Source of the DNA: a virus
Virus record (IMG/VR): IMGVR_UViG_3300030098_003579
Location: 1 to 49,328 of that record
DNA: 49,328 nucleotides
Reading direction: 5' to 3' (one strand)
Part shown: piece by piece, positions 1 through 49,328 of the stretch
Position numbering within the stretch: position 1 is the stretch's first letter
How the letters are laid out: every line of letters begins with the position of its first letter
Notes under the pieces: generated by a model
Databases searched by the model: none
Seen by the model: only the letters and a program-made list of their open reading frames with translations
What the model was told of the DNA's origin: nothing
Translations under genes and position numbers: made by a program

Positions 1-269
1 TGACGTTTCGTTTCATAATCATATCTTGCCACTTTGCGTAGGCCTATCGTTAAATTATAATCATAAGGTGAGACCCACGTTACATCCTCATAACCTTTGT
101 CGACTGCTATATAATCCTCTCTTTCTGTAAATGGTGTGTTAGTTGTTACCGACGTATAGAATGTAGAGTATTTAAAGAAATCTTTTAGTTCGATTGCTTG
201 TGCACAACATTTCTTTGGTGTAGCACATGATATTAGTAATACTACTAATAGTAATAATATTTTTTTCAT
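1..269 (-). CDS. Lipoprotein, C-terminus cut by window edge
   Basis: The first 89 residues are visible. The N-terminus MKKILLLLVVLLISCATPKK is a typical lipoprotein signal: two lysines, a leucine/valine-rich core and the lipobox LLISC, with the acylated cysteine at residue 15. A short Cys-rich stretch (KKCCAQ) follows, then a soluble domain with many aromatic residues. The ATG shares one base with the stop of the upstream DUF5675 gene (TAATG), so it is part of the late operon. An envelope lipoprotein beside a possible cell-wall-active protein could act in lysis (spanin-like), superinfection exclusion or host attachment; the sequence does not decide. The gene is too incomplete for a family call. 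Confidence 0.75.
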   Translation of the reverse strand, partial: MKKILLLLVVLLISCATPKKCCAQAIELKDFFKYSTFYTSVTTNTPFTEREDYIAVDKGYEDVTWVSPYDYNLTIGLRKVARYDYETKR

Positions 270-760
270 TATATAGTTTTATATGTTATTGTTACCTCTT
301 CTCCACATTCTATAGCTTCTGCTATACGCGGATATATTCTTTTATAAGCTTGTGTAGATTTACCTATAAACCCATCTTTTGTTATTTGATTATTTTCTTG
401 CGAATCGCCTACCAATAAACATCCGGCAGTATGCTCATCTGTGTTTCCACAATGGATAAGTATATACTCAAACCCAGGAACATCAAGAACATGAAGCATA
501 CCAATATGTATATGAGGAAATCTTTTCGTATACCTGCCATGATACCCTCCAACTTTCCTAAGACCCAATTTATAAACTCCGTTTGGAATTCTCGTTTCGC
601 CAAAAACTTTCTTATCTCTTTGTTCATCTTCTAATGTATATGCTAAAAATTTTTTTTGTTGCCATAGCCCATCTATGTCATTACCTTGTTCTATTACTTC
701 TAATAATATTCCATTAGTACTATCTGTACCACTTGAAAATCTAATTACTTCTAATTTCAT
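269..760 (-). CDS. DUF5675 family protein, possible lysis or cell-wall role
   Basis: A 163-aa protein with the hallmarks of DUF5675: an early TLEDE motif (residues 42-46), GETRIPNGVYKLGL (54-67), and a conserved core around residues 90-118 with HVLDVPGFEYILIHCGN followed by TAGCLLVG. The pairing of a histidine (103) with a downstream Thr-x-Gly-Cys (111-114) recalls the L,D-transpeptidase HGT...GC active site. DUF5675 proteins occur in many phages and have been suspected of acting on peptidoglycan, but I know of no proven activity. It overlaps both neighbours by one base (TAATG) and sits one gene before a lipoprotein at the end of the late operon, a reasonable place for a lysis gene. Family call fairly sure; function inferred. 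Confidence 0.72.
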   Translation of the reverse strand: MKLEVIRFSSGTDSTNGILLEVIEQGNDIDGLWQQKKFLAYTLEDEQRDKKVFGETRIPNGVYKLGLRKVGGYHGRYTKRFPHIHIGMLHVLDVPGFEYILIHCGNTDEHTAGCLLVGDSQENNQITKDGFIGKSTQAYKRIYPRIAEAIECGEEVTITYKTI

Positions 761-1065
761 TATGTTATTATCACTGTTATATCTGGATTTGTACCAGCGT
801 TTGATATTCTTAAGTTAAATCTTTCTTTATCAAAAGATAAATTATCTTCTAAAACTAGAGTTGCCCCACTTGGTATAGTTACATTATGAACAAGTGGATG
901 TACTGGTGAGCCCCCACTACCATTCCACAAATGAACACTTATACTTGTAGCTGGGCTGGCGCTATTATTACATATGGTCATTTTATTAATACCGCCACCA
1001 CGATTTCCACCTTTAGTTATTAAGGTTGTAGTTGTTGCTGATGTTATTGCTTTATATATTGCCAT
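760..1065 (-). CDS. Small beta-rich virion-type protein
   Basis: 101 aa. It begins MAIYKAITSATTTTLITKGG and is rich in Thr, Ser, Asn and Gly with alternating hydrophobic residues, as expected of a small beta-sandwich. There is no signal peptide, membrane segment or catalytic motif. The middle (HLWNGSGGSPVHPLVHNVTI) and the later IPSGATLVLEDNLSF look like strand-loop-strand structure, in the style of small phage head or tail decoration proteins. It lies between a 185-aa tail-type protein and the DUF5675 gene and is joined to the latter by TAATG. A virion component is the most likely role, inferred from composition and position; I do not recognise a named family. Confidence 0.55.
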   Translation of the reverse strand: MAIYKAITSATTTTLITKGGNRGGGINKMTICNNSASPATSISVHLWNGSGGSPVHPLVHNVTIPSGATLVLEDNLSFDKERFNLRISNAGTNPDITVIIT

Positions 1066-1067
1066 AA

Positions 1068-1625
1068 TTATATTCCTATTACTTTTTCTATATTAGCCGT
1101 TGCCACTCCTTTTACGTTATCTATATTTGCTGACGTTACTCCATTTACTGTGTTTCCATATCCTGTTGCATATATAACTTTAATATAATATTGAACCATT
1201 ATACCTTCAGTAGTACAGTCAGGAGAAGCTACTTCTATTTTCATTCCATCTAAATCACTATCTGTCCATGCGGTAGATCCATCTGACGTTGTTCTAACAG
1301 TTCCAACAACTGTTGACGCTGTTCTTCCTGCAGGAATTGGAAGGTTTTCATTGTAATACACAGACCCACTTGCGTTTGTTATTTTTGTTCTAGCCGTCCA
1401 AAGTCCTGATCTAGCACTTCTAAGACCAACTAAAATTACTTGAACACTAGTAATAGAACTAACTCCTGTATTATCAAAATCACTAAGAGTAACTATTAGT
1501 TCTGCATTATTAGCTGTTGTTGTCCATTGATTAGAAGTTTCTCCTTGAGCTAACTCAGATAAAGTAGAAGAGTCCCAATTAGTATTAGTTGTTGCAGTCG
1601 CAGGATTTAAATATGCTATCGCCAT
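1068..1625 (-). CDS. Tail-associated structural protein with C-terminal ANI-V repeats
   Basis: 185 aa, Thr/Ser/Asn-rich and predicted mostly beta. The C-terminal 30 residues contain an imperfect tandem repeat: NTVNGVTSANIDNVKGV followed by ATANIEKVIGI, i.e. repeating (A)NI-x2-V-x-G-V/I units. I recall such short valine/glycine repeats at the ends of tail proteins in marine phages, where they may trimerise or attach to a partner. The gene starts directly after the methyltransferase stop codon (TAA then ATG), so it is co-translated in the tail-fibre module. A fibre- or receptor-associated role is inferred from position and composition. No enzyme motif was found. Confidence 0.55.
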   Translation of the reverse strand: MAIAYLNPATATTNTNWDSSTLSELAQGETSNQWTTTANNAELIVTLSDFDNTGVSSITSVQVILVGLRSARSGLWTARTKITNASGSVYYNENLPIPAGRTASTVVGTVRTTSDGSTAWTDSDLDGMKIEVASPDCTTEGIMVQYYIKVIYATGYGNTVNGVTSANIDNVKGVATANIEKVIGI

Positions 1626-2159
1626 TTATAATTTTTCTATTATTTGTCTATATTTAGTTTCATTTACTTCGTAATCTATATATGGGTTTTCAACGATTGT
1701 ATTTTTATAAATACATTTCCATTGCATACACCTAGCATACCATTGATTTTTAAATTTATCTATAAATTCACGATGCCTATCTCTAGTATTTCCAAATTCC
1801 AAAACATCATCATAAACTAAATCAAATTTTTCTTTTGGTTCATATTCCCAACTAAACATATTTAATATTTCTGCGTTATGATTTTTATTCCACTCTAATG
1901 CTGATTCATAAATCCCTCTATTTGGTTCTATGATAACGTGTCTTTTTATTCCTTGCTTTTGAAATTCTGTTGCCGTCCAACCCATTCCAAATCCTAACTC
2001 TAAAACAGATTCAAATTTATATTCTTTACAAAGTAATTCAACGCCTTTTTCTATACCTCCTTGTTCGTGATGGTACAAGACACATTCGTCTTCCCCTTCA
2101 ATATAATAGCCATGTTCTTTTTTAGTTAATTTACCGTCTATCCATTCTTGTAATTCCAT
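1626..2159 (-). CDS. Class I SAM-dependent methyltransferase
   Basis: 177 aa with a Rossmann-type methyltransferase core. Motif I is VLELGFGMGWTA (residues 52-63), the glycine-rich SAM loop with the preceding acidic Glu. The acidic residue ending strand 2 is in VIIEPN (75-80). The post-I/motif IV region reads FDLVYDDVLEF. There is no DNA-methyltransferase catalytic motif (no NPPY or PC box), so base methylation is not indicated; the substrate could be a protein, sugar or small molecule. It lies immediately after the 701-aa tail-fibre gene (one base between them), which would fit modification of a virion or surface component. Fold call good, substrate unknown. Confidence 0.75.
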   Translation of the reverse strand: MELQEWIDGKLTKKEHGYYIEGEDECVLYHHEQGGIEKGVELLCKEYKFESVLELGFGMGWTATEFQKQGIKRHVIIEPNRGIYESALEWNKNHNAEILNMFSWEYEPKEKFDLVYDDVLEFGNTRDRHREFIDKFKNQWYARCMQWKCIYKNTIVENPYIDYEVNETKYRQIIEKL

Positions 2160-2160
2160 A

Positions 2161-4266
2161 TTACGCTATTTCTACCCAAGTATTATCTGGTTTAAAGTAA
2201 ATTAACGCATCACTAGAATGTGTGTCAATACAATAACCTACAATTCTAACGTATTCATCCTCATCCGTTGGTGCGTTAAAATCAAAATGTCCAGCTGTTG
2301 TATCTGATATATACACGGGTGCCCCAACAACTGGTGTTCCTTCAATTTCTGTAGATGCTACTCTAATGAATCCTTCAAGTAACACGCCCACTGTTCGAGC
2401 GCTACCAGCTAATCCAACGCCTAGTAATTGTGATGCTCCAGTTAGAACAGTATCAGATTGAGCTTGATTCCAAGTTCCATCTGTATGGAGATAGTATATT
2501 TCAGAACCGTTTAAAGTATCATTTGCCCCAGGTGAATACCTCATTATTGTTCCACTATATTGATCGCCTGCAGTATAATGCGTCTCAAACGTCGTGGTAT
2601 CAAAATCATAGATTTTATTTATTTTCTGTTCAGAAGATGTTAGATTAAATTCCCCATCTGCATGTATAGTTAAATCAGCTTGAGTACCCAAATTGCTATC
2701 TTCAGTTGATATAGTTGTTGCCCCATGCTCTCCAACTAAGATATTAAAGTAATCATTTGCGCTATCTCCACCTGCCTCAAACATTCTGAACTGAGAATTT
2801 TCCCCACTTTCTGCGCCGAATTGTGCAAAAGTTTGATCATCATTAGTATTAATTTTAATATCACCAGTTCCAAATCCAGCTCCACCTTGTTTTATTGTAA
2901 CGCTATCTGATGTTGGTGTTATATTTATACCTCCATCAGCAAGAATATTTATATGTGCTGTACTACCACCAGCCTCATTAGTTTTAAATGTTGTCTCACC
3001 GTCGTCTTTAACGTCTATCGAGAAATAATCATTAACGGTTCCCGCTGATCTAATTAATATGTCATTCGCGTCATTTGGTGTATCAATTATTATTCCATTA
3101 GTTCTAGCTGCGTCTCCACCACTAATATCTATATTTATACCAGTATGTTCAATATTACCCTGATCACTACTGTTATTCAAATTTATATCAACACCTTTAA
3201 CATTTGTAGCAGCAGCAGCATCATTAGTACCAGTATCGTCATAATCAATAGTTAATCCTGTAAAATCAGTACCTTGACCGCTAGCTAAATTACCAGTTTT
3301 ATTATAATCAATAATTAATGGATAGCAACTTGAATCTACAGTTCCGGAGTTTGTTAATTCTAAATCAATAAGTCCAGTATTGTTTATTCCACCTAATGTA
3401 CCAACAAAATTTATAAGCTTACCAGTCGTTAATGATGGGGCCGCGATATCTATGATATTACCAGTAGTATTTACAGCATCAATATCTAAAGCTATTTGAT
3501 CTGCATCATCATTATCAATTAATAAAGCCGTCGCGCCTGAACCACTAGTATTTTCTATCTCAACTCCTCGATGTACAAGTTTTAACCAACTAGCAGTACT
3601 AGTAATTGTCATATCATCTTCAAGAGTTATATTGTCCCCATTGATAGTTAAATCACCAGCTAAAGTTGTAACTGAAGCAACACCATAACCTAACCCAATA
3701 TCAACTTTACTAGCTGTACCAAGACCAGTAGCGGTTAACGCCTGCCTTGATTCAGTGCTATTAGTTTGAACTTCTATTGATAATTTGCCTGCTTCATCAG
3801 TATTAGAGGCGTCAGCTACTATCCCTTTTATTGTAGCATATTGAGAACTATTACCACCATCATCAGTACCTTTCCAAATTATATTACCTAATATATCATT
3901 GTCAGCGTTAGTAGCAATTCTTTCAAACTTTACTGTTGGTCCATTAGTATCTCCATTATCAGTTTGAAGCTTTAACTCAGGGAATCCCTCAGTGGACGAC
4001 GCTAATGTTGTTAATTGCGTAGAAGCGTCGTATGTAAATTGTGTTTCACCGGTTATTGCCGTAGCTCCTGTTGCTGTCATAACGCGGTTATCAGCACCGT
4101 TTGTCATTGTAACATCACTACCACCTAATGTAGTATTTTTTGTTACCTTACCATCTGAGTCAACTACAAGTACATTTTCTTCTGATGACGTTTCTAAGTT
4201 TTCTAAATAAACTGTAGTACGAAATCTAGATATAAAATCCCATATATGTTGACCTATCCATTTCAT
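2161..4266 (-). CDS. Tail fibre / receptor-binding structural protein
   Basis: 701 aa. The N-terminus MKWIGQHIWDFISRFRTT is a short amphipathic head that I recall from many uncultured marine phage fibre genes; it probably docks the fibre on the tail. Residues about 25-560 are a long low-complexity region rich in Thr, Asn, Asp, Gly and Ser with repeating short beta patterns (GDLTINGDN, LTIHADGEFNLTS, HINILADGGINI), typical of a beta-helical or trimeric fibre shaft. The last ~140 residues form a more globular end with LLGVGLAGSARTVGVLLEGFI and PVVGAPVYISDTTAGHFDF, likely the distal domain. No chaperone-of-endosialidase motif was recognised. It lies downstream of the giant ejection protein and before a methyltransferase. 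Fibre role is well supported by composition and place, not by a named domain. Confidence 0.75.
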   Translation of the reverse strand: MKWIGQHIWDFISRFRTTVYLENLETSSEENVLVVDSDGKVTKNTTLGGSDVTMTNGADNRVMTATGATAITGETQFTYDASTQLTTLASSTEGFPELKLQTDNGDTNGPTVKFERIATNADNDILGNIIWKGTDDGGNSSQYATIKGIVADASNTDEAGKLSIEVQTNSTESRQALTATGLGTASKVDIGLGYGVASVTTLAGDLTINGDNITLEDDMTITSTASWLKLVHRGVEIENTSGSGATALLIDNDDADQIALDIDAVNTTGNIIDIAAPSLTTGKLINFVGTLGGINNTGLIDLELTNSGTVDSSCYPLIIDYNKTGNLASGQGTDFTGLTIDYDDTGTNDAAAATNVKGVDINLNNSSDQGNIEHTGINIDISGGDAARTNGIIIDTPNDANDILIRSAGTVNDYFSIDVKDDGETTFKTNEAGGSTAHINILADGGINITPTSDSVTIKQGGAGFGTGDIKINTNDDQTFAQFGAESGENSQFRMFEAGGDSANDYFNILVGEHGATTISTEDSNLGTQADLTIHADGEFNLTSSEQKINKIYDFDTTTFETHYTAGDQYSGTIMRYSPGANDTLNGSEIYYLHTDGTWNQAQSDTVLTGASQLLGVGLAGSARTVGVLLEGFIRVASTEIEGTPVVGAPVYISDTTAGHFDFNAPTDEDEYVRIVGYCIDTHSSDALIYFKPDNTWVEIA

Positions 4267-4271
4267 TTATT

Positions 4272-4445
4272 TTATATTTCAAATCCAAAGTTTAGAATCA
4301 TAAATCTAAACCTTGCACAGTTTTTCTTTGTACACGTGGCACAAGGACACAGTCTGAATTCAAACAGTGTCCACGTACCTAAACGTAAACTCATTTCGTA
4401 TACTTCTTTTTTATTACCTGCTTTCCAAGAGTTTATCCAATTCAT
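4272..4445 (-). CDS. Small Cys-containing protein, 57 aa
   Basis: A short gene filling the gap between the membrane-protein gene and the tail fibre. Translation starts MNWINSWKAGNKKEVYEM and contains a Cys cluster CPCATCTKKNC (residues 33-43) before an aromatic, hydrophobic end (FRFMILNFGFEI). Its ATG shares one base with the upstream stop (TAATG), and its stop lies 5 bases before the tail-fibre ATG, exactly the packing seen elsewhere in this operon. That is the main reason to believe it is real. The four cysteines could bind a metal or form disulphides. No known family was recognised. Confidence 0.65.
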   Translation of the reverse strand: MNWINSWKAGNKKEVYEMSLRLGTWTLFEFRLCPCATCTKKNCARFRFMILNFGFEI

Positions 4446-4720
4446 TATATTTCAGTTTTAGAGAATCCTAATTTATTTAACAACCACATCACTGGTTCTA
4501 CTTTAAAGAAGCAACATATAGCGAAGTATAGTACACACCATAAGTTACCACCAAAGAAATTGAAGATCATACCACATACCATATATATTACAAGTAAGAA
4601 GTATACCATTCTAAGTGATGTCCATCCTTTCCAATTTTTGAAGTTTATCCATTCTAATTTCATTAATCCTTTTACAGTATTAACTCCGTTTAAAATGAAG
4701 TTTTTAATTATGTTTATCAT
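4445..4720 (-). CDS. Small membrane protein, two transmembrane segments
   Basis: 91 aa. A basic/aromatic N-terminal half (MKLEWINFKNWKGW around residues 20-33) precedes a hydrophobic segment at about residues 36-57 (MVYFLLVIYMVCGMIFNFFG) and a second at about 59-75 (LWCVLYFAICCFFKV), with a short soluble tail. The layout is compatible with a holin, an antiholin or a virion membrane protein. A better holin candidate lies at 40.3-40.7 kb, so this could be a second lysis or ejection membrane protein; the sequence does not tell. It is coupled by TAATG to the 57-aa Cys protein downstream. Confidence 0.6.
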   Translation of the reverse strand: MINIIKNFILNGVNTVKGLMKLEWINFKNWKGWTSLRMVYFLLVIYMVCGMIFNFFGGNLWCVLYFAICCFFKVEPVMWLLNKLGFSKTEI

Positions 4721-4761
4721 ATTTTTAATTTATTGATTCTTCTATATAATTACACGTTTAC

Positions 4762-7700
4762 CTATTTGTCTACATGGTGATAACATCTTTTTTTCTCCCC
4801 GTACTCACCCTTCATTTTACATTGATCTCCGTTTTTCTTAATAAAAGTACATCTATATTCTTTAATTCCATCATTGTCTCTATCCATGCCGTCCGTAAAG
4901 TCCATATGATGAACACACTTCCAAGATTTTTCTGCTGTTTCAGTTGTCATATTACATCTCTCACCATTTGATCTGATCCCAGAACACCTTACTGTTTTAA
5001 TACCTTTTCTTTTCTTTTCTTCTTCTTCTGCTTTTTCTTGTTCTATTTTTTCTTGCTCTTTTTCTTTTTTCTTTTCTTCCTTTTCTTTTTCTTTTTCAAT
5101 TTCTTTTTTCTCTTGAATACGTTTTTTAGCTTCTTCTACATCTTCATCTTCAATACCTAAAGTCCACCCATTCCAACCTAAAAACATAGCAAGTCTTTTC
5201 CACATTTCGTGTTGACCAGTTATTGCCTCTTCTAAATTATTAGCTTTATTAATTAGTCTAGCTATAGGTATATTAGTAGCGGCTTCTATAATATTAGCCC
5301 ATTTTTCAATTGTTGGATTTTCTATTCTTAAGCCTAATTCTTCTGATAAACCTTTATTATATTTTTCAGCATAATAAGCATTCACTATTTTTCTTATTTT
5401 ACTACCAACAGGTGGAGAAAGATTTACTAATTCTAGTATTATTTTTTCAGGACGATCTTTTCCATAGGGTTTTTTAGATTGTATATCCCATTGTATTACA
5501 GTGTTTTTAATAGTAGAAACTATTGCCCCATATATACCTGTACCTCTTAAAAAAGAATCTAAAGCGCTATTTAAAGTACTAGTTGTTTTATCTTTTATCT
5601 CTTCTTCTTCATCACCCCATATAAGAAAAGCTAAAGCGTTTTGTAAGGCAGAGAATATTATATTATTAACTACTCCATAAAATATTATTTTTGATACATT
5701 AGTTCTTATATCACCTCTACGATTAACTAAATCAGACAATGCTTTTTTATTTAACCTACCATATTGCATTGTAACGTTTTGAAATGCTAATATTAATCTA
5801 CCTAAAACACTAGCTTGCTGTTGTGATATTAAGTCTTCTCTCGAGGACTGTTGCGTTTCCTCTGCTATCTCCTGGAACTCTAACATGGTTCTATCATGTG
5901 CTTTCTTAGGAGACATCCCTTGTTTTATATACTTATTGTATCTATTTCTATAAAGACTAGCACCACCAAAAGCTATAGCAAAACTATCTGCTATTTGTGT
6001 AGGTAAAAAACCTTTTTGTAATAAATAACTAATAACCGTAGTTGGGCTATATCCTCTTTCTTTGAATGATTTCGTTAACTCTGCCGCAGAAACATCTGTC
6101 TGTAACCCCTTTCTTCTTTGCTTTAACATAGGGGAATTAAATAACATTACAAAGTCTTTCCAAAATTGAGGTTGATTTGCGAAAGCTGCGGAAGCTTTAA
6201 ATATATTGTTATCATGCCAGTTAATAAAATTAACAATAGACATAGTTTGTAGTAGTGCAGATCTAGTATTAAAGAACATAATAGCACCAACAGATCCGTT
6301 TATCCAATCAGTGAACATATTAACAAGTTTACTTTTACCTTGTTTTCTATTTCCACCATATTCCATACGGTACAATATGTCTTCTAAAGCTGATTTAAAA
6401 CTAGCACCATATAATGCTTCTATTTTATTAATATTTTCAGGAGAAAGTATTATATTTTTATTATCTATCCACTCTTGTAAGAATTCTCTTCTACCAATTT
6501 TATCTACTACATTTCTTAAGTCAGTTGGTATACTTTCCATTACCCAATTTTCACTTGGCTTTACGTATCCATCTTTTCTACGCGTAACAATTGATAACCC
6601 ATCTGCAAAAGCTTTGATATTAGGATTATTATTTACGTGTGCAACTAGTTTATTTTGTAAAGTCTTTGATATACCAGGAATGTCAAACCCAGCCTTTGTC
6701 CATAAATAAACACGAATAGCCGTATCGTTAGTAAAACTTGTACCAGGAACTTTTTTATTTATATTTTTATTTACATCAGGAAATTTCTTTTTTAAATCAC
6801 TATACTCGTTAACCATGTTCTGTTTATACGCGTTCCAAGATCGTATACCTTTAGCAAATGGTTTTAATAATTTTTCCGTAAACCACCGCATGTCAGCCTC
6901 ACCTTGTTTTCCTTTACCTATAAAATAATATAATAAACCTTTAAAATCCTCAGCTGAAGGTGGTATATAAAGACTTTTTAAAAATCTAGTAATATTAGTT
7001 TGTGAACCCCTTTTTCTAGCTTCAGCTGCTGAAAATCTCTTGTTTGCGTCGATACCTTTTTTACGTTCTAATATATTATTAATTTCTTTATCTAAATTAA
7101 TATCTGGCTCAATGACCTTACTATACATAGTATCATTACCAGGTTCTATTATTTTCCCGTTTTCTTTTAACTTAGCTTGAACTACTTTAGATTTAATATC
7201 AAGTTGATCTAATACATTTTTAACAGCCTCGACGTTTTGTAAAGCATCATCTACAAAATACATATCATTATATCCTTCAGCAAATTTATCTAACATCCAT
7301 TGAGCTTTCGCGTTACCAGAGCTATTAGCTAATCCAGTTATATTTTTTAATGGTATATCTAAACCTTGTCCTTTTAAAAATTGTTGTATAGCAAAAGCAG
7401 ATTGCTGTGGTCTAGCTGTTAAAACAAACATATCTTTTGTACCAAACTTTTTAGCTCTCTTTCTAGCTTTTTCAAGTAATGGTCCCGGTGTTCCATCTAC
7501 AACTTTATTGAATTCAGAAAAATCAAATACAGCACCTTCGTCTAATAATGCACCACCTTGAGTAGCGAATTCCTCAGCTGTTAATCTACCTTTAATATAC
7601 CCACTAGTAAAATTATTTATGTTAACAACCAAATCGTTGGGCATTGGATCACCTTGTTTTAAGTTATCAGTATTAACTTCAGCAAAGTTGTTACCAAATT

Positions 7701-10700
7701 CTTCTTTAAAAGCTTTTTTATTTTTTTGTACAGCATTCCAATTACGCTCAACAATAAAATCTTTTAATGATCTTTCTTTTCTAGCTTTATTTCTAGCTAA
7801 TGCTGTTTCTAAAGAACTTTCTACAAATAACATTTGTACATCATATCCTGCATCTTTATATTTTTGTGCTTGCGTAAATAAAGATATTGTACTAGCACCA
7901 GTTCCATCTACCACAACTCCATCACCTCTACCTCTAAACTTTATAGCTTTACGTTGTGCAATATCTCTAGCCTCCCATTGTAATTCTCCCCATTTACTAG
8001 CTTGCTCAGGTGTAAAATCCCTCATGTCTGTAGGTAAGCCACTATTCTTAACTAACCATTCTAAAGCTATATCTTGGTTTACTACTTTAAAGCCTTGATC
8101 TTTTAATCCTAATTGTTTAACAACATTTGATTTACCACTACCAGCGCTACCAGCTAAGAATATAACTTTTCTACCAGAAGCTGGAGCTCCAGTGTTATTT
8201 GGCATAGTGTATCTAACTCCAGACTTAGTTCTAGCTAATGTATCATCAAAATCAAAAGTAGACATACCCTTGATTTCAATAGGTTTGCTTAGCATACTAT
8301 CATTATTATTATTTAATACAACTAAATCATTTCTAACTAATACAGTTTCTTTAATATTTTCTATAGAATTTATACCCTCGATATTCAACATATCAATAGC
8401 TGCAGCAGCCTGTTCTTTCGTTATAGTGCCTGATAAAATACCTAGCATTAAATCGTATTGAAATTGAAATATAGGTTCTGTTATTTTACCATCTATTTTA
8501 ACATCAAAATTTTCTGCTAATGTTTTACCATTTTTCCATTTTATAGTATTTATTAAATCAACACCCAAAGTTTTACCAGCTACAGCATATCTAACCATAG
8601 CTACCATACCTTGAGGTAAGTCATCTAATTTACCATCAAATATTCTTTCCGCTATATTATCCCAAAATATATCTGGTAAATTTTCTTGGAGATTTTTACC
8701 ATCTTTATTTTTTACATCTTTTAATCTTTTATCTATAATCTCTAATAAAGGCCCTTGCGCGTATATAGCTTCAACTATTGGCCAAACTGTATCTATTTGA
8801 CCCACTCTAGCTGCGTTTACCAACATATCCATTATCCTTTTCTGAGGTCCAGCATGCTCTTCAGTCATCACGTTAGTAGTATCTTCTTTACCATTCTTCA
8901 TTATAGTATAGAAACTAAATGGAGATAGTATTCTAGTGATACCACCATTTTGATTATTAACAGTATCAGATGCCATTAATGAAAATAAGTAAACATGCCC
9001 TGGTTTAGGATTTTTATTTGTCTTCAAATAACCCTCCATTGCTTTAGCAAAATTATAAAGCATATCTAACCTTTGTTTAGAATCATCTTTTTTATTTAAA
9101 ACCTTTGGATTAAATCTTCTTTTCTTTGGACCCGATGTGTGCGTATAACTATTTCTTGGAAGTGATTGTTGTGCCCATAACCCACCAAGTTCATATTTTT
9201 CTCTAGGAAACATTTGTTCAAAGTTTTCTACAGAAAAGAAAGTGCTTAACCCTATTCCACCAGTCATTGTATTTCTTAATTGATCATAATATTGTGGATA
9301 CTGTTTTAAGAAGTTATCTACGTCAAGTCTCAACTGTTCACCCGTAGTTATATCCGGATTAAACGGTGATGGGGCATCATAATCTACAACTGTCTTTCTT
9401 TTTTTCTCTAACTTTTTTATATCATCACCATGCTTTAAGACGTGTTCTAATTTTTGAATACGTATTGTTGGTATATTTTCAGCATAAACATTTGAGTTTT
9501 TATCATAAAGTTGTTTTGCTAATTCAACTTTTTGTTTGCTATCAAGTGTAGGAGGATTAGAGTACATTGTTAAAGAAGTACCATCTTTTAATCTGGCTAT
9601 GTTATCAGCAGCTTCTATTCTATTTTCAATAGCATCTAATCTTATTTCTTGATTAGCCGCTAATTGTGATACTTGAACTACTAGTTCTCTAATAGCGCCG
9701 TCTGCTTTAGTACCTGGTTGAAAAGTGCCATCAGCATTTATACCGAATAAATCTAAGAATTCTTCTTTAGTTATATTAGTTCTTTTATTTTGAGCAAATT
9801 TTTGTCCTAATCCTTTTTTAGCGCCTTCTTTTACTTTAAGTCTTTCGCCTTTAGTATAAAATTCCCCAAGTTTAGTATTAGCTACACCAGTAGCTCTACC
9901 ATCTCTATCTTGACCTTCTGGTAACACATCTAATAAACCTGTATTAAAAGATCCATCTTCATTTATAGATTTAGTATATATATACTCTTGCGCAGCTTTT
10001 CTTTGCTCAGCATTTAGATCTTGTTTAGCTAATATTCTAAGTGGATCAACTCCAAATTCAGCTGATATAGCATTTAACACTTCAAATAAAGGACCAGTTG
10101 GGATAACATTTTTTTCAGTAGTAGCTTTACTTTGAGTAGATAGTAATAAATCTCTCACGCCTTTATATGTTAATCCATCTAGTGGGATGTTAGCTTTTTT
10201 AACGACTTGCTTCACCGCTTGTTTAACGTTATTTGGTAAACCCAACATATCCATTGCCATTATTAAATCATTGATATCTTGTATAGATTCGTTTAATAAC
10301 GAAGGTGACATGTCAGCATTTTCAATTTGATCAATTAACACATCTTTTTCCGCTTGAATTGTATCAGCTATTTTACCAGTCTCATCTTTAACTTTATCAA
10401 TAGATGTTCTAGCTTCTTCTTTTAGATATTGATTGATAACATCTCCTTTAGCTCTGTATATTATAGATCTACCAGCTCCACCAGATATACCAGCTAACCA
10501 TCCAAACAAACTATTATTTTTATCTAAATTATAATTATTTAAATATCTTAATCCAATTTCTTCTTTAACTTTTCTAGTAAAATCTTTTAATGCTTCTGGT
10601 GGTAAACCTCTTTCTACCATACCAACTTGTATTAAACCATTTAAAAGTTTACTGTCGACAATTTTACTATAACCTTCTACATACTCTGGTGATGCTTTAA

Positions 10701-13700
10701 ATTCGTTATTGTTTTTATGTTTTCTTGAACCATCGTCTTCCATTACTAAGTCATCAAACTCATCTCTTAAATCGGGATTTGATTTTAAATTCTTTTCAAC
10801 AGCTAAACTATGCATGTTTAAGTTTTTTCTTTCTTCTGGTGTTTTAGCTTCTTGAAACATTTTTCCCCTAGCGCCTTTAGCCATCATAGCTAATATTGAT
10901 TTATTAACTTTGTTATTTTTAAGAGAATGATGGTAATCTTTAATGTAATTTAAAACGTCTCCAGTGTTATCAAAATTAAAAGCATATCCAGTTTTTTCTT
11001 GAGACCATCTTCTAAATACACTACCTATTCTACTTATAGCGTTTTCTTTTATTCTAACATCTCCAGTGGCTAGCATTTCTGATATTATTGCTAAAGCTTC
11101 CTCTCCTTGCTTATCTATACCATACTGGCTAACTCTTTTGTTGAACATGTCTTGAGCTGTAAGAGTTTTGAATTCTAAATTATTACCAGATAATATTTTA
11201 TTTAATGCACCTCCTAACTTTACTCGCATTCTAGGGTTTGCTTTCAAAGTATTAGCGAATATAGCGTGAGTTAACTCGTGTGCTGCTGTAGCCCACATAC
11301 CATCTTCAATAGCTTTCTTTTTGTTGATTACTATCCTCATCTTTTTAATAACAGTATTTCCACTAGCATCTTTACCATACACTGGTTTAAACCTACCATA
11401 AGGATTCTCTTTTAATATACTACCACCTACATTAACGTTTCTTTTAAGTATACCATTTTTTCTATTAATTCTATTATTAATTGCTTTTGATTTCTTAGTT
11501 TCGTTTTTAATTATATTATTTTGCTCTATTTTTTTCGTCCTCTTATTTTTATTCGCGTCTTTAATTATATTTTCTTGCTTCTTAATCTCTTTATTATTCT
11601 CTAAAACCTTGGTATTAGTTTCTTTATTTACTTTATTAATCTCAGTTTCTTTTTTCTTATCGTCAAATTTTTCATTAGTATTTATTTCATCAATTTTTTT
11701 ACTATTTTCTTCTTTTAATTTGATATTTTCGTTATTAAGATCTTTCTTTTTATCTTTAGCTTCATTAATAATTTCATTACTTTCGTTTTCTATATTATTA
11801 ATTTCTTGTTTAGCATTATTAACATTGTTATCAGCTTCGTTTTTACTCTCGTTTAATTGTTCTAATTCAGCTTCATTTTCAGCAACTATATCTTCAAAAT
11901 CTTCTCTAGATGTTCCCTCACCTTGCGTCTCTGTAATTAAATCATCTGTATATTCGTCTTCGTTTTTAGTTTCAAGAATTTCAGTTTCAATATTACCCTC
12001 TTCCTCAAGCTGTGTTATATAATTATTCATATTAGCCATGCTTTTCTTATACTGCTTCTCTGCTTCTTCGGGATTTACTTTAGCTAATATTTTGTGTTTT
12101 AATATTTTTCTATCAGCAACGCCTTGCTCTAAATGCATGATCATTGCTATTTTTGTATCATGAGATATTTTATCATCACGCATTATTTTCTCAGCTTCTA
12201 ATCGATCAGCGTGATCAGCTTTGTGAATATCAAGTAATATTCTTTTATCTTCATTACTCATTAAATCAACTTTAAACAACTCTCTTTTAAATTGATCTTC
12301 TATTTTTAGTGTTGTCTTAAGTATTTCTTCATCTATTTTTTTGACCTTATCAGTATCCCCATCTTTTTCTGCTTGCTCTTTTCTTTTTTCTAATGTAATC
12401 GTTTTTTCATACAACTCACCTATTATTTGATTAGCGTCTTTGGTTAAAAATGGATTAATTACCATACTTTTAAATACAGGTCCCGCGTGCATAAAACCAG
12501 ATAAGAACATACCATTTACAAACGCTTCATCTAATCCATCAGCCCAGTGAGCGCCTTCAACGCCTGACCAAACATCCATAACATTACTAGAAAATTGAGT
12601 TAGTAATTCTGAGGTTCCTTCTTCTATTACGTTTTTTGTAAAATAAGCCGAATAATAACCAGTTGCATTAATAAAACTTTGACTGTCACCAATTCCGTAA
12701 TTTGCCCTAAGGCCCTTTTTAAAACCTAGTTTAGCATGTCTAGTTCTACCAAATACATAACCAAGTCTTTTCCACTGCCCAAATGTAAGTTTTTCAAACA
12801 ATGCTTCAGTTGCGCCAGTTACGCTAGCATTAAGAAGTATCTCATAAAATTTAAAATCTTGACCATAAGCACCTCCAGTTTCAGCAAATAATGCATCTTC
12901 TCTTCTCATGAAATCATATTTTTCTGAAAACGCATAAGTACCCATGACACGTAAAGAATATCCTCTAGACACATAAGCAGCGACTAATATAGGTAAATTA
13001 TCCGTTAATCCAGTAAACAAATAATCTAGTCCATCACTAAAATCCTCTATATCACCCCATTCAGTTGGTAAACTTAGAGTTTCGTTCCACTCTTCTATCT
13101 GCATAGCCACATCATCACCCATTCGGTTGCAACCGTCTTCTATCCATTTAAGCCCACTGTAACCTAAGCTACCTTCCTTAAAACCACCAATGTTACTTAC
13201 TAAGTGAGACATTGATGCCCCAAATTTAGCAACGCCACCATAAAGTGTATTAAAAATAGATATACCTAATTTTTTTGGATAATACGTTCCTGGTTCGTGA
13301 TCTCTTTCTAGTATATTTTGCATTAACTTCCAGTTTTCTAAACTGTAGTTTGCTGTATCTAACTGCTCAAATCTTTCACCTAATATTTTTTCAGTGGCAG
13401 GTATAGCCTCAGATGTTAAAAGATTATATTGACTTAATAAACTAGATACTTCCAATTCCCATTCTCTAAGTTCTTCTTTAATAAGAGAGTTATTTTGAAA
13501 CTCCTCGTTTGTAGTTATATTATATTTTTCTTTTAATTCCCCTATTTTACCAAGAACCCCTACATTTGGATCCCCAAAACCCAATTCAAACAACTTCATT
13601 TCTATCTCTAAAGCGGTGCTGTACATATCTTCTATGTTCTTTGTCAACACTTCTATTTCAGTGGTATAATTAACTATATCTTTATCAAGTTGCGTAATAT

Positions 13701-15954
13701 CTCTTTTTACATCTTTTAAGGTTTCTGTTTGTAGTATTCCTTCTGTGAATATATTAGAAGACATTTCAGAGGCCTCTTCATTAGCTCTTTCGAACATATA
13801 TTCTTGCGACCGATATCTCACCCATAGTTCAGTGAGTTTTTCTCTTTTGTCTTTTTGATGATTCTCATCATGTACTAAAGCTTTAAATAAATCTTGATAC
13901 TCTGGATTAGCTTCTATATCGCTATCAATAACCCAAGGCATTTTTACTAAGTTACCTTCACTATCATATCCTACAGAATCTTTGTATTTAGTCTCTTTTA
14001 ATAACTTTGGAATGAGTGTATTATTAATATAATACTCAGAATAATTTTTTTCGTAAGCTTCTATAACCTCTGGAGCACCGGACATGTAGCCCCAAGTTTC
14101 GCCTTCTGTTGGTCGATTAAAATCTTTATATAAAGCTAAAGTAACCGTAGTATCATATTCCTGTCCTTGCTCTGCTACAAATTCCATAGCTGGTTGTACT
14201 CCTGGAAGTATAAATTTCATAGCTCCATCTTCCCAATAGGTTAGACGGCCATCATAATATCTATATGCTCCTTCAAAAATTTGTTTATCACTATCACGAC
14301 GTGGATCAGAACCTTTTATATCAGGACTATGTTGGAACATGTCTACCTCTGCAGTAGGATCGCCTCTATAAGCAGCAAGACGATCAAAAGCAGCATTTAT
14401 CATAGACGTATACTCTTGAATTCTCCAAGGATCGGGCTTAATAAATTCTAGCATATTTTCTGCTAGCATATCGTCACCCCGTTCAAGGTGTTTATGGGCG
14501 AGTGACCCTTTGGTTTTGATAAAATCATTTAATTGCTGAGCAACTTTTTTCATTTCACTTATATCACCACTACCAAAATTTACAGGTAAAGTTAAAGTAG
14601 CCATTTCTTCCGCTGCATCCCAACGGTTATGAAACCAATCAGAATTATCTATAAGCCATTGTTTATAATGAGGCGAGTATATTTCAACTTTCTGATATAA
14701 TCCTGTTTGTTGGTATATTTCAAATCCGTGTCCATATAATAATTCACTTAATTCATCTACAACTGTTTTTTTCCTACCTTCAAATACAGTATAATTTATT
14801 TTATCACCAGTACTTAAGGATATACTTGGGTATTCTACTTCTTCTACTTTGTAAAACTCATTTTTAAATTTTTCAAAATTGATATCAGCATAAATAAGAT
14901 TTTGCTTGTTAGCATAAATTTGATAAGCTGGATCAACCGCAATAGGTGTTTCTAATTCAAATAATTCATCTGTATAGGGATTATAACCATGTGTACCAGC
15001 GTATATTTTGTCTTTAACCTCTTTATTCCATAACCAAGTTGCTTCATCCCACGTACTTTTATCACCATACGTAAAATAAGGTAAATAACCACTATTCTGT
15101 GCATATAAGGCCCCAGTATCATTGTTTCCTCCTGATCCAGTAAAAGTTGAGAACTCCCATTGTTCTGTTTTTTCATTGTAATATGGTTTTTGATAATTTG
15201 GATTATCATATAAGTCGCCGCCAGGTTGGTATATTGGATCTGAAGCTTTTACTACTAAAAAACTACCATCCAATTTGTCCATATCTTTTGCGACGCTATG
15301 AGTATATTCAGTAAATACATGTGGTGCTTGTGTATGATACAGATGAGTTTCTGTACGTAAATTAAAATAATCAGGGGCGTTTTGTATTGTTAATATCATA
15401 CTAGGAGTAGTACCCGCGAAATCATAACCTGATCCCAACAATTCAGTTGCGACATCGGAAGAAGGTGCTACACTATTTTTATCATATTCAGGTGGGATTA
15501 GTGCCCCAGTTTCTGGGTGAGTTCTATCTAAAAGAGCTAGATTAGCTGGTTCACGTGTAAAAGCTATATTACTTTTTGTAGGTAATTTATCGGGTATCTC
15601 TTCATTTCTATCTTCAAGCCATACTGTGTCTTCAGATGGATCACCCTGTTCATATAATTCGGTAAAATCTGTTTCGGGAATTTCTCTATCTGCTGATGCT
15701 AGCGTCATATTAGCGCCACTTGCGGTGGCTAAATAAGGTTGTGCATAATATTCGTTTGAGTGGACATTTTCTACTCCTTGAACTGTAGTTCTGATGATTG
15801 TGTCGTAGTCGGCGTCGTGGTTGAGAACCTCTGTAGCGCTTATACCTCTTTTTAAAAGTTGCTCTCTAAAGTGTTCTTCATCGCTTGGATGTACTGTTAC
15901 AAGTCGGAAAGGACCTGTATTTAATCTATAAATTTTTCCTATTTCTTTACTCAT
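4762..15954 (-). CDS. Giant multidomain internal/ejection protein with HAD phosphatase and inserted kinase
   Basis: 3730 aa. Visible parts: an N-terminal region without recognisable motifs; hydrophobic stretches near residue 985; a Lys/Glu/Asn-rich coiled coil at about 1345-1500; a zinc-peptidase motif HELTH at 1559-1563 with a following EEALAIISE (from 1618), as in gluzincins; a HAD phosphatase core with DFDDT at 2568-2572, VLTARP from 2844 and DDALQN from 2902; a P-loop kinase (GSAGSGKS, 2602-2609) inserted inside that HAD core; a long C-terminal region with hydrophobic FYGVVNNIIFSALQNALAFL near 3422; a KE-rich helix at about 3608-3650; and two tandem C-x9-C-x(11,12)-C-x-H-H zinc-binding units at 3657-3683 and 3702-3727. 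It lies after two smaller internal-type proteins. I infer a protein packaged in the capsid and ejected with the DNA, analogous to polyvalent proteins or T7 gp16. Confidence 0.75.
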   Translation of the reverse strand: MSKEIGKIYRLNTGPFRLVTVHPSDEEHFREQLLKRGISATEVLNHDADYDTIIRTTVQGVENVHSNEYYAQPYLATASGANMTLASADREIPETDFTELYEQGDPSEDTVWLEDRNEEIPDKLPTKSNIAFTREPANLALLDRTHPETGALIPPEYDKNSVAPSSDVATELLGSGYDFAGTTPSMILTIQNAPDYFNLRTETHLYHTQAPHVFTEYTHSVAKDMDKLDGSFLVVKASDPIYQPGGDLYDNPNYQKPYYNEKTEQWEFSTFTGSGGNNDTGALYAQNSGYLPYFTYGDKSTWDEATWLWNKEVKDKIYAGTHGYNPYTDELFELETPIAVDPAYQIYANKQNLIYADINFEKFKNEFYKVEEVEYPSISLSTGDKINYTVFEGRKKTVVDELSELLYGHGFEIYQQTGLYQKVEIYSPHYKQWLIDNSDWFHNRWDAAEEMATLTLPVNFGSGDISEMKKVAQQLNDFIKTKGSLAHKHLERGDDMLAENMLEFIKPDPWRIQEYTSMINAAFDRLAAYRGDPTAEVDMFQHSPDIKGSDPRRDSDKQIFEGAYRYYDGRLTYWEDGAMKFILPGVQPAMEFVAEQGQEYDTTVTLALYKDFNRPTEGETWGYMSGAPEVIEAYEKNYSEYYINNTLIPKLLKETKYKDSVGYDSEGNLVKMPWVIDSDIEANPEYQDLFKALVHDENHQKDKREKLTELWVRYRSQEYMFERANEEASEMSSNIFTEGILQTETLKDVKRDITQLDKDIVNYTTEIEVLTKNIEDMYSTALEIEMKLFELGFGDPNVGVLGKIGELKEKYNITTNEEFQNNSLIKEELREWELEVSSLLSQYNLLTSEAIPATEKILGERFEQLDTANYSLENWKLMQNILERDHEPGTYYPKKLGISIFNTLYGGVAKFGASMSHLVSNIGGFKEGSLGYSGLKWIEDGCNRMGDDVAMQIEEWNETLSLPTEWGDIEDFSDGLDYLFTGLTDNLPILVAAYVSRGYSLRVMGTYAFSEKYDFMRREDALFAETGGAYGQDFKFYEILLNASVTGATEALFEKLTFGQWKRLGYVFGRTRHAKLGFKKGLRANYGIGDSQSFINATGYYSAYFTKNVIEEGTSELLTQFSSNVMDVWSGVEGAHWADGLDEAFVNGMFLSGFMHAGPVFKSMVINPFLTKDANQIIGELYEKTITLEKRKEQAEKDGDTDKVKKIDEEILKTTLKIEDQFKRELFKVDLMSNEDKRILLDIHKADHADRLEAEKIMRDDKISHDTKIAMIMHLEQGVADRKILKHKILAKVNPEEAEKQYKKSMANMNNYITQLEEEGNIETEILETKNEDEYTDDLITETQGEGTSREDFEDIVAENEAELEQLNESKNEADNNVNNAKQEINNIENESNEIINEAKDKKKDLNNENIKLKEENSKKIDEINTNEKFDDKKKETEINKVNKETNTKVLENNKEIKKQENIIKDANKNKRTKKIEQNNIIKNETKKSKAINNRINRKNGILKRNVNVGGSILKENPYGRFKPVYGKDASGNTVIKKMRIVINKKKAIEDGMWATAAHELTHAIFANTLKANPRMRVKLGGALNKILSGNNLEFKTLTAQDMFNKRVSQYGIDKQGEEALAIISEMLATGDVRIKENAISRIGSVFRRWSQEKTGYAFNFDNTGDVLNYIKDYHHSLKNNKVNKSILAMMAKGARGKMFQEAKTPEERKNLNMHSLAVEKNLKSNPDLRDEFDDLVMEDDGSRKHKNNNEFKASPEYVEGYSKIVDSKLLNGLIQVGMVERGLPPEALKDFTRKVKEEIGLRYLNNYNLDKNNSLFGWLAGISGGAGRSIIYRAKGDVINQYLKEEARTSIDKVKDETGKIADTIQAEKDVLIDQIENADMSPSLLNESIQDINDLIMAMDMLGLPNNVKQAVKQVVKKANIPLDGLTYKGVRDLLLSTQSKATTEKNVIPTGPLFEVLNAISAEFGVDPLRILAKQDLNAEQRKAAQEYIYTKSINEDGSFNTGLLDVLPEGQDRDGRATGVANTKLGEFYTKGERLKVKEGAKKGLGQKFAQNKRTNITKEEFLDLFGINADGTFQPGTKADGAIRELVVQVSQLAANQEIRLDAIENRIEAADNIARLKDGTSLTMYSNPPTLDSKQKVELAKQLYDKNSNVYAENIPTIRIQKLEHVLKHGDDIKKLEKKRKTVVDYDAPSPFNPDITTGEQLRLDVDNFLKQYPQYYDQLRNTMTGGIGLSTFFSVENFEQMFPREKYELGGLWAQQSLPRNSYTHTSGPKKRRFNPKVLNKKDDSKQRLDMLYNFAKAMEGYLKTNKNPKPGHVYLFSLMASDTVNNQNGGITRILSPFSFYTIMKNGKEDTTNVMTEEHAGPQKRIMDMLVNAARVGQIDTVWPIVEAIYAQGPLLEIIDKRLKDVKNKDGKNLQENLPDIFWDNIAERIFDGKLDDLPQGMVAMVRYAVAGKTLGVDLINTIKWKNGKTLAENFDVKIDGKITEPIFQFQYDLMLGILSGTITKEQAAAAIDMLNIEGINSIENIKETVLVRNDLVVLNNNNDSMLSKPIEIKGMSTFDFDDTLARTKSGVRYTMPNNTGAPASGRKVIFLAGSAGSGKSNVVKQLGLKDQGFKVVNQDIALEWLVKNSGLPTDMRDFTPEQASKWGELQWEARDIAQRKAIKFRGRGDGVVVDGTGASTISLFTQAQKYKDAGYDVQMLFVESSLETALARNKARKERSLKDFIVERNWNAVQKNKKAFKEEFGNNFAEVNTDNLKQGDPMPNDLVVNINNFTSGYIKGRLTAEEFATQGGALLDEGAVFDFSEFNKVVDGTPGPLLEKARKRAKKFGTKDMFVLTARPQQSAFAIQQFLKGQGLDIPLKNITGLANSSGNAKAQWMLDKFAEGYNDMYFVDDALQNVEAVKNVLDQLDIKSKVVQAKLKENGKIIEPGNDTMYSKVIEPDINLDKEINNILERKKGIDANKRFSAAEARKRGSQTNITRFLKSLYIPPSAEDFKGLLYYFIGKGKQGEADMRWFTEKLLKPFAKGIRSWNAYKQNMVNEYSDLKKKFPDVNKNINKKVPGTSFTNDTAIRVYLWTKAGFDIPGISKTLQNKLVAHVNNNPNIKAFADGLSIVTRRKDGYVKPSENWVMESIPTDLRNVVDKIGRREFLQEWIDNKNIILSPENINKIEALYGASFKSALEDILYRMEYGGNRKQGKSKLVNMFTDWINGSVGAIMFFNTRSALLQTMSIVNFINWHDNNIFKASAAFANQPQFWKDFVMLFNSPMLKQRRKGLQTDVSAAELTKSFKERGYSPTTVISYLLQKGFLPTQIADSFAIAFGGASLYRNRYNKYIKQGMSPKKAHDRTMLEFQEIAEETQQSSREDLISQQQASVLGRLILAFQNVTMQYGRLNKKALSDLVNRRGDIRTNVSKIIFYGVVNNIIFSALQNALAFLIWGDEEEEIKDKTTSTLNSALDSFLRGTGIYGAIVSTIKNTVIQWDIQSKKPYGKDRPEKIILELVNLSPPVGSKIRKIVNAYYAEKYNKGLSEELGLRIENPTIEKWANIIEAATNIPIARLINKANNLEEAITGQHEMWKRLAMFLGWNGWTLGIEDEDVEEAKKRIQEKKEIEKEKEKEEKKKEKEQEKIEQEKAEEEEKKRKGIKTVRCSGIRSNGERCNMTTETAEKSWKCVHHMDFTDGMDRDNDGIKEYRCTFIKKNGDQCKMKGEYGEKKRCYHHVDK

Positions 15955-15990
15955 ACTGTTTCGTTAGTTACCCGTTATTATTATTTTTTT

Positions 15991-16218
15991 TTAAGAGAAT
16001 AGTTTATCAGGATTATTTGGATCGTATAAATTCAAATTTTTGTTTTTATCTTTCTTTTCTCTAAATTTAAGTATACTTTTCACTTTATCTGGAAATGCCA
16101 TCTCTATAAAAGTAGGTTTATATGGGCCATACTCCATCATAAAATCTTTTTCTTTGCGCTCGTTTACATTGAAAAGATATTTTTTATTTTTAATTTTAAC
16201 TTCAAATTTTTTTATCAC
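15991..16218 (-). CDS. Small hypothetical protein, 75 aa
   Basis: 75 aa, very rich in Lys (MIKKFEVKIKNKKYLFNVNE...). It opens with two probable beta strands, then MMEYGPYKPTFIEMAFPDKVKSIL, and ends in a polar Asn/Asp-rich tail (DPNNPDKLFS). There is no membrane segment or catalytic motif. It sits between the 484-aa and 3730-aa internal proteins with short gaps (5 and 36 bases), so it is probably co-expressed with the ejection module and may be a minor virion protein or assembly factor. No family recognised. Confidence 0.55.
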   Translation of the reverse strand: MIKKFEVKIKNKKYLFNVNERKEKDFMMEYGPYKPTFIEMAFPDKVKSILKFREKKDKNKNLNLYDPNNPDKLFS

Positions 16219-16223
16219 AATAA

Positions 16224-17678
16224 TTAATTATATTTATTAATATCTATAGGATATGAACTTCCACCACCAGCGTCACTTGGTGCATTACCACCTTTTGCAT
16301 TATTATAAATATCTCTAGATCTCATTGTAAAATAATCAGTTAAAGTTTCTTGTAATAAATTTTCATCTTCCATTATTTTATTTATAATAATCCTAGCATC
16401 TACATCTGTTATAGGTGTATTAGGTGTAGGATCTTCACTTTCAACTTTTTGTTGTGATATACCTAAATTTTCATAAGAAAACCCTTTATCAGGATCTGTT
16501 AGCGCTGTGTACATATCATCTCTCCAAGAAGAGTTACCTGGCATAAATTTATTACTAGTAGCTAAAGATATTAAATTAACCTCATCACCATTTAATATAC
16601 TAGATATTTGATCTTTTGTTCCTTGTTCGTTAAACTCTCCAGCATCTGTAGCAGTAGCAGAGGTTTGCATATTAGTTACTACTGCATCTAATTTTTCTTT
16701 ACTAGCAGCATCAAACTCAAGTCCCTTGTCTTTTACTCTATCGTCATATATTTCAGCTATAGTCATTAATCTCTCTTGTGGCGTAAAAAATTCTTCTTCA
16801 TCTTTTTGCCCAGCTCTTTGTGAATCTTGTAAAAGAGGGTCATCTGGGGCACCATCTTTACCATCGTATATTCCAGATTTTAATCCTATTAGTTCACCAT
16901 CCTTAACATCAAGTTTTGCTCCAGATCTTTCTTGCCAATATTTCTTGGATTGTCTTTTAAATTCAGCAAGACCTTTTTCGTTATTTTCATACTTATTTCC
17001 CCATTCGTCTACTTTGTACTCAACACCATTAATAACTTCTTTTGTCCATCTACTTTTTTTGTCTATTTCATTACCGTTAGCATCAAGAGTTTTAAACGTA
17101 CCAAATCCTTCGTCCCAAGCACCTTGGTAACTAGCTAGTGATTCTTCAATTTTTCCAGTTTCTTCATTTTTTTTATATGTTATGTATTTTTTTCTTTCCT
17201 CATCTGCTTTACTATCTTCAACTCTAAACTTAACGTTACCATCTTCATCTGTTTCTGTTGGTGGTGGATTTTTCAAAAAATCTGTCCACCAATCTTGTTG
17301 GTCAGGAGGAAGATTGTCAGGTAGGTTTCCAACAACATCTTGCTTTTGTTCTTTGTTTTTTAATATACCATCAATTTGTTTATTTAAATCTTCTTCTGCT
17401 CTAATTCTACCTCTTTTATTTAAGTATACGTAACCACCTCTTTTCTTTTGCAAGTCTTTAAATAGTTCATCGTATTCTTCTGTAGATAATTCTCCAGCGG
17501 CTTCTAGCTCTGCTTCCATTAATTTATTAAACTCACGATTTCTTTTTTGGACTATTTTACCTATACCTTCAGATAGGTGCTCGCCCACTACCATACCCGC
17601 TTTAGCCGCGGATAAAGCTCCTGAATGTTTTGATTGTGCTACCTTACCAGCACCTGATATTAATGTTCTATCTGCCAT
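16224..17678 (-). CDS. Internal virion protein candidate, 484 aa
   Basis: 484 aa, highly charged and largely helical. The N-terminus (MADRTLISGAGKVAQSKHSG, then an Ala/Gly-rich stretch to about residue 45) is followed by long polar, Glu/Lys/Asp-rich segments without Cys or catalytic motifs and ends in a Gly/Ser-rich tail (NAKGGNAPSDAGGGSSY). Its place between a gp14-like Ala/Gln-rich protein and the 3730-aa giant mirrors the order of internal core proteins in short-tailed phages (gp14-gp15-gp16 in T7), so it may be the middle ejection protein. That equivalence is inferred from order and composition only. Confidence 0.5.
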   Translation of the reverse strand: MADRTLISGAGKVAQSKHSGALSAAKAGMVVGEHLSEGIGKIVQKRNREFNKLMEAELEAAGELSTEEYDELFKDLQKKRGGYVYLNKRGRIRAEEDLNKQIDGILKNKEQKQDVVGNLPDNLPPDQQDWWTDFLKNPPPTETDEDGNVKFRVEDSKADEERKKYITYKKNEETGKIEESLASYQGAWDEGFGTFKTLDANGNEIDKKSRWTKEVINGVEYKVDEWGNKYENNEKGLAEFKRQSKKYWQERSGAKLDVKDGELIGLKSGIYDGKDGAPDDPLLQDSQRAGQKDEEEFFTPQERLMTIAEIYDDRVKDKGLEFDAASKEKLDAVVTNMQTSATATDAGEFNEQGTKDQISSILNGDEVNLISLATSNKFMPGNSSWRDDMYTALTDPDKGFSYENLGISQQKVESEDPTPNTPITDVDARIIINKIMEDENLLQETLTDYFTMRSRDIYNNAKGGNAPSDAGGGSSYPIDINKYN

Positions 17679-17694
17679 ATTATATTATTTATTA

Positions 17695-18678
17695 TTAAAC
17701 GCCAGTATAATTAGGATTCAAACTACCATCATTTAAATACTTTTGATTCGAATTATTTGTTGTCTGGGTTTGATTGCCAGTTCCCCATCCTTGTGTACCA
17801 ACTATACCACCGGGAGTGACTGTTCCAGTGTCACCAAATCCAGCAAACATGTTTGCAGCTCCAGTTAAACCACCTGTTATAGCACCCCATTTAGCTTCAC
17901 TTGCTGCGGCCTTTTGTTGCGCAGCCGCTGCTGTTCTTTCTTGTGCCATACCTAATAAAGTACCAGTCTGTTCTTTTTTCATTTCTCTAGACATTATCTC
18001 ACCTCTTCTTTCTAATTGCTGTATATTACCAGCCTCTCTTCTTTCAGCCATTTGGTTTTGTGCCTCTTGTCTACCTATATCAGCCGATTGTTTTTGCGCT
18101 GCAATTTGACCTTGTTGAGCTAATGATTGCGCTAAACTAGCTATACCACTACCACCAGCAGCGCCCGACAAGTTACTCATTATATTAGCTTGCGTTTGTT
18201 GGAAAGACTGTCTTTCAAAATCAGCTTGTTGTTGATTAACAGTTAAGTCTTCCATTGTATTTTCTAAATTAAGATATGGATTACTAGTGTCAAGATTAGC
18301 ATAAATATCCTCCATTTCTTTCATTTTAGCTTGCTCTTTCTTTAATCTTTTAGCAGCTTTTTTCTCTTGTTTTCTAGCTTTTAAAGCCCCGAATATACTA
18401 GATCCTAAAGAAGCAGCTATACCAAGTGGTGTTGCTGCTGAACCTAAAAATTTAGATACACCGCCAAACAAACCTTTAGATTTCTCAAAAGCAAAACCTG
18501 GCCCAGAGGCAGGTGGTACAGCAGGTATGTTCTGACCCATATTACCATAACCCGCAGGGAAGTATCCCTGATCTCCTCCATACGGATCAGCAAAATAACC
18601 CCGCGCTTCTAACTCTTGTGGAGATAGAATCATAGGAGGTGGTCCTTGCTTAAATGGTGATTTTTTATTATGTGACAT
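17695..18678 (-). CDS. Internal virion / ejection protein, gp14-like, 327 aa
   Basis: 327 aa. A proline-rich N-terminus (SPFKQGPPPM; NIPAVPPASGPG) leads to a glycine/alanine-rich amphipathic or membrane-active segment at about residues 70-100 (LGSAATPLGIAASLGSSIFG). A long Ala/Gln/Glu/Lys-rich helical region follows (about 100-255: KQEKKAAKRLKKEQAKMKEM, AQSLAQQGQIAAQKQ). Then comes a second Gly/Ala stretch (WGAITGGLTGAANMFAGFG) and an Asn/Thr-rich tail. This helix-plus-glycine-zipper layout is that of small podovirus ejection proteins that form the channel through the cell envelope. It starts the block of internal proteins. Role inferred. Confidence 0.55.
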   Translation of the reverse strand: MSHNKKSPFKQGPPPMILSPQELEARGYFADPYGGDQGYFPAGYGNMGQNIPAVPPASGPGFAFEKSKGLFGGVSKFLGSAATPLGIAASLGSSIFGALKARKQEKKAAKRLKKEQAKMKEMEDIYANLDTSNPYLNLENTMEDLTVNQQQADFERQSFQQTQANIMSNLSGAAGGSGIASLAQSLAQQGQIAAQKQSADIGRQEAQNQMAERREAGNIQQLERRGEIMSREMKKEQTGTLLGMAQERTAAAAQQKAAASEAKWGAITGGLTGAANMFAGFGDTGTVTPGGIVGTQGWGTGNQTQTTNNSNQKYLNDGSLNPNYTGV

Positions 18679-18727
18679 AATTGTATTTTAAGTTATTTAT
18701 CATTATAATAGTTACATTTTTTAGTAG

Positions 18728-19177
18728 TTATTTACTACTTTCTGACACTTCACAAGTGGTTGCATACATCTCTGCCTTTGCACTATCACTGTTTACATAT
18801 TTAACGGAACCATAATAACCTATTAATGATGTTGCGTTTATACCAACAGCGCCATCAGTTGTTGATCCTGATAATTGATCATCTGCTGTTCTAAATCTAT
18901 CATTTTTAGCAAAAAATATATAATTATCTTGGGTTGGCTGCTCTGTATTTTCATCCATTTCAAATACTATAGTTGTTGTTAAAGTGCCATCAGTTAGTGT
19001 TGTAGTATGATCTATTGTTTTTATAGGACCCATAAATACTAGTGGTTCTGGTGCATTTGGATTATTCACTTCAAATCCACCAACTGGATTTTCTTGCATA
19101 GCGACATAGTAACCTATGTCACCTATTTGTAAAGATGTATATTCGTTTCTCGGAAATTGATATGTTACGTCTGGCAT
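18728..19177 (-). CDS. Small structural protein, 149 aa
   Basis: 149 aa, beta-rich, beginning MPDVTYQFPRNEYTSLQIGD. Later segments read GDIGYYVAMQENPVGGF, FMGPIKTIDHTTTLTDG and a C-terminal LIGYYGSVKYVNSDSAKAEM, patterns of a compact beta-barrel domain. No signal peptide, membrane segment or catalytic motif. It lies three bases after the 618-aa tail-type protein and before the ejection proteins. A minor tail or head-tail component is the most economical reading. I do not recognise a family. Confidence 0.5.
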   Translation of the reverse strand: MPDVTYQFPRNEYTSLQIGDIGYYVAMQENPVGGFEVNNPNAPEPLVFMGPIKTIDHTTTLTDGTLTTTIVFEMDENTEQPTQDNYIFFAKNDRFRTADDQLSGSTTDGAVGINATSLIGYYGSVKYVNSDSAKAEMYATTCEVSESSK

Positions 19178-19180
19178 ATT

Positions 19181-21037
19181 TTAAGCGCTTATTAAGTTAT
19201 CTAAATCTAAAACCATGGTAGTATCCTCTGTACCAAATTTTTCTATTAAAACATCAAATGACAACGTGTATACATGTGACGGCGATGATGCTATACTGCT
19301 CACTACACTACCTATTATTATTCTAGTCCCACCATTTTCACTTGCTATAGAGTTCGTCCAATCAGAAGACGATGTTAAAGCACCATAATTATCATATTTG
19401 TTTTCATTAACAAATGACGGGTCCTTAGTTTTAGAAACAGCATGCGTACTTGCTACTGTATAAGTTAATCTAAAGAAATCTCTTCTACCACGATCTTTAC
19501 CAGCCTTGTGATAGGCAACAACTGATGTGCCACTTGCGGCTGTAACAGTTAAACTTTCTCTTAATCTGCTAGACAAAGTATTAGGTCTACCCGTTACACT
19601 AACATCTGCTGGAGCAGTTATTTTACTATTAGTTGTAGTTGCTGTTAATTTTAAAACAGGATTTTTATATTGAGTTATTGTGTAATGAGGTTTTTGAATT
19701 GGTATTCTAGAACCTAAAGTAGTACCTGCTCTTGGGTAAATATTTATATCGTAGGATTCTTGTCTTCTAAATACAGCAGCGGCACTACCAGCTGCGGTAA
19801 CAGATGTGTCTAATTGGCATCTTACCCCACTGGTTAAAGAAGCGACTTTAACTACAGTGTTAGTTGGTATTGCGTCCATAAACAATCTATCACCTACCTT
19901 AACGTCAGCTATACTAGCAAACGTGGCATCAGTACCACTTATACCTCCGCCATGGGCTGTTGTTGTTCTTATTATCTCATTACTTGCTGGAAACTCTTGT
20001 ATAATATTACAATATCCAATAGCACCTCTTTTTCTTCTTCCACGAGTTATTATTTTTTTATGTAAACCTTTTACTACACCCCAAGGAGTATTAATTTCAA
20101 CTGTTTGTAATCTATTATCAGGTGCATTTTTATTTAGCGCTGAAGAAGAGTTATTTAATATAGAACTAGTAGGATCAGTTCCTTTAGTTATAGTAACGTC
20201 AAATTCAGCTCCTTCATTTCCATAAATTTTTATATTTTTTATATCACCTCGTTCTGTGATAGAATCCCCGCATACTATAGTTGTCACTTCTTTAGTTGTA
20301 GTTGGTATTAATATAGCATTATATAATAAAGACATTTCTAAAGGACTGGTAGTATCTATATTGTAATTATTGTTATATAATAAACTAAAAGTATATCCAG
20401 TTATTTTGTTATTAGAATCTCTACTAATACTAGATAATCTTAATTTTGTATTTACAAAAGAATTGTCATATAAATTTAAACTAGGTTTTTTACTAAAGTA
20501 ATAACCATCATCAGCTGTTATAGTTATTTCTGCTATTTTAGTTGGTACACTTCTTACAATACTCCCTGTTATAGTATTATTGATTATATCTAAATCACCA
20601 TTAATCCCAACATTTGTTATTGTGTTAATAGTATACCCAGTTTCAGTTGTTATTGCTACACTACCATTTTTATTATTATTTTTATCATCTATTAAGACAA
20701 TACTAGTATCAACATTAATTACCGCTTCTGGATCCCATGTTTTAGCGTCTCCAGCAAAATATAAGTGTATTTTATTTCTTTTAGTAACTACAAATGTATC
20801 AGCAAAAGTGGCTGTTACTTTAACTTCATTACCAGGTTGACCAGCTATTTTAGTATCAGTAAATACAACTGCTGATATACCATTTGGTAAAACTGGTAAA
20901 GAAAAATCACTAGCAGTAACAACATAACCTTGATTAGGTACAATGTTTATGCTAGCCTCAGTAATCATATTATTATTAAAAATAGAATCACCTATAGTTT
21001 CTGTAGCCTTAAATTTAGTTGTTGTGTAATTAGCCAT
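19181..21037 (-). CDS. Beta-rich tail-associated protein with N-terminal repeats, 618 aa
   Basis: 618 aa, rich in Thr, Ser, Asn and Val. The N-terminal ~230 residues appear to hold about three related Ig-like units, each with a G-Y centre: PNQGYVVTASDFSLP, ETGYTINTITNVG and ADDGYYFSKKPSLNL, spaced roughly 100 residues apart. A central segment includes a basic patch (ITRGRRKRGAIGY), and the C-terminal part is again beta (VVSSIASSPSHVYTLSFDVL). It directly follows the giant nozzle-like gene (11-base gap), so it is probably an accessory tail protein. No enzymatic or carbohydrate-binding motif can be named. Confidence 0.55.
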   Translation of the reverse strand: MANYTTTKFKATETIGDSIFNNNMITEASINIVPNQGYVVTASDFSLPVLPNGISAVVFTDTKIAGQPGNEVKVTATFADTFVVTKRNKIHLYFAGDAKTWDPEAVINVDTSIVLIDDKNNNKNGSVAITTETGYTINTITNVGINGDLDIINNTITGSIVRSVPTKIAEITITADDGYYFSKKPSLNLYDNSFVNTKLRLSSISRDSNNKITGYTFSLLYNNNYNIDTTSPLEMSLLYNAILIPTTTKEVTTIVCGDSITERGDIKNIKIYGNEGAEFDVTITKGTDPTSSILNNSSSALNKNAPDNRLQTVEINTPWGVVKGLHKKIITRGRRKRGAIGYCNIIQEFPASNEIIRTTTAHGGGISGTDATFASIADVKVGDRLFMDAIPTNTVVKVASLTSGVRCQLDTSVTAAGSAAAVFRRQESYDINIYPRAGTTLGSRIPIQKPHYTITQYKNPVLKLTATTTNSKITAPADVSVTGRPNTLSSRLRESLTVTAASGTSVVAYHKAGKDRGRRDFFRLTYTVASTHAVSKTKDPSFVNENKYDNYGALTSSSDWTNSIASENGGTRIIIGSVVSSIASSPSHVYTLSFDVLIEKFGTEDTTMVLDLDNLISA

Positions 21038-21048
21038 ATTAATATTAG

Positions 21049-24000
21049 TTATGATGGTGGTGGATACGTTACGGAATTAAAATTAATAGTTATACTAGTT
21101 TGATCTCCATTAGCATCAGTTGCAGTTACAATATACTCACCAGGGCCATAACCACTTCCATCTGCATTTGTTAGCACAGCTCCAGGAATTGTAAAACTTT
21201 GCTGATCTAGTATTTGATTACCTTGTACATTAAAGTTATCACTACCAGTTCCGCTATTATTGTAACCATTTGGACCTTGTACGGTAAAAGAATATGGATA
21301 AGTACCACCCTGTACTACAGCGTACATCGTACCATATGGACCTCCATCAGGTTGAAAAGTATTCCAGTTATTGTACATGCTCAACAGAGCTGGCGGAGAA
21401 AATATAGGTGGTTGTCCAACCGGCGCTTCAGCGTCAGTAGTTGGATTACCATTTTGATCACTTGCGGTCATCTCTATATTAGCTCCAATCTGAGTATCAG
21501 TAGGATCTTCTAATGGAAATCCTATACCTTGAACATGAAGCCAAGGCGCTTTTTTCGTTAAATTTGTTGATAACAAATCGTTTGTAGTTGTTACACTACC
21601 GTGAATAAAATTAAACCATTTATTTTCTTTTTGTATAAACTCAGGTACAAAACCAGTTTGTAAATCAGTATTAAATGATTGTACTTTCCACCCAGATTGG
21701 CCAGTTAAATTATAATAATTTCCATCATTTATATTAGTCAGTTCATTACCTTCCACATCATATCCAGTTGTTTCAGTAAATTGTTCAATATTAGCTTTAG
21801 ATCCTTCATAGTTTATTGCTCTAAAAGACTTTATTGTATCTGGCATATCATTAAATACAACTTCTATTTCAGAATTAAAAGTATTATTTCCATAAAAGCT
21901 ATTTCTACTAACAGCAGTAGAGTGATGTAACCAAATCTTATTAAGTGGAGAATATAATTGATTATCTTTAGGTCCTTCATTATCCGCATCTGCAGTTTTA
22001 TCTCCTCTATGATAAGGAAGTGGAGCTGTAAAATATTTACCAGTTACAGAAACACCACAAGCATGTACAAATGATTTAAAACTAACCCATGCTTTACCAC
22101 CTTCATTAAATGTTACTGTTTGAGGTTCAGCGGCCACCGTACAACCAGCTGGAGTACATACCGTTTCTCCTTGATTTACTTCATTTATACTAAGTGTTAC
22201 ATTATATTCTCCGTTAACAATATCATATGTACCTATTATATTTTCACATTTTGGTAAAGTTTCTCTAAAATAAGTCTTCATACTTACATTAGATATAGGC
22301 GTAAGTCCGTCTCTTGATAATCTTAATACAGCGCCTCTTTGTTTATCAGTAAAATATAATCTGTAAGTATCTGTAGCCATTGATTCTGGATTTTTAGATA
22401 TACCATAATCCCCAGCAAATGGAACAGCCGTACCAAGAACTCTATTTGTTGCTGTTAATTGTGCATTACCATCAGCGTTATATAAAGCGTCTTTACTTGC
22501 TAATACTTTTAAAACCTTATCTTCACAAAATGTTACTAAATCAGTGTCTCTTGTTTTTAATCTTTGTATAGAACCGTATATTGGATTTAAACTTTTAGTT
22601 ATTTTTTCAGCCATATTAAACTGATTTAATCCATTGATTCCGGATGTAGAATTAAATATCTCAGATGAATGAATTAGATTGCTTCCTAAATGCTCTTCTT
22701 TGTATTCTAAGAACGTAGAAGACACTCTAACACCATTGTCTATTGTAGGAGCGTTAAAGTCATCTCTAATCCTGTCTGATTCAACAGCGTTACCAAAAGA
22801 GTAACAATTAAACCAACCTAAATCTACGTCATATCTCCAAACCTCTCTTTCTAATCTAAAATATCCAGTTACTTGTATAAAGTTAAATCTACCAATACCT
22901 TTAGCTAATAGTGGTTTACTAATATAAACAGTTGCTTCTTCTCCTGGTAAAGTCTCAATAGCTGTAACAAAAGTTCCAAACTCTATATTATTACCAGTTA
23001 CTTCCATTCCTACTTGCAATCCAGCAGCTAATCCTGAGTTCGTCCAAGTACTCCATGAAAATTCAATAAAATAAGAAGGAGCCCCGTTTTCTTCCGTATT
23101 ATAACCATCACCTATTACACCTAAGTACCTAGTAGAAGGAACTGGTACATCTACAATATTGTCATCTGCTAAACCATAAATAATAGGTTTAACATGATCT
23201 AATATTTTAGATCTAGTTACTAAACCAAATCTTTTATTATTACTACTATGGTAACCTATATGTTTAAAAGCTACTATATCTCCTATTGAAATCCCTTTAG
23301 CATTTGTTTGAGTTAGAACTTTTGTTTCAAATTCATCAGGATATTGTTCGTTATTTGTAGCAACCAAAATAACATCATCACCCATTGTTTTCCAAATCCA
23401 TGGATTACCTGAAAATTCTTCAGTTTCAATATCACCAGTCGTTAAAACTCTCTTATCAAGATCAAATAAACAAGCGTTATTCCTTGAATACGAGGGGTCT
23501 ACATACTCGTTTATATTATTTTTAGTTAAATACATCGGTATTCCTCTACTTGCTTCGTAATATATATCTACATCAATATTTTCTTTTGGTTCAGTTTCCC
23601 AACAAGCGGAATCAGTAGCTACAGTGTCAACTTGTAATTCACCTAAACCTACTTCATCTAATATTTCTATTACCAATTTTCCAATACCAGTATGTTTTAC
23701 TTCATTCCTTGGATCCCAAAGTGTAATATCTACACCACGAGCCGTGTCTGAACCACCGTCATCATCCACTTTAGCGAAACGTGTTATAATAGAATGTCTT
23801 TTCTGAATAGGATTACTAGTTTCCTCTTCCCCTAATGGAAAATTGATTGCCCCATTAATACTTATAGGTCCTTCTATGTCAGCACGAGGTGTCCATACGG
23901 TTGTTTCGTGGTAATAGATTGTTTGGACAACCGTATTATTTAACCCCCCATAATTTAACTGATAATTATACGCAGTTGGGCTACTATCAACGTATTCTTG

Positions 24001-27000
24001 AGCGAGTTCGGGACTATTATAACCACTTTCGTAGGCAAGATAAGAGTAAGTAACATTAACACCAGGCACGTTTTGAGTCATAGGTATTACTCGATACACA
24101 GTCTGGTTTGGATCATTTTGAAATCTAAATAAAGTACCAACCTCTTGCATTTTTGCTTTAAATATACTATCTTTTCCAGGATTAAATCCTAATCCGGTTT
24201 CATTAGAAGTAGATAAAGTTAATTGACCATAATTATTTGGTTCAGTACATCTACCAGGAGATAAACCAGCTGGTTGGTAATTTTTACCATCACCCACTAT
24301 ATTAAGTGGTTCGGTTCCTGAACCATACCATTGGAGTATTAGACCTGTTAAATCACCAGTTAAGGTATCCGGTGCAGTGTCGGGTAAATCCATATAATCT
24401 AATTCTTGAAAGTAGACATAATTACTGTAGCATGGTACCATATCTATAAATACAGAAGCAGCTTTATCTTCTTCAACTTGTTCAGCCCACCACTCCCAAA
24501 ATAATTTAGTAGAATCAGTATCACTTATACCAAAATTTGGCACCGCATCTCCATTAATGTCAAGAGGCCAAGAATCTATATTAGCTTCATTAAATCCAGC
24601 GACTTCTTCACCATCAGCATCAGTAGGCCAAGGCCAACCATTACCAGTATCACCTTCAGCGCCATCGCCATATGGACCAGGTGTATTAGGTACAAAAGAA
24701 TCATTTTCATTTGGAAGACCTGGGTTCGCATCCCAATTAGCTATTAACCCTATTTCATAAACATCTTGTACTTGGTAATTACCTGTACCAGCTGCTATAT
24801 TTAAAACACTTTGACTTAATATTTCATCTCTTAATATTTTAACAAAAAATCTACCATCAAATTCAGGTTTATTTTCTACAACCTCATCTTTAAATTCCAT
24901 CCAATATATAATTCTATCACCAGTACCATCAGCTGCTTCATCTTCATCATCAACTAACTCAACGTTAATTTGACTAGGATCACTGAGTATAGCAATTATT
25001 TTTTGATGCATATCTACTTCTGTTGCTTTCCATATTTCTTGAATATCGCAACCCCGTCTATTACCAGTTGCTTTTATCCTAGATACTGTTCTCCAAGGGC
25101 TAAAGGCTTCTATAGGTTGATTAACGTCTCCACCATCAGGCACAAAAGTACCAACTATCCTTACTTTTTTTACACCATCAAAATCCGTATTTGTTAACAT
25201 TCCACCCTCATTATATCCGGACCAATGGTCACTACTTGTTCTTATTTTTATCTCACTTATTAAACCATCTGGAATACCATCAGATACTGATACGTCTCCG
25301 TTTACACCATAAACACCTTTTCTATCTATCTCTATTCTACCCATGGGTCTATGATCGGTTTTTATAAAATCAGGCGCTTCGTTTTCTATAGCCAATATTT
25401 TATATCTAGCTTGAGATGTTACTGGGTTATGATTGCCATGTTCATTTTTTAGTATTAAGTACGTTTCTTCATCTACCTTATTTCTATCAACAGAAGGAAA
25501 TGCTAACCACACATTACCATCACCTGCATCATACCATCTATCTAATACTAAATTATAGTATTCATTAGATGTTTCCTTTACATAATATTTAACGTAATCT
25601 ATCCAATGTAAAGGACTTGAATTACCAGTAGCACCCCATTGTTGTTGTACGTTAAATTTATTGCTAAAATGTGCTAAACTTTTTTCAACACCAATATCAC
25701 CTGTAATAGTTTCTCCTTCTACCACTTGATAACCACTTGAAATCACAGGTGTTTCTCTTCCGTATTTATCTCCAAATACCATTCCAAATTTGTAACTTCT
25801 TATAGATTTTACAGATTTTTCAGGGACAGGGAAATAAACTGGTTCACTTACTACTTGTTGTTTTAAACCTACTATTCTTTTAATATCATATCCTTGCGTG
25901 TAATTACCATAAACAAGTCTATTAGCGGTTATCTCTTGTGTCACTGCTGTTTTAGGTACATTATCATACCCTCTAAATAATTGATTAGTTGGTAGTACCT
26001 TATGAATCATTTCTGATGTAACAACTAATACTCCAGTATTTTCTAACTCTCCTTCTATTATATTTGGATCTGAAAAATCCTCCCATTCTGAATCTATTTC
26101 TCTAGTTATAGTTTTTATTATATATACATTTTGGTCGTCAGTTGTTTTCCATAGTATATCTATAGATTGAACATCATTTGGTCTAATTGATGTGTCTGGT
26201 ATAAAATCTTTTATGACTAAATATCTAAGTTGATTTTCCATACCATTATTATAACCTTGACTAGGTGTATAAGAAAATGAACCAGGTAAAAAAGCTAATT
26301 CAGACCAAGGAGAGTATGTAGAATATTCACCATCTTCATATTTATATCTATACGCAACTCTACCAAATTTAGTTTCGAATAAAGCTCTTTTTTGCTCTAT
26401 AGTAACTTCCCATAAACTTTGCTCTAATGTTACATTTTCATAATCTATATCAATAACTGATATTCTTACTGTTACTGCGTTATCATCTACTTCTGTTACT
26501 ACAGCCGTTATTGTTATAGGATTAGCATCATAAAAGGTGTTTCTAAAATTAAGAACATCACCAACTCTTATATCTATACCTAAAAATACGTCGTCGATTA
26601 TTGTCCTAAGTGTACCAACGCTAGGTATAGCTGGTGTTAAAAGTTCGTTAGTAAAACTATAGTCAACAATAAAATCAATTTCAGTATCCCTATCTGTATT
26701 TTTCATTAATAAACTAGGAGGAGATTTAGGGGCTTCTCTAATTACAGTAATATTTTCTTTTAAAACATCACCACCCTCTACAAGTAATGAAGGTTCTAAT
26801 GTTCTTACATCTACTAAATCATCTGGATAAGTCGCTGTTTCGTCGCTAGGATCGCTAACATAAAGTTTGGTATGCTGAGGATTAGAGCCAAAATTACTTG
26901 TTCCTCTTTTAGATCTTGTAATATTAATTTTTTTAGGTTCATTTACGCCATCTGTCCAAAATAATAAATCATCAATAATATTTATATTAGGTATTAGATT

Positions 27001-27960
27001 TAACTTAATATTACCTTTAGTTATAGTTTTCCAATAATCGAATTCTAATACTCTTTCTGCGGCAAAAATCCAAGTAAGTTTCCATGCGTCTCCTTCAAAA
27101 GCCAAATCCATTAAATTAACAGCACTTTGTTGAGTGGCTAATGTTAAAAGATTATCTTGTATATCTACTATTTCAACTCCAAAACCGTCTGTACTATTAA
27201 TACCATTACGAAATAATAAATGATTACCACTATTATCTCTAAGATAAGCTATCATACCTACTCTATACAAAGATCCGTTTCCAACAGTAATTTGAGTAAA
27301 ATCAGTGTCAACACCAACACCAAAATTACTTGAACCTATATCTATCATTCTACCTGTTATAGCATATTTATCAATAAATATCGGTGTTGTTAAAGATGTT
27401 TTAGTATCTACTTCTATAATACTATCAATCCAAATCTTAGGGGAAGGTCCCTGTATAACAGCATGTTGATAATTGTCATGTGGATCATAGTCATCTGGCT
27501 CGATACCCATGTTCTCTAAAGTTTCATCATCAGGATATTCACTAACTGGTATTTGATTGTCTCTTATAGTTTCCCATGACAAATACCTCATATCAGATAT
27601 AGGTACATTTTGGCCTTGAGTTGTTTTAATAGGCCAAGGTGCTGTTGCAAAAAAATACGCTTTATCATTTTTTTCATCTGCAACGCTACCTAATATTCTT
27701 GTTATATTAGTATTATTTTCATCTTTTTCATCTACATCATAATTATAACCTATAGTTTTATATATCTCAGGTTTAAAATCATTATTACCTTTTACATTTT
27801 GAACGGTACCAGCATCACCAATACCACTAGCATCATCACCACCATCAGTAGTTCTGACTTGTATATTTAAAGCATCTCTATATTCACCGTTACGAACTAA
27901 TCTCTCGTCGAGATCTTTGTTCATTTTACCGGCTGTAAATGTTCTTTTAATTTCCGGCAT
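21049..27960 (-). CDS. Giant tail nozzle-like protein with C-terminal SprB-like repeat, 2303 aa
   Basis: 2303 aa. The N-terminus (KRTFTAGKMNKDLDERLVRN then GEYRDALNIQV) matches the opening of nozzle / tail tubular B-type proteins of short-tailed phages, with the 'tool, no knots, low-number ... R-DALN' pattern, followed by a very long beta-rich body. The protein is about three times the usual length of T7 gp12 (~800 aa), so many insertions are present. The last 86 residues (2218-2303) contain GGTYPYSFTV and later GPGEYIVTATDANGDQTSI, the beginning and end signatures of SprB/PKD-like repeats common in Bacteroidota adhesins. It follows the two connector-type genes by two bases. Nozzle assignment is by N-terminal resemblance and gene order; the C-terminal domain may contact the host surface. 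Confidence 0.62.
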   Translation of the reverse strand: MPEIKRTFTAGKMNKDLDERLVRNGEYRDALNIQVRTTDGGDDASGIGDAGTVQNVKGNNDFKPEIYKTIGYNYDVDEKDENNTNITRILGSVADEKNDKAYFFATAPWPIKTTQGQNVPISDMRYLSWETIRDNQIPVSEYPDDETLENMGIEPDDYDPHDNYQHAVIQGPSPKIWIDSIIEVDTKTSLTTPIFIDKYAITGRMIDIGSSNFGVGVDTDFTQITVGNGSLYRVGMIAYLRDNSGNHLLFRNGINSTDGFGVEIVDIQDNLLTLATQQSAVNLMDLAFEGDAWKLTWIFAAERVLEFDYWKTITKGNIKLNLIPNINIIDDLLFWTDGVNEPKKINITRSKRGTSNFGSNPQHTKLYVSDPSDETATYPDDLVDVRTLEPSLLVEGGDVLKENITVIREAPKSPPSLLMKNTDRDTEIDFIVDYSFTNELLTPAIPSVGTLRTIIDDVFLGIDIRVGDVLNFRNTFYDANPITITAVVTEVDDNAVTVRISVIDIDYENVTLEQSLWEVTIEQKRALFETKFGRVAYRYKYEDGEYSTYSPWSELAFLPGSFSYTPSQGYNNGMENQLRYLVIKDFIPDTSIRPNDVQSIDILWKTTDDQNVYIIKTITREIDSEWEDFSDPNIIEGELENTGVLVVTSEMIHKVLPTNQLFRGYDNVPKTAVTQEITANRLVYGNYTQGYDIKRIVGLKQQVVSEPVYFPVPEKSVKSIRSYKFGMVFGDKYGRETPVISSGYQVVEGETITGDIGVEKSLAHFSNKFNVQQQWGATGNSSPLHWIDYVKYYVKETSNEYYNLVLDRWYDAGDGNVWLAFPSVDRNKVDEETYLILKNEHGNHNPVTSQARYKILAIENEAPDFIKTDHRPMGRIEIDRKGVYGVNGDVSVSDGIPDGLISEIKIRTSSDHWSGYNEGGMLTNTDFDGVKKVRIVGTFVPDGGDVNQPIEAFSPWRTVSRIKATGNRRGCDIQEIWKATEVDMHQKIIAILSDPSQINVELVDDEDEAADGTGDRIIYWMEFKDEVVENKPEFDGRFFVKILRDEILSQSVLNIAAGTGNYQVQDVYEIGLIANWDANPGLPNENDSFVPNTPGPYGDGAEGDTGNGWPWPTDADGEEVAGFNEANIDSWPLDINGDAVPNFGISDTDSTKLFWEWWAEQVEEDKAASVFIDMVPCYSNYVYFQELDYMDLPDTAPDTLTGDLTGLILQWYGSGTEPLNIVGDGKNYQPAGLSPGRCTEPNNYGQLTLSTSNETGLGFNPGKDSIFKAKMQEVGTLFRFQNDPNQTVYRVIPMTQNVPGVNVTYSYLAYESGYNSPELAQEYVDSSPTAYNYQLNYGGLNNTVVQTIYYHETTVWTPRADIEGPISINGAINFPLGEEETSNPIQKRHSIITRFAKVDDDGGSDTARGVDITLWDPRNEVKHTGIGKLVIEILDEVGLGELQVDTVATDSACWETEPKENIDVDIYYEASRGIPMYLTKNNINEYVDPSYSRNNACLFDLDKRVLTTGDIETEEFSGNPWIWKTMGDDVILVATNNEQYPDEFETKVLTQTNAKGISIGDIVAFKHIGYHSSNNKRFGLVTRSKILDHVKPIIYGLADDNIVDVPVPSTRYLGVIGDGYNTEENGAPSYFIEFSWSTWTNSGLAAGLQVGMEVTGNNIEFGTFVTAIETLPGEEATVYISKPLLAKGIGRFNFIQVTGYFRLEREVWRYDVDLGWFNCYSFGNAVESDRIRDDFNAPTIDNGVRVSSTFLEYKEEHLGSNLIHSSEIFNSTSGINGLNQFNMAEKITKSLNPIYGSIQRLKTRDTDLVTFCEDKVLKVLASKDALYNADGNAQLTATNRVLGTAVPFAGDYGISKNPESMATDTYRLYFTDKQRGAVLRLSRDGLTPISNVSMKTYFRETLPKCENIIGTYDIVNGEYNVTLSINEVNQGETVCTPAGCTVAAEPQTVTFNEGGKAWVSFKSFVHACGVSVTGKYFTAPLPYHRGDKTADADNEGPKDNQLYSPLNKIWLHHSTAVSRNSFYGNNTFNSEIEVVFNDMPDTIKSFRAINYEGSKANIEQFTETTGYDVEGNELTNINDGNYYNLTGQSGWKVQSFNTDLQTGFVPEFIQKENKWFNFIHGSVTTTNDLLSTNLTKKAPWLHVQGIGFPLEDPTDTQIGANIEMTASDQNGNPTTDAEAPVGQPPIFSPPALLSMYNNWNTFQPDGGPYGTMYAVVQGGTYPYSFTVQGPNGYNNSGTGSDNFNVQGNQILDQQSFTIPGAVLTNADGSGYGPGEYIVTATDANGDQTSITINFNSVTYPPPS

Positions 27961-27962
27961 AA

Positions 27963-28868
27963 TTATTTAATTTGTTTACCCATACCTTTAAGTACTTGTG
28001 TAAATTCTTCTATCTTAATATTTGATAATCTTATTTTTGCTTTTCTAGTTTCCGCAAATCTTTCTTTCTTATATCTTTGTACTAGATACTCAGGTATATT
28101 AGATTTTGTAGATAATATACCGTATGCTATATGTTTGTAACACGCTTCTTCGCAAAATTTATGGACGATCATTTCTGAGTCAGTGCCTAATCCATCGCTA
28201 ACATAGTGTAATATTATAGTTTCACCAGCTAACGAAGAACCAAACTTTATTAAACCTCTTAAGTTGTCTATAAAAAAACTACCGTTTATTTGAGCGTGTT
28301 GAGGATCTAATCCGTATCTTCTACCTTCTACAGATATTTCTATGTCGGATGCATAATTTATATCATACATTTGATAGTTCACTGGTGTCTGACTCTCAAA
28401 ACTTTCAGATGTATTACTTGGTGTTTGCTCTGTTAATGTATCAGTTATATCGTCGTTATCAGTATCTGTAAACTGATAATTACCATCACCATCTTGAGAT
28501 ATAGCAAAAGGATCTGAAGTTCTACTAGCTGGATACAATGGTCTCTCTAAACCGTCACTACCAACTCTAACAACTTTAATATAGTTAACATAATCTTGTG
28601 GTAGCACCATAGATAAGGTATTTGGTACTTCTATTTCTTGAGACTTAAAAGACTTTAAAACATCGTATGATAATTCTTGTATAGCCCGCATTGCGTGGAA
28701 CTGTACGTCTGTTCTATTTGCTTTGGATATTATTTTACCTTCACCAACATAAATATACATAAAAGCATTTATAATATTTTCTAACGTAGTAAATTGATAA
28801 TTACCATAATTACCGCTATTGCTTGACGCATAATATTGAGCTTGTGTTGTTCCATCTAGTAATCCCAT
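27963..28868 (-). CDS. Head-tail connector / tail adaptor protein, 301 aa
   Basis: 301 aa. The N-terminal half contains FTTLENIINAFMYIYVGEGK and FHAMRAIQELSYDVLKSFKS, helices separated by a short loop, then a beta region beginning VPNTLSMVLPQDYVNYIKVV. The middle is polar and variable (DGDGNYQFTDTDNDDITDTL). The C-terminal helices (HKFCEEACYKHIAYGILSTK; LVQRYKKERFAETRKAKIRL) are those expected of a ring-forming adaptor. This two-helix plus beta-insert layout resembles adaptor or tail tubular A proteins. It lies between the 249-aa protein and the nozzle-like gene, two bases from each, where a protein joining portal to tail would be expected. Moderately confident in the class, not the exact family. 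Confidence 0.55.
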   Translation of the reverse strand: MGLLDGTTQAQYYASSNSGNYGNYQFTTLENIINAFMYIYVGEGKIISKANRTDVQFHAMRAIQELSYDVLKSFKSQEIEVPNTLSMVLPQDYVNYIKVVRVGSDGLERPLYPASRTSDPFAISQDGDGNYQFTDTDNDDITDTLTEQTPSNTSESFESQTPVNYQMYDINYASDIEISVEGRRYGLDPQHAQINGSFFIDNLRGLIKFGSSLAGETIILHYVSDGLGTDSEMIVHKFCEEACYKHIAYGILSTKSNIPEYLVQRYKKERFAETRKAKIRLSNIKIEEFTQVLKGMGKQIK

Positions 28869-28870
28869 AA

Positions 28871-29620
28871 TTAACTATTTTGTTCTTGTTTATTCATTTG
28901 TATGCCAGCAGCTGCCGATTGTTGTATATCAGGTTGCTTCATTGTTAATCCCGCTGACATTAATATTTTGTATACCAAATTTTCTTCTTCAGATGCGTGT
29001 AATTCAAAGTTTTGCAAATCACTAGCGTTAGCATTAAACAAAGCTTTATTATTTAAAACAATATATGTCCATTTAGGTGCTGCTGGTCTTTTATAATAAC
29101 TAATTTCAAACCGTTCAGTATCATTAGGATCAAGGTTTGATTCACTAGTTGTATTATAATTATAATCTGATTCTGTAGGAGCTGGATATATTGATATAAT
29201 ACCAGAGTCTTCTCTTACAAAAACAGATCTAGATTTGTTAGATTTTAATAAAGGTTGATTTTCAGTATAAGCTATTTGAGTTTTGTTTACTTGAGTAACT
29301 TGATTACCATTTCTAGTTATATTAATTATTTTGTGAGTGGACGTTGGTAAAGTTAAATAATTATTTTCTGTATCCCAATTTATAAACTCATCTACGTGAA
29401 AAGGATGTAGTTTTTCTTCTAATATTTCTAATTCATCTGCATAATCCATTTGACTTTTAGGTTTAACTTCAGTCATTTTTATTTTATGAAAATAATTATT
29501 AAATATTTCAAATTGAGCTTTATCAGCAAATAAATTAAATTCTTGAGGTGTTATATAACCTCTTTGCTCTTTATTGGCTAAAGCTAATACTTTTTGATAT
29601 ACGCTATTTATATTTACCAT
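28871..29620 (-). CDS. Connector / ring protein candidate, 249 aa
   Basis: 249 aa. The N-terminus (MVNINSVYQKVLALANKEQR then GYITPQEFNLFADKAQFEIF) is helical and shows the 'N-K-x-Q-x-G-x-I-T-P-x-(E/Q)-F-N-x-(F/A)-x2-A' pattern that I associate with head-tail connector or ring proteins near the portal of Bacteroidota phages. A beta-rich centre follows (NYLTLPTSTHKIINITRNG, IISIYPAPTES), then a C-terminal helix with LHASEEENLVYKILMSAGLT. It lies just upstream of the 301-aa adaptor candidate and downstream of a terminator, so this is the first gene of the tail block. Role inferred from motif and position. Confidence 0.55.
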   Translation of the reverse strand: MVNINSVYQKVLALANKEQRGYITPQEFNLFADKAQFEIFNNYFHKIKMTEVKPKSQMDYADELEILEEKLHPFHVDEFINWDTENNYLTLPTSTHKIINITRNGNQVTQVNKTQIAYTENQPLLKSNKSRSVFVREDSGIISIYPAPTESDYNYNTTSESNLDPNDTERFEISYYKRPAAPKWTYIVLNNKALFNANASDLQNFELHASEEENLVYKILMSAGLTMKQPDIQQSAAAGIQMNKQEQNS

Positions 29621-29736
29621 TTATTTCTTTTTAAATATATTTTACTATATTATAGTTACATAATAAAGCGAAAGGTTAGCACTTAAATAAAAATAGCCAC
29701 CCAAAATGAGTGGCTATTAATATTGTTTAAAAACTA
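29621..29736 (-). promoter_or_regulatory. Intergenic region before tail-gene block
   Basis: A 116-base non-coding gap, one of the largest in the late region. It holds the hairpin at 29692-29718 and, beyond it, an AT-rich stretch leading to the 249-aa gene. Since the hairpin would stop much of the upstream transcription, a promoter for the tail genes is expected here. I did not find a clear Bacteroidota-type promoter (TAnnTTTG) or the ATACGA-N7-TCG motif. Confidence 0.3.
29692..29718 (-). terminator. Intrinsic terminator hairpin after the 276-aa gene
   Basis: A perfect 9-bp stem, AATAGCCAC (29692-29700) and GTGGCTATT (29710-29718), with a 9-base loop. On the minus strand it lies about 19 bases after the stop of the 276-aa gene and is followed by TTTATTTAAG, a moderately U-rich run. 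It separates the capsid block from the tail block. Confidence 0.75.
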
Positions 29737-30567
29737 TTAATTCATTCTTTTTTCAATATTAGAATAAACTTCCATACCTTCGTCAGTTTTAAACCATTGT
29801 GCTAATGCTGAATATGGATGTTCTTCAAAAGGAACTGTCATTAATTTCCTACCAGTTGATCCCCACATAAAATGTCTTTGGTCTGACGATAATTTTATTA
29901 TCCTAGCTTCAACAGCTTTAATACCAAAGTTTCTAAGTTGAACATTTTCATCAGAAGCTAACTCTAAAAATAATTTAGGATTTGATCTAGCAAATAATAA
30001 TAAATCTCTTCTTAGTTCTTTCGAGCTTAATTTATTTACTTCTGATCCTATTTCAACTCTCATTATAGCTTCAGCTATATCAATTTCCATTTCTTTAGCT
30101 ATTTTTAACGCCTCAACTTCAAATTCTAACCAATCTAATTCATTTTGCGCTATTTCAACCGGTTTATGCTCGTAGTATAATTGATTTCTATGCGGATGAT
30201 AAAGTGATAAGAATTTTTGTAATGTTGATTTTTCTTTTGGAACAAATAAACTACCGTCTCTAAAAATAATATGTTCTAATCTTTGCTCACCTTTCATTTC
30301 GTCAACAAAGCAAGTTCTTTGATTTTGACAGTATTTTATTTCTCTTTCATATCCTTTTTCCTCATCAAACCAAAATAAATTTGCTGATCTTATAGAACGA
30401 GATACTGGCTTTTTTCTACCTTTTAAATAATAAAATCTATCTTTTATCTCCCAAGTATTTTTTGGTTTAGCTTTTACTTCAGGAATTTTTACCTTAGGTT
30501 GTTCTACAACCATTGTTTCCTCAACTACAGGTTCTTCAACCTTAGTTGCTGTTTTTTTCTTTGCCAT
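29737..30567 (-). CDS. Conserved virion-block protein downstream of the capsid gene, 276 aa
   Basis: 276 aa. The first ~37 residues are disordered, basic then acidic (MAKKKTATKVEEPVVEE, PKVKIPEVKAKPK). A domain with beta strands and many aromatic residues follows (WEIKDRFYYLKGRKKPVSRS; SANLFWFDEEKGYEREIKYC; FVDEMKGEQRLEHIIFRDGS). The C-terminal half is helical (LDWLEFEVEALKIAKEMEID; SKELRRDLLLFARSNPKLFL). It is bracketed by two terminator hairpins, so its expression is set apart from both the capsid and tail genes. The position between major capsid protein and connector suggests a head-completion or head-vertex protein. No enzyme motif was seen. Confidence 0.55.
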   Translation of the reverse strand: MAKKKTATKVEEPVVEETMVVEQPKVKIPEVKAKPKNTWEIKDRFYYLKGRKKPVSRSIRSANLFWFDEEKGYEREIKYCQNQRTCFVDEMKGEQRLEHIIFRDGSLFVPKEKSTLQKFLSLYHPHRNQLYYEHKPVEIAQNELDWLEFEVEALKIAKEMEIDIAEAIMRVEIGSEVNKLSSKELRRDLLLFARSNPKLFLELASDENVQLRNFGIKAVEARIIKLSSDQRHFMWGSTGRKLMTVPFEEHPYSALAQWFKTDEGMEVYSNIEKRMN

Positions 30568-30596
30568 AATATAATATATAATATAATTAATAAAAA

Positions 30597-30625
30597 TATA
30601 AGGGCGATACTAGACCGCCCTTATA
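30597..30625 (-). terminator. Intrinsic terminator after the major capsid gene
   Basis: A perfect 10-bp stem, TATAAGGGCG (30597-30606) and CGCCCTTATA (30616-30625), with a 9-base loop. On the minus strand it lies 11 bases after the major capsid stop and is followed directly by TTTTT. GC-rich by the standards of this genome. It would partly or fully stop transcription after the capsid gene and so adjust capsid-to-tail ratios. Confidence 0.82.
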
Positions 30626-30636
30626 AATAAATAGTC

Positions 30637-32166
30637 TTACTTCATTAACATAAAGTTGTTAGCACCTTGAGTAACTAAACATCTTTCAGATAAGAAGTGA
30701 AGTTGCATTGCATCTAATGCTGATGTAGCAGCTCCAACAGAACCAGTAGTCCAAGTTTTCATTTTTCTATTGTCTGTTTGAGAAGCTCTATATCTAACGT
30801 GTAAGAATGGTCTCTTCATGTTTTTACCCATGTTTTGATCATATACCGTAGATACACCAGCTGGTATCATAATACCTCTAATAGCATTTGCACCAGCAGC
30901 ATCATTAATACCACCTCTAGTAGCTTTGTCATTTAAGTATCTAAAATCAGATTTATAAAAGTCATAAGAACCTCTTCTAAATCCTGAGAAACCTAAATTT
31001 AATGCCATGTTCTCGTCGTTTTCGAATACTCCATAAGAAGTACCTCCAGCGCCGTAAGAATTCATAGAAGCTAACATATCATCAATAGCTAAACTCGTTG
31101 ATCTATTAACAAACATCATGTATTCTTCAATAGCACCTTGTTTATCAAATTCAGCTAAAATAGCATCAAACTCAGCTAAGTCAGTAGCAGCGTTTACACC
31201 TGTAACACCAGAAGTTAGATTACCTCTTGATTCTACAGCCGCAAACAAACCTTCCGTACCAGTTTGATTACCATCTGCTCCATACATAGAGAAAGCACTA
31301 TCAGTTAAAGTAGATGATCCATCAGCAGCTGATAATTCACCTTCTAACATAGCCATTTCTAAATAATCAGTAAATCTAGCTCTTGTGTCAGCTTCAGCTT
31401 TCAAGTACCATAAGTAACCTGATTGCCCAGCTTCAGTAGAAACTTCAACCCAACCAATTCTAGATGTATCAGATCCTGATACTTCGTAGTAATCTTTTAT
31501 AATAATTGGTTTATTAGAAAAAGATTTGAATTTAGGTTCGTTAGCAGTATGACTATCAGAAGCAGCCGTACCAGCAGCATTTGTATATGATTTACCTTTC
31601 GCATACTCAGAACCATAAACTAATATAGTTGTATCATTAGCTCCAGATGTTGTAGCTAATGTTGCAGCAGTATAACAAGCAACTGTTATAACGTTACCTA
31701 ATACTTCTGTTACTAAGCATTTGAAAACACCATTAGCGTTAGCTACAATAATAGTATCTGATTGTCTAATAGCGTGATCAACCACAGAACCTGAAGATGT
31801 AACAGTTGCGCCATCGATCTCTTTATTAATAGTGATCTCAGAAGCACCTGTTGTAGCACCAGCAGCGCCTAAACCAGCACCTGCGGTTGCGTGTGTTACT
31901 TGTCCTGTGTATGATAAGTGTAATCTACCTTGTTCAGACCAAACGACTTGATCAGCCGCCATAGCCTCTTCTGCACCAACTTTAGATAAGAAACCAGAAA
32001 TAGTTCTCGGTCCGAAAACTTCTGCTTCTTTTTCCATTAAGTCAGGCAGGTATTGTTGAGCCCAAGTTGTATCATTTGTGCCCAAAAAGTCTAAGTAGTT
32101 TGTATTTAATGTCTGCTTATTTGGAGCAGGCACACTATTCAAACTACCTCCTGCAGTTATTGCCAT
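30637..32166 (-). CDS. Major capsid protein
   Basis: 509 aa. Near the N-terminus it has TTWAQQYLPDLMEKEAEVFG followed by PRTISGFLSKVGAEEAMAAD and VVWSEQGRLHLSY, a pattern I recall from major capsid proteins of marine and Bacteroidota phages. The rest is an Ala/Gly/Ser/Thr-rich mixed fold compatible with HK97-type capsid proteins, with a C-terminal MQLHFLSERCLVTQGANNFM. Position supports the call: portal, scaffold, this gene, and a strong terminator directly after it. Low-complexity Ala/Gly stretches (THATAGAGLGAAGATTGASE) may be an insertion domain. No prohead-cleavage site can be picked out by eye. Start choice: ATG preceded by an A-rich leader, 19 bases after the scaffold stop. Confidence 0.82.
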   Translation of the reverse strand: MAITAGGSLNSVPAPNKQTLNTNYLDFLGTNDTTWAQQYLPDLMEKEAEVFGPRTISGFLSKVGAEEAMAADQVVWSEQGRLHLSYTGQVTHATAGAGLGAAGATTGASEITINKEIDGATVTSSGSVVDHAIRQSDTIIVANANGVFKCLVTEVLGNVITVACYTAATLATTSGANDTTILVYGSEYAKGKSYTNAAGTAASDSHTANEPKFKSFSNKPIIIKDYYEVSGSDTSRIGWVEVSTEAGQSGYLWYLKAEADTRARFTDYLEMAMLEGELSAADGSSTLTDSAFSMYGADGNQTGTEGLFAAVESRGNLTSGVTGVNAATDLAEFDAILAEFDKQGAIEEYMMFVNRSTSLAIDDMLASMNSYGAGGTSYGVFENDENMALNLGFSGFRRGSYDFYKSDFRYLNDKATRGGINDAAGANAIRGIMIPAGVSTVYDQNMGKNMKRPFLHVRYRASQTDNRKMKTWTTGSVGAATSALDAMQLHFLSERCLVTQGANNFMLMK

Positions 32167-32185
32167 AATTTATAATTTTTTAAAG

Positions 32186-33367
32186 TTAATTTTTTTTCCT
32201 AATCTTAAAGGATCTGTTTTTCATTTCAGAAGAAGATTCACCTAAAGCCCTAACTCTAATACCACCAACGTTTACTTCGCCATGGGTTTTTCTAGGTTCT
32301 AAGTTAATATTTTTATCTTTAGCAATTTGCGTTTTAACAGCATCAGCTTTACCTTGCTCATAAAAATGTTTAGCAATAGCATCAGCATTCATAGCTGTGA
32401 ATAAAGACCTATGATAACCAGCGGCATCTTCTAAAGTAGATTTATCTTCACCAATGTATTTATTGACAAGGTTATTAATATCACTTTGTTTTGTCTTTAC
32501 TTCATCTACATTTTTAACATTAAACCTATATTTTTTGTCTCCAACATTATATTCAAAACCTTTGAAATTTTTATTAAATAGACTATTAGTTTTATTTAAA
32601 AATGATTTTTTACTTGCTTCAATTGTTTTCTTCTGTTCTTCAGATTCCTTATTGTATCTATTAAAAAAATCAATAGCTTTTTGTTGTTCTTGAGTCAACT
32701 TTGACCCAGCTTTGATTTCTTTATAGTATTTAGACTTTTGCCTGTCTAAGTGGGTTCTAGCCTCGGCAACTTGCTCTTTAAGGGCTATTTTCTTTTTACG
32801 TATTTCTTTTTCATCATCAACACTATCGTCGTATCCAAAATTATCTTCTAATAAAAAAGATCTTTCTTCTGGCGTTAAATGAGACTTTGTTTCACGATAA
32901 TATTCGTCTAACACATCAGAGTCATCCATTTCTTTGATATCTCTATTTAACTTCACATAGTCGTTTAAATCACCACCAGTTTCGTTCATAAACTCTACTA
33001 ACTTTTGCACACCTTCGGGCAAAGGTTCACCAGTTGCCTCTGATTCAGTTATTGCTTCTTCAATCACTTCTTGTGCTTCTTGCGTTTCTTCTTCTGTGAT
33101 CTCTTCCATTACTGGTTGTTCAGTTTCAACTGTTTCTTCAGTAGGTTTTTCGTCTATGTTTACTTTTGTTATATTGTCCTCTGGTTTAACTTGAGGAGCT
33201 TTATCTAAATCTACTTTTATAACATCTGGGTCACCAGTACTTTCAAATTTAGATTCATCTATTGTTTCTTCTACAACCTCTTCAACGGGTTGTTCTTGGT
33301 TTTCGTCTGTTGTCTCTTCAACAGAGTCAGTTACTTCTTCAGTAACTTCTTCGTTTAGTTCTATCAT
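32186..33367 (-). CDS. Scaffolding protein
   Basis: 393 aa. The first ~115 residues are extremely acidic (Glu/Thr/Val-rich, e.g. EEVTEEVTDSVEETTDEN) and probably disordered. The middle is a long charged helical region (about 190-260: EIRKKKIALKEQVAEARTHL, KQKSKYYKEIKAGSKL-type composition). The C-terminus is basic (KNRSFKIRKKN), as in phage scaffolds whose basic tail binds the capsid protein. It lies between portal and major capsid protein, the standard place for a scaffold. No serine-protease motif is visible, so it does not look like a fused maturation protease. Identification rests on composition and position. Confidence 0.7.
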   Translation of the reverse strand: MIELNEEVTEEVTDSVEETTDENQEQPVEEVVEETIDESKFESTGDPDVIKVDLDKAPQVKPEDNITKVNIDEKPTEETVETEQPVMEEITEEETQEAQEVIEEAITESEATGEPLPEGVQKLVEFMNETGGDLNDYVKLNRDIKEMDDSDVLDEYYRETKSHLTPEERSFLLEDNFGYDDSVDDEKEIRKKKIALKEQVAEARTHLDRQKSKYYKEIKAGSKLTQEQQKAIDFFNRYNKESEEQKKTIEASKKSFLNKTNSLFNKNFKGFEYNVGDKKYRFNVKNVDEVKTKQSDINNLVNKYIGEDKSTLEDAAGYHRSLFTAMNADAIAKHFYEQGKADAVKTQIAKDKNINLEPRKTHGEVNVGGIRVRALGESSSEMKNRSFKIRKKN

Positions 33368-33393
33368 AATAAAATTTTATAAAATATTAAATA

Positions 33394-35787
33394 CTAAGTA
33401 CGAGAGAATTTTTCCATATTCACTCCTCCCGTAATTATATCATTACCTGATGATTCAAATTTTTTATCAGAATCACCTTGTTTTCTTTGTTCAATCATAT
33501 CCATCTGGTGTCCAGCTTGTCTATCTACTCTCATATCTTTTCTATCTTCTCGCATAGATTCCATTTGGTTACTTGTCTGTTGCTTCATTCCTTCTATTTT
33601 AGAATTTAATTCAAATTCAAATTGCATTAATTCTTTTTTAGCTTGAACCTCTTGTTGTAAATAGGCTATTTTCATTTGGTTTCTTGTTTGTTCCATTTGA
33701 GCGTCAATTTGCATTTTTTGTTGGTTCTTTTGCATTTCAGCCTGAGCGGCAGCTTGTTGTGCTTGTTGATTAGCCTGTGATTGCGCTTGCATGTTCTGTT
33801 GTTGCATTTGCTGATCTCTTTCTTGTTTTTTTCTTCTTTTTACTTTTAATAATTGATTAGCAAGTTTTAAGTTTCTAGTATTACGCAAGTCAATTGCATC
33901 ATCTAAATCGATTGATTGTTGGGCTAATGCTGTTTGTATATTATTTTCTAATATAGCTTTTTCTTCTTCATCTGGCATTAATTCTATAAATATACCAAAA
34001 TCATAAAGATGTAAATTTTTCATTTCATGAAGAGTAGCAACGTTATGAGCACCTAAAGCTCTTACAAAAGCGTCTTTTGTAGGTGAGTATTCTATTATAT
34101 CAGATATTCTTAATGATAAACATTCTGCTACTTCTGCTGTTATAAATAACATTGATTGAAGTATATGTCTCGTGGCTGTATTAGAATTAGCCGCAGCTAG
34201 TTTTTGAACTCCAACTAAAGCATTTTTATCTGGCGTAGTAGCATCTCTAGCCTCGTTTAATCCGGTTGTATCTCTTATCATTTGCAAATAATAATTATAA
34301 GTTTGGATTAAACTCTGTAATTTACCGCTATTAACTCCATTATTTATTTGTTGTATAGGTACTTTACCAGGATTACCATCTCCTTCTGATGTAAAACTTC
34401 TACCAATAACAGAACCTGTTTGGAAAAACATGTTCAAAGCTTCTTGTGGATTATAGTTTGTACCATTACCAAGATCAACTTCAGCTAAACCATCAACATC
34501 AAGGTAAACCCCATCTGGTACCATTCTCGCCATTACTTGTTGTAACTTTAAATGCGTTAATTGGATTGTATCAGCAAAACCAGTTATTCTACCAACTAAA
34601 GATTCTATTCTACCTTCATACATTCTAGGCGCTACTATTTGGTAATTCATTTTAACTTTACTAAAATCGGAATCTGATCTCATCATATTAGGACACATTC
34701 TCCATCTTAATATTCTATCTGCTCCAACTAAGTATACTCCTTCATATAAAGCTTCTATAACTCTTTCTAATTTTTGAAAATTACCATCTTTATCTTTAGG
34801 AGGATTAAATGTATCATCTTTTTTTATAACTTTATCACCACCAGAACCCGTTGTTTTTAATTTATACACGTCGTTCATATGTGTTTTGTAGTTAAAGTAT
34901 ATTACTTGAACTTTGTTTTTATCATCGTTGGTATTATAATTGTATGGATAATGACGTTTGTCAATTATACTTTTTATATCTTCTTCTGTTAATTCAGGAA
35001 ATTCTTTTACAAGTTCGTTTATAGGTATTTCTTTAACCTCACCAACATAATATATATCATCAAAATACGGAGATTCAGTATGGGAATAAATTAAACTAGC
35101 AGGATCTACATATTTAGCCTCAGCGCCGCTACTAAAATCAAATGTAGTTTTTGTAGCACCAATTCCTAAAACTGTTAAATCGTATAAAACTCTTCTTCTT
35201 ATTAAATCATAATCACTGTTTTCCATTAATACGTTTAAAGCTTGTTCCTCTGCTAATTCTACCGCTTGCTTGTAATTAAGCTGCATATGTAATGCTAATT
35301 CTTCTTCAGAATCTGGTAAAGTTTCTGGATCGTTTTCATACATATCTATATCAAGTCTAGATTTAACTATATCGTTAAATCCTTTAGAACGCATATCACG
35401 CAATATAGATTCCATGTATTCGGTTCTTTTACTTACACCATAATCATCTTGTGAAAAACAATTTATTTCGTAATTTCTTTGAGCCATTCCATTTACTACT
35501 ATATCTACAAATTTAGGTATAATTGGAACAGGTTTCCAATCTAAGTTAAGATAAGATAAATCGCCATTTATAGATAATTCGTTTTTATATTTTTGTATAG
35601 ATTGTTCTCCTCTCGCATACAGACGTAATGTATGAAAATTATTTTTATGACTATTATATTTTGATGTCGCACCTGAAAACCATTCATGTCTTATTGCCCT
35701 TGCTACTTTTAAACCGTATTCCTCGCTAAGCTTTTCTAAATCGCTAACCGCTTGTGATGGAAAATTTATGGAGTGTTCTAATCTCAT
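33394..35787 (-). CDS. Portal protein
   Basis: 797 aa. The N-terminal 500 residues form the globular portal body with typical segments: LRLYARGEQSIQKYKNEL, PVPIIPKFVDIVVNGMAQRN, LNVLMENSDYDLIRRRVLYD, then YVDPASLIYSHTES and TGFADTIQLTHLKLQQVMAR. The C-terminal ~150 residues are an unusual Gln/Met-rich helix (EMQKNQQKMQIDAQMEQTRN and similar), probably the crown/barrel region inside the capsid. Overlaps the terminase stop by four bases (ATGA), so it is translationally coupled to TerL. Length and layout fit large portals of crAss-like and Cellulophaga podoviruses. High confidence from position and pattern, although I cannot run a profile search. Confidence 0.85.
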   Translation of the reverse strand: MRLEHSINFPSQAVSDLEKLSEEYGLKVARAIRHEWFSGATSKYNSHKNNFHTLRLYARGEQSIQKYKNELSINGDLSYLNLDWKPVPIIPKFVDIVVNGMAQRNYEINCFSQDDYGVSKRTEYMESILRDMRSKGFNDIVKSRLDIDMYENDPETLPDSEEELALHMQLNYKQAVELAEEQALNVLMENSDYDLIRRRVLYDLTVLGIGATKTTFDFSSGAEAKYVDPASLIYSHTESPYFDDIYYVGEVKEIPINELVKEFPELTEEDIKSIIDKRHYPYNYNTNDDKNKVQVIYFNYKTHMNDVYKLKTTGSGGDKVIKKDDTFNPPKDKDGNFQKLERVIEALYEGVYLVGADRILRWRMCPNMMRSDSDFSKVKMNYQIVAPRMYEGRIESLVGRITGFADTIQLTHLKLQQVMARMVPDGVYLDVDGLAEVDLGNGTNYNPQEALNMFFQTGSVIGRSFTSEGDGNPGKVPIQQINNGVNSGKLQSLIQTYNYYLQMIRDTTGLNEARDATTPDKNALVGVQKLAAANSNTATRHILQSMLFITAEVAECLSLRISDIIEYSPTKDAFVRALGAHNVATLHEMKNLHLYDFGIFIELMPDEEEKAILENNIQTALAQQSIDLDDAIDLRNTRNLKLANQLLKVKRRKKQERDQQMQQQNMQAQSQANQQAQQAAAQAEMQKNQQKMQIDAQMEQTRNQMKIAYLQQEVQAKKELMQFEFELNSKIEGMKQQTSNQMESMREDRKDMRVDRQAGHQMDMIEQRKQGDSDKKFESSGNDIITGGVNMEKFSRT

Positions 35788-38018
35788 ATTTTATTTTTAA
35801 TTATCTGTGATGAAAATCCTTTGTTATTATATTTTGCTATATTCAAGTTTAATGGCGTTTTTTCTCTTTTAGGATTTGGTCTATATAAATGTCTATTACA
35901 AGCCATTATTGCTAAACCAGAACTAATAGAAGCATCATGTTTTGTTCTTTTATTTATATCAAATTTAGACCAATCATTTAATGTTTCATTAAAATACATA
36001 GTACCATAAGTACCATCTTGTAATAAACCAATATGATCGTTTATATACATTTCTATAGCTGCCGCGTGCGCTTGTTTTATGTCTTCGCTTGAGTTAGGTA
36101 TTCCACCAACTTCTTTTTCTGCAACAGATAGTTTGTTCCAAACTTTATCAGGTCTATTCATACTAAATCCTCTATAACCTCTTCTACGTAAATAGTATAA
36201 TAATCTTGGCTTATTGTTCTCTGCAAGTATTGGCATTCCATAAAATACCAATGCCATTAAAACATCTTCAAAAAATATCTCAGCTGTTTGTGGTCTTGCT
36301 ATATATTCTAAAAAGAACGTATTAGCTGGAGCATCTTCCATTGAATACTTTGTTAATCCATGCAAAGCCCCTTTTGATCCTCTACTATCTACTGTTCCAG
36401 ATATATCATATGAGTCACAACCAAATGCGCCCATATGTTCGTTACCTGGATATTTTACGCCATTTTTTAATATAACGTTATTTTGTGATTCTCCATTTGG
36501 TACCCAACTTACTTTAAATCTTCCTTTAGGATCAGGATTAAAAGTTACTAAAGTATCTTTAACTCCATTTGCCCATTGAAAATTACCTGGAGTTAATACG
36601 GAAGAGTTTCTATTCCCTTCATTATAATCTATTTGCTCATATATTTTTATAAGATTAAATAAACTATTTCCCGTTTCATCTCTAAACGCATGCTCTTCAG
36701 TTCTAGGAAATTGACGATAAAATTCATTTAAAGCGTCTTGATCATCTTTTAAACCATCAGCCTCATTGTCCCAATGATCTATTACTCCGTAATCTATTTC
36801 TATTCCTTGTGGATCAAATGATCGTTCTCGAGGAGTATTAAACACAGGTTGTCCATACTCGTCGATGAAACCCTCGTAATTCCATTCCATAGGAATAAAC
36901 AAAGAATATAATCCCGACTTAGTCTGTCCATTACGATTTCGTTTTGTAACATCTGAATTATAGTATAAGTTTTTAAAATTATCACCACCTTTATCAAGAG
37001 CATTGCTAGTACTACCCATCATGCATTTACCAACTACTCTACTACCTAGTCGTAAACAAGTTTTTGTGACTCTCCAATTATTTTTTATATTATCAGGTCT
37101 CTCCCATTTACCGCTTTCATCATGAACTAATAAAGATAGTTTTTCACCATCATAGCTATTATCACCTGTATTTTTCCAATCAATAGTTGTATCAAGTCCT
37201 TCCATGTCATCTTGCTCTTCTCGTTCCCTCATTTTCCTACGAGTAAACTTCTTTGCAGGTACCCTATAAGCGAGTTCGGACTTTGGTCGGTCCATACCGT
37301 CCTGTATTGGCTTGAAGAAGAATGGATAATTTAAACTAATTGGTACTACTTTATCTGTAAACATTTTCTTTGCATCACTACCAGTTTTAGATAATATACC
37401 AAATCTACTATCACTAGCTAAAGTCGCTAAATTAACAGTTTCAGCTGAACTCATAAATGAAAAACCAGAACGTCTATTTTTTAAATAACACATTCCGTAA
37501 CTTCTGTGATCTGCTTTACAAGCCTCCCAAAATATGTAAAACAATCTATTTGCTTCTCTATAATCTGGAGCACCAACATCGATCTTGCTCCATTGTAAAT
37601 ACATATAATGTGTACCTGTTATATATGTCGGTTTACCATTATTCATAAACCAAAAACCTTCTTCTCTTCTTCTAAATTCTTCATCTATATATCCATAATG
37701 CTTTTCTTTAAAATCATCTGGATATTCTTGCCAATCAAACACAGTTTTAATTCTTTTAAAATCAGGATTAGTTGGAAACTGTTTCCATTTTTGCTCTGAT
37801 TTTGTTTTACTACAACTATATATTTCTTTAGGTTGTTTAGGTAAAGCTATTTGAAAGCCTTGTATTTCTATTACTTCACCTATCATTCCAGTTTTAGATA
37901 TACAAACTATATCGGCTTCTTTATTATAACCATATTTCCATCTTTTAGACTTATTAAGTCGTTTAATGGTATTTATTTTTACAGGTTCTACAACCTTAAC
38001 TAATGTTTGCTCGTACAT
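35784..38018 (-). CDS. terL: Terminase large subunit (DNA-packaging ATPase/nuclease)
   Basis: 744 aa. ATPase half: a Walker-A-like KNRRSGFSFMSS at residues 180-191, the variant (RQ/RR)xGxS form common in terminases; Walker B LSLLVHDE at 294-301 with the catalytic acidic pair; and a coupling motif GSTSNA at 325-330. Nuclease half: an RNase H-like motif GCDSYDISG at about 533-541, with the expected metal-binding aspartates. Packages phage DNA through the portal, whose gene overlaps it by four bases. The one-base overlap with the upstream small gene (TAATG) suggests that the upstream product is its small-subunit partner. The Lys normally in Walker A is replaced (GFS rather than GKS), which I regard as a known family variant. 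Confidence 0.9.
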   Translation of the reverse strand: MYEQTLVKVVEPVKINTIKRLNKSKRWKYGYNKEADIVCISKTGMIGEVIEIQGFQIALPKQPKEIYSCSKTKSEQKWKQFPTNPDFKRIKTVFDWQEYPDDFKEKHYGYIDEEFRRREEGFWFMNNGKPTYITGTHYMYLQWSKIDVGAPDYREANRLFYIFWEACKADHRSYGMCYLKNRRSGFSFMSSAETVNLATLASDSRFGILSKTGSDAKKMFTDKVVPISLNYPFFFKPIQDGMDRPKSELAYRVPAKKFTRRKMREREEQDDMEGLDTTIDWKNTGDNSYDGEKLSLLVHDESGKWERPDNIKNNWRVTKTCLRLGSRVVGKCMMGSTSNALDKGGDNFKNLYYNSDVTKRNRNGQTKSGLYSLFIPMEWNYEGFIDEYGQPVFNTPRERSFDPQGIEIDYGVIDHWDNEADGLKDDQDALNEFYRQFPRTEEHAFRDETGNSLFNLIKIYEQIDYNEGNRNSSVLTPGNFQWANGVKDTLVTFNPDPKGRFKVSWVPNGESQNNVILKNGVKYPGNEHMGAFGCDSYDISGTVDSRGSKGALHGLTKYSMEDAPANTFFLEYIARPQTAEIFFEDVLMALVFYGMPILAENNKPRLLYYLRRRGYRGFSMNRPDKVWNKLSVAEKEVGGIPNSSEDIKQAHAAAIEMYINDHIGLLQDGTYGTMYFNETLNDWSKFDINKRTKHDASISSGLAIMACNRHLYRPNPKREKTPLNLNIAKYNNKGFSSQIIKNKI

Positions 38019-38293
38019 TATTTAGATCTACCTTCTGCGAATCCTTTGAATTTATTCTCTTTCTTCTCTTCAACTGGTTTTCCTTCAAGCATATTTTCTT
38101 CTTCATGGATTCTATTTAATATTTCAAATGCATCAAATATAGCTAATTTTTTTGTAGCTGCAGCATTCTTTAATCTATCTGCTGATATATCATCATCTGA
38201 ATCAACAATAGCTTCTTTAGCCACCTTAATTAATTCTTCAACTGCTTTGTGCCCAGCTTGGATTATATTCTTCTTCGTTTCCTTGATACTCAT
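38018..38293 (-). CDS. Terminase small subunit candidate
   Basis: 91 aa, helical and charged: KETKKNIIQAGHKAVEELIK, then SADRLKNAAATKKLAIFDAF and a basic tail ending KFKGFAEGRSK. It lies directly upstream of TerL and shares a base with its start (TAATG), the classic TerS position. The size is small, but small TerS proteins exist. There is an unusually long overlap of 56 bases with the upstream 195-aa gene; a GTG at residue 24 would remove most of it, but ATG is preferred because it keeps the first helix complete. The assignment is mostly by position. Confidence 0.5.
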   Translation of the reverse strand: MSIKETKKNIIQAGHKAVEELIKVAKEAIVDSDDDISADRLKNAAATKKLAIFDAFEILNRIHEEENMLEGKPVEEKKENKFKGFAEGRSK

Positions 38294-38825
38294 ATTTAAT
38301 TGTAATAAATTTATTCATAACTCTATATAATCTTTCCCCATTAATAACAAATTCATATTCGCTACTAGGTTTAAAGCCAATTAATTCTTCTTTGTTAAAT
38401 GTACCATCAGAATATTTAATAATACCAATTAAAGGTCTTTCTATTTCTGTATCAAAATTATTAATTGATTTTAATGGTTTAACAAAACTATAACCTGGAG
38501 TAGCCATCCAATCTTTCTTCTTATAAAGAAATATTTGATTTGCAGATACTATATATTTATCTTCTTTCCAATAAGATCTACTATTCTTTTCCTTACCTTT
38601 GACATTATGCCATCTTCTAAAAACGTTATGATGTAATATTATTTCATCACCTTTTTTTATTGGAGTATCAAACAATATAGGTGTTTCTAGTACCAACGCT
38701 AATCTATTTATAAATTGATGATTAAATATTTCAGTGTTCAGTATTAGTTCTTTACCATCTACTTTTTTAGAATTATTATATCTCTCACCTATAGGTGATA
38801 CTATAAAATCTTTATAAGCTTTCAT
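38238..38825 (-). CDS. GroES-like co-chaperonin candidate, 195 aa
   Basis: 195 aa. By eye, residues 25-103 line up with the phage GroES in this window and with E. coli GroES: ELILNT (26-31) with the GG-I-V-L region, RLALVLETP (41-49) with RGEVLAVGNG, IKKGDEIILHHNVFR (56-70) with VKVGDIVIFNDGYG, and YIVSANQIFLYKK (91-103) with the final MSESDILAIVE strand. An insert of about 18 residues (HNVKGKEKNSRSYWKEDK) separates the last two parts. Residues 110-195 are an extra domain (FVKPLKSINNF; GIIKYSDGTFNKEELIGF). T4 gp31 is a precedent for a diverged phage co-chaperonin. Fold proposed from motif order only; it could be another small beta-barrel. Confidence 0.5.
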   Translation of the reverse strand: MKAYKDFIVSPIGERYNNSKKVDGKELILNTEIFNHQFINRLALVLETPILFDTPIKKGDEIILHHNVFRRWHNVKGKEKNSRSYWKEDKYIVSANQIFLYKKKDWMATPGYSFVKPLKSINNFDTEIERPLIGIIKYSDGTFNKEELIGFKPSSEYEFVINGERLYRVMNKFITIKYEYQGNEEEYNPSWAQSS

Positions 38826-39052
38826 TAGTATTCTAAATTATACTCAACTGATATAGCCATGTTTTTATTAAAATCTTTCCATGGTATAACTATATCACCT
38901 TTTTTTATGTAAATACAATACTTATCTTCTTCCTCTATTATATCACATATCTTGTGGCCACCATATACCTCTTGATCAACAGCATAATGCATGGAATCAT
39001 TTTTATAATCTTTACCTATAGTAATTTTTCTTATGATATTATTTTTCATCAT
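38825..39052 (-). CDS. Small hypothetical protein, 75 aa
   Basis: Read from the ATG at 39052, it is 75 aa (MMKNNIIRKITIGKDYKNDS...). A longer form from the ATG at 39082 would add 10 residues and overlap the upstream gene by 44 bases; the shorter start leaves a 14-base overlap like others here. Contains KICDIIEEEDKYCIYIKKGD followed by IVIPWKDFNK, a strand-turn-strand pattern with K-K-G-D reminiscent of the GroES-like neighbour, but too short to judge. It overlaps the next gene by one base (TAATG-type). No family recognised. Confidence 0.5.
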   Translation of the reverse strand: MMKNNIIRKITIGKDYKNDSMHYAVDQEVYGGHKICDIIEEEDKYCIYIKKGDIVIPWKDFNKNMAISVEYNLEY

Positions 39053-39320
39053 TCTCTTCTTTTGGCCAATTAATAGTGCCATCTGCTATATTAACATCAA
39101 AAGATCCATACTCTTTATTAAGTGTGTCTTGGAAATCAATAATTTTCTTTTGTGATGATCCTAGTTCATGCAATAGATTATGTTTTTGCCCTTCTAATTT
39201 ACCAATATTAAATTGAACATTATTTATTATATTTACTATTTCTTGTAATTCTTTTAAATGTTCATCTGATATTTTGTCAACCTTAGGTTTAAGATCAACT
39301 AACTTTTCTTTTTTTCCCAT
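39039..39320 (-). CDS. Small coiled-coil protein, 93 aa
   Basis: 93 aa, mainly one helix: EHLKELQEIVNIINNVQFNI, GKLEGQKHNLLHELGSSQKK and IIDFQDTLNKEYG give a heptad-like pattern from residue 20 to 70, followed by a short beta end (FDVNIADGTINWPKEE). It is preceded by a leader with repeated TTAAAT units similar to that in front of groEL. No enzymatic motif. Probably an assembly or regulatory helper of the packaging block; not identified. Confidence 0.55.
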   Translation of the reverse strand: MGKKEKLVDLKPKVDKISDEHLKELQEIVNIINNVQFNIGKLEGQKHNLLHELGSSQKKIIDFQDTLNKEYGSFDVNIADGTINWPKEENDEK

Positions 39321-39346
39321 TTTATTTAATTTAATTTAACTTAATT

Positions 39347-39703
39347 TTATCTGCAAGTTGATGGAGTTGTAGCAATTCTACCACTTGCTATGTTTATACT
39401 TTTGAAAGTTGAGCCATCATGTGATACTTTATAATATCCATCTGGTAAATAAAATCTAGTATGATCTCTCTTTTCCGTATAAATATAAGTACCTGTAGTG
39501 TATCCTCCAGCTGAACCAGCGTTATGATAATATTTATTAGGCGTTGATCCCAATGCGCAGGCAGCTGCATCACCACTTTCAACAGTTGAGCCATTTAAAA
39601 GGTACCAATCTTTCGCCCCGTCTTCTTCTCTTATTTTCCTTACTATAGTACCTTTATTTTTACCTCTACTTTGGCCCATACTAGTATTATTGCCCAAAGC
39701 CAT
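39347..39703 (-). CDS. Small structural protein, 118 aa
   Basis: 118 aa. Begins MALGNNTSMGQSRGKNKGTI with a basic glycine-rich N-terminus, then a small beta domain with aromatic residues (KDWYLLNGSTVESGD; YHNAGSAGGYTTGTYIYTEK; TRFYLPDGYYKVSHDGSTFK). There are two cysteines (near residue 48 and at 117). It shares a base with the stop of the 194-aa gene (TAATG). The neighbourhood (holin, 194-aa beta protein) suggests a minor virion protein. The N-terminal MALGNN opening is familiar from marine phage small proteins, but I cannot name a family. Confidence 0.5.
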   Translation of the reverse strand: MALGNNTSMGQSRGKNKGTIVRKIREEDGAKDWYLLNGSTVESGDAAACALGSTPNKYYHNAGSAGGYTTGTYIYTEKRDHTRFYLPDGYYKVSHDGSTFKSINIASGRIATTPSTCR

Positions 39704-40287
39704 TAGTACCCGAAATAAGCTATTATCGCACCATCATTATCATTTAATGAAACAGAATCCCATCTACCGTAAATTGTTAATCCTCCTGGAAAACTATTAG
39801 AAGCATCAATTGCCATACCACCAACACCTTCGTTTCCTCCATCGTTTTTACCTGGAGTAAGAATACTTATATATTCATCATCACTAATAGATGTTGTAGC
39901 ACTAATAGTTATAGTATCAGCAGCATCACCTGGAGTTAATACAGTTATAGTTCCAAGTAAAGCACCTGTTGCTGTTAAGTAAACTTCGTCCCCAACCGCT
40001 AGACCTAGTGAAGCTACCGTATTATCAAATACTATTGTAGCGGAACTAGAAACAGCTCCTTTAACTTGAATAGTTTGATGACCTCTATCGTGAGCCGCGG
40101 CACCTATACTTGGATATATATTTTCGTCTTTTGCTACTAAAGCACTTAATTCAGTGTTTGTTGCTAAAAACGATATCGCTACAATAGCCATACCTTCTGG
40201 GGCTGTTATAGTATTAGCTGAAGCATCCGCAAAGGCAGATCCTAGTTGTCCGAAGTTATAAGCAACTCCTGTTGAATTTATTCCCAT
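39703..40287 (-). CDS. Beta-rich virion protein, 194 aa
   Basis: 194 aa, Ala/Thr/Ile/Gly-rich and almost Cys-free. Segments EGMAIVAISFLATNTELSAL, GAVSSSATIVFDNTVASLGL and AVGDEVYLTATGALLGTITV are typical of decoration or head-fibre beta-barrels. It ends FPGGLTIYGRWDSVSLNDND then GAIIAYFGY, an ending I recall as recurrent in uncultured marine phage proteins. It lies just after the holin candidate (two-base gap). I infer a head-decoration protein; no enzyme motif. Confidence 0.55.
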   Translation of the reverse strand: MGINSTGVAYNFGQLGSAFADASANTITAPEGMAIVAISFLATNTELSALVAKDENIYPSIGAAAHDRGHQTIQVKGAVSSSATIVFDNTVASLGLAVGDEVYLTATGALLGTITVLTPGDAADTITISATTSISDDEYISILTPGKNDGGNEGVGGMAIDASNSFPGGLTIYGRWDSVSLNDNDGAIIAYFGY

Positions 40288-40289
40288 AA

Positions 40290-40718
40290 TTATTTATTAT
40301 TATTTTGTTGTTGTTCATTTTTTTTAGACGATCCGCCGAAAAAGAAATCGACAACCGTATTTACTTTAGCGCTCATAGCACCAAATATTGTTGATATAAA
40401 GCTTATTTCGAATTCACCCATTTCGATATCTCCCATTACGAAGTATCTAAACATCATAAAACTTAATCCGAAGTATGCTGCTGTGAAGAGTGTGGCAAGT
40501 ATTTTTTGAATAAGAGCATCGTCTTTATACATATCTCTAGCGCTCTTTCTGTCTTCAACTTCTTTGGCGAAAGCCTCTGCCTCAGCTTCGAGTAGTACTC
40601 TTCTAAGAGCGAGTTTAGCCTCATCTCTTTCTTTGTCTGTTGTAATAACTTTATCAAGTATTCCTTCTGCATTATCTACTATCTTACCGAATAAGCCGTT
40701 TGCAATTTTTCCTATCAT
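40290..40718 (-). CDS. Holin, 3TM-holin / gene-transfer-release type
   Basis: 142 aa. An amphipathic N-terminus (IANGLFGKIVDNAEGILDKV) is followed by a charged helix (LLEAEAEAFAKEVEDRKSAR DMYKDD region, residues 42-67). A hydrophobic helix follows at about 71-94 (KILATLFTAAYFGLSFMMFR), then a second at about 107-127 (SFISTIFGAMSAKVNTVVDF). The tail is hydrophilic (Gly/Ser/Lys/Asn/Gln). The 'E-x-x-D-R-x-S-A-R' helix followed by membrane segments is the signature of the 3TM holin family (PF11351). Such proteins make pores in the inner membrane to time lysis. It overlaps the winged-helix gene by four bases (ATGA). Confidence 0.75.
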   Translation of the reverse strand: MIGKIANGLFGKIVDNAEGILDKVITTDKERDEAKLALRRVLLEAEAEAFAKEVEDRKSARDMYKDDALIQKILATLFTAAYFGLSFMMFRYFVMGDIEMGEFEISFISTIFGAMSAKVNTVVDFFFGGSSKKNEQQQNNNK

Positions 40719-41155
40719 CGTTCATTATCTTTTATCATATCATCGATAGACTTATTCATGACCTTATCGGTGTATGATTGGTTATTAAAAAACACACTCT
40801 TTCCCGAAGTAGGTATATCTTCTTCCCCTAAAAGTATACGATATATTCTACTTATTAAGTGTGAGCACTTAAAGGAGGTTTTGAATACTGAGTATTTGAT
40901 GGTTGTTCTATTCCTGTGTCTCCACGCTTCTATCCAACCATTCCTCCTTAATTTCTCCCAACGGTTCTTATCCCAACTCATAGTATACGTTCCGTCGATA
41001 AATTCTTGACGCGTAAATCTTCCTTTACAATCTAAGTAAATTAGTAACTCAAGATCAGCATCAGTTAACCCGTAAGTCTTACAGGCCCATTTTCTAACGA
41101 GCCTGTAATACTTAAGGATTTGTAAGTCACGTAAATCATGACTTGTTAATCGCAT
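40715..41155 (-). CDS. Winged-helix DNA-binding protein, MarR-like
   Basis: 146 aa. Residues 34-78 (DLELLIYLDCKGRFTRQEFI; WDKNRWEKLRRNGWIEAWRH) form helix-turn-helix with a recognition helix, followed by a wing (RHRNRTTIKYSVF, 79-91), the layout of MarR-type regulators. A C-terminal helix carries ISRIYRILLGEEDIPTSGKS. It overlaps the holin gene by four bases and the upstream 295-aa gene by one, so it is made with the late proteins. It could regulate late or lysis transcription or be packaged in the virion; no operator was identified for it. Confidence 0.65.
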   Translation of the reverse strand: MRLTSHDLRDLQILKYYRLVRKWACKTYGLTDADLELLIYLDCKGRFTRQEFIDGTYTMSWDKNRWEKLRRNGWIEAWRHRNRTTIKYSVFKTSFKCSHLISRIYRILLGEEDIPTSGKSVFFNNQSYTDKVMNKSIDDMIKDNER

Positions 41156-42042
41156 TATGATCTAGCAGTTGCAACTATAGTACAACCATAGATTTTAATA
41201 CCTTCAGCGGTTAAAGCTGGATGAACATTTTGACCATTATAGTCTAATTCATGAACAGTTATAGCCTCTTCATAATTATTACCATTAGCTAAATGTTGTA
41301 TAACTCTACATAACTCTTTAAACTTACCACCAGTGTATTTAAGTTGTACAACGTCAGCAGCTTTAGTGCTATCTCCAGAACGGAAATGTAATTCCGCTAC
41401 ATCAATAGCATCTCCATTCCAGTGCATTCCACCATCATGAGACGAGTGACCACCTGCTAAACCATTAGCAACATCAGCAGCCATAGGTACAATTGATAAT
41501 AAATTTTTACCAGGAACACATAAATCTGAATTTAGAGCGTATAACGGAGCAGTACCAGCAATTAATGCTGTTTCATTAACCCAAACAGTATCGTCTGTAG
41601 TTAACGTTGCTCCAGCAGTAGCACTACCATCACCAGTACCTGTAGCTTCTTTAATAGTAACAACACCACTAGCACAAGTAAAACCTTCGTCTAGCATTAA
41701 AGTAACCTCTCCTTGAACGTGATTTGCTGGTGTAGCATATGGATCTGTAGCATCAGTAGTATCTAATGTGCCGGTTTTCGCAGTCCACATATCATGGAAA
41801 TTAACTCCTATATGTGCATTAGCCGCAGTATAAGAACTACCTCTTTTACTAGAACCAGCAGTATATACCCTATATACAACTTGAATATTTTTACTATCCC
41901 CATCACCAGCGCTTAAGTTTTGAGGAACAAAACCTCCATTGGTGTTAGTTATCTCTGTTAAAGCAGCTAATTGTGACGACGGTGCGACACCCGCTTGAGA
42001 ATAATATCCTTTTCTTCCGAAATATAAATATTGTGATTTCAT
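41155..42042 (-). CDS. Virion protein of a three-member YF-motif family, 295 aa
   Basis: 295 aa. N-terminus MKSQYLYFGRKGYYSQAGV shares the (L/M)YF motif with the next two upstream genes, and its C-terminal KFKELCRVIQHLANGNNYEE then AITVHELDYNG corresponds to their 'K-x2-(A/S)-(L/M)-V-K' helix followed by a strand. The insert between these two landmarks (about 150 residues of Gly/Thr/Ala-rich beta sequence) is absent in its two shorter relatives. I infer a decoration or capsid-surface protein that grew by insertion. It ends TIVATARS and overlaps the winged-helix gene by one base. Confidence 0.6.
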   Translation of the reverse strand: MKSQYLYFGRKGYYSQAGVAPSSQLAALTEITNTNGGFVPQNLSAGDGDSKNIQVVYRVYTAGSSKRGSSYTAANAHIGVNFHDMWTAKTGTLDTTDATDPYATPANHVQGEVTLMLDEGFTCASGVVTIKEATGTGDGSATAGATLTTDDTVWVNETALIAGTAPLYALNSDLCVPGKNLLSIVPMAADVANGLAGGHSSHDGGMHWNGDAIDVAELHFRSGDSTKAADVVQLKYTGGKFKELCRVIQHLANGNNYEEAITVHELDYNGQNVHPALTAEGIKIYGCTIVATARS

Positions 42043-42054
42043 AATTTATTATTA

Positions 42055-42417
42055 TTAAGAATTCAATGTAACCGCAATACTTACGATATCAGTTGAATTA
42101 GGGTTAATACTATTCAATGTATCAAAAGCAACTACATAACCGTCTCTATTTCTAGAGTTTGCTAATTTGACCATTGAGTTAATTGCACCTTTTCTGTGTT
42201 CATAATCTAATTGATCTGTTGCACCATTAGTGCAAGTTATGACCACGTCATCGGGACCATCCTGGTCACCGACCATATCTTGAGCGAACCACATTGTAAC
42301 CGCGTTAGCTCCAGTTGAATCAATAGCTGCTAAATTATTTGAATCAAGCATTACTGATATACTAGAGGCGTTAACTGTAGCGTTATCATTAAAATACATA
42401 AAGTTTATATCTTTCAT
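42055..42417 (-). CDS. Virion protein, short YF-motif paralogue, 120 aa
   Basis: 120 aa. MKDINFMYFNDNATVNASSI, then a beta region (MLDSNNLAAIDSTGANAVTM; WFAQDMVGDQDGPDD VVITC) and a helix (HRKGAINSMVKLANSRNRDG) followed by a final pair of strands (VVAFDTLNSINPNSTDI). The layout matches the 118-aa gene just upstream and the ends of the 295-aa gene downstream. It probably arose by tandem duplication. The three would be expected together in the particle. Confidence 0.6.
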   Translation of the reverse strand: MKDINFMYFNDNATVNASSISVMLDSNNLAAIDSTGANAVTMWFAQDMVGDQDGPDDVVITCTNGATDQLDYEHRKGAINSMVKLANSRNRDGYVVAFDTLNSINPNSTDIVSIAVTLNS

Positions 42418-42419
42418 AA

Positions 42420-42776
42420 TTATTCAGTTATTACAGCGGGATCAACATCACTCATACCATAAGCGCTAAGTTCATTAGCGTAAACACTATTAACCGCATC
42501 TGCGATAGTAATGATTTTTCCTTTTGCAGGGTTAGACATTGCTTTAACTAAAGCTTTCATAACTTTTCCATGGATATCAGAATCCGTAGAGATGTTTGCG
42601 TGAACTACATCAATACGCCCAGTGGTTGTTGTAGCCTCTGGAGTGCCTTTGAAATAGATCCTTGTTTTTGTTGCGGCTGAATAATCTAAACCAACAACTC
42701 TTGATACGGGTAACATCAACCCATCAAGATCTGCTGTAACATCAGCTGCAAAGTACAAATAGTTTTCTGCGTACAT
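42420..42776 (-). CDS. Virion protein, short YF-motif paralogue, 118 aa
   Basis: 118 aa. MYAENYLYFAADVTADLDGL, a beta region (VVGLDYSAATKTRIYFKGTP; GRIDVVHANISTDSD) and the family helix KVMKALVKAMSNPAKGKIIT with the terminal strand IADAVNSVYANELSAYG. It is the first gene after groES and a 117-base gap holding a hairpin. Related to the next two genes as described there. Chaperonin-assisted folding of this family is one possible reason for the neighbouring groEL/groES, but nothing in the sequence proves it. Confidence 0.6.
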   Translation of the reverse strand: MYAENYLYFAADVTADLDGLMLPVSRVVGLDYSAATKTRIYFKGTPEATTTTGRIDVVHANISTDSDIHGKVMKALVKAMSNPAKGKIITIADAVNSVYANELSAYGMSDVDPAVITE

Positions 42777-42851
42777 ATTATATCTTTTTTTTGATTATTA
42801 ATTAATTGACTTTGATTTTTTGTTCCCGGATTATGGGTTGCGGTTTATGTA

Positions 42852-42872
42852 TAATCTCTTTAATAGAGATTA
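42852..42872 (-). terminator. Hairpin between groES and the YF-motif genes
   Basis: Stem TAATCTCT (42852-42859) and AGAGATTA (42865-42872) with a 5-base loop, within the 117-base gap after groES. On the minus strand the hairpin is not followed by a U-run (the next bases are TACATAAACC), so it is a weak terminator candidate at best; it could also protect mRNA or process the transcript. On the plus strand a T-run follows, but no plus-strand gene ends here. Confidence 0.4.
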
Positions 42873-42893
42873 CACGTTTTTAGCGAATAGTAA

Positions 42894-43151
42894 TTATTCT
42901 ACTATAACTATATCCCTAGCACGTATAACCTTGTACATAGTATCTTTGTAAGATATATCATGTCCAGCTATTGCATCGTAATATATTGAATCACCTTTTT
43001 TGACTACTTCAACTAAATTACCAACAGATATTATATTAGCTTTTCTATATCTATTTGTTTCATCTGTTTCATCTGTTAATATAAATCCACCAACTTTTTT
43101 TGGTCCTTCTTTTATTATATCTACTATAACATAATCATTAATTGCCTTCAT
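42894..43151 (-). CDS. groES: Phage co-chaperonin GroES
   Basis: 85 aa, short for GroES (E. coli 97). Order of motifs: N-terminal strand KAINDYVIVDII, mobile loop region with GGFIL (21-25) where GroES has GGIVL, strand KANIISVGN (37-45), KKGDSIYYD (51-59) for the VGDIVIF strand, and a final DIVIVE (80-85). The roof hairpin is short. It caps the GroEL ring and triggers the folding cycle. The ATG lies inside the end of groEL (14-base overlap), so it is translated after groEL; in bacterial operons groES comes first. Probably folds phage structural proteins with its partner or competes for the host ring. Confidence 0.9.
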   Translation of the reverse strand: MKAINDYVIVDIIKEGPKKVGGFILTDETDETNRYRKANIISVGNLVEVVKKGDSIYYDAIAGHDISYKDTMYKVIRARDIVIVE

Positions 43152-44703
43152 TTACTCTTATATTAGAAATTACACAATCTGCTGACATTATAGTTAATGC
43201 TACACTTACAGCATTTTTAAGTGCAGACTTAGTTACTAACACAGGATCAATTATTCCTTCACGAACCATATTAGGGAATGTTCCATCTATTACGTTACAA
43301 CCATAACCTTCTTTTAAATTACTAGGATTCATCATTAACCCAGCATTATCCATAATAGTTTCAAATGGAGAAGATAAAGCATTAAGCAGTACTTCACCAG
43401 CCTTGCTGGTCGAAATTTTTTGAGATGCGTTCAATAATGCGATTCCACCACCTGGTACAATACCTTCTTGTAATGCAGCTTTAGTTGCGTATATAGCATC
43501 TTCAACTCTATCTTTCTTTTCTTTTAATTCAACTTTAGAATTAGCACCTACTCTTATTATACCTACACTACCTGATAACATAGCTAATCTATCTTCAAGT
43601 TTCTTTTTGATAAAATCATTTGATTCTTCAGTTAAGTGTTTATTTAATTCATCTATTCTATCCTCAATACCCTGAGTCATACCTTCTAAAGTTAGCACAG
43701 TATTTTTATCATCAGTTACAGCAAATTCAGCTTCACCCAAATGCTCTGGCTTCATAAGATCTAAATCATCACCTAGTTCTTCATTAAGTATAGTGGCCCC
43801 AGTTAATATAGCTAAATCTTCAGTAGCATCCTTCTTAGTAGGACCAAAGCCTGGTAAATCAATAATATTAACCTTAATAGTACCTTTTACCTTATTCATA
43901 AGTAAAGCAGCTTTAACTTGTTGTGCTACTGGTGCTACAATTAGTAAAGATCTGTTGTTCTTTATAACATGTTCTAATATATTTTGTATTTTACGTACAT
44001 TAGGTATTTCAGATGAACATATAAAAACTAAAGGTTTATCTAATTCACACGTCTGTTTTTCAGTATTAGTAACAAAATGTGGTGATGTTAAATTACAATC
44101 AATTTTAACACCATCTACAATATCAACGTATGTATCCTCTGATTCGCTTTCTTCCATTAATACTACACCGTTCTTTCCAACTTTATCATAAGCCTCGGCT
44201 ATTATAGCTCCTAACTTTTTATCGTTGTTACAAGATATAGCACTAACAGATTTAAGCATATCACCTTCTACATCAATAGCTATATTATTTAAATAGCTTA
44301 TGACACTATCTAGTGTTTCATTAACTCCATCTTTAATTTCCCTGATTGTAAGACCATCCGCGACTGCGGTGTCTATTTGCTTGATTATTGCTTCAGCCAA
44401 CACTGTAGCAGTTGTTGTGCCATCACCAGCATCTTTAACTGTATTTCTGGCAGCTTCTTTGATTAAGGTTGCACCCATATTTTCTACCGGGTCATATAAG
44501 ACTACGCTCTCTGCAACGGTTACTCCATCTTTTGTAATGACCGGTTTGCCTCTCCCATCTTCGTAGATAACACATTTACCTGATGCACCTAACGTAGATT
44601 TTACGGCTTGGGCTAACTTATTAACTCCAGTGATGACTCTTTCTTTAGCTTCACCACCGAAGTCTAAGTTCTTAACCAATTCGCTTGGTAAGTTATATTC
44701 CAT
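43138..44703 (-). CDS. groEL: Phage chaperonin GroEL
   Basis: 521 aa with the full Hsp60 plan. Key residues: TKDG (57-60; Asp corresponding to E. coli D52), DGTTTAT (94-100; D87 region), the apical domain (about 190-370, e.g. SVSAISCNNDKKLG and MEESESEDTYVDIVDG at its borders), and VEDAIYATKAALQEGIVPGGG with the catalytic Asp and the nucleotide-binding glycines. It ends NIRVNEGN without the GGM tail that lines the cavity of most bacterial GroEL. ATP-driven folding chamber for phage proteins. Phage GroEL genes are known but uncommon; here it lies among virion genes upstream of groES. It is preceded by an A-rich leader with repeated TTAAAT units. Confidence 0.95.
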   Translation of the reverse strand: MEYNLPSELVKNLDFGGEAKERVITGVNKLAQAVKSTLGASGKCVIYEDGRGKPVITKDGVTVAESVVLYDPVENMGATLIKEAARNTVKDAGDGTTTATVLAEAIIKQIDTAVADGLTIREIKDGVNETLDSVISYLNNIAIDVEGDMLKSVSAISCNNDKKLGAIIAEAYDKVGKNGVVLMEESESEDTYVDIVDGVKIDCNLTSPHFVTNTEKQTCELDKPLVFICSSEIPNVRKIQNILEHVIKNNRSLLIVAPVAQQVKAALLMNKVKGTIKVNIIDLPGFGPTKKDATEDLAILTGATILNEELGDDLDLMKPEHLGEAEFAVTDDKNTVLTLEGMTQGIEDRIDELNKHLTEESNDFIKKKLEDRLAMLSGSVGIIRVGANSKVELKEKKDRVEDAIYATKAALQEGIVPGGGIALLNASQKISTSKAGEVLLNALSSPFETIMDNAGLMMNPSNLKEGYGCNVIDGTFPNMVREGIIDPVLVTKSALKNAVSVALTIMSADCVISNIRVNEGN

Positions 44704-44754
44704 ATGTATTTAATTTAATTTAATTATACTTGTGTAGATTTGAAGTTCTACTTC

Positions 44755-45771
44755 TTATATTGCTCTCTTTTCTTCTTTTAGCCTTTTTACATCAGCTTTA
44801 GCAGTTTGAAATTCTTCAGATTTTCTACCTTTTGTTTTTCTAGCTTCTCTTTTTTTCTCTCTCGCTGCTTTTATTTGCTTTCTTTTTGTTCTTCTTTTAC
44901 CTTTATCAGTTTTATTTAACTCAGGATCTATACCAGCAAGATATGCCACCGCATCAAGATCTCCTCTATCAAGTGATTTTTGCCAATTCTTTTTTGCTTT
45001 TTTCTCTTGTCTATCCGCTTTTCTTTTAGTTCTTCTAGCTTTTCTTTCATCTCCTTTACCTACTCCTAAGAATTGACCAACTTTTGTATCCTTGAATTTC
45101 TTTCTATCAAACTTATCTTCACCACTTCCTCCACCAGCAAAAGGATCACTAGTATTTTTCTTTTTTTCTTCTTTCACATTACCTGCCGTAGGATCAACGT
45201 CAAAATCTTTTTGCCCTTTATGTCCTTCTAATTTTTCTTCTGTAGTAGGAGCATCATCTTCGTTTAATAAGGGGTGTACTGTTCCATCTGGCATTTCACC
45301 AGTTTTGTTGTAGTGGTCATACTGCTCTTTAGTCATCTTGACACCATCAACTTCAAACCTTTTTTCATTTTCTTCATTTTTATCTTCTTTAGATAATTGA
45401 TATCTTTTAGAAACGCCATAAGCTTCATTTATTTTATTTTGAATCTTTTTATATTCATCTGATGAAGTGTCACCAGCATCTCTTAGTGCATTTCTTTGTT
45501 TAGCTAAATCAGATAAATCCCAACCTTTTGCTGTAGCTGCTTTCTTTGCTGTAGCCCAATCAGCTTTTTTATAAACTGATCTTTTCTTCATGGTAGTCTG
45601 CGGAGTAATATCTGTTTCAATATCTTTTCTAGTTACTGTTTGAGGTTCATACTCAGATGTTTTCCTTTCTAGTTTTCTTGCTGTTCTCATCATTCTCTTT
45701 TCGTTCTGATGGAAAGCTGAACCCATTCCGGTTCCTTTGCCCGGATTAAAACCTTTCATTTTAAATGCCAT
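44755..45771 (-). CDS. MAFKM-tag family protein, 338 aa, highly basic
   Basis: 338 aa. Begins MAFKMKGFNPGKGTGMGSAF, sharing the MAFKM tag with genes at 46.2 and 46.5 kb. The middle has a copy of a short motif, VDGVKMTKEQYDHYNKTGEM, also present in the 97-aa gene (DGKEVTTAEWKHYNKTGELP). The rest is strongly charged, especially Lys/Arg-rich (GKGDERKARRTKRKADRQEK; KTDKGKRRTKRKQIKAAREK), so it may bind nucleic acid or the acidic scaffold. No catalytic motif. It directly precedes groEL. A packaged basic protein is my inference. Confidence 0.6.
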   Translation of the reverse strand: MAFKMKGFNPGKGTGMGSAFHQNEKRMMRTARKLERKTSEYEPQTVTRKDIETDITPQTTMKKRSVYKKADWATAKKAATAKGWDLSDLAKQRNALRDAGDTSSDEYKKIQNKINEAYGVSKRYQLSKEDKNEENEKRFEVDGVKMTKEQYDHYNKTGEMPDGTVHPLLNEDDAPTTEEKLEGHKGQKDFDVDPTAGNVKEEKKKNTSDPFAGGGSGEDKFDRKKFKDTKVGQFLGVGKGDERKARRTKRKADRQEKKAKKNWQKSLDRGDLDAVAYLAGIDPELNKTDKGKRRTKRKQIKAAREKKREARKTKGRKSEEFQTAKADVKRLKEEKRAI

Positions 45772-45800
45772 TTGTATATATTTAATCGATTATTATTTAT

Positions 45801-46196
45801 TTATGTTTTTTCAGCAGCAATTGCCTCTTGTTCCCAAGGATGATCTGGATGTCCCTCTGGCAATCTACCTGCGGGACCGTCTATCATACCATCTCTTCTA
45901 AAGTATATCTTACCTTCCCACATTACCCAATTATCTCCATAATTAGCTCTACCATCCGCTATATCTTTCAAGTGCTTCATTTCGTGCTTAATAGTCCTTT
46001 TTAACATCGCAGGACTTATTTTAGCTTCAGAATTAATAGATATAGTACCATCGTTATTAGCTTCTGCTATAGTACCTTTATCTAAAGGAGTACTTATTAT
46101 TTTAACATTGTTAGAATTAAAAGATCTACCTTTAGCTATTTTAACAGTACTGGAATCTTTTATATCCCTTCTCTCTGATCCTAATTTGAAAGACAT
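45801..46196 (-). CDS. HExxH metalloprotease-like small protein, 131 aa
   Basis: 131 aa. N-terminus MSFKLGSERRDIKDSSTVKI is a variant of the MAFKM tag. Residues from about 66 read MLKRTIKHEMKHLKDIADGR: HEMKH is a zinc-peptidase HExxH motif. A later WEQEAIAAEK near the C-terminus offers a Glu that could be the third zinc ligand, as in gluzincins. The rest includes FRRDGMIDGPAGRLPEGHPD. It is small for a protease but complete in the motif. It could be a virion-associated peptidase, or process other virion proteins; no classical prohead protease was found in the window. Activity unproven. Confidence 0.6.
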   Translation of the reverse strand: MSFKLGSERRDIKDSSTVKIAKGRSFNSNNVKIISTPLDKGTIAEANNDGTISINSEAKISPAMLKRTIKHEMKHLKDIADGRANYGDNWVMWEGKIYFRRDGMIDGPAGRLPEGHPDHPWEQEAIAAEKT

Positions 46197-46203
46197 TTAT
46201 TTT

Positions 46204-46497
46204 TTATTTAAGTTTTTTGGTAAGTTTATCAATTCTTCTTGCAATTCTTTTTTCTTTTTTTGTATACCATGGTAATTCACCAGTTTTGTTATAATGTTTC
46301 CACTCTGCAGTAGTTACTTCTTTGCCGTCAATAGTGATTTTACTAGGATTTTGAGTATTCTTTTCTTTCTTTTCTCCAGATTTAGATTCAGATCCTAGAA
46401 TTAACTTTTGTTTAGGTAGATCATCATCTGTATTAGTTTTTTTATAAGCAGATGCTTTTTTTGTGAATGCTGACCATCCTGTCATTTTGAATGCCAT
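46204..46497 (-). CDS. MAFKM-tag family protein, 97 aa
   Basis: 97 aa, MAFKMTGWSAFTKKASAYKK then a polar Lys/Ser/Asp-rich region, the shared motif DGKEVTTAEWKHYNKTGELP, and a basic C-terminus (KKEKRIARRIDKLTKKLK). The motif is also found in the 338-aa protein, so the two share both N-terminal tag and an internal motif. Small basic protein of the virion block; no catalytic residues. Confidence 0.6.
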   Translation of the reverse strand: MAFKMTGWSAFTKKASAYKKTNTDDDLPKQKLILGSESKSGEKKEKNTQNPSKITIDGKEVTTAEWKHYNKTGELPWYTKKEKRIARRIDKLTKKLK

Positions 46498-46511
46498 ATT
46501 ATTTATTTTTT

Positions 46512-47003
46512 TTATTTTTTCTTTGACTGAGGAGTGTATTCATAAGTCTCTCTTTTATGAATAACATCTTTATCACCTTCTTTTGTGAAGCCTGGTATTG
46601 TTTCGTCATATTTCCAACCTTTTTCATCGTAATATGCTTTTCTTGCAGCAGTTCCAGGAGCTGGTACTTTTTCTTCTTCTTTACCTTTATCCACTTTTGT
46701 AGAAGTAACCATTGTATCCGGTTCTTTATCAGAAGATATCATTGTAGGTTTATCGTCGTCGCTTGGCTTTTTTGTACCGCTTGTTTTTTTGTCATCTGAT
46801 GGTCTAGGAAAATTTTGACCACCCCTAGCTTCCCATCTAGTTTGTTCCTCAGTTTTAGGACCATATTCTCCTTCATATACGTGCGATGGAGGAGGTTTTT
46901 TTTCTCCTTTTTTTGTTGTTCTTACAGTTTTGTTTTTACCATTTTTTTTCATTGGGGATCCAGTTCCGTGACCGAATCCCCTGAAGTTCATTTTAAATGC
47001 CAT
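46512..47003 (-). CDS. MAFKM-tag family protein, 163 aa, disordered
   Basis: 163 aa. MAFKMNFRGFGHGTGSPMKK is the tag plus a Gly/Phe stretch and the 'GSPMKK' element that I recall from small marine phage proteins. The remainder is Lys/Asp/Pro/Thr-rich and probably disordered (GEKKPPPSHVYEGEYGPKTE; DDKPTMISSDKEPDTMVTST), with no structured domain visible. It starts two bases before the next upstream gene's end region in the operon. Role unknown; the shared N-terminus suggests common destination or partner. Confidence 0.6.
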   Translation of the reverse strand: MAFKMNFRGFGHGTGSPMKKNGKNKTVRTTKKGEKKPPPSHVYEGEYGPKTEEQTRWEARGGQNFPRPSDDKKTSGTKKPSDDDKPTMISSDKEPDTMVTSTKVDKGKEEEKVPAPGTAARKAYYDEKGWKYDETIPGFTKEGDKDVIHKRETYEYTPQSKKK

Positions 47004-47004
47004 A

Positions 47005-47298
47005 TTAATTGAATGTTTTTACGACCTTAGGTCCTTTTATATATTCTAATTTTTTAGAGAAATGTTCAACACTACCTTCTATTGCGGCTTCAGCGCCTTC
47101 CATTGTCTCTCTTCTTGTTATATCCACCCATTGATCATTATTTTCAGGTTTATTAACCTCTGTTTGATAATAACCATTAGGTAATTGTGTTATTCTCCAG
47201 TTTTTCTTTGTGGCTAAATGCTTCCATTCATCCATTTGTTTTTCTGAAATTTTAGGTTCTGTAGTATATGTACTACTTTTATAGTATATGTATGTCAT
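47005..47298 (-). CDS. Small hypothetical protein, 97 aa
   Basis: 97 aa. Begins MTYIYYKSSTYTTEPKISEK and continues QMDEWKHLATKKNWRITQLP, NGYYQTEVNKPENNDQWVDI and TRRETMEGAEAAIEGSVEHF: an N-terminal extension, a short beta-hairpin and a C-terminal helix. No Cys, membrane segment or catalytic motif. Lies one base upstream of the 163-aa MAFKM gene. Not recognised; it may be a small virion or assembly protein. Confidence 0.5.
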   Translation of the reverse strand: MTYIYYKSSTYTTEPKISEKQMDEWKHLATKKNWRITQLPNGYYQTEVNKPENNDQWVDITRRETMEGAEAAIEGSVEHFSKKLEYIKGPKVVKTFN

Positions 47299-47328
47299 GT
47301 TATTTGGTTTTAATTATTGTTATTAGGT

Positions 47329-47345
47329 ATAAGGATTTTCCTTAT
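47329..47345 (-). terminator. Small hairpin between two virion genes
   Basis: Stem ATAAGGA (47329-47335) and TCCTTAT (47339-47345) with a 3-base loop, just after the stop of the 160-aa gene on the minus strand. No U-run follows on that strand. It may be a weak terminator or an mRNA-processing or stabilising hairpin lowering expression of the genes beyond. Confidence 0.4.
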
Positions 47346-47349
47346 TATA

Positions 47350-47832
47350 TTATACTGATGTAGTTCTTACAAAAAAGTAAGCTTCTAGTGCTCCAGTAAC
47401 AGTAGCACTAGCATCGACTATTATATCAGCTTCTAGATCCCAGCCAAAATACGCAAACTCACCTGGCTTTAATGTCATTAATCTTATAGCTTCACCGCCG
47501 CCACCATCTGCTAAATCATTAGTAGAGCCGTGTCCTATATAAATATCAGCTGTAGTCGCCATGCCTTCTGTTAGGTTTCTTAGAAATATAAATCCTCCAT
47601 CTGTTCCAGCTGCATCAGTATCGTCAGTAAATGTTACTTCACCAGATGTTAATGTAGATTTAAATAGTATAGCATGTGTAGCAGATACATCCACTACCTT
47701 CTGCCTTACCTCTGTTACGTCTAGCTGATCTGTTACAGATATTACTATAGGTGAAGAAGTAGGTCCTGAGTTAGTAGCGGTACTATATTTTTTCGATGTT
47801 AATGTAAATGCTGGGTTTATATATTTTGCCAT
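47350..47832 (-). CDS. Virion protein, tandem paralogue of the 154-aa gene, 160 aa
   Basis: 160 aa. Beta-rich and nearly Cys-free. Parallels the upstream gene throughout: PIVISVTDQLDVTEVRQKVV (here) with VALSLSTTDSLTVDIVESQI; GGFIFLRNL with GAFLYFSNA; TADIYIGHG with GDIYIGVQ; and TLKPGEFAYFGWDLEADIIV with TLKPGEFAFMPYDYAMDITY. The two are clearly tandem duplicates. Such small proteins early in the late operon could form head fibres or decorations. It is followed by the hairpin at 47329-47345. Confidence 0.65.
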   Translation of the reverse strand: MAKYINPAFTLTSKKYSTATNSGPTSSPIVISVTDQLDVTEVRQKVVDVSATHAILFKSTLTSGEVTFTDDTDAAGTDGGFIFLRNLTEGMATTADIYIGHGSTNDLADGGGGEAIRLMTLKPGEFAYFGWDLEADIIVDASATVTGALEAYFFVRTTSV

Positions 47833-47845
47833 ATTGTTTTATTTA

Positions 47846-48310
47846 TTATCCTCTATCAAATCTCCAAACTTCTAATGTAGCTGCGGCGCTTGCATCGTAA
47901 GTTATATCCATTGCATAGTCGTAAGGCATGAACGCAAATTCACCTGGCTTTAGCGTAAAAAGCCTTGTTGTTGCTGAAAAGTCATCTGCTTGATTAGCTG
48001 CTCCTATATCAGCCGCTGTGTCATCATCTGCTTGAACACCTATATATATATCTCCAGTGGCTCCAGCATTTGAAAAGTACAAAAATGCACCTACCGTACC
48101 AGCTGTTTCTGTATCACCACCTAAAGCTGCGCCGTCAAAAAGTAGTGCGTGAGATGAATCATTGGCTATACTTATTATTTGAGATTCAACTATATCTACC
48201 GTTAAAGAGTCTGTAGTTGATAGAGACAATGCTACGCTCAATGGTCCAGCGTCTGTAGTAGCTGAACTAGCGTTTGCTGTTAATGTTAATGTTGGTTTTA
48301 TTATTCCCAT
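47846..48310 (-). CDS. Virion protein, first gene of the late operon, 154 aa
   Basis: 154 aa. MGIIKPTLTLTANASSATTD opens an Ala/Thr/Asp-rich beta protein; TLKPGEFAFMPYDYAMDITY and the ending EVWRFDRG match the tandem paralogue downstream. It is the first gene of the leftward late operon: 28 bases upstream lies the ATACGA-N7-TCG motif copy. Being promoter-proximal suggests high expression, fitting an abundant decoration protein. ATG chosen because an A-rich leader precedes it and the reading frame starts there. Confidence 0.65.
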   Translation of the reverse strand: MGIIKPTLTLTANASSATTDAGPLSVALSLSTTDSLTVDIVESQIISIANDSSHALLFDGAALGGDTETAGTVGAFLYFSNAGATGDIYIGVQADDDTAADIGAANQADDFSATTRLFTLKPGEFAFMPYDYAMDITYDASAAATLEVWRFDRG

Positions 48311-48437
48311 TGTGTTTTGTTTTTTAAGCTTAATGTTATACGACTTATTGTCGTTATTCTACAAATAAGATAATCACATAGTGTTTTATATATTTACTAT
48401 ATTCTCCCCGTATTATAAATATAGGGATAAAGTACTA
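48311..48437. promoter_or_regulatory. Leader and promoter region of the late operon
   Basis: AT-rich, non-coding. On the minus strand it is the upstream region of the 154-aa gene and includes one copy of the spaced dyad ATACGA-N7-TCG (see 48338-48358). A partial Bacteroidota-type -7 match (TTATTTG) lies at about 48365-48371, but no clear -33 partner. No gene is seen. Confidence 0.45.
48338..48358 (-). promoter_or_regulatory. ATACGA-N7-TCG dyad, late-operon copy
   Basis: Plus-strand ATACGACTTATTGTCG with TTATT after it. The core ACGAC (48340-48344) and GTCGT (48350-48354) is a perfect 5-bp inverted repeat with a 5-base centre. It lies 28 bases before the ATG of the first late gene. Two more copies lie upstream of the rightward genes. 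Promoter or operator of a phage-specific regulator is the likely meaning. Confidence 0.5.
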
Positions 48438-48655
48438 CCCCCCTCCTCTCTACCCCCCTACCCCTCCCCCAAAGTCCCCTCTCTCGACCCAGCCCCCTTC
48501 ATTCCTATCATTTCTCCCTATACTTTTCGCATTTTCCCTACAAAATCCCTTCCATTCCTCCTCTTCTCTCCACTTCTATTCCTATTTCTAATTTATTATT
48601 ATAATTATTATTCCTATTCCCTCCCCCTCCCCTCCCCTCCCCTCCCTCCTCTTCT
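48438..48655. other. G-poor pyrimidine tract with G-quadruplex potential on the minus strand
   Basis: Plus strand is strongly C/T. It has only four G (48474, 48486, 48492, 48529), and the G-free stretch runs from 48530 on to 48742. Two C-rich clusters: 48438-48480 (several C3-C6 runs) and 48617-48655, a run of 39 consecutive pyrimidines with at least six C3-C5 blocks separated by single T. On the minus strand these are G3-G5 runs with one-base A loops, the classical G-quadruplex pattern; the plus strand could form an i-motif, and the mirror-like tract could form H-DNA. It lies between the divergent promoters. No credible coding sequence. Confidence 0.7.
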
Positions 48656-48745
48656 ATTTATTCTATTATTCTATTTATATTTATTATATTAATTCTATTA
48701 TTATAATTCTATTTAATTAATTATTATTATTATTATACTTTCGTT

Positions 48746-48788
48746 ACACAAACTAAATACGAGTGTATATCGATAATATATATGTAAC
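48746..48788 (+). repeat. 43-base direct repeat, copy 1
   Basis: Matches 49082-49124 at 37 of 43 positions without gaps, 336 bases apart. Contains ATACGA-N7-TCG followed by ATAAT-ATA-ATGTAAC. It lies 172 bases before the first rightward ATG. Confidence 0.7.
48757..48777 (+). promoter_or_regulatory. ATACGA-N7-TCGATAAT motif, rightward copy 1
   Basis: ATACGA (48757-48762), seven bases, TCGATAAT (48770-48777), inside direct repeat copy 1. Upstream of the rightward 43-aa gene. Possible phage promoter or operator. Confidence 0.5.
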
Positions 48789-48792
48789 AACT

Positions 48793-48812
48793 ACTAATTA
48801 GTAATTAACTAA
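48793..48812. repeat. Overlapping short palindromes
   Basis: ACTAATTAGT (48793-48802) is a perfect 10-base palindrome, overlapped by TTAGT-AATTA-ACTAA (48798-48812). AT-rich and easily melted; compatible with an origin or operator. Confidence 0.5.
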
Positions 48813-48818
48813 TAAATG

Positions 48819-48871
48819 TAGTGTGACAATTGCCAGTTATTCTAATAACTTAATAGCTAAATGTCACACTA
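48819..48871. repeat. Nested inverted repeats
   Basis: Outer arms TAGTGTGACA (48819-48828) and TGTCACACTA (48862-48871), 10 bp and perfect, enclose an inner hairpin AGTTAT-TCTA-ATAACT (48835-48850). A cruciform, operator pair or replication-origin element is possible. No gene crosses it. Confidence 0.6.
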
Positions 48872-48960
48872 ATAATTGTGTAACATAATTGTGAGTGATG
48901 AGAGTGGGCGGAGTATGAGTAACTAATTTTTATAACATAAACAAATAATATACTTTTAAA

Positions 48961-49092
48961 ATGACTAAATTAAAATTAATAATATTAAAATACTTAATAA
49001 ATTCTATTTGGAAATATAATAGTAAAATGTGTAAAGAAAAGTTTACTGAATCAACACTTGATGACTTATATACTTTAATAAACACAAAATAA
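48961..49092 (+). CDS. Small rightward early gene, 43 aa
   Basis: 43 aa: MTKLKLIILKYLINSIWKYN followed by SKMCKEKFTESTLDDLYTLI and NTK. A hydrophobic/basic N-terminal half and a polar helix. It is preceded by an A-rich leader (AACATAAACAAATAATATAC), and its last codons run into direct repeat copy 2. It is the first rightward gene after the divergent region, so it probably starts the early set; no family recognised. Short, therefore uncertain. Confidence 0.5.
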   Translation: MTKLKLIILKYLINSIWKYNSKMCKEKFTESTLDDLYTLINTK

Positions 49093-49124
49093 ATACGAAT
49101 TAATTTCGATAATATAAATGTAAC
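49082..49124 (+). repeat. 43-base direct repeat, copy 2
   Basis: Counterpart of 48746-48788 (37 of 43 identical). It overlaps the last codons of the 43-aa gene and leads into the next rightward gene. Confidence 0.7.
49093..49113 (+). promoter_or_regulatory. ATACGA-N7-TCGATAAT motif, rightward copy 2
   Basis: ATACGA (49093-49098), seven bases, TCGATAAT (49106-49113). It lies 46 bases before the ATG of the following gene, a spacing that fits a promoter or operator. Confidence 0.5.
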
Positions 49125-49159
49125 TAAAATAAATGTTTAACTAAATAAATTTAATAATT

Positions 49160-49328
49160 ATGACAAATGTAATAAATTCAAAGAGATTTGTAGTGAGACA
49201 ATCTCTAGTCGGAAAGAATGCAACTATAAATGTAGAATTCAAAAATGGTAAAACTGCGACTTATAATCATGACAAAGTATTTTCAATAATGAAAGATAAA
49301 TTAGAAAATATGGCGTGTTGGGCAAAGT
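49160..49328 (+). CDS. Rightward gene, C-terminus cut by window end
   Basis: 56 codons visible: MTNVINSKRFVVRQSLVGKN then ATINVEFKNGKTATYNHDKV, FSIMKDKLENMACWAK. A small basic beta-rich start (strands RFVVRQSL, ATINVEFKNG) and a helix. It is preceded by an A-rich leader and direct repeat copy 2. Probably an early gene; no family can be named from this fragment. Confidence 0.65.
   Translation, partial: MTNVINSKRFVVRQSLVGKNATINVEFKNGKTATYNHDKVFSIMKDKLENMACWAK

Follow-up and report, generated by a model that had tools for sequence, protein, structure and literature searches.

The minus-strand G-rich block at positions 48424-48497, together with the adjoining box at 48409-48423, is likely to be a late promoter of this phage, read according to our model by a phage sigma factor or activator. 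Judged from sequence, this element, with its parts held at fixed spacing, probably acts as the main control point at which virion genes are switched on in a family of uncultured marine phages.

Genomic setting

The window, meaning the whole stretch of DNA analyzed here, is a 49,328-bp viral record from IMG/VR whose late genes lie on the minus strand. Leftward genes span 1-48310 and include those for the portal (33394-35787), TerL (35784-38018) and GroEL (43138-44703, minus strand), and the late operon opens with a 154-aa gene at 47846-48310 on the minus strand. The rightward side, from 48743, holds early-type repeats and small early genes, and the window stops short of where a sigma gene would come, the early module being cut off. 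TerL is 64% identical to that of the uncultured Manatee Spring podovirus MW202828, ~45% identical to that of Elemovirus and ~31-39% identical to those of Cellulophaga and Tenacibaculum phages, which places this phage near a group infecting Flavobacteriia.

Other features of the late operon include what appears to be a small GroES-like gene adjoining that for GroEL (42894-44703, minus strand), a 3730-aa protein (4762-15954, minus strand) in which aa 2597-2743 form an AAA_33/zeta-toxin-like kinase domain, and a 2303-aa virion protein (21049-27960, minus strand) that matches phrog_14478 and weakly, below the cut-off, the C-terminal domain of the crAss muzzle.

A conserved element upstream of the late operon

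Relatives were retrieved via the first late gene, the first early gene, a 97-aa late gene (394 loci confirmed, of which 80 were kept) and the promoter core. Most alignment anchors were located by a pattern with an upstream-G filter, and ~13 were added without this filter. Ungapped alignment of 47 non-redundant contigs, from -90 to +40 around AATATTTAtAATACGG, revealed an element of ~90 bp that precedes the late (virion) operon on the minus strand and consists in order of GGGGgctGGg (-73), TTT (-49), G blocks (-40 and -26 to -15), ACACTnTACTCC and AATATTTAtAATACGG. Within the window, where all of these parts lie on the minus strand, the distal box GGGGGCTGGG (box1; 48488-48497) is 65-74 nt upstream of the -7-like box, and is followed by the conserved TTT motif at about -50 to -47 (CTTTG in the window; 48470-48474), the middle G block GGGGGAGGGGTAGGGGGG (48453-48470), the proximal G block AGAGGAGGGGGG (48438-48449), where a host promoter would have its -33 box, the conserved block ACACTnTACTCC in the form GTACTTTATCCC (48424-48435), and the -7/-10-like box TATATTTATAATACG (48409-48423), which occurs once in the window. 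Transcription is predicted to start at about 48411, based on the geometry of the host -7 box (PMC6847099). The late leader contains a conserved CACTATGTGATTATC (48369-48383, minus strand) and an inverted repeat, ACGAC..GTCGT (48340-48354, minus strand).

The strongest columns of the alignment fall in box1 (-71, -70), the TTT motif (-49, -48), the proximal G block (-18, -17, -15), position -9 and the -7-like box. G is found at -71 in 46 of the 47 contigs, T at -49 in 45, and G at -18, -17 and -15 in 45-46, while columns -80 to -77 carry at most 0.14 bit. The motif is single in the window (expected number 0), where it has a matrix score of 92, compared with -19 and -23 in two shuffled windows. 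Given the exact distances of the boxes from the -7-like box over ~70 nt and the lack of conservation further upstream, the element is most simply read as the site of a protein-DNA complex. An Rfam search gave no match, and a candidate RNA hairpin around the -7-like box (TACTCC/GGAGTA) was rejected, as its downstream arm shifts or is absent in some members.

Box1 and the G block are also present in more distant contigs. When IMG/VR was scanned for the core motif only, in which no G-block position was included, 12 contigs were returned, and all of those among the matches listed have G-rich sequence upstream. The G content itself varies: L085 carries the element in a G-poor form, and the proximal block is TAG-rich in several contigs (e.g. 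L063, L071, L100, L104 and L114). These TAG-rich blocks, together with the lack of any GGG run in L085 and L096, indicate that G blocks are not strictly needed. The conserved feature is the exact spacing of the G blocks to the -7-like box and not a canonical G-quadruplex (G4).

Partial likeness to the host promoter

The housekeeping promoter of Bacteroidota has the consensus -33 TTTG / -7 TAHHTTTG (PMC6847099, PMC2483708). The phage box, [TA]AtATTT[AG], fits TAHHTTTG at 6-8 of the 8 positions in 64 of 67 contigs, with all 8 matched in only one of the 67. A -33 TTTG box was found in none of these 67 contigs; the G blocks stand in its place, and the phage boxes, unlike those of the host, extend to -73.

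The G-free run and the variable spacer

The sequence-only reading, which described 48438-48742 as one tract and 48530-48742 as free of G, is correct on the G-free run, but four G are present in 48438-48529. The interval covers two distinct things: the promoter element, which is conserved (48424-48497), and a spacer (48498-48742) that is C-poor on the minus strand, reaches from box1 to the early promoter and holds the G-free run. This run (48530-48742, plus strand, 213 nt) is the longest in the record, the second longest being 83 nt, and is far above chance expectation (mean 66 and maximum 97 in 100 second-order Markov shuffles). Also as described earlier, 48617-48655 consists of 39 consecutive pyrimidines on the plus strand (purines on the minus strand) and contains CCCTCCCCCTCCCCTCCCCTCCCCTCCC, with six C3-C5 blocks and one-base loops. 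The window has a longer pyrimidine run (42 nt) within a gene at 5056-5097; the gene for the 3730-aa protein holds two such long runs (27 and 42 nt) at 5003-5097. Runs of four or more C are concentrated in 48438-48742, with 10 of the window's 64 inside this 305-nt interval and at most 4 per 305 nt elsewhere.

The proposed position of the tract between divergent late and early promoter-like sequences was borne out. Two copies of an early promoter-like repeat, AAATACGAxTxxATxTCGATAATATAxATGTAAC, lie on the plus strand at 48755-48788 and 49091-49124. Across the family the spacer ranges from 16 to 254 nt, the window's being the longest of 54, and it is C-poor throughout. Relatives also have a G-rich tract in this position, which the earlier reading had proposed to check. 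In those inspected the GGGGA repeats of 48613-48655 did not appear, and on the same basis the 39-nt run is private to the window's phage. L019 and L073 have other G-rich spacers.

Neutral expansion of low-complexity sequence is likely to be the true account of this private tract, given how widely spacer length varies. As an explanation of the whole region, chance or neutral expansion is very improbable; it does not explain an ungapped conserved element and is already refuted for 48424-48497. Misassembly is ruled out, as the same layout occurs in many independent contigs, including two (L162 and L163) binned into bacterial MAGs.

G-quadruplex potential

The tract might instead be a DNA or RNA G-quadruplex or R-loop element, in which the G-rich, C-poor late strand folds once melted and gates late transcription or primes replication. 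The minus-strand G4 potential suggested earlier is real: the window contains two canonical patterns (48453-48479 and 48619-48646) and no others, the latter within the 39-nt run, and its minimum G4Hunter score is -3.08. Across the family, G4Hunter scores are at least 1.5 in 53 of 60 contigs, the predicted minimum-energy RNA fold includes a G4 in 47 of 60, and runs of four or more G number 4.1 per element compared with 2.1 in shuffles. Positions -75 to -14 average 51% G and 7% C over 60 regions, and C is depleted both in this box region and in the spacer (5%) relative to late genes (17%).

As a conserved property, however, the G-quadruplex is not supported. The canonical pattern (four runs of three or more G, loops of 1-7) is present in the window but in only 28 of 47 contigs across the family, and this, with the lack of GGG runs in L085 and L096, means that the predicted G4 potential is strong and frequent but not obligatory. 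Moreover, a G4 has no need of a fixed spacing to the -7-like box. On balance we regard a G4 or R-loop element as unlikely. Slightly less likely still, in our view, is a class of phage promoters with a G-quadruplex or G-run block in place of the -33 box, at which DNA structure, and not a sequence box, would recruit or time the phage sigma factor (or host polymerase).

Contig ends, packaging and replication

Among 75 contigs, the start lies within the 110 nt upstream of the -7-like box in 17, at distances of 15-108 nt, and in the next 890 nt in another 17. This is an ~8-fold excess over nearby sequence (binomial P ~2e-8 against uniform ends) in a sample drawn by a late gene, such that early-side fragments are under-represented. 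Such crowding is what polymerase stalling in the tract predicts; the likely cause, as we infer, is sequencing or assembly dropout at G runs, which would reflect technical trouble and not a fold formed in the cell. The frequent breakage of this family's contigs right at this control region calls for caution.

The same ends could be read as a packaging (pac/cos) site or genome terminus, but most contigs, including those of 60-70 kb, span the tract unbroken, making a genome end unlikely there; no fixed genome ends were found at the tract, and the TerL gene is ~10 kb away. We reject this reading as having hardly any probability.

A replication origin in the divergent region, also raised by the earlier reading, is improbable. 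In its favor, this is the single conserved region between the modules, gene direction and hence strand bias switch here, and a 46-50-nt TGTGACA...TGTCACA site adjoins it. On the other hand, neither an initiator gene nor an iteron array was identified nearby, and GC skew, which had been proposed as a check, tracks gene direction and so cannot separate replication from transcription. Of the three roles put forward earlier (origin, packaging site and transcription switch), the last is the best reading.

The adjoining site, TRTGACATTAGC..AGTAAC.GGC.ATTGTCACA, lies at 48821-48869 on the minus strand of the window. Its TGACA/TGTCA arms are invariant in 46 of 46 aligned copies, and it comes directly after the late promoter in some phages but amid the early promoters in others, in the same orientation; it is possibly an operator or origin site. 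In a distant clade (L025-L043, ~4200-4700), CTTCCCCCCTTATGATATTATACTACGTATAATATC with a GATATTATAC/GTATAATATC inverted repeat occurs just after the late promoter, which is flanked by G and C runs.

A sigma-70-like gene in the early module

Of 21 family records, 18 contain a gene for a sigma-70-like protein, which carries regions 2 and 4. Pfam Sigma70_r2 matched in 11 of 15, and the 251-aa L143 protein used as a query added two of those 15 and five of six further records. In records where both positions are known, comparison of its coordinates with those of the first early gene places the sigma gene on the early strand, ~5-9 kb into the early module. There was no match in the window, where the early module is cut off, or in G008 and G020 (52 and 59 kb), which may be incomplete. 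The element was checked for individually in records other than L031, L037 and L047.

Phages of the genera Elemovirus, Callevirus (phi40:1), Bacelvirus (phi46:3) and Gundelvirus (Gundel_1) resemble this family in their TerL (31-45% identical) and in a late operon with the same head genes, and some also encode GroEL/GroES. They differ in that a matrix scan of 33-45 kb segments found no late-promoter element in them and whole records contain no sigma-70 region 2; the latter is also missing from the whole record of MW202828, the fifth named relative, which has a weak, partial likeness to the element (matrix score -11.7). The sigma gene and the element may merely be co-inherited, as these phages are not phylogenetically independent. 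A search for single-subunit RNA polymerase (PF00940) gave no match, nor did it in control genomes, and a search of the two giant proteins for the DxDxD polymerase motif gave no convincing site.

A model for the early-late switch

In the model that we favor, early genes would be made first, and host RNA polymerase core would then be directed to the late promoter by a phage-encoded sigma-70-family factor, an activator contacting the G blocks, or both. The G blocks would take the place of the -33 box, and the late operon, ~48 kb, would be transcribed leftward from this promoter. The C-poor upstream spacer would be a tolerated, variable separator of divergent early and late promoters, and its G4 potential may have arisen incidentally or may help in a secondary way with melting or with the blocking of through-transcription.

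Phage-encoded sigma factors read late or middle promoters in T4 (gp55) and SPO1 (gp28 and gp33-34). The present family resembles these phages in having a sigma-70-like protein (regions 2 and 4) from the early module and a late operon that starts at a non-host promoter. It differs in the long G blocks that precede the phage promoter, which are not known to precede the sigma-dependent promoters of T4 or SPO1, and sigma recognition is here putative. G4-bearing control regions include mitochondrial CSB II and the Neisseria pilE G4, which share with our element a G-rich, C-poor strand adjoining a promoter; in this family, by contrast, the G4 pattern is missing in some members and folding is predicted only. 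No G-rich late promoter of Bacteroidota phages was found in the literature searched, most subscription journals being outside its reach.

For a family known here almost exclusively from metagenome contigs, these observations define a probable late promoter by its sequence and provide a candidate for a dedicated sigma factor, and they make the switch from early to late genes testable with a single short fragment and a single protein.
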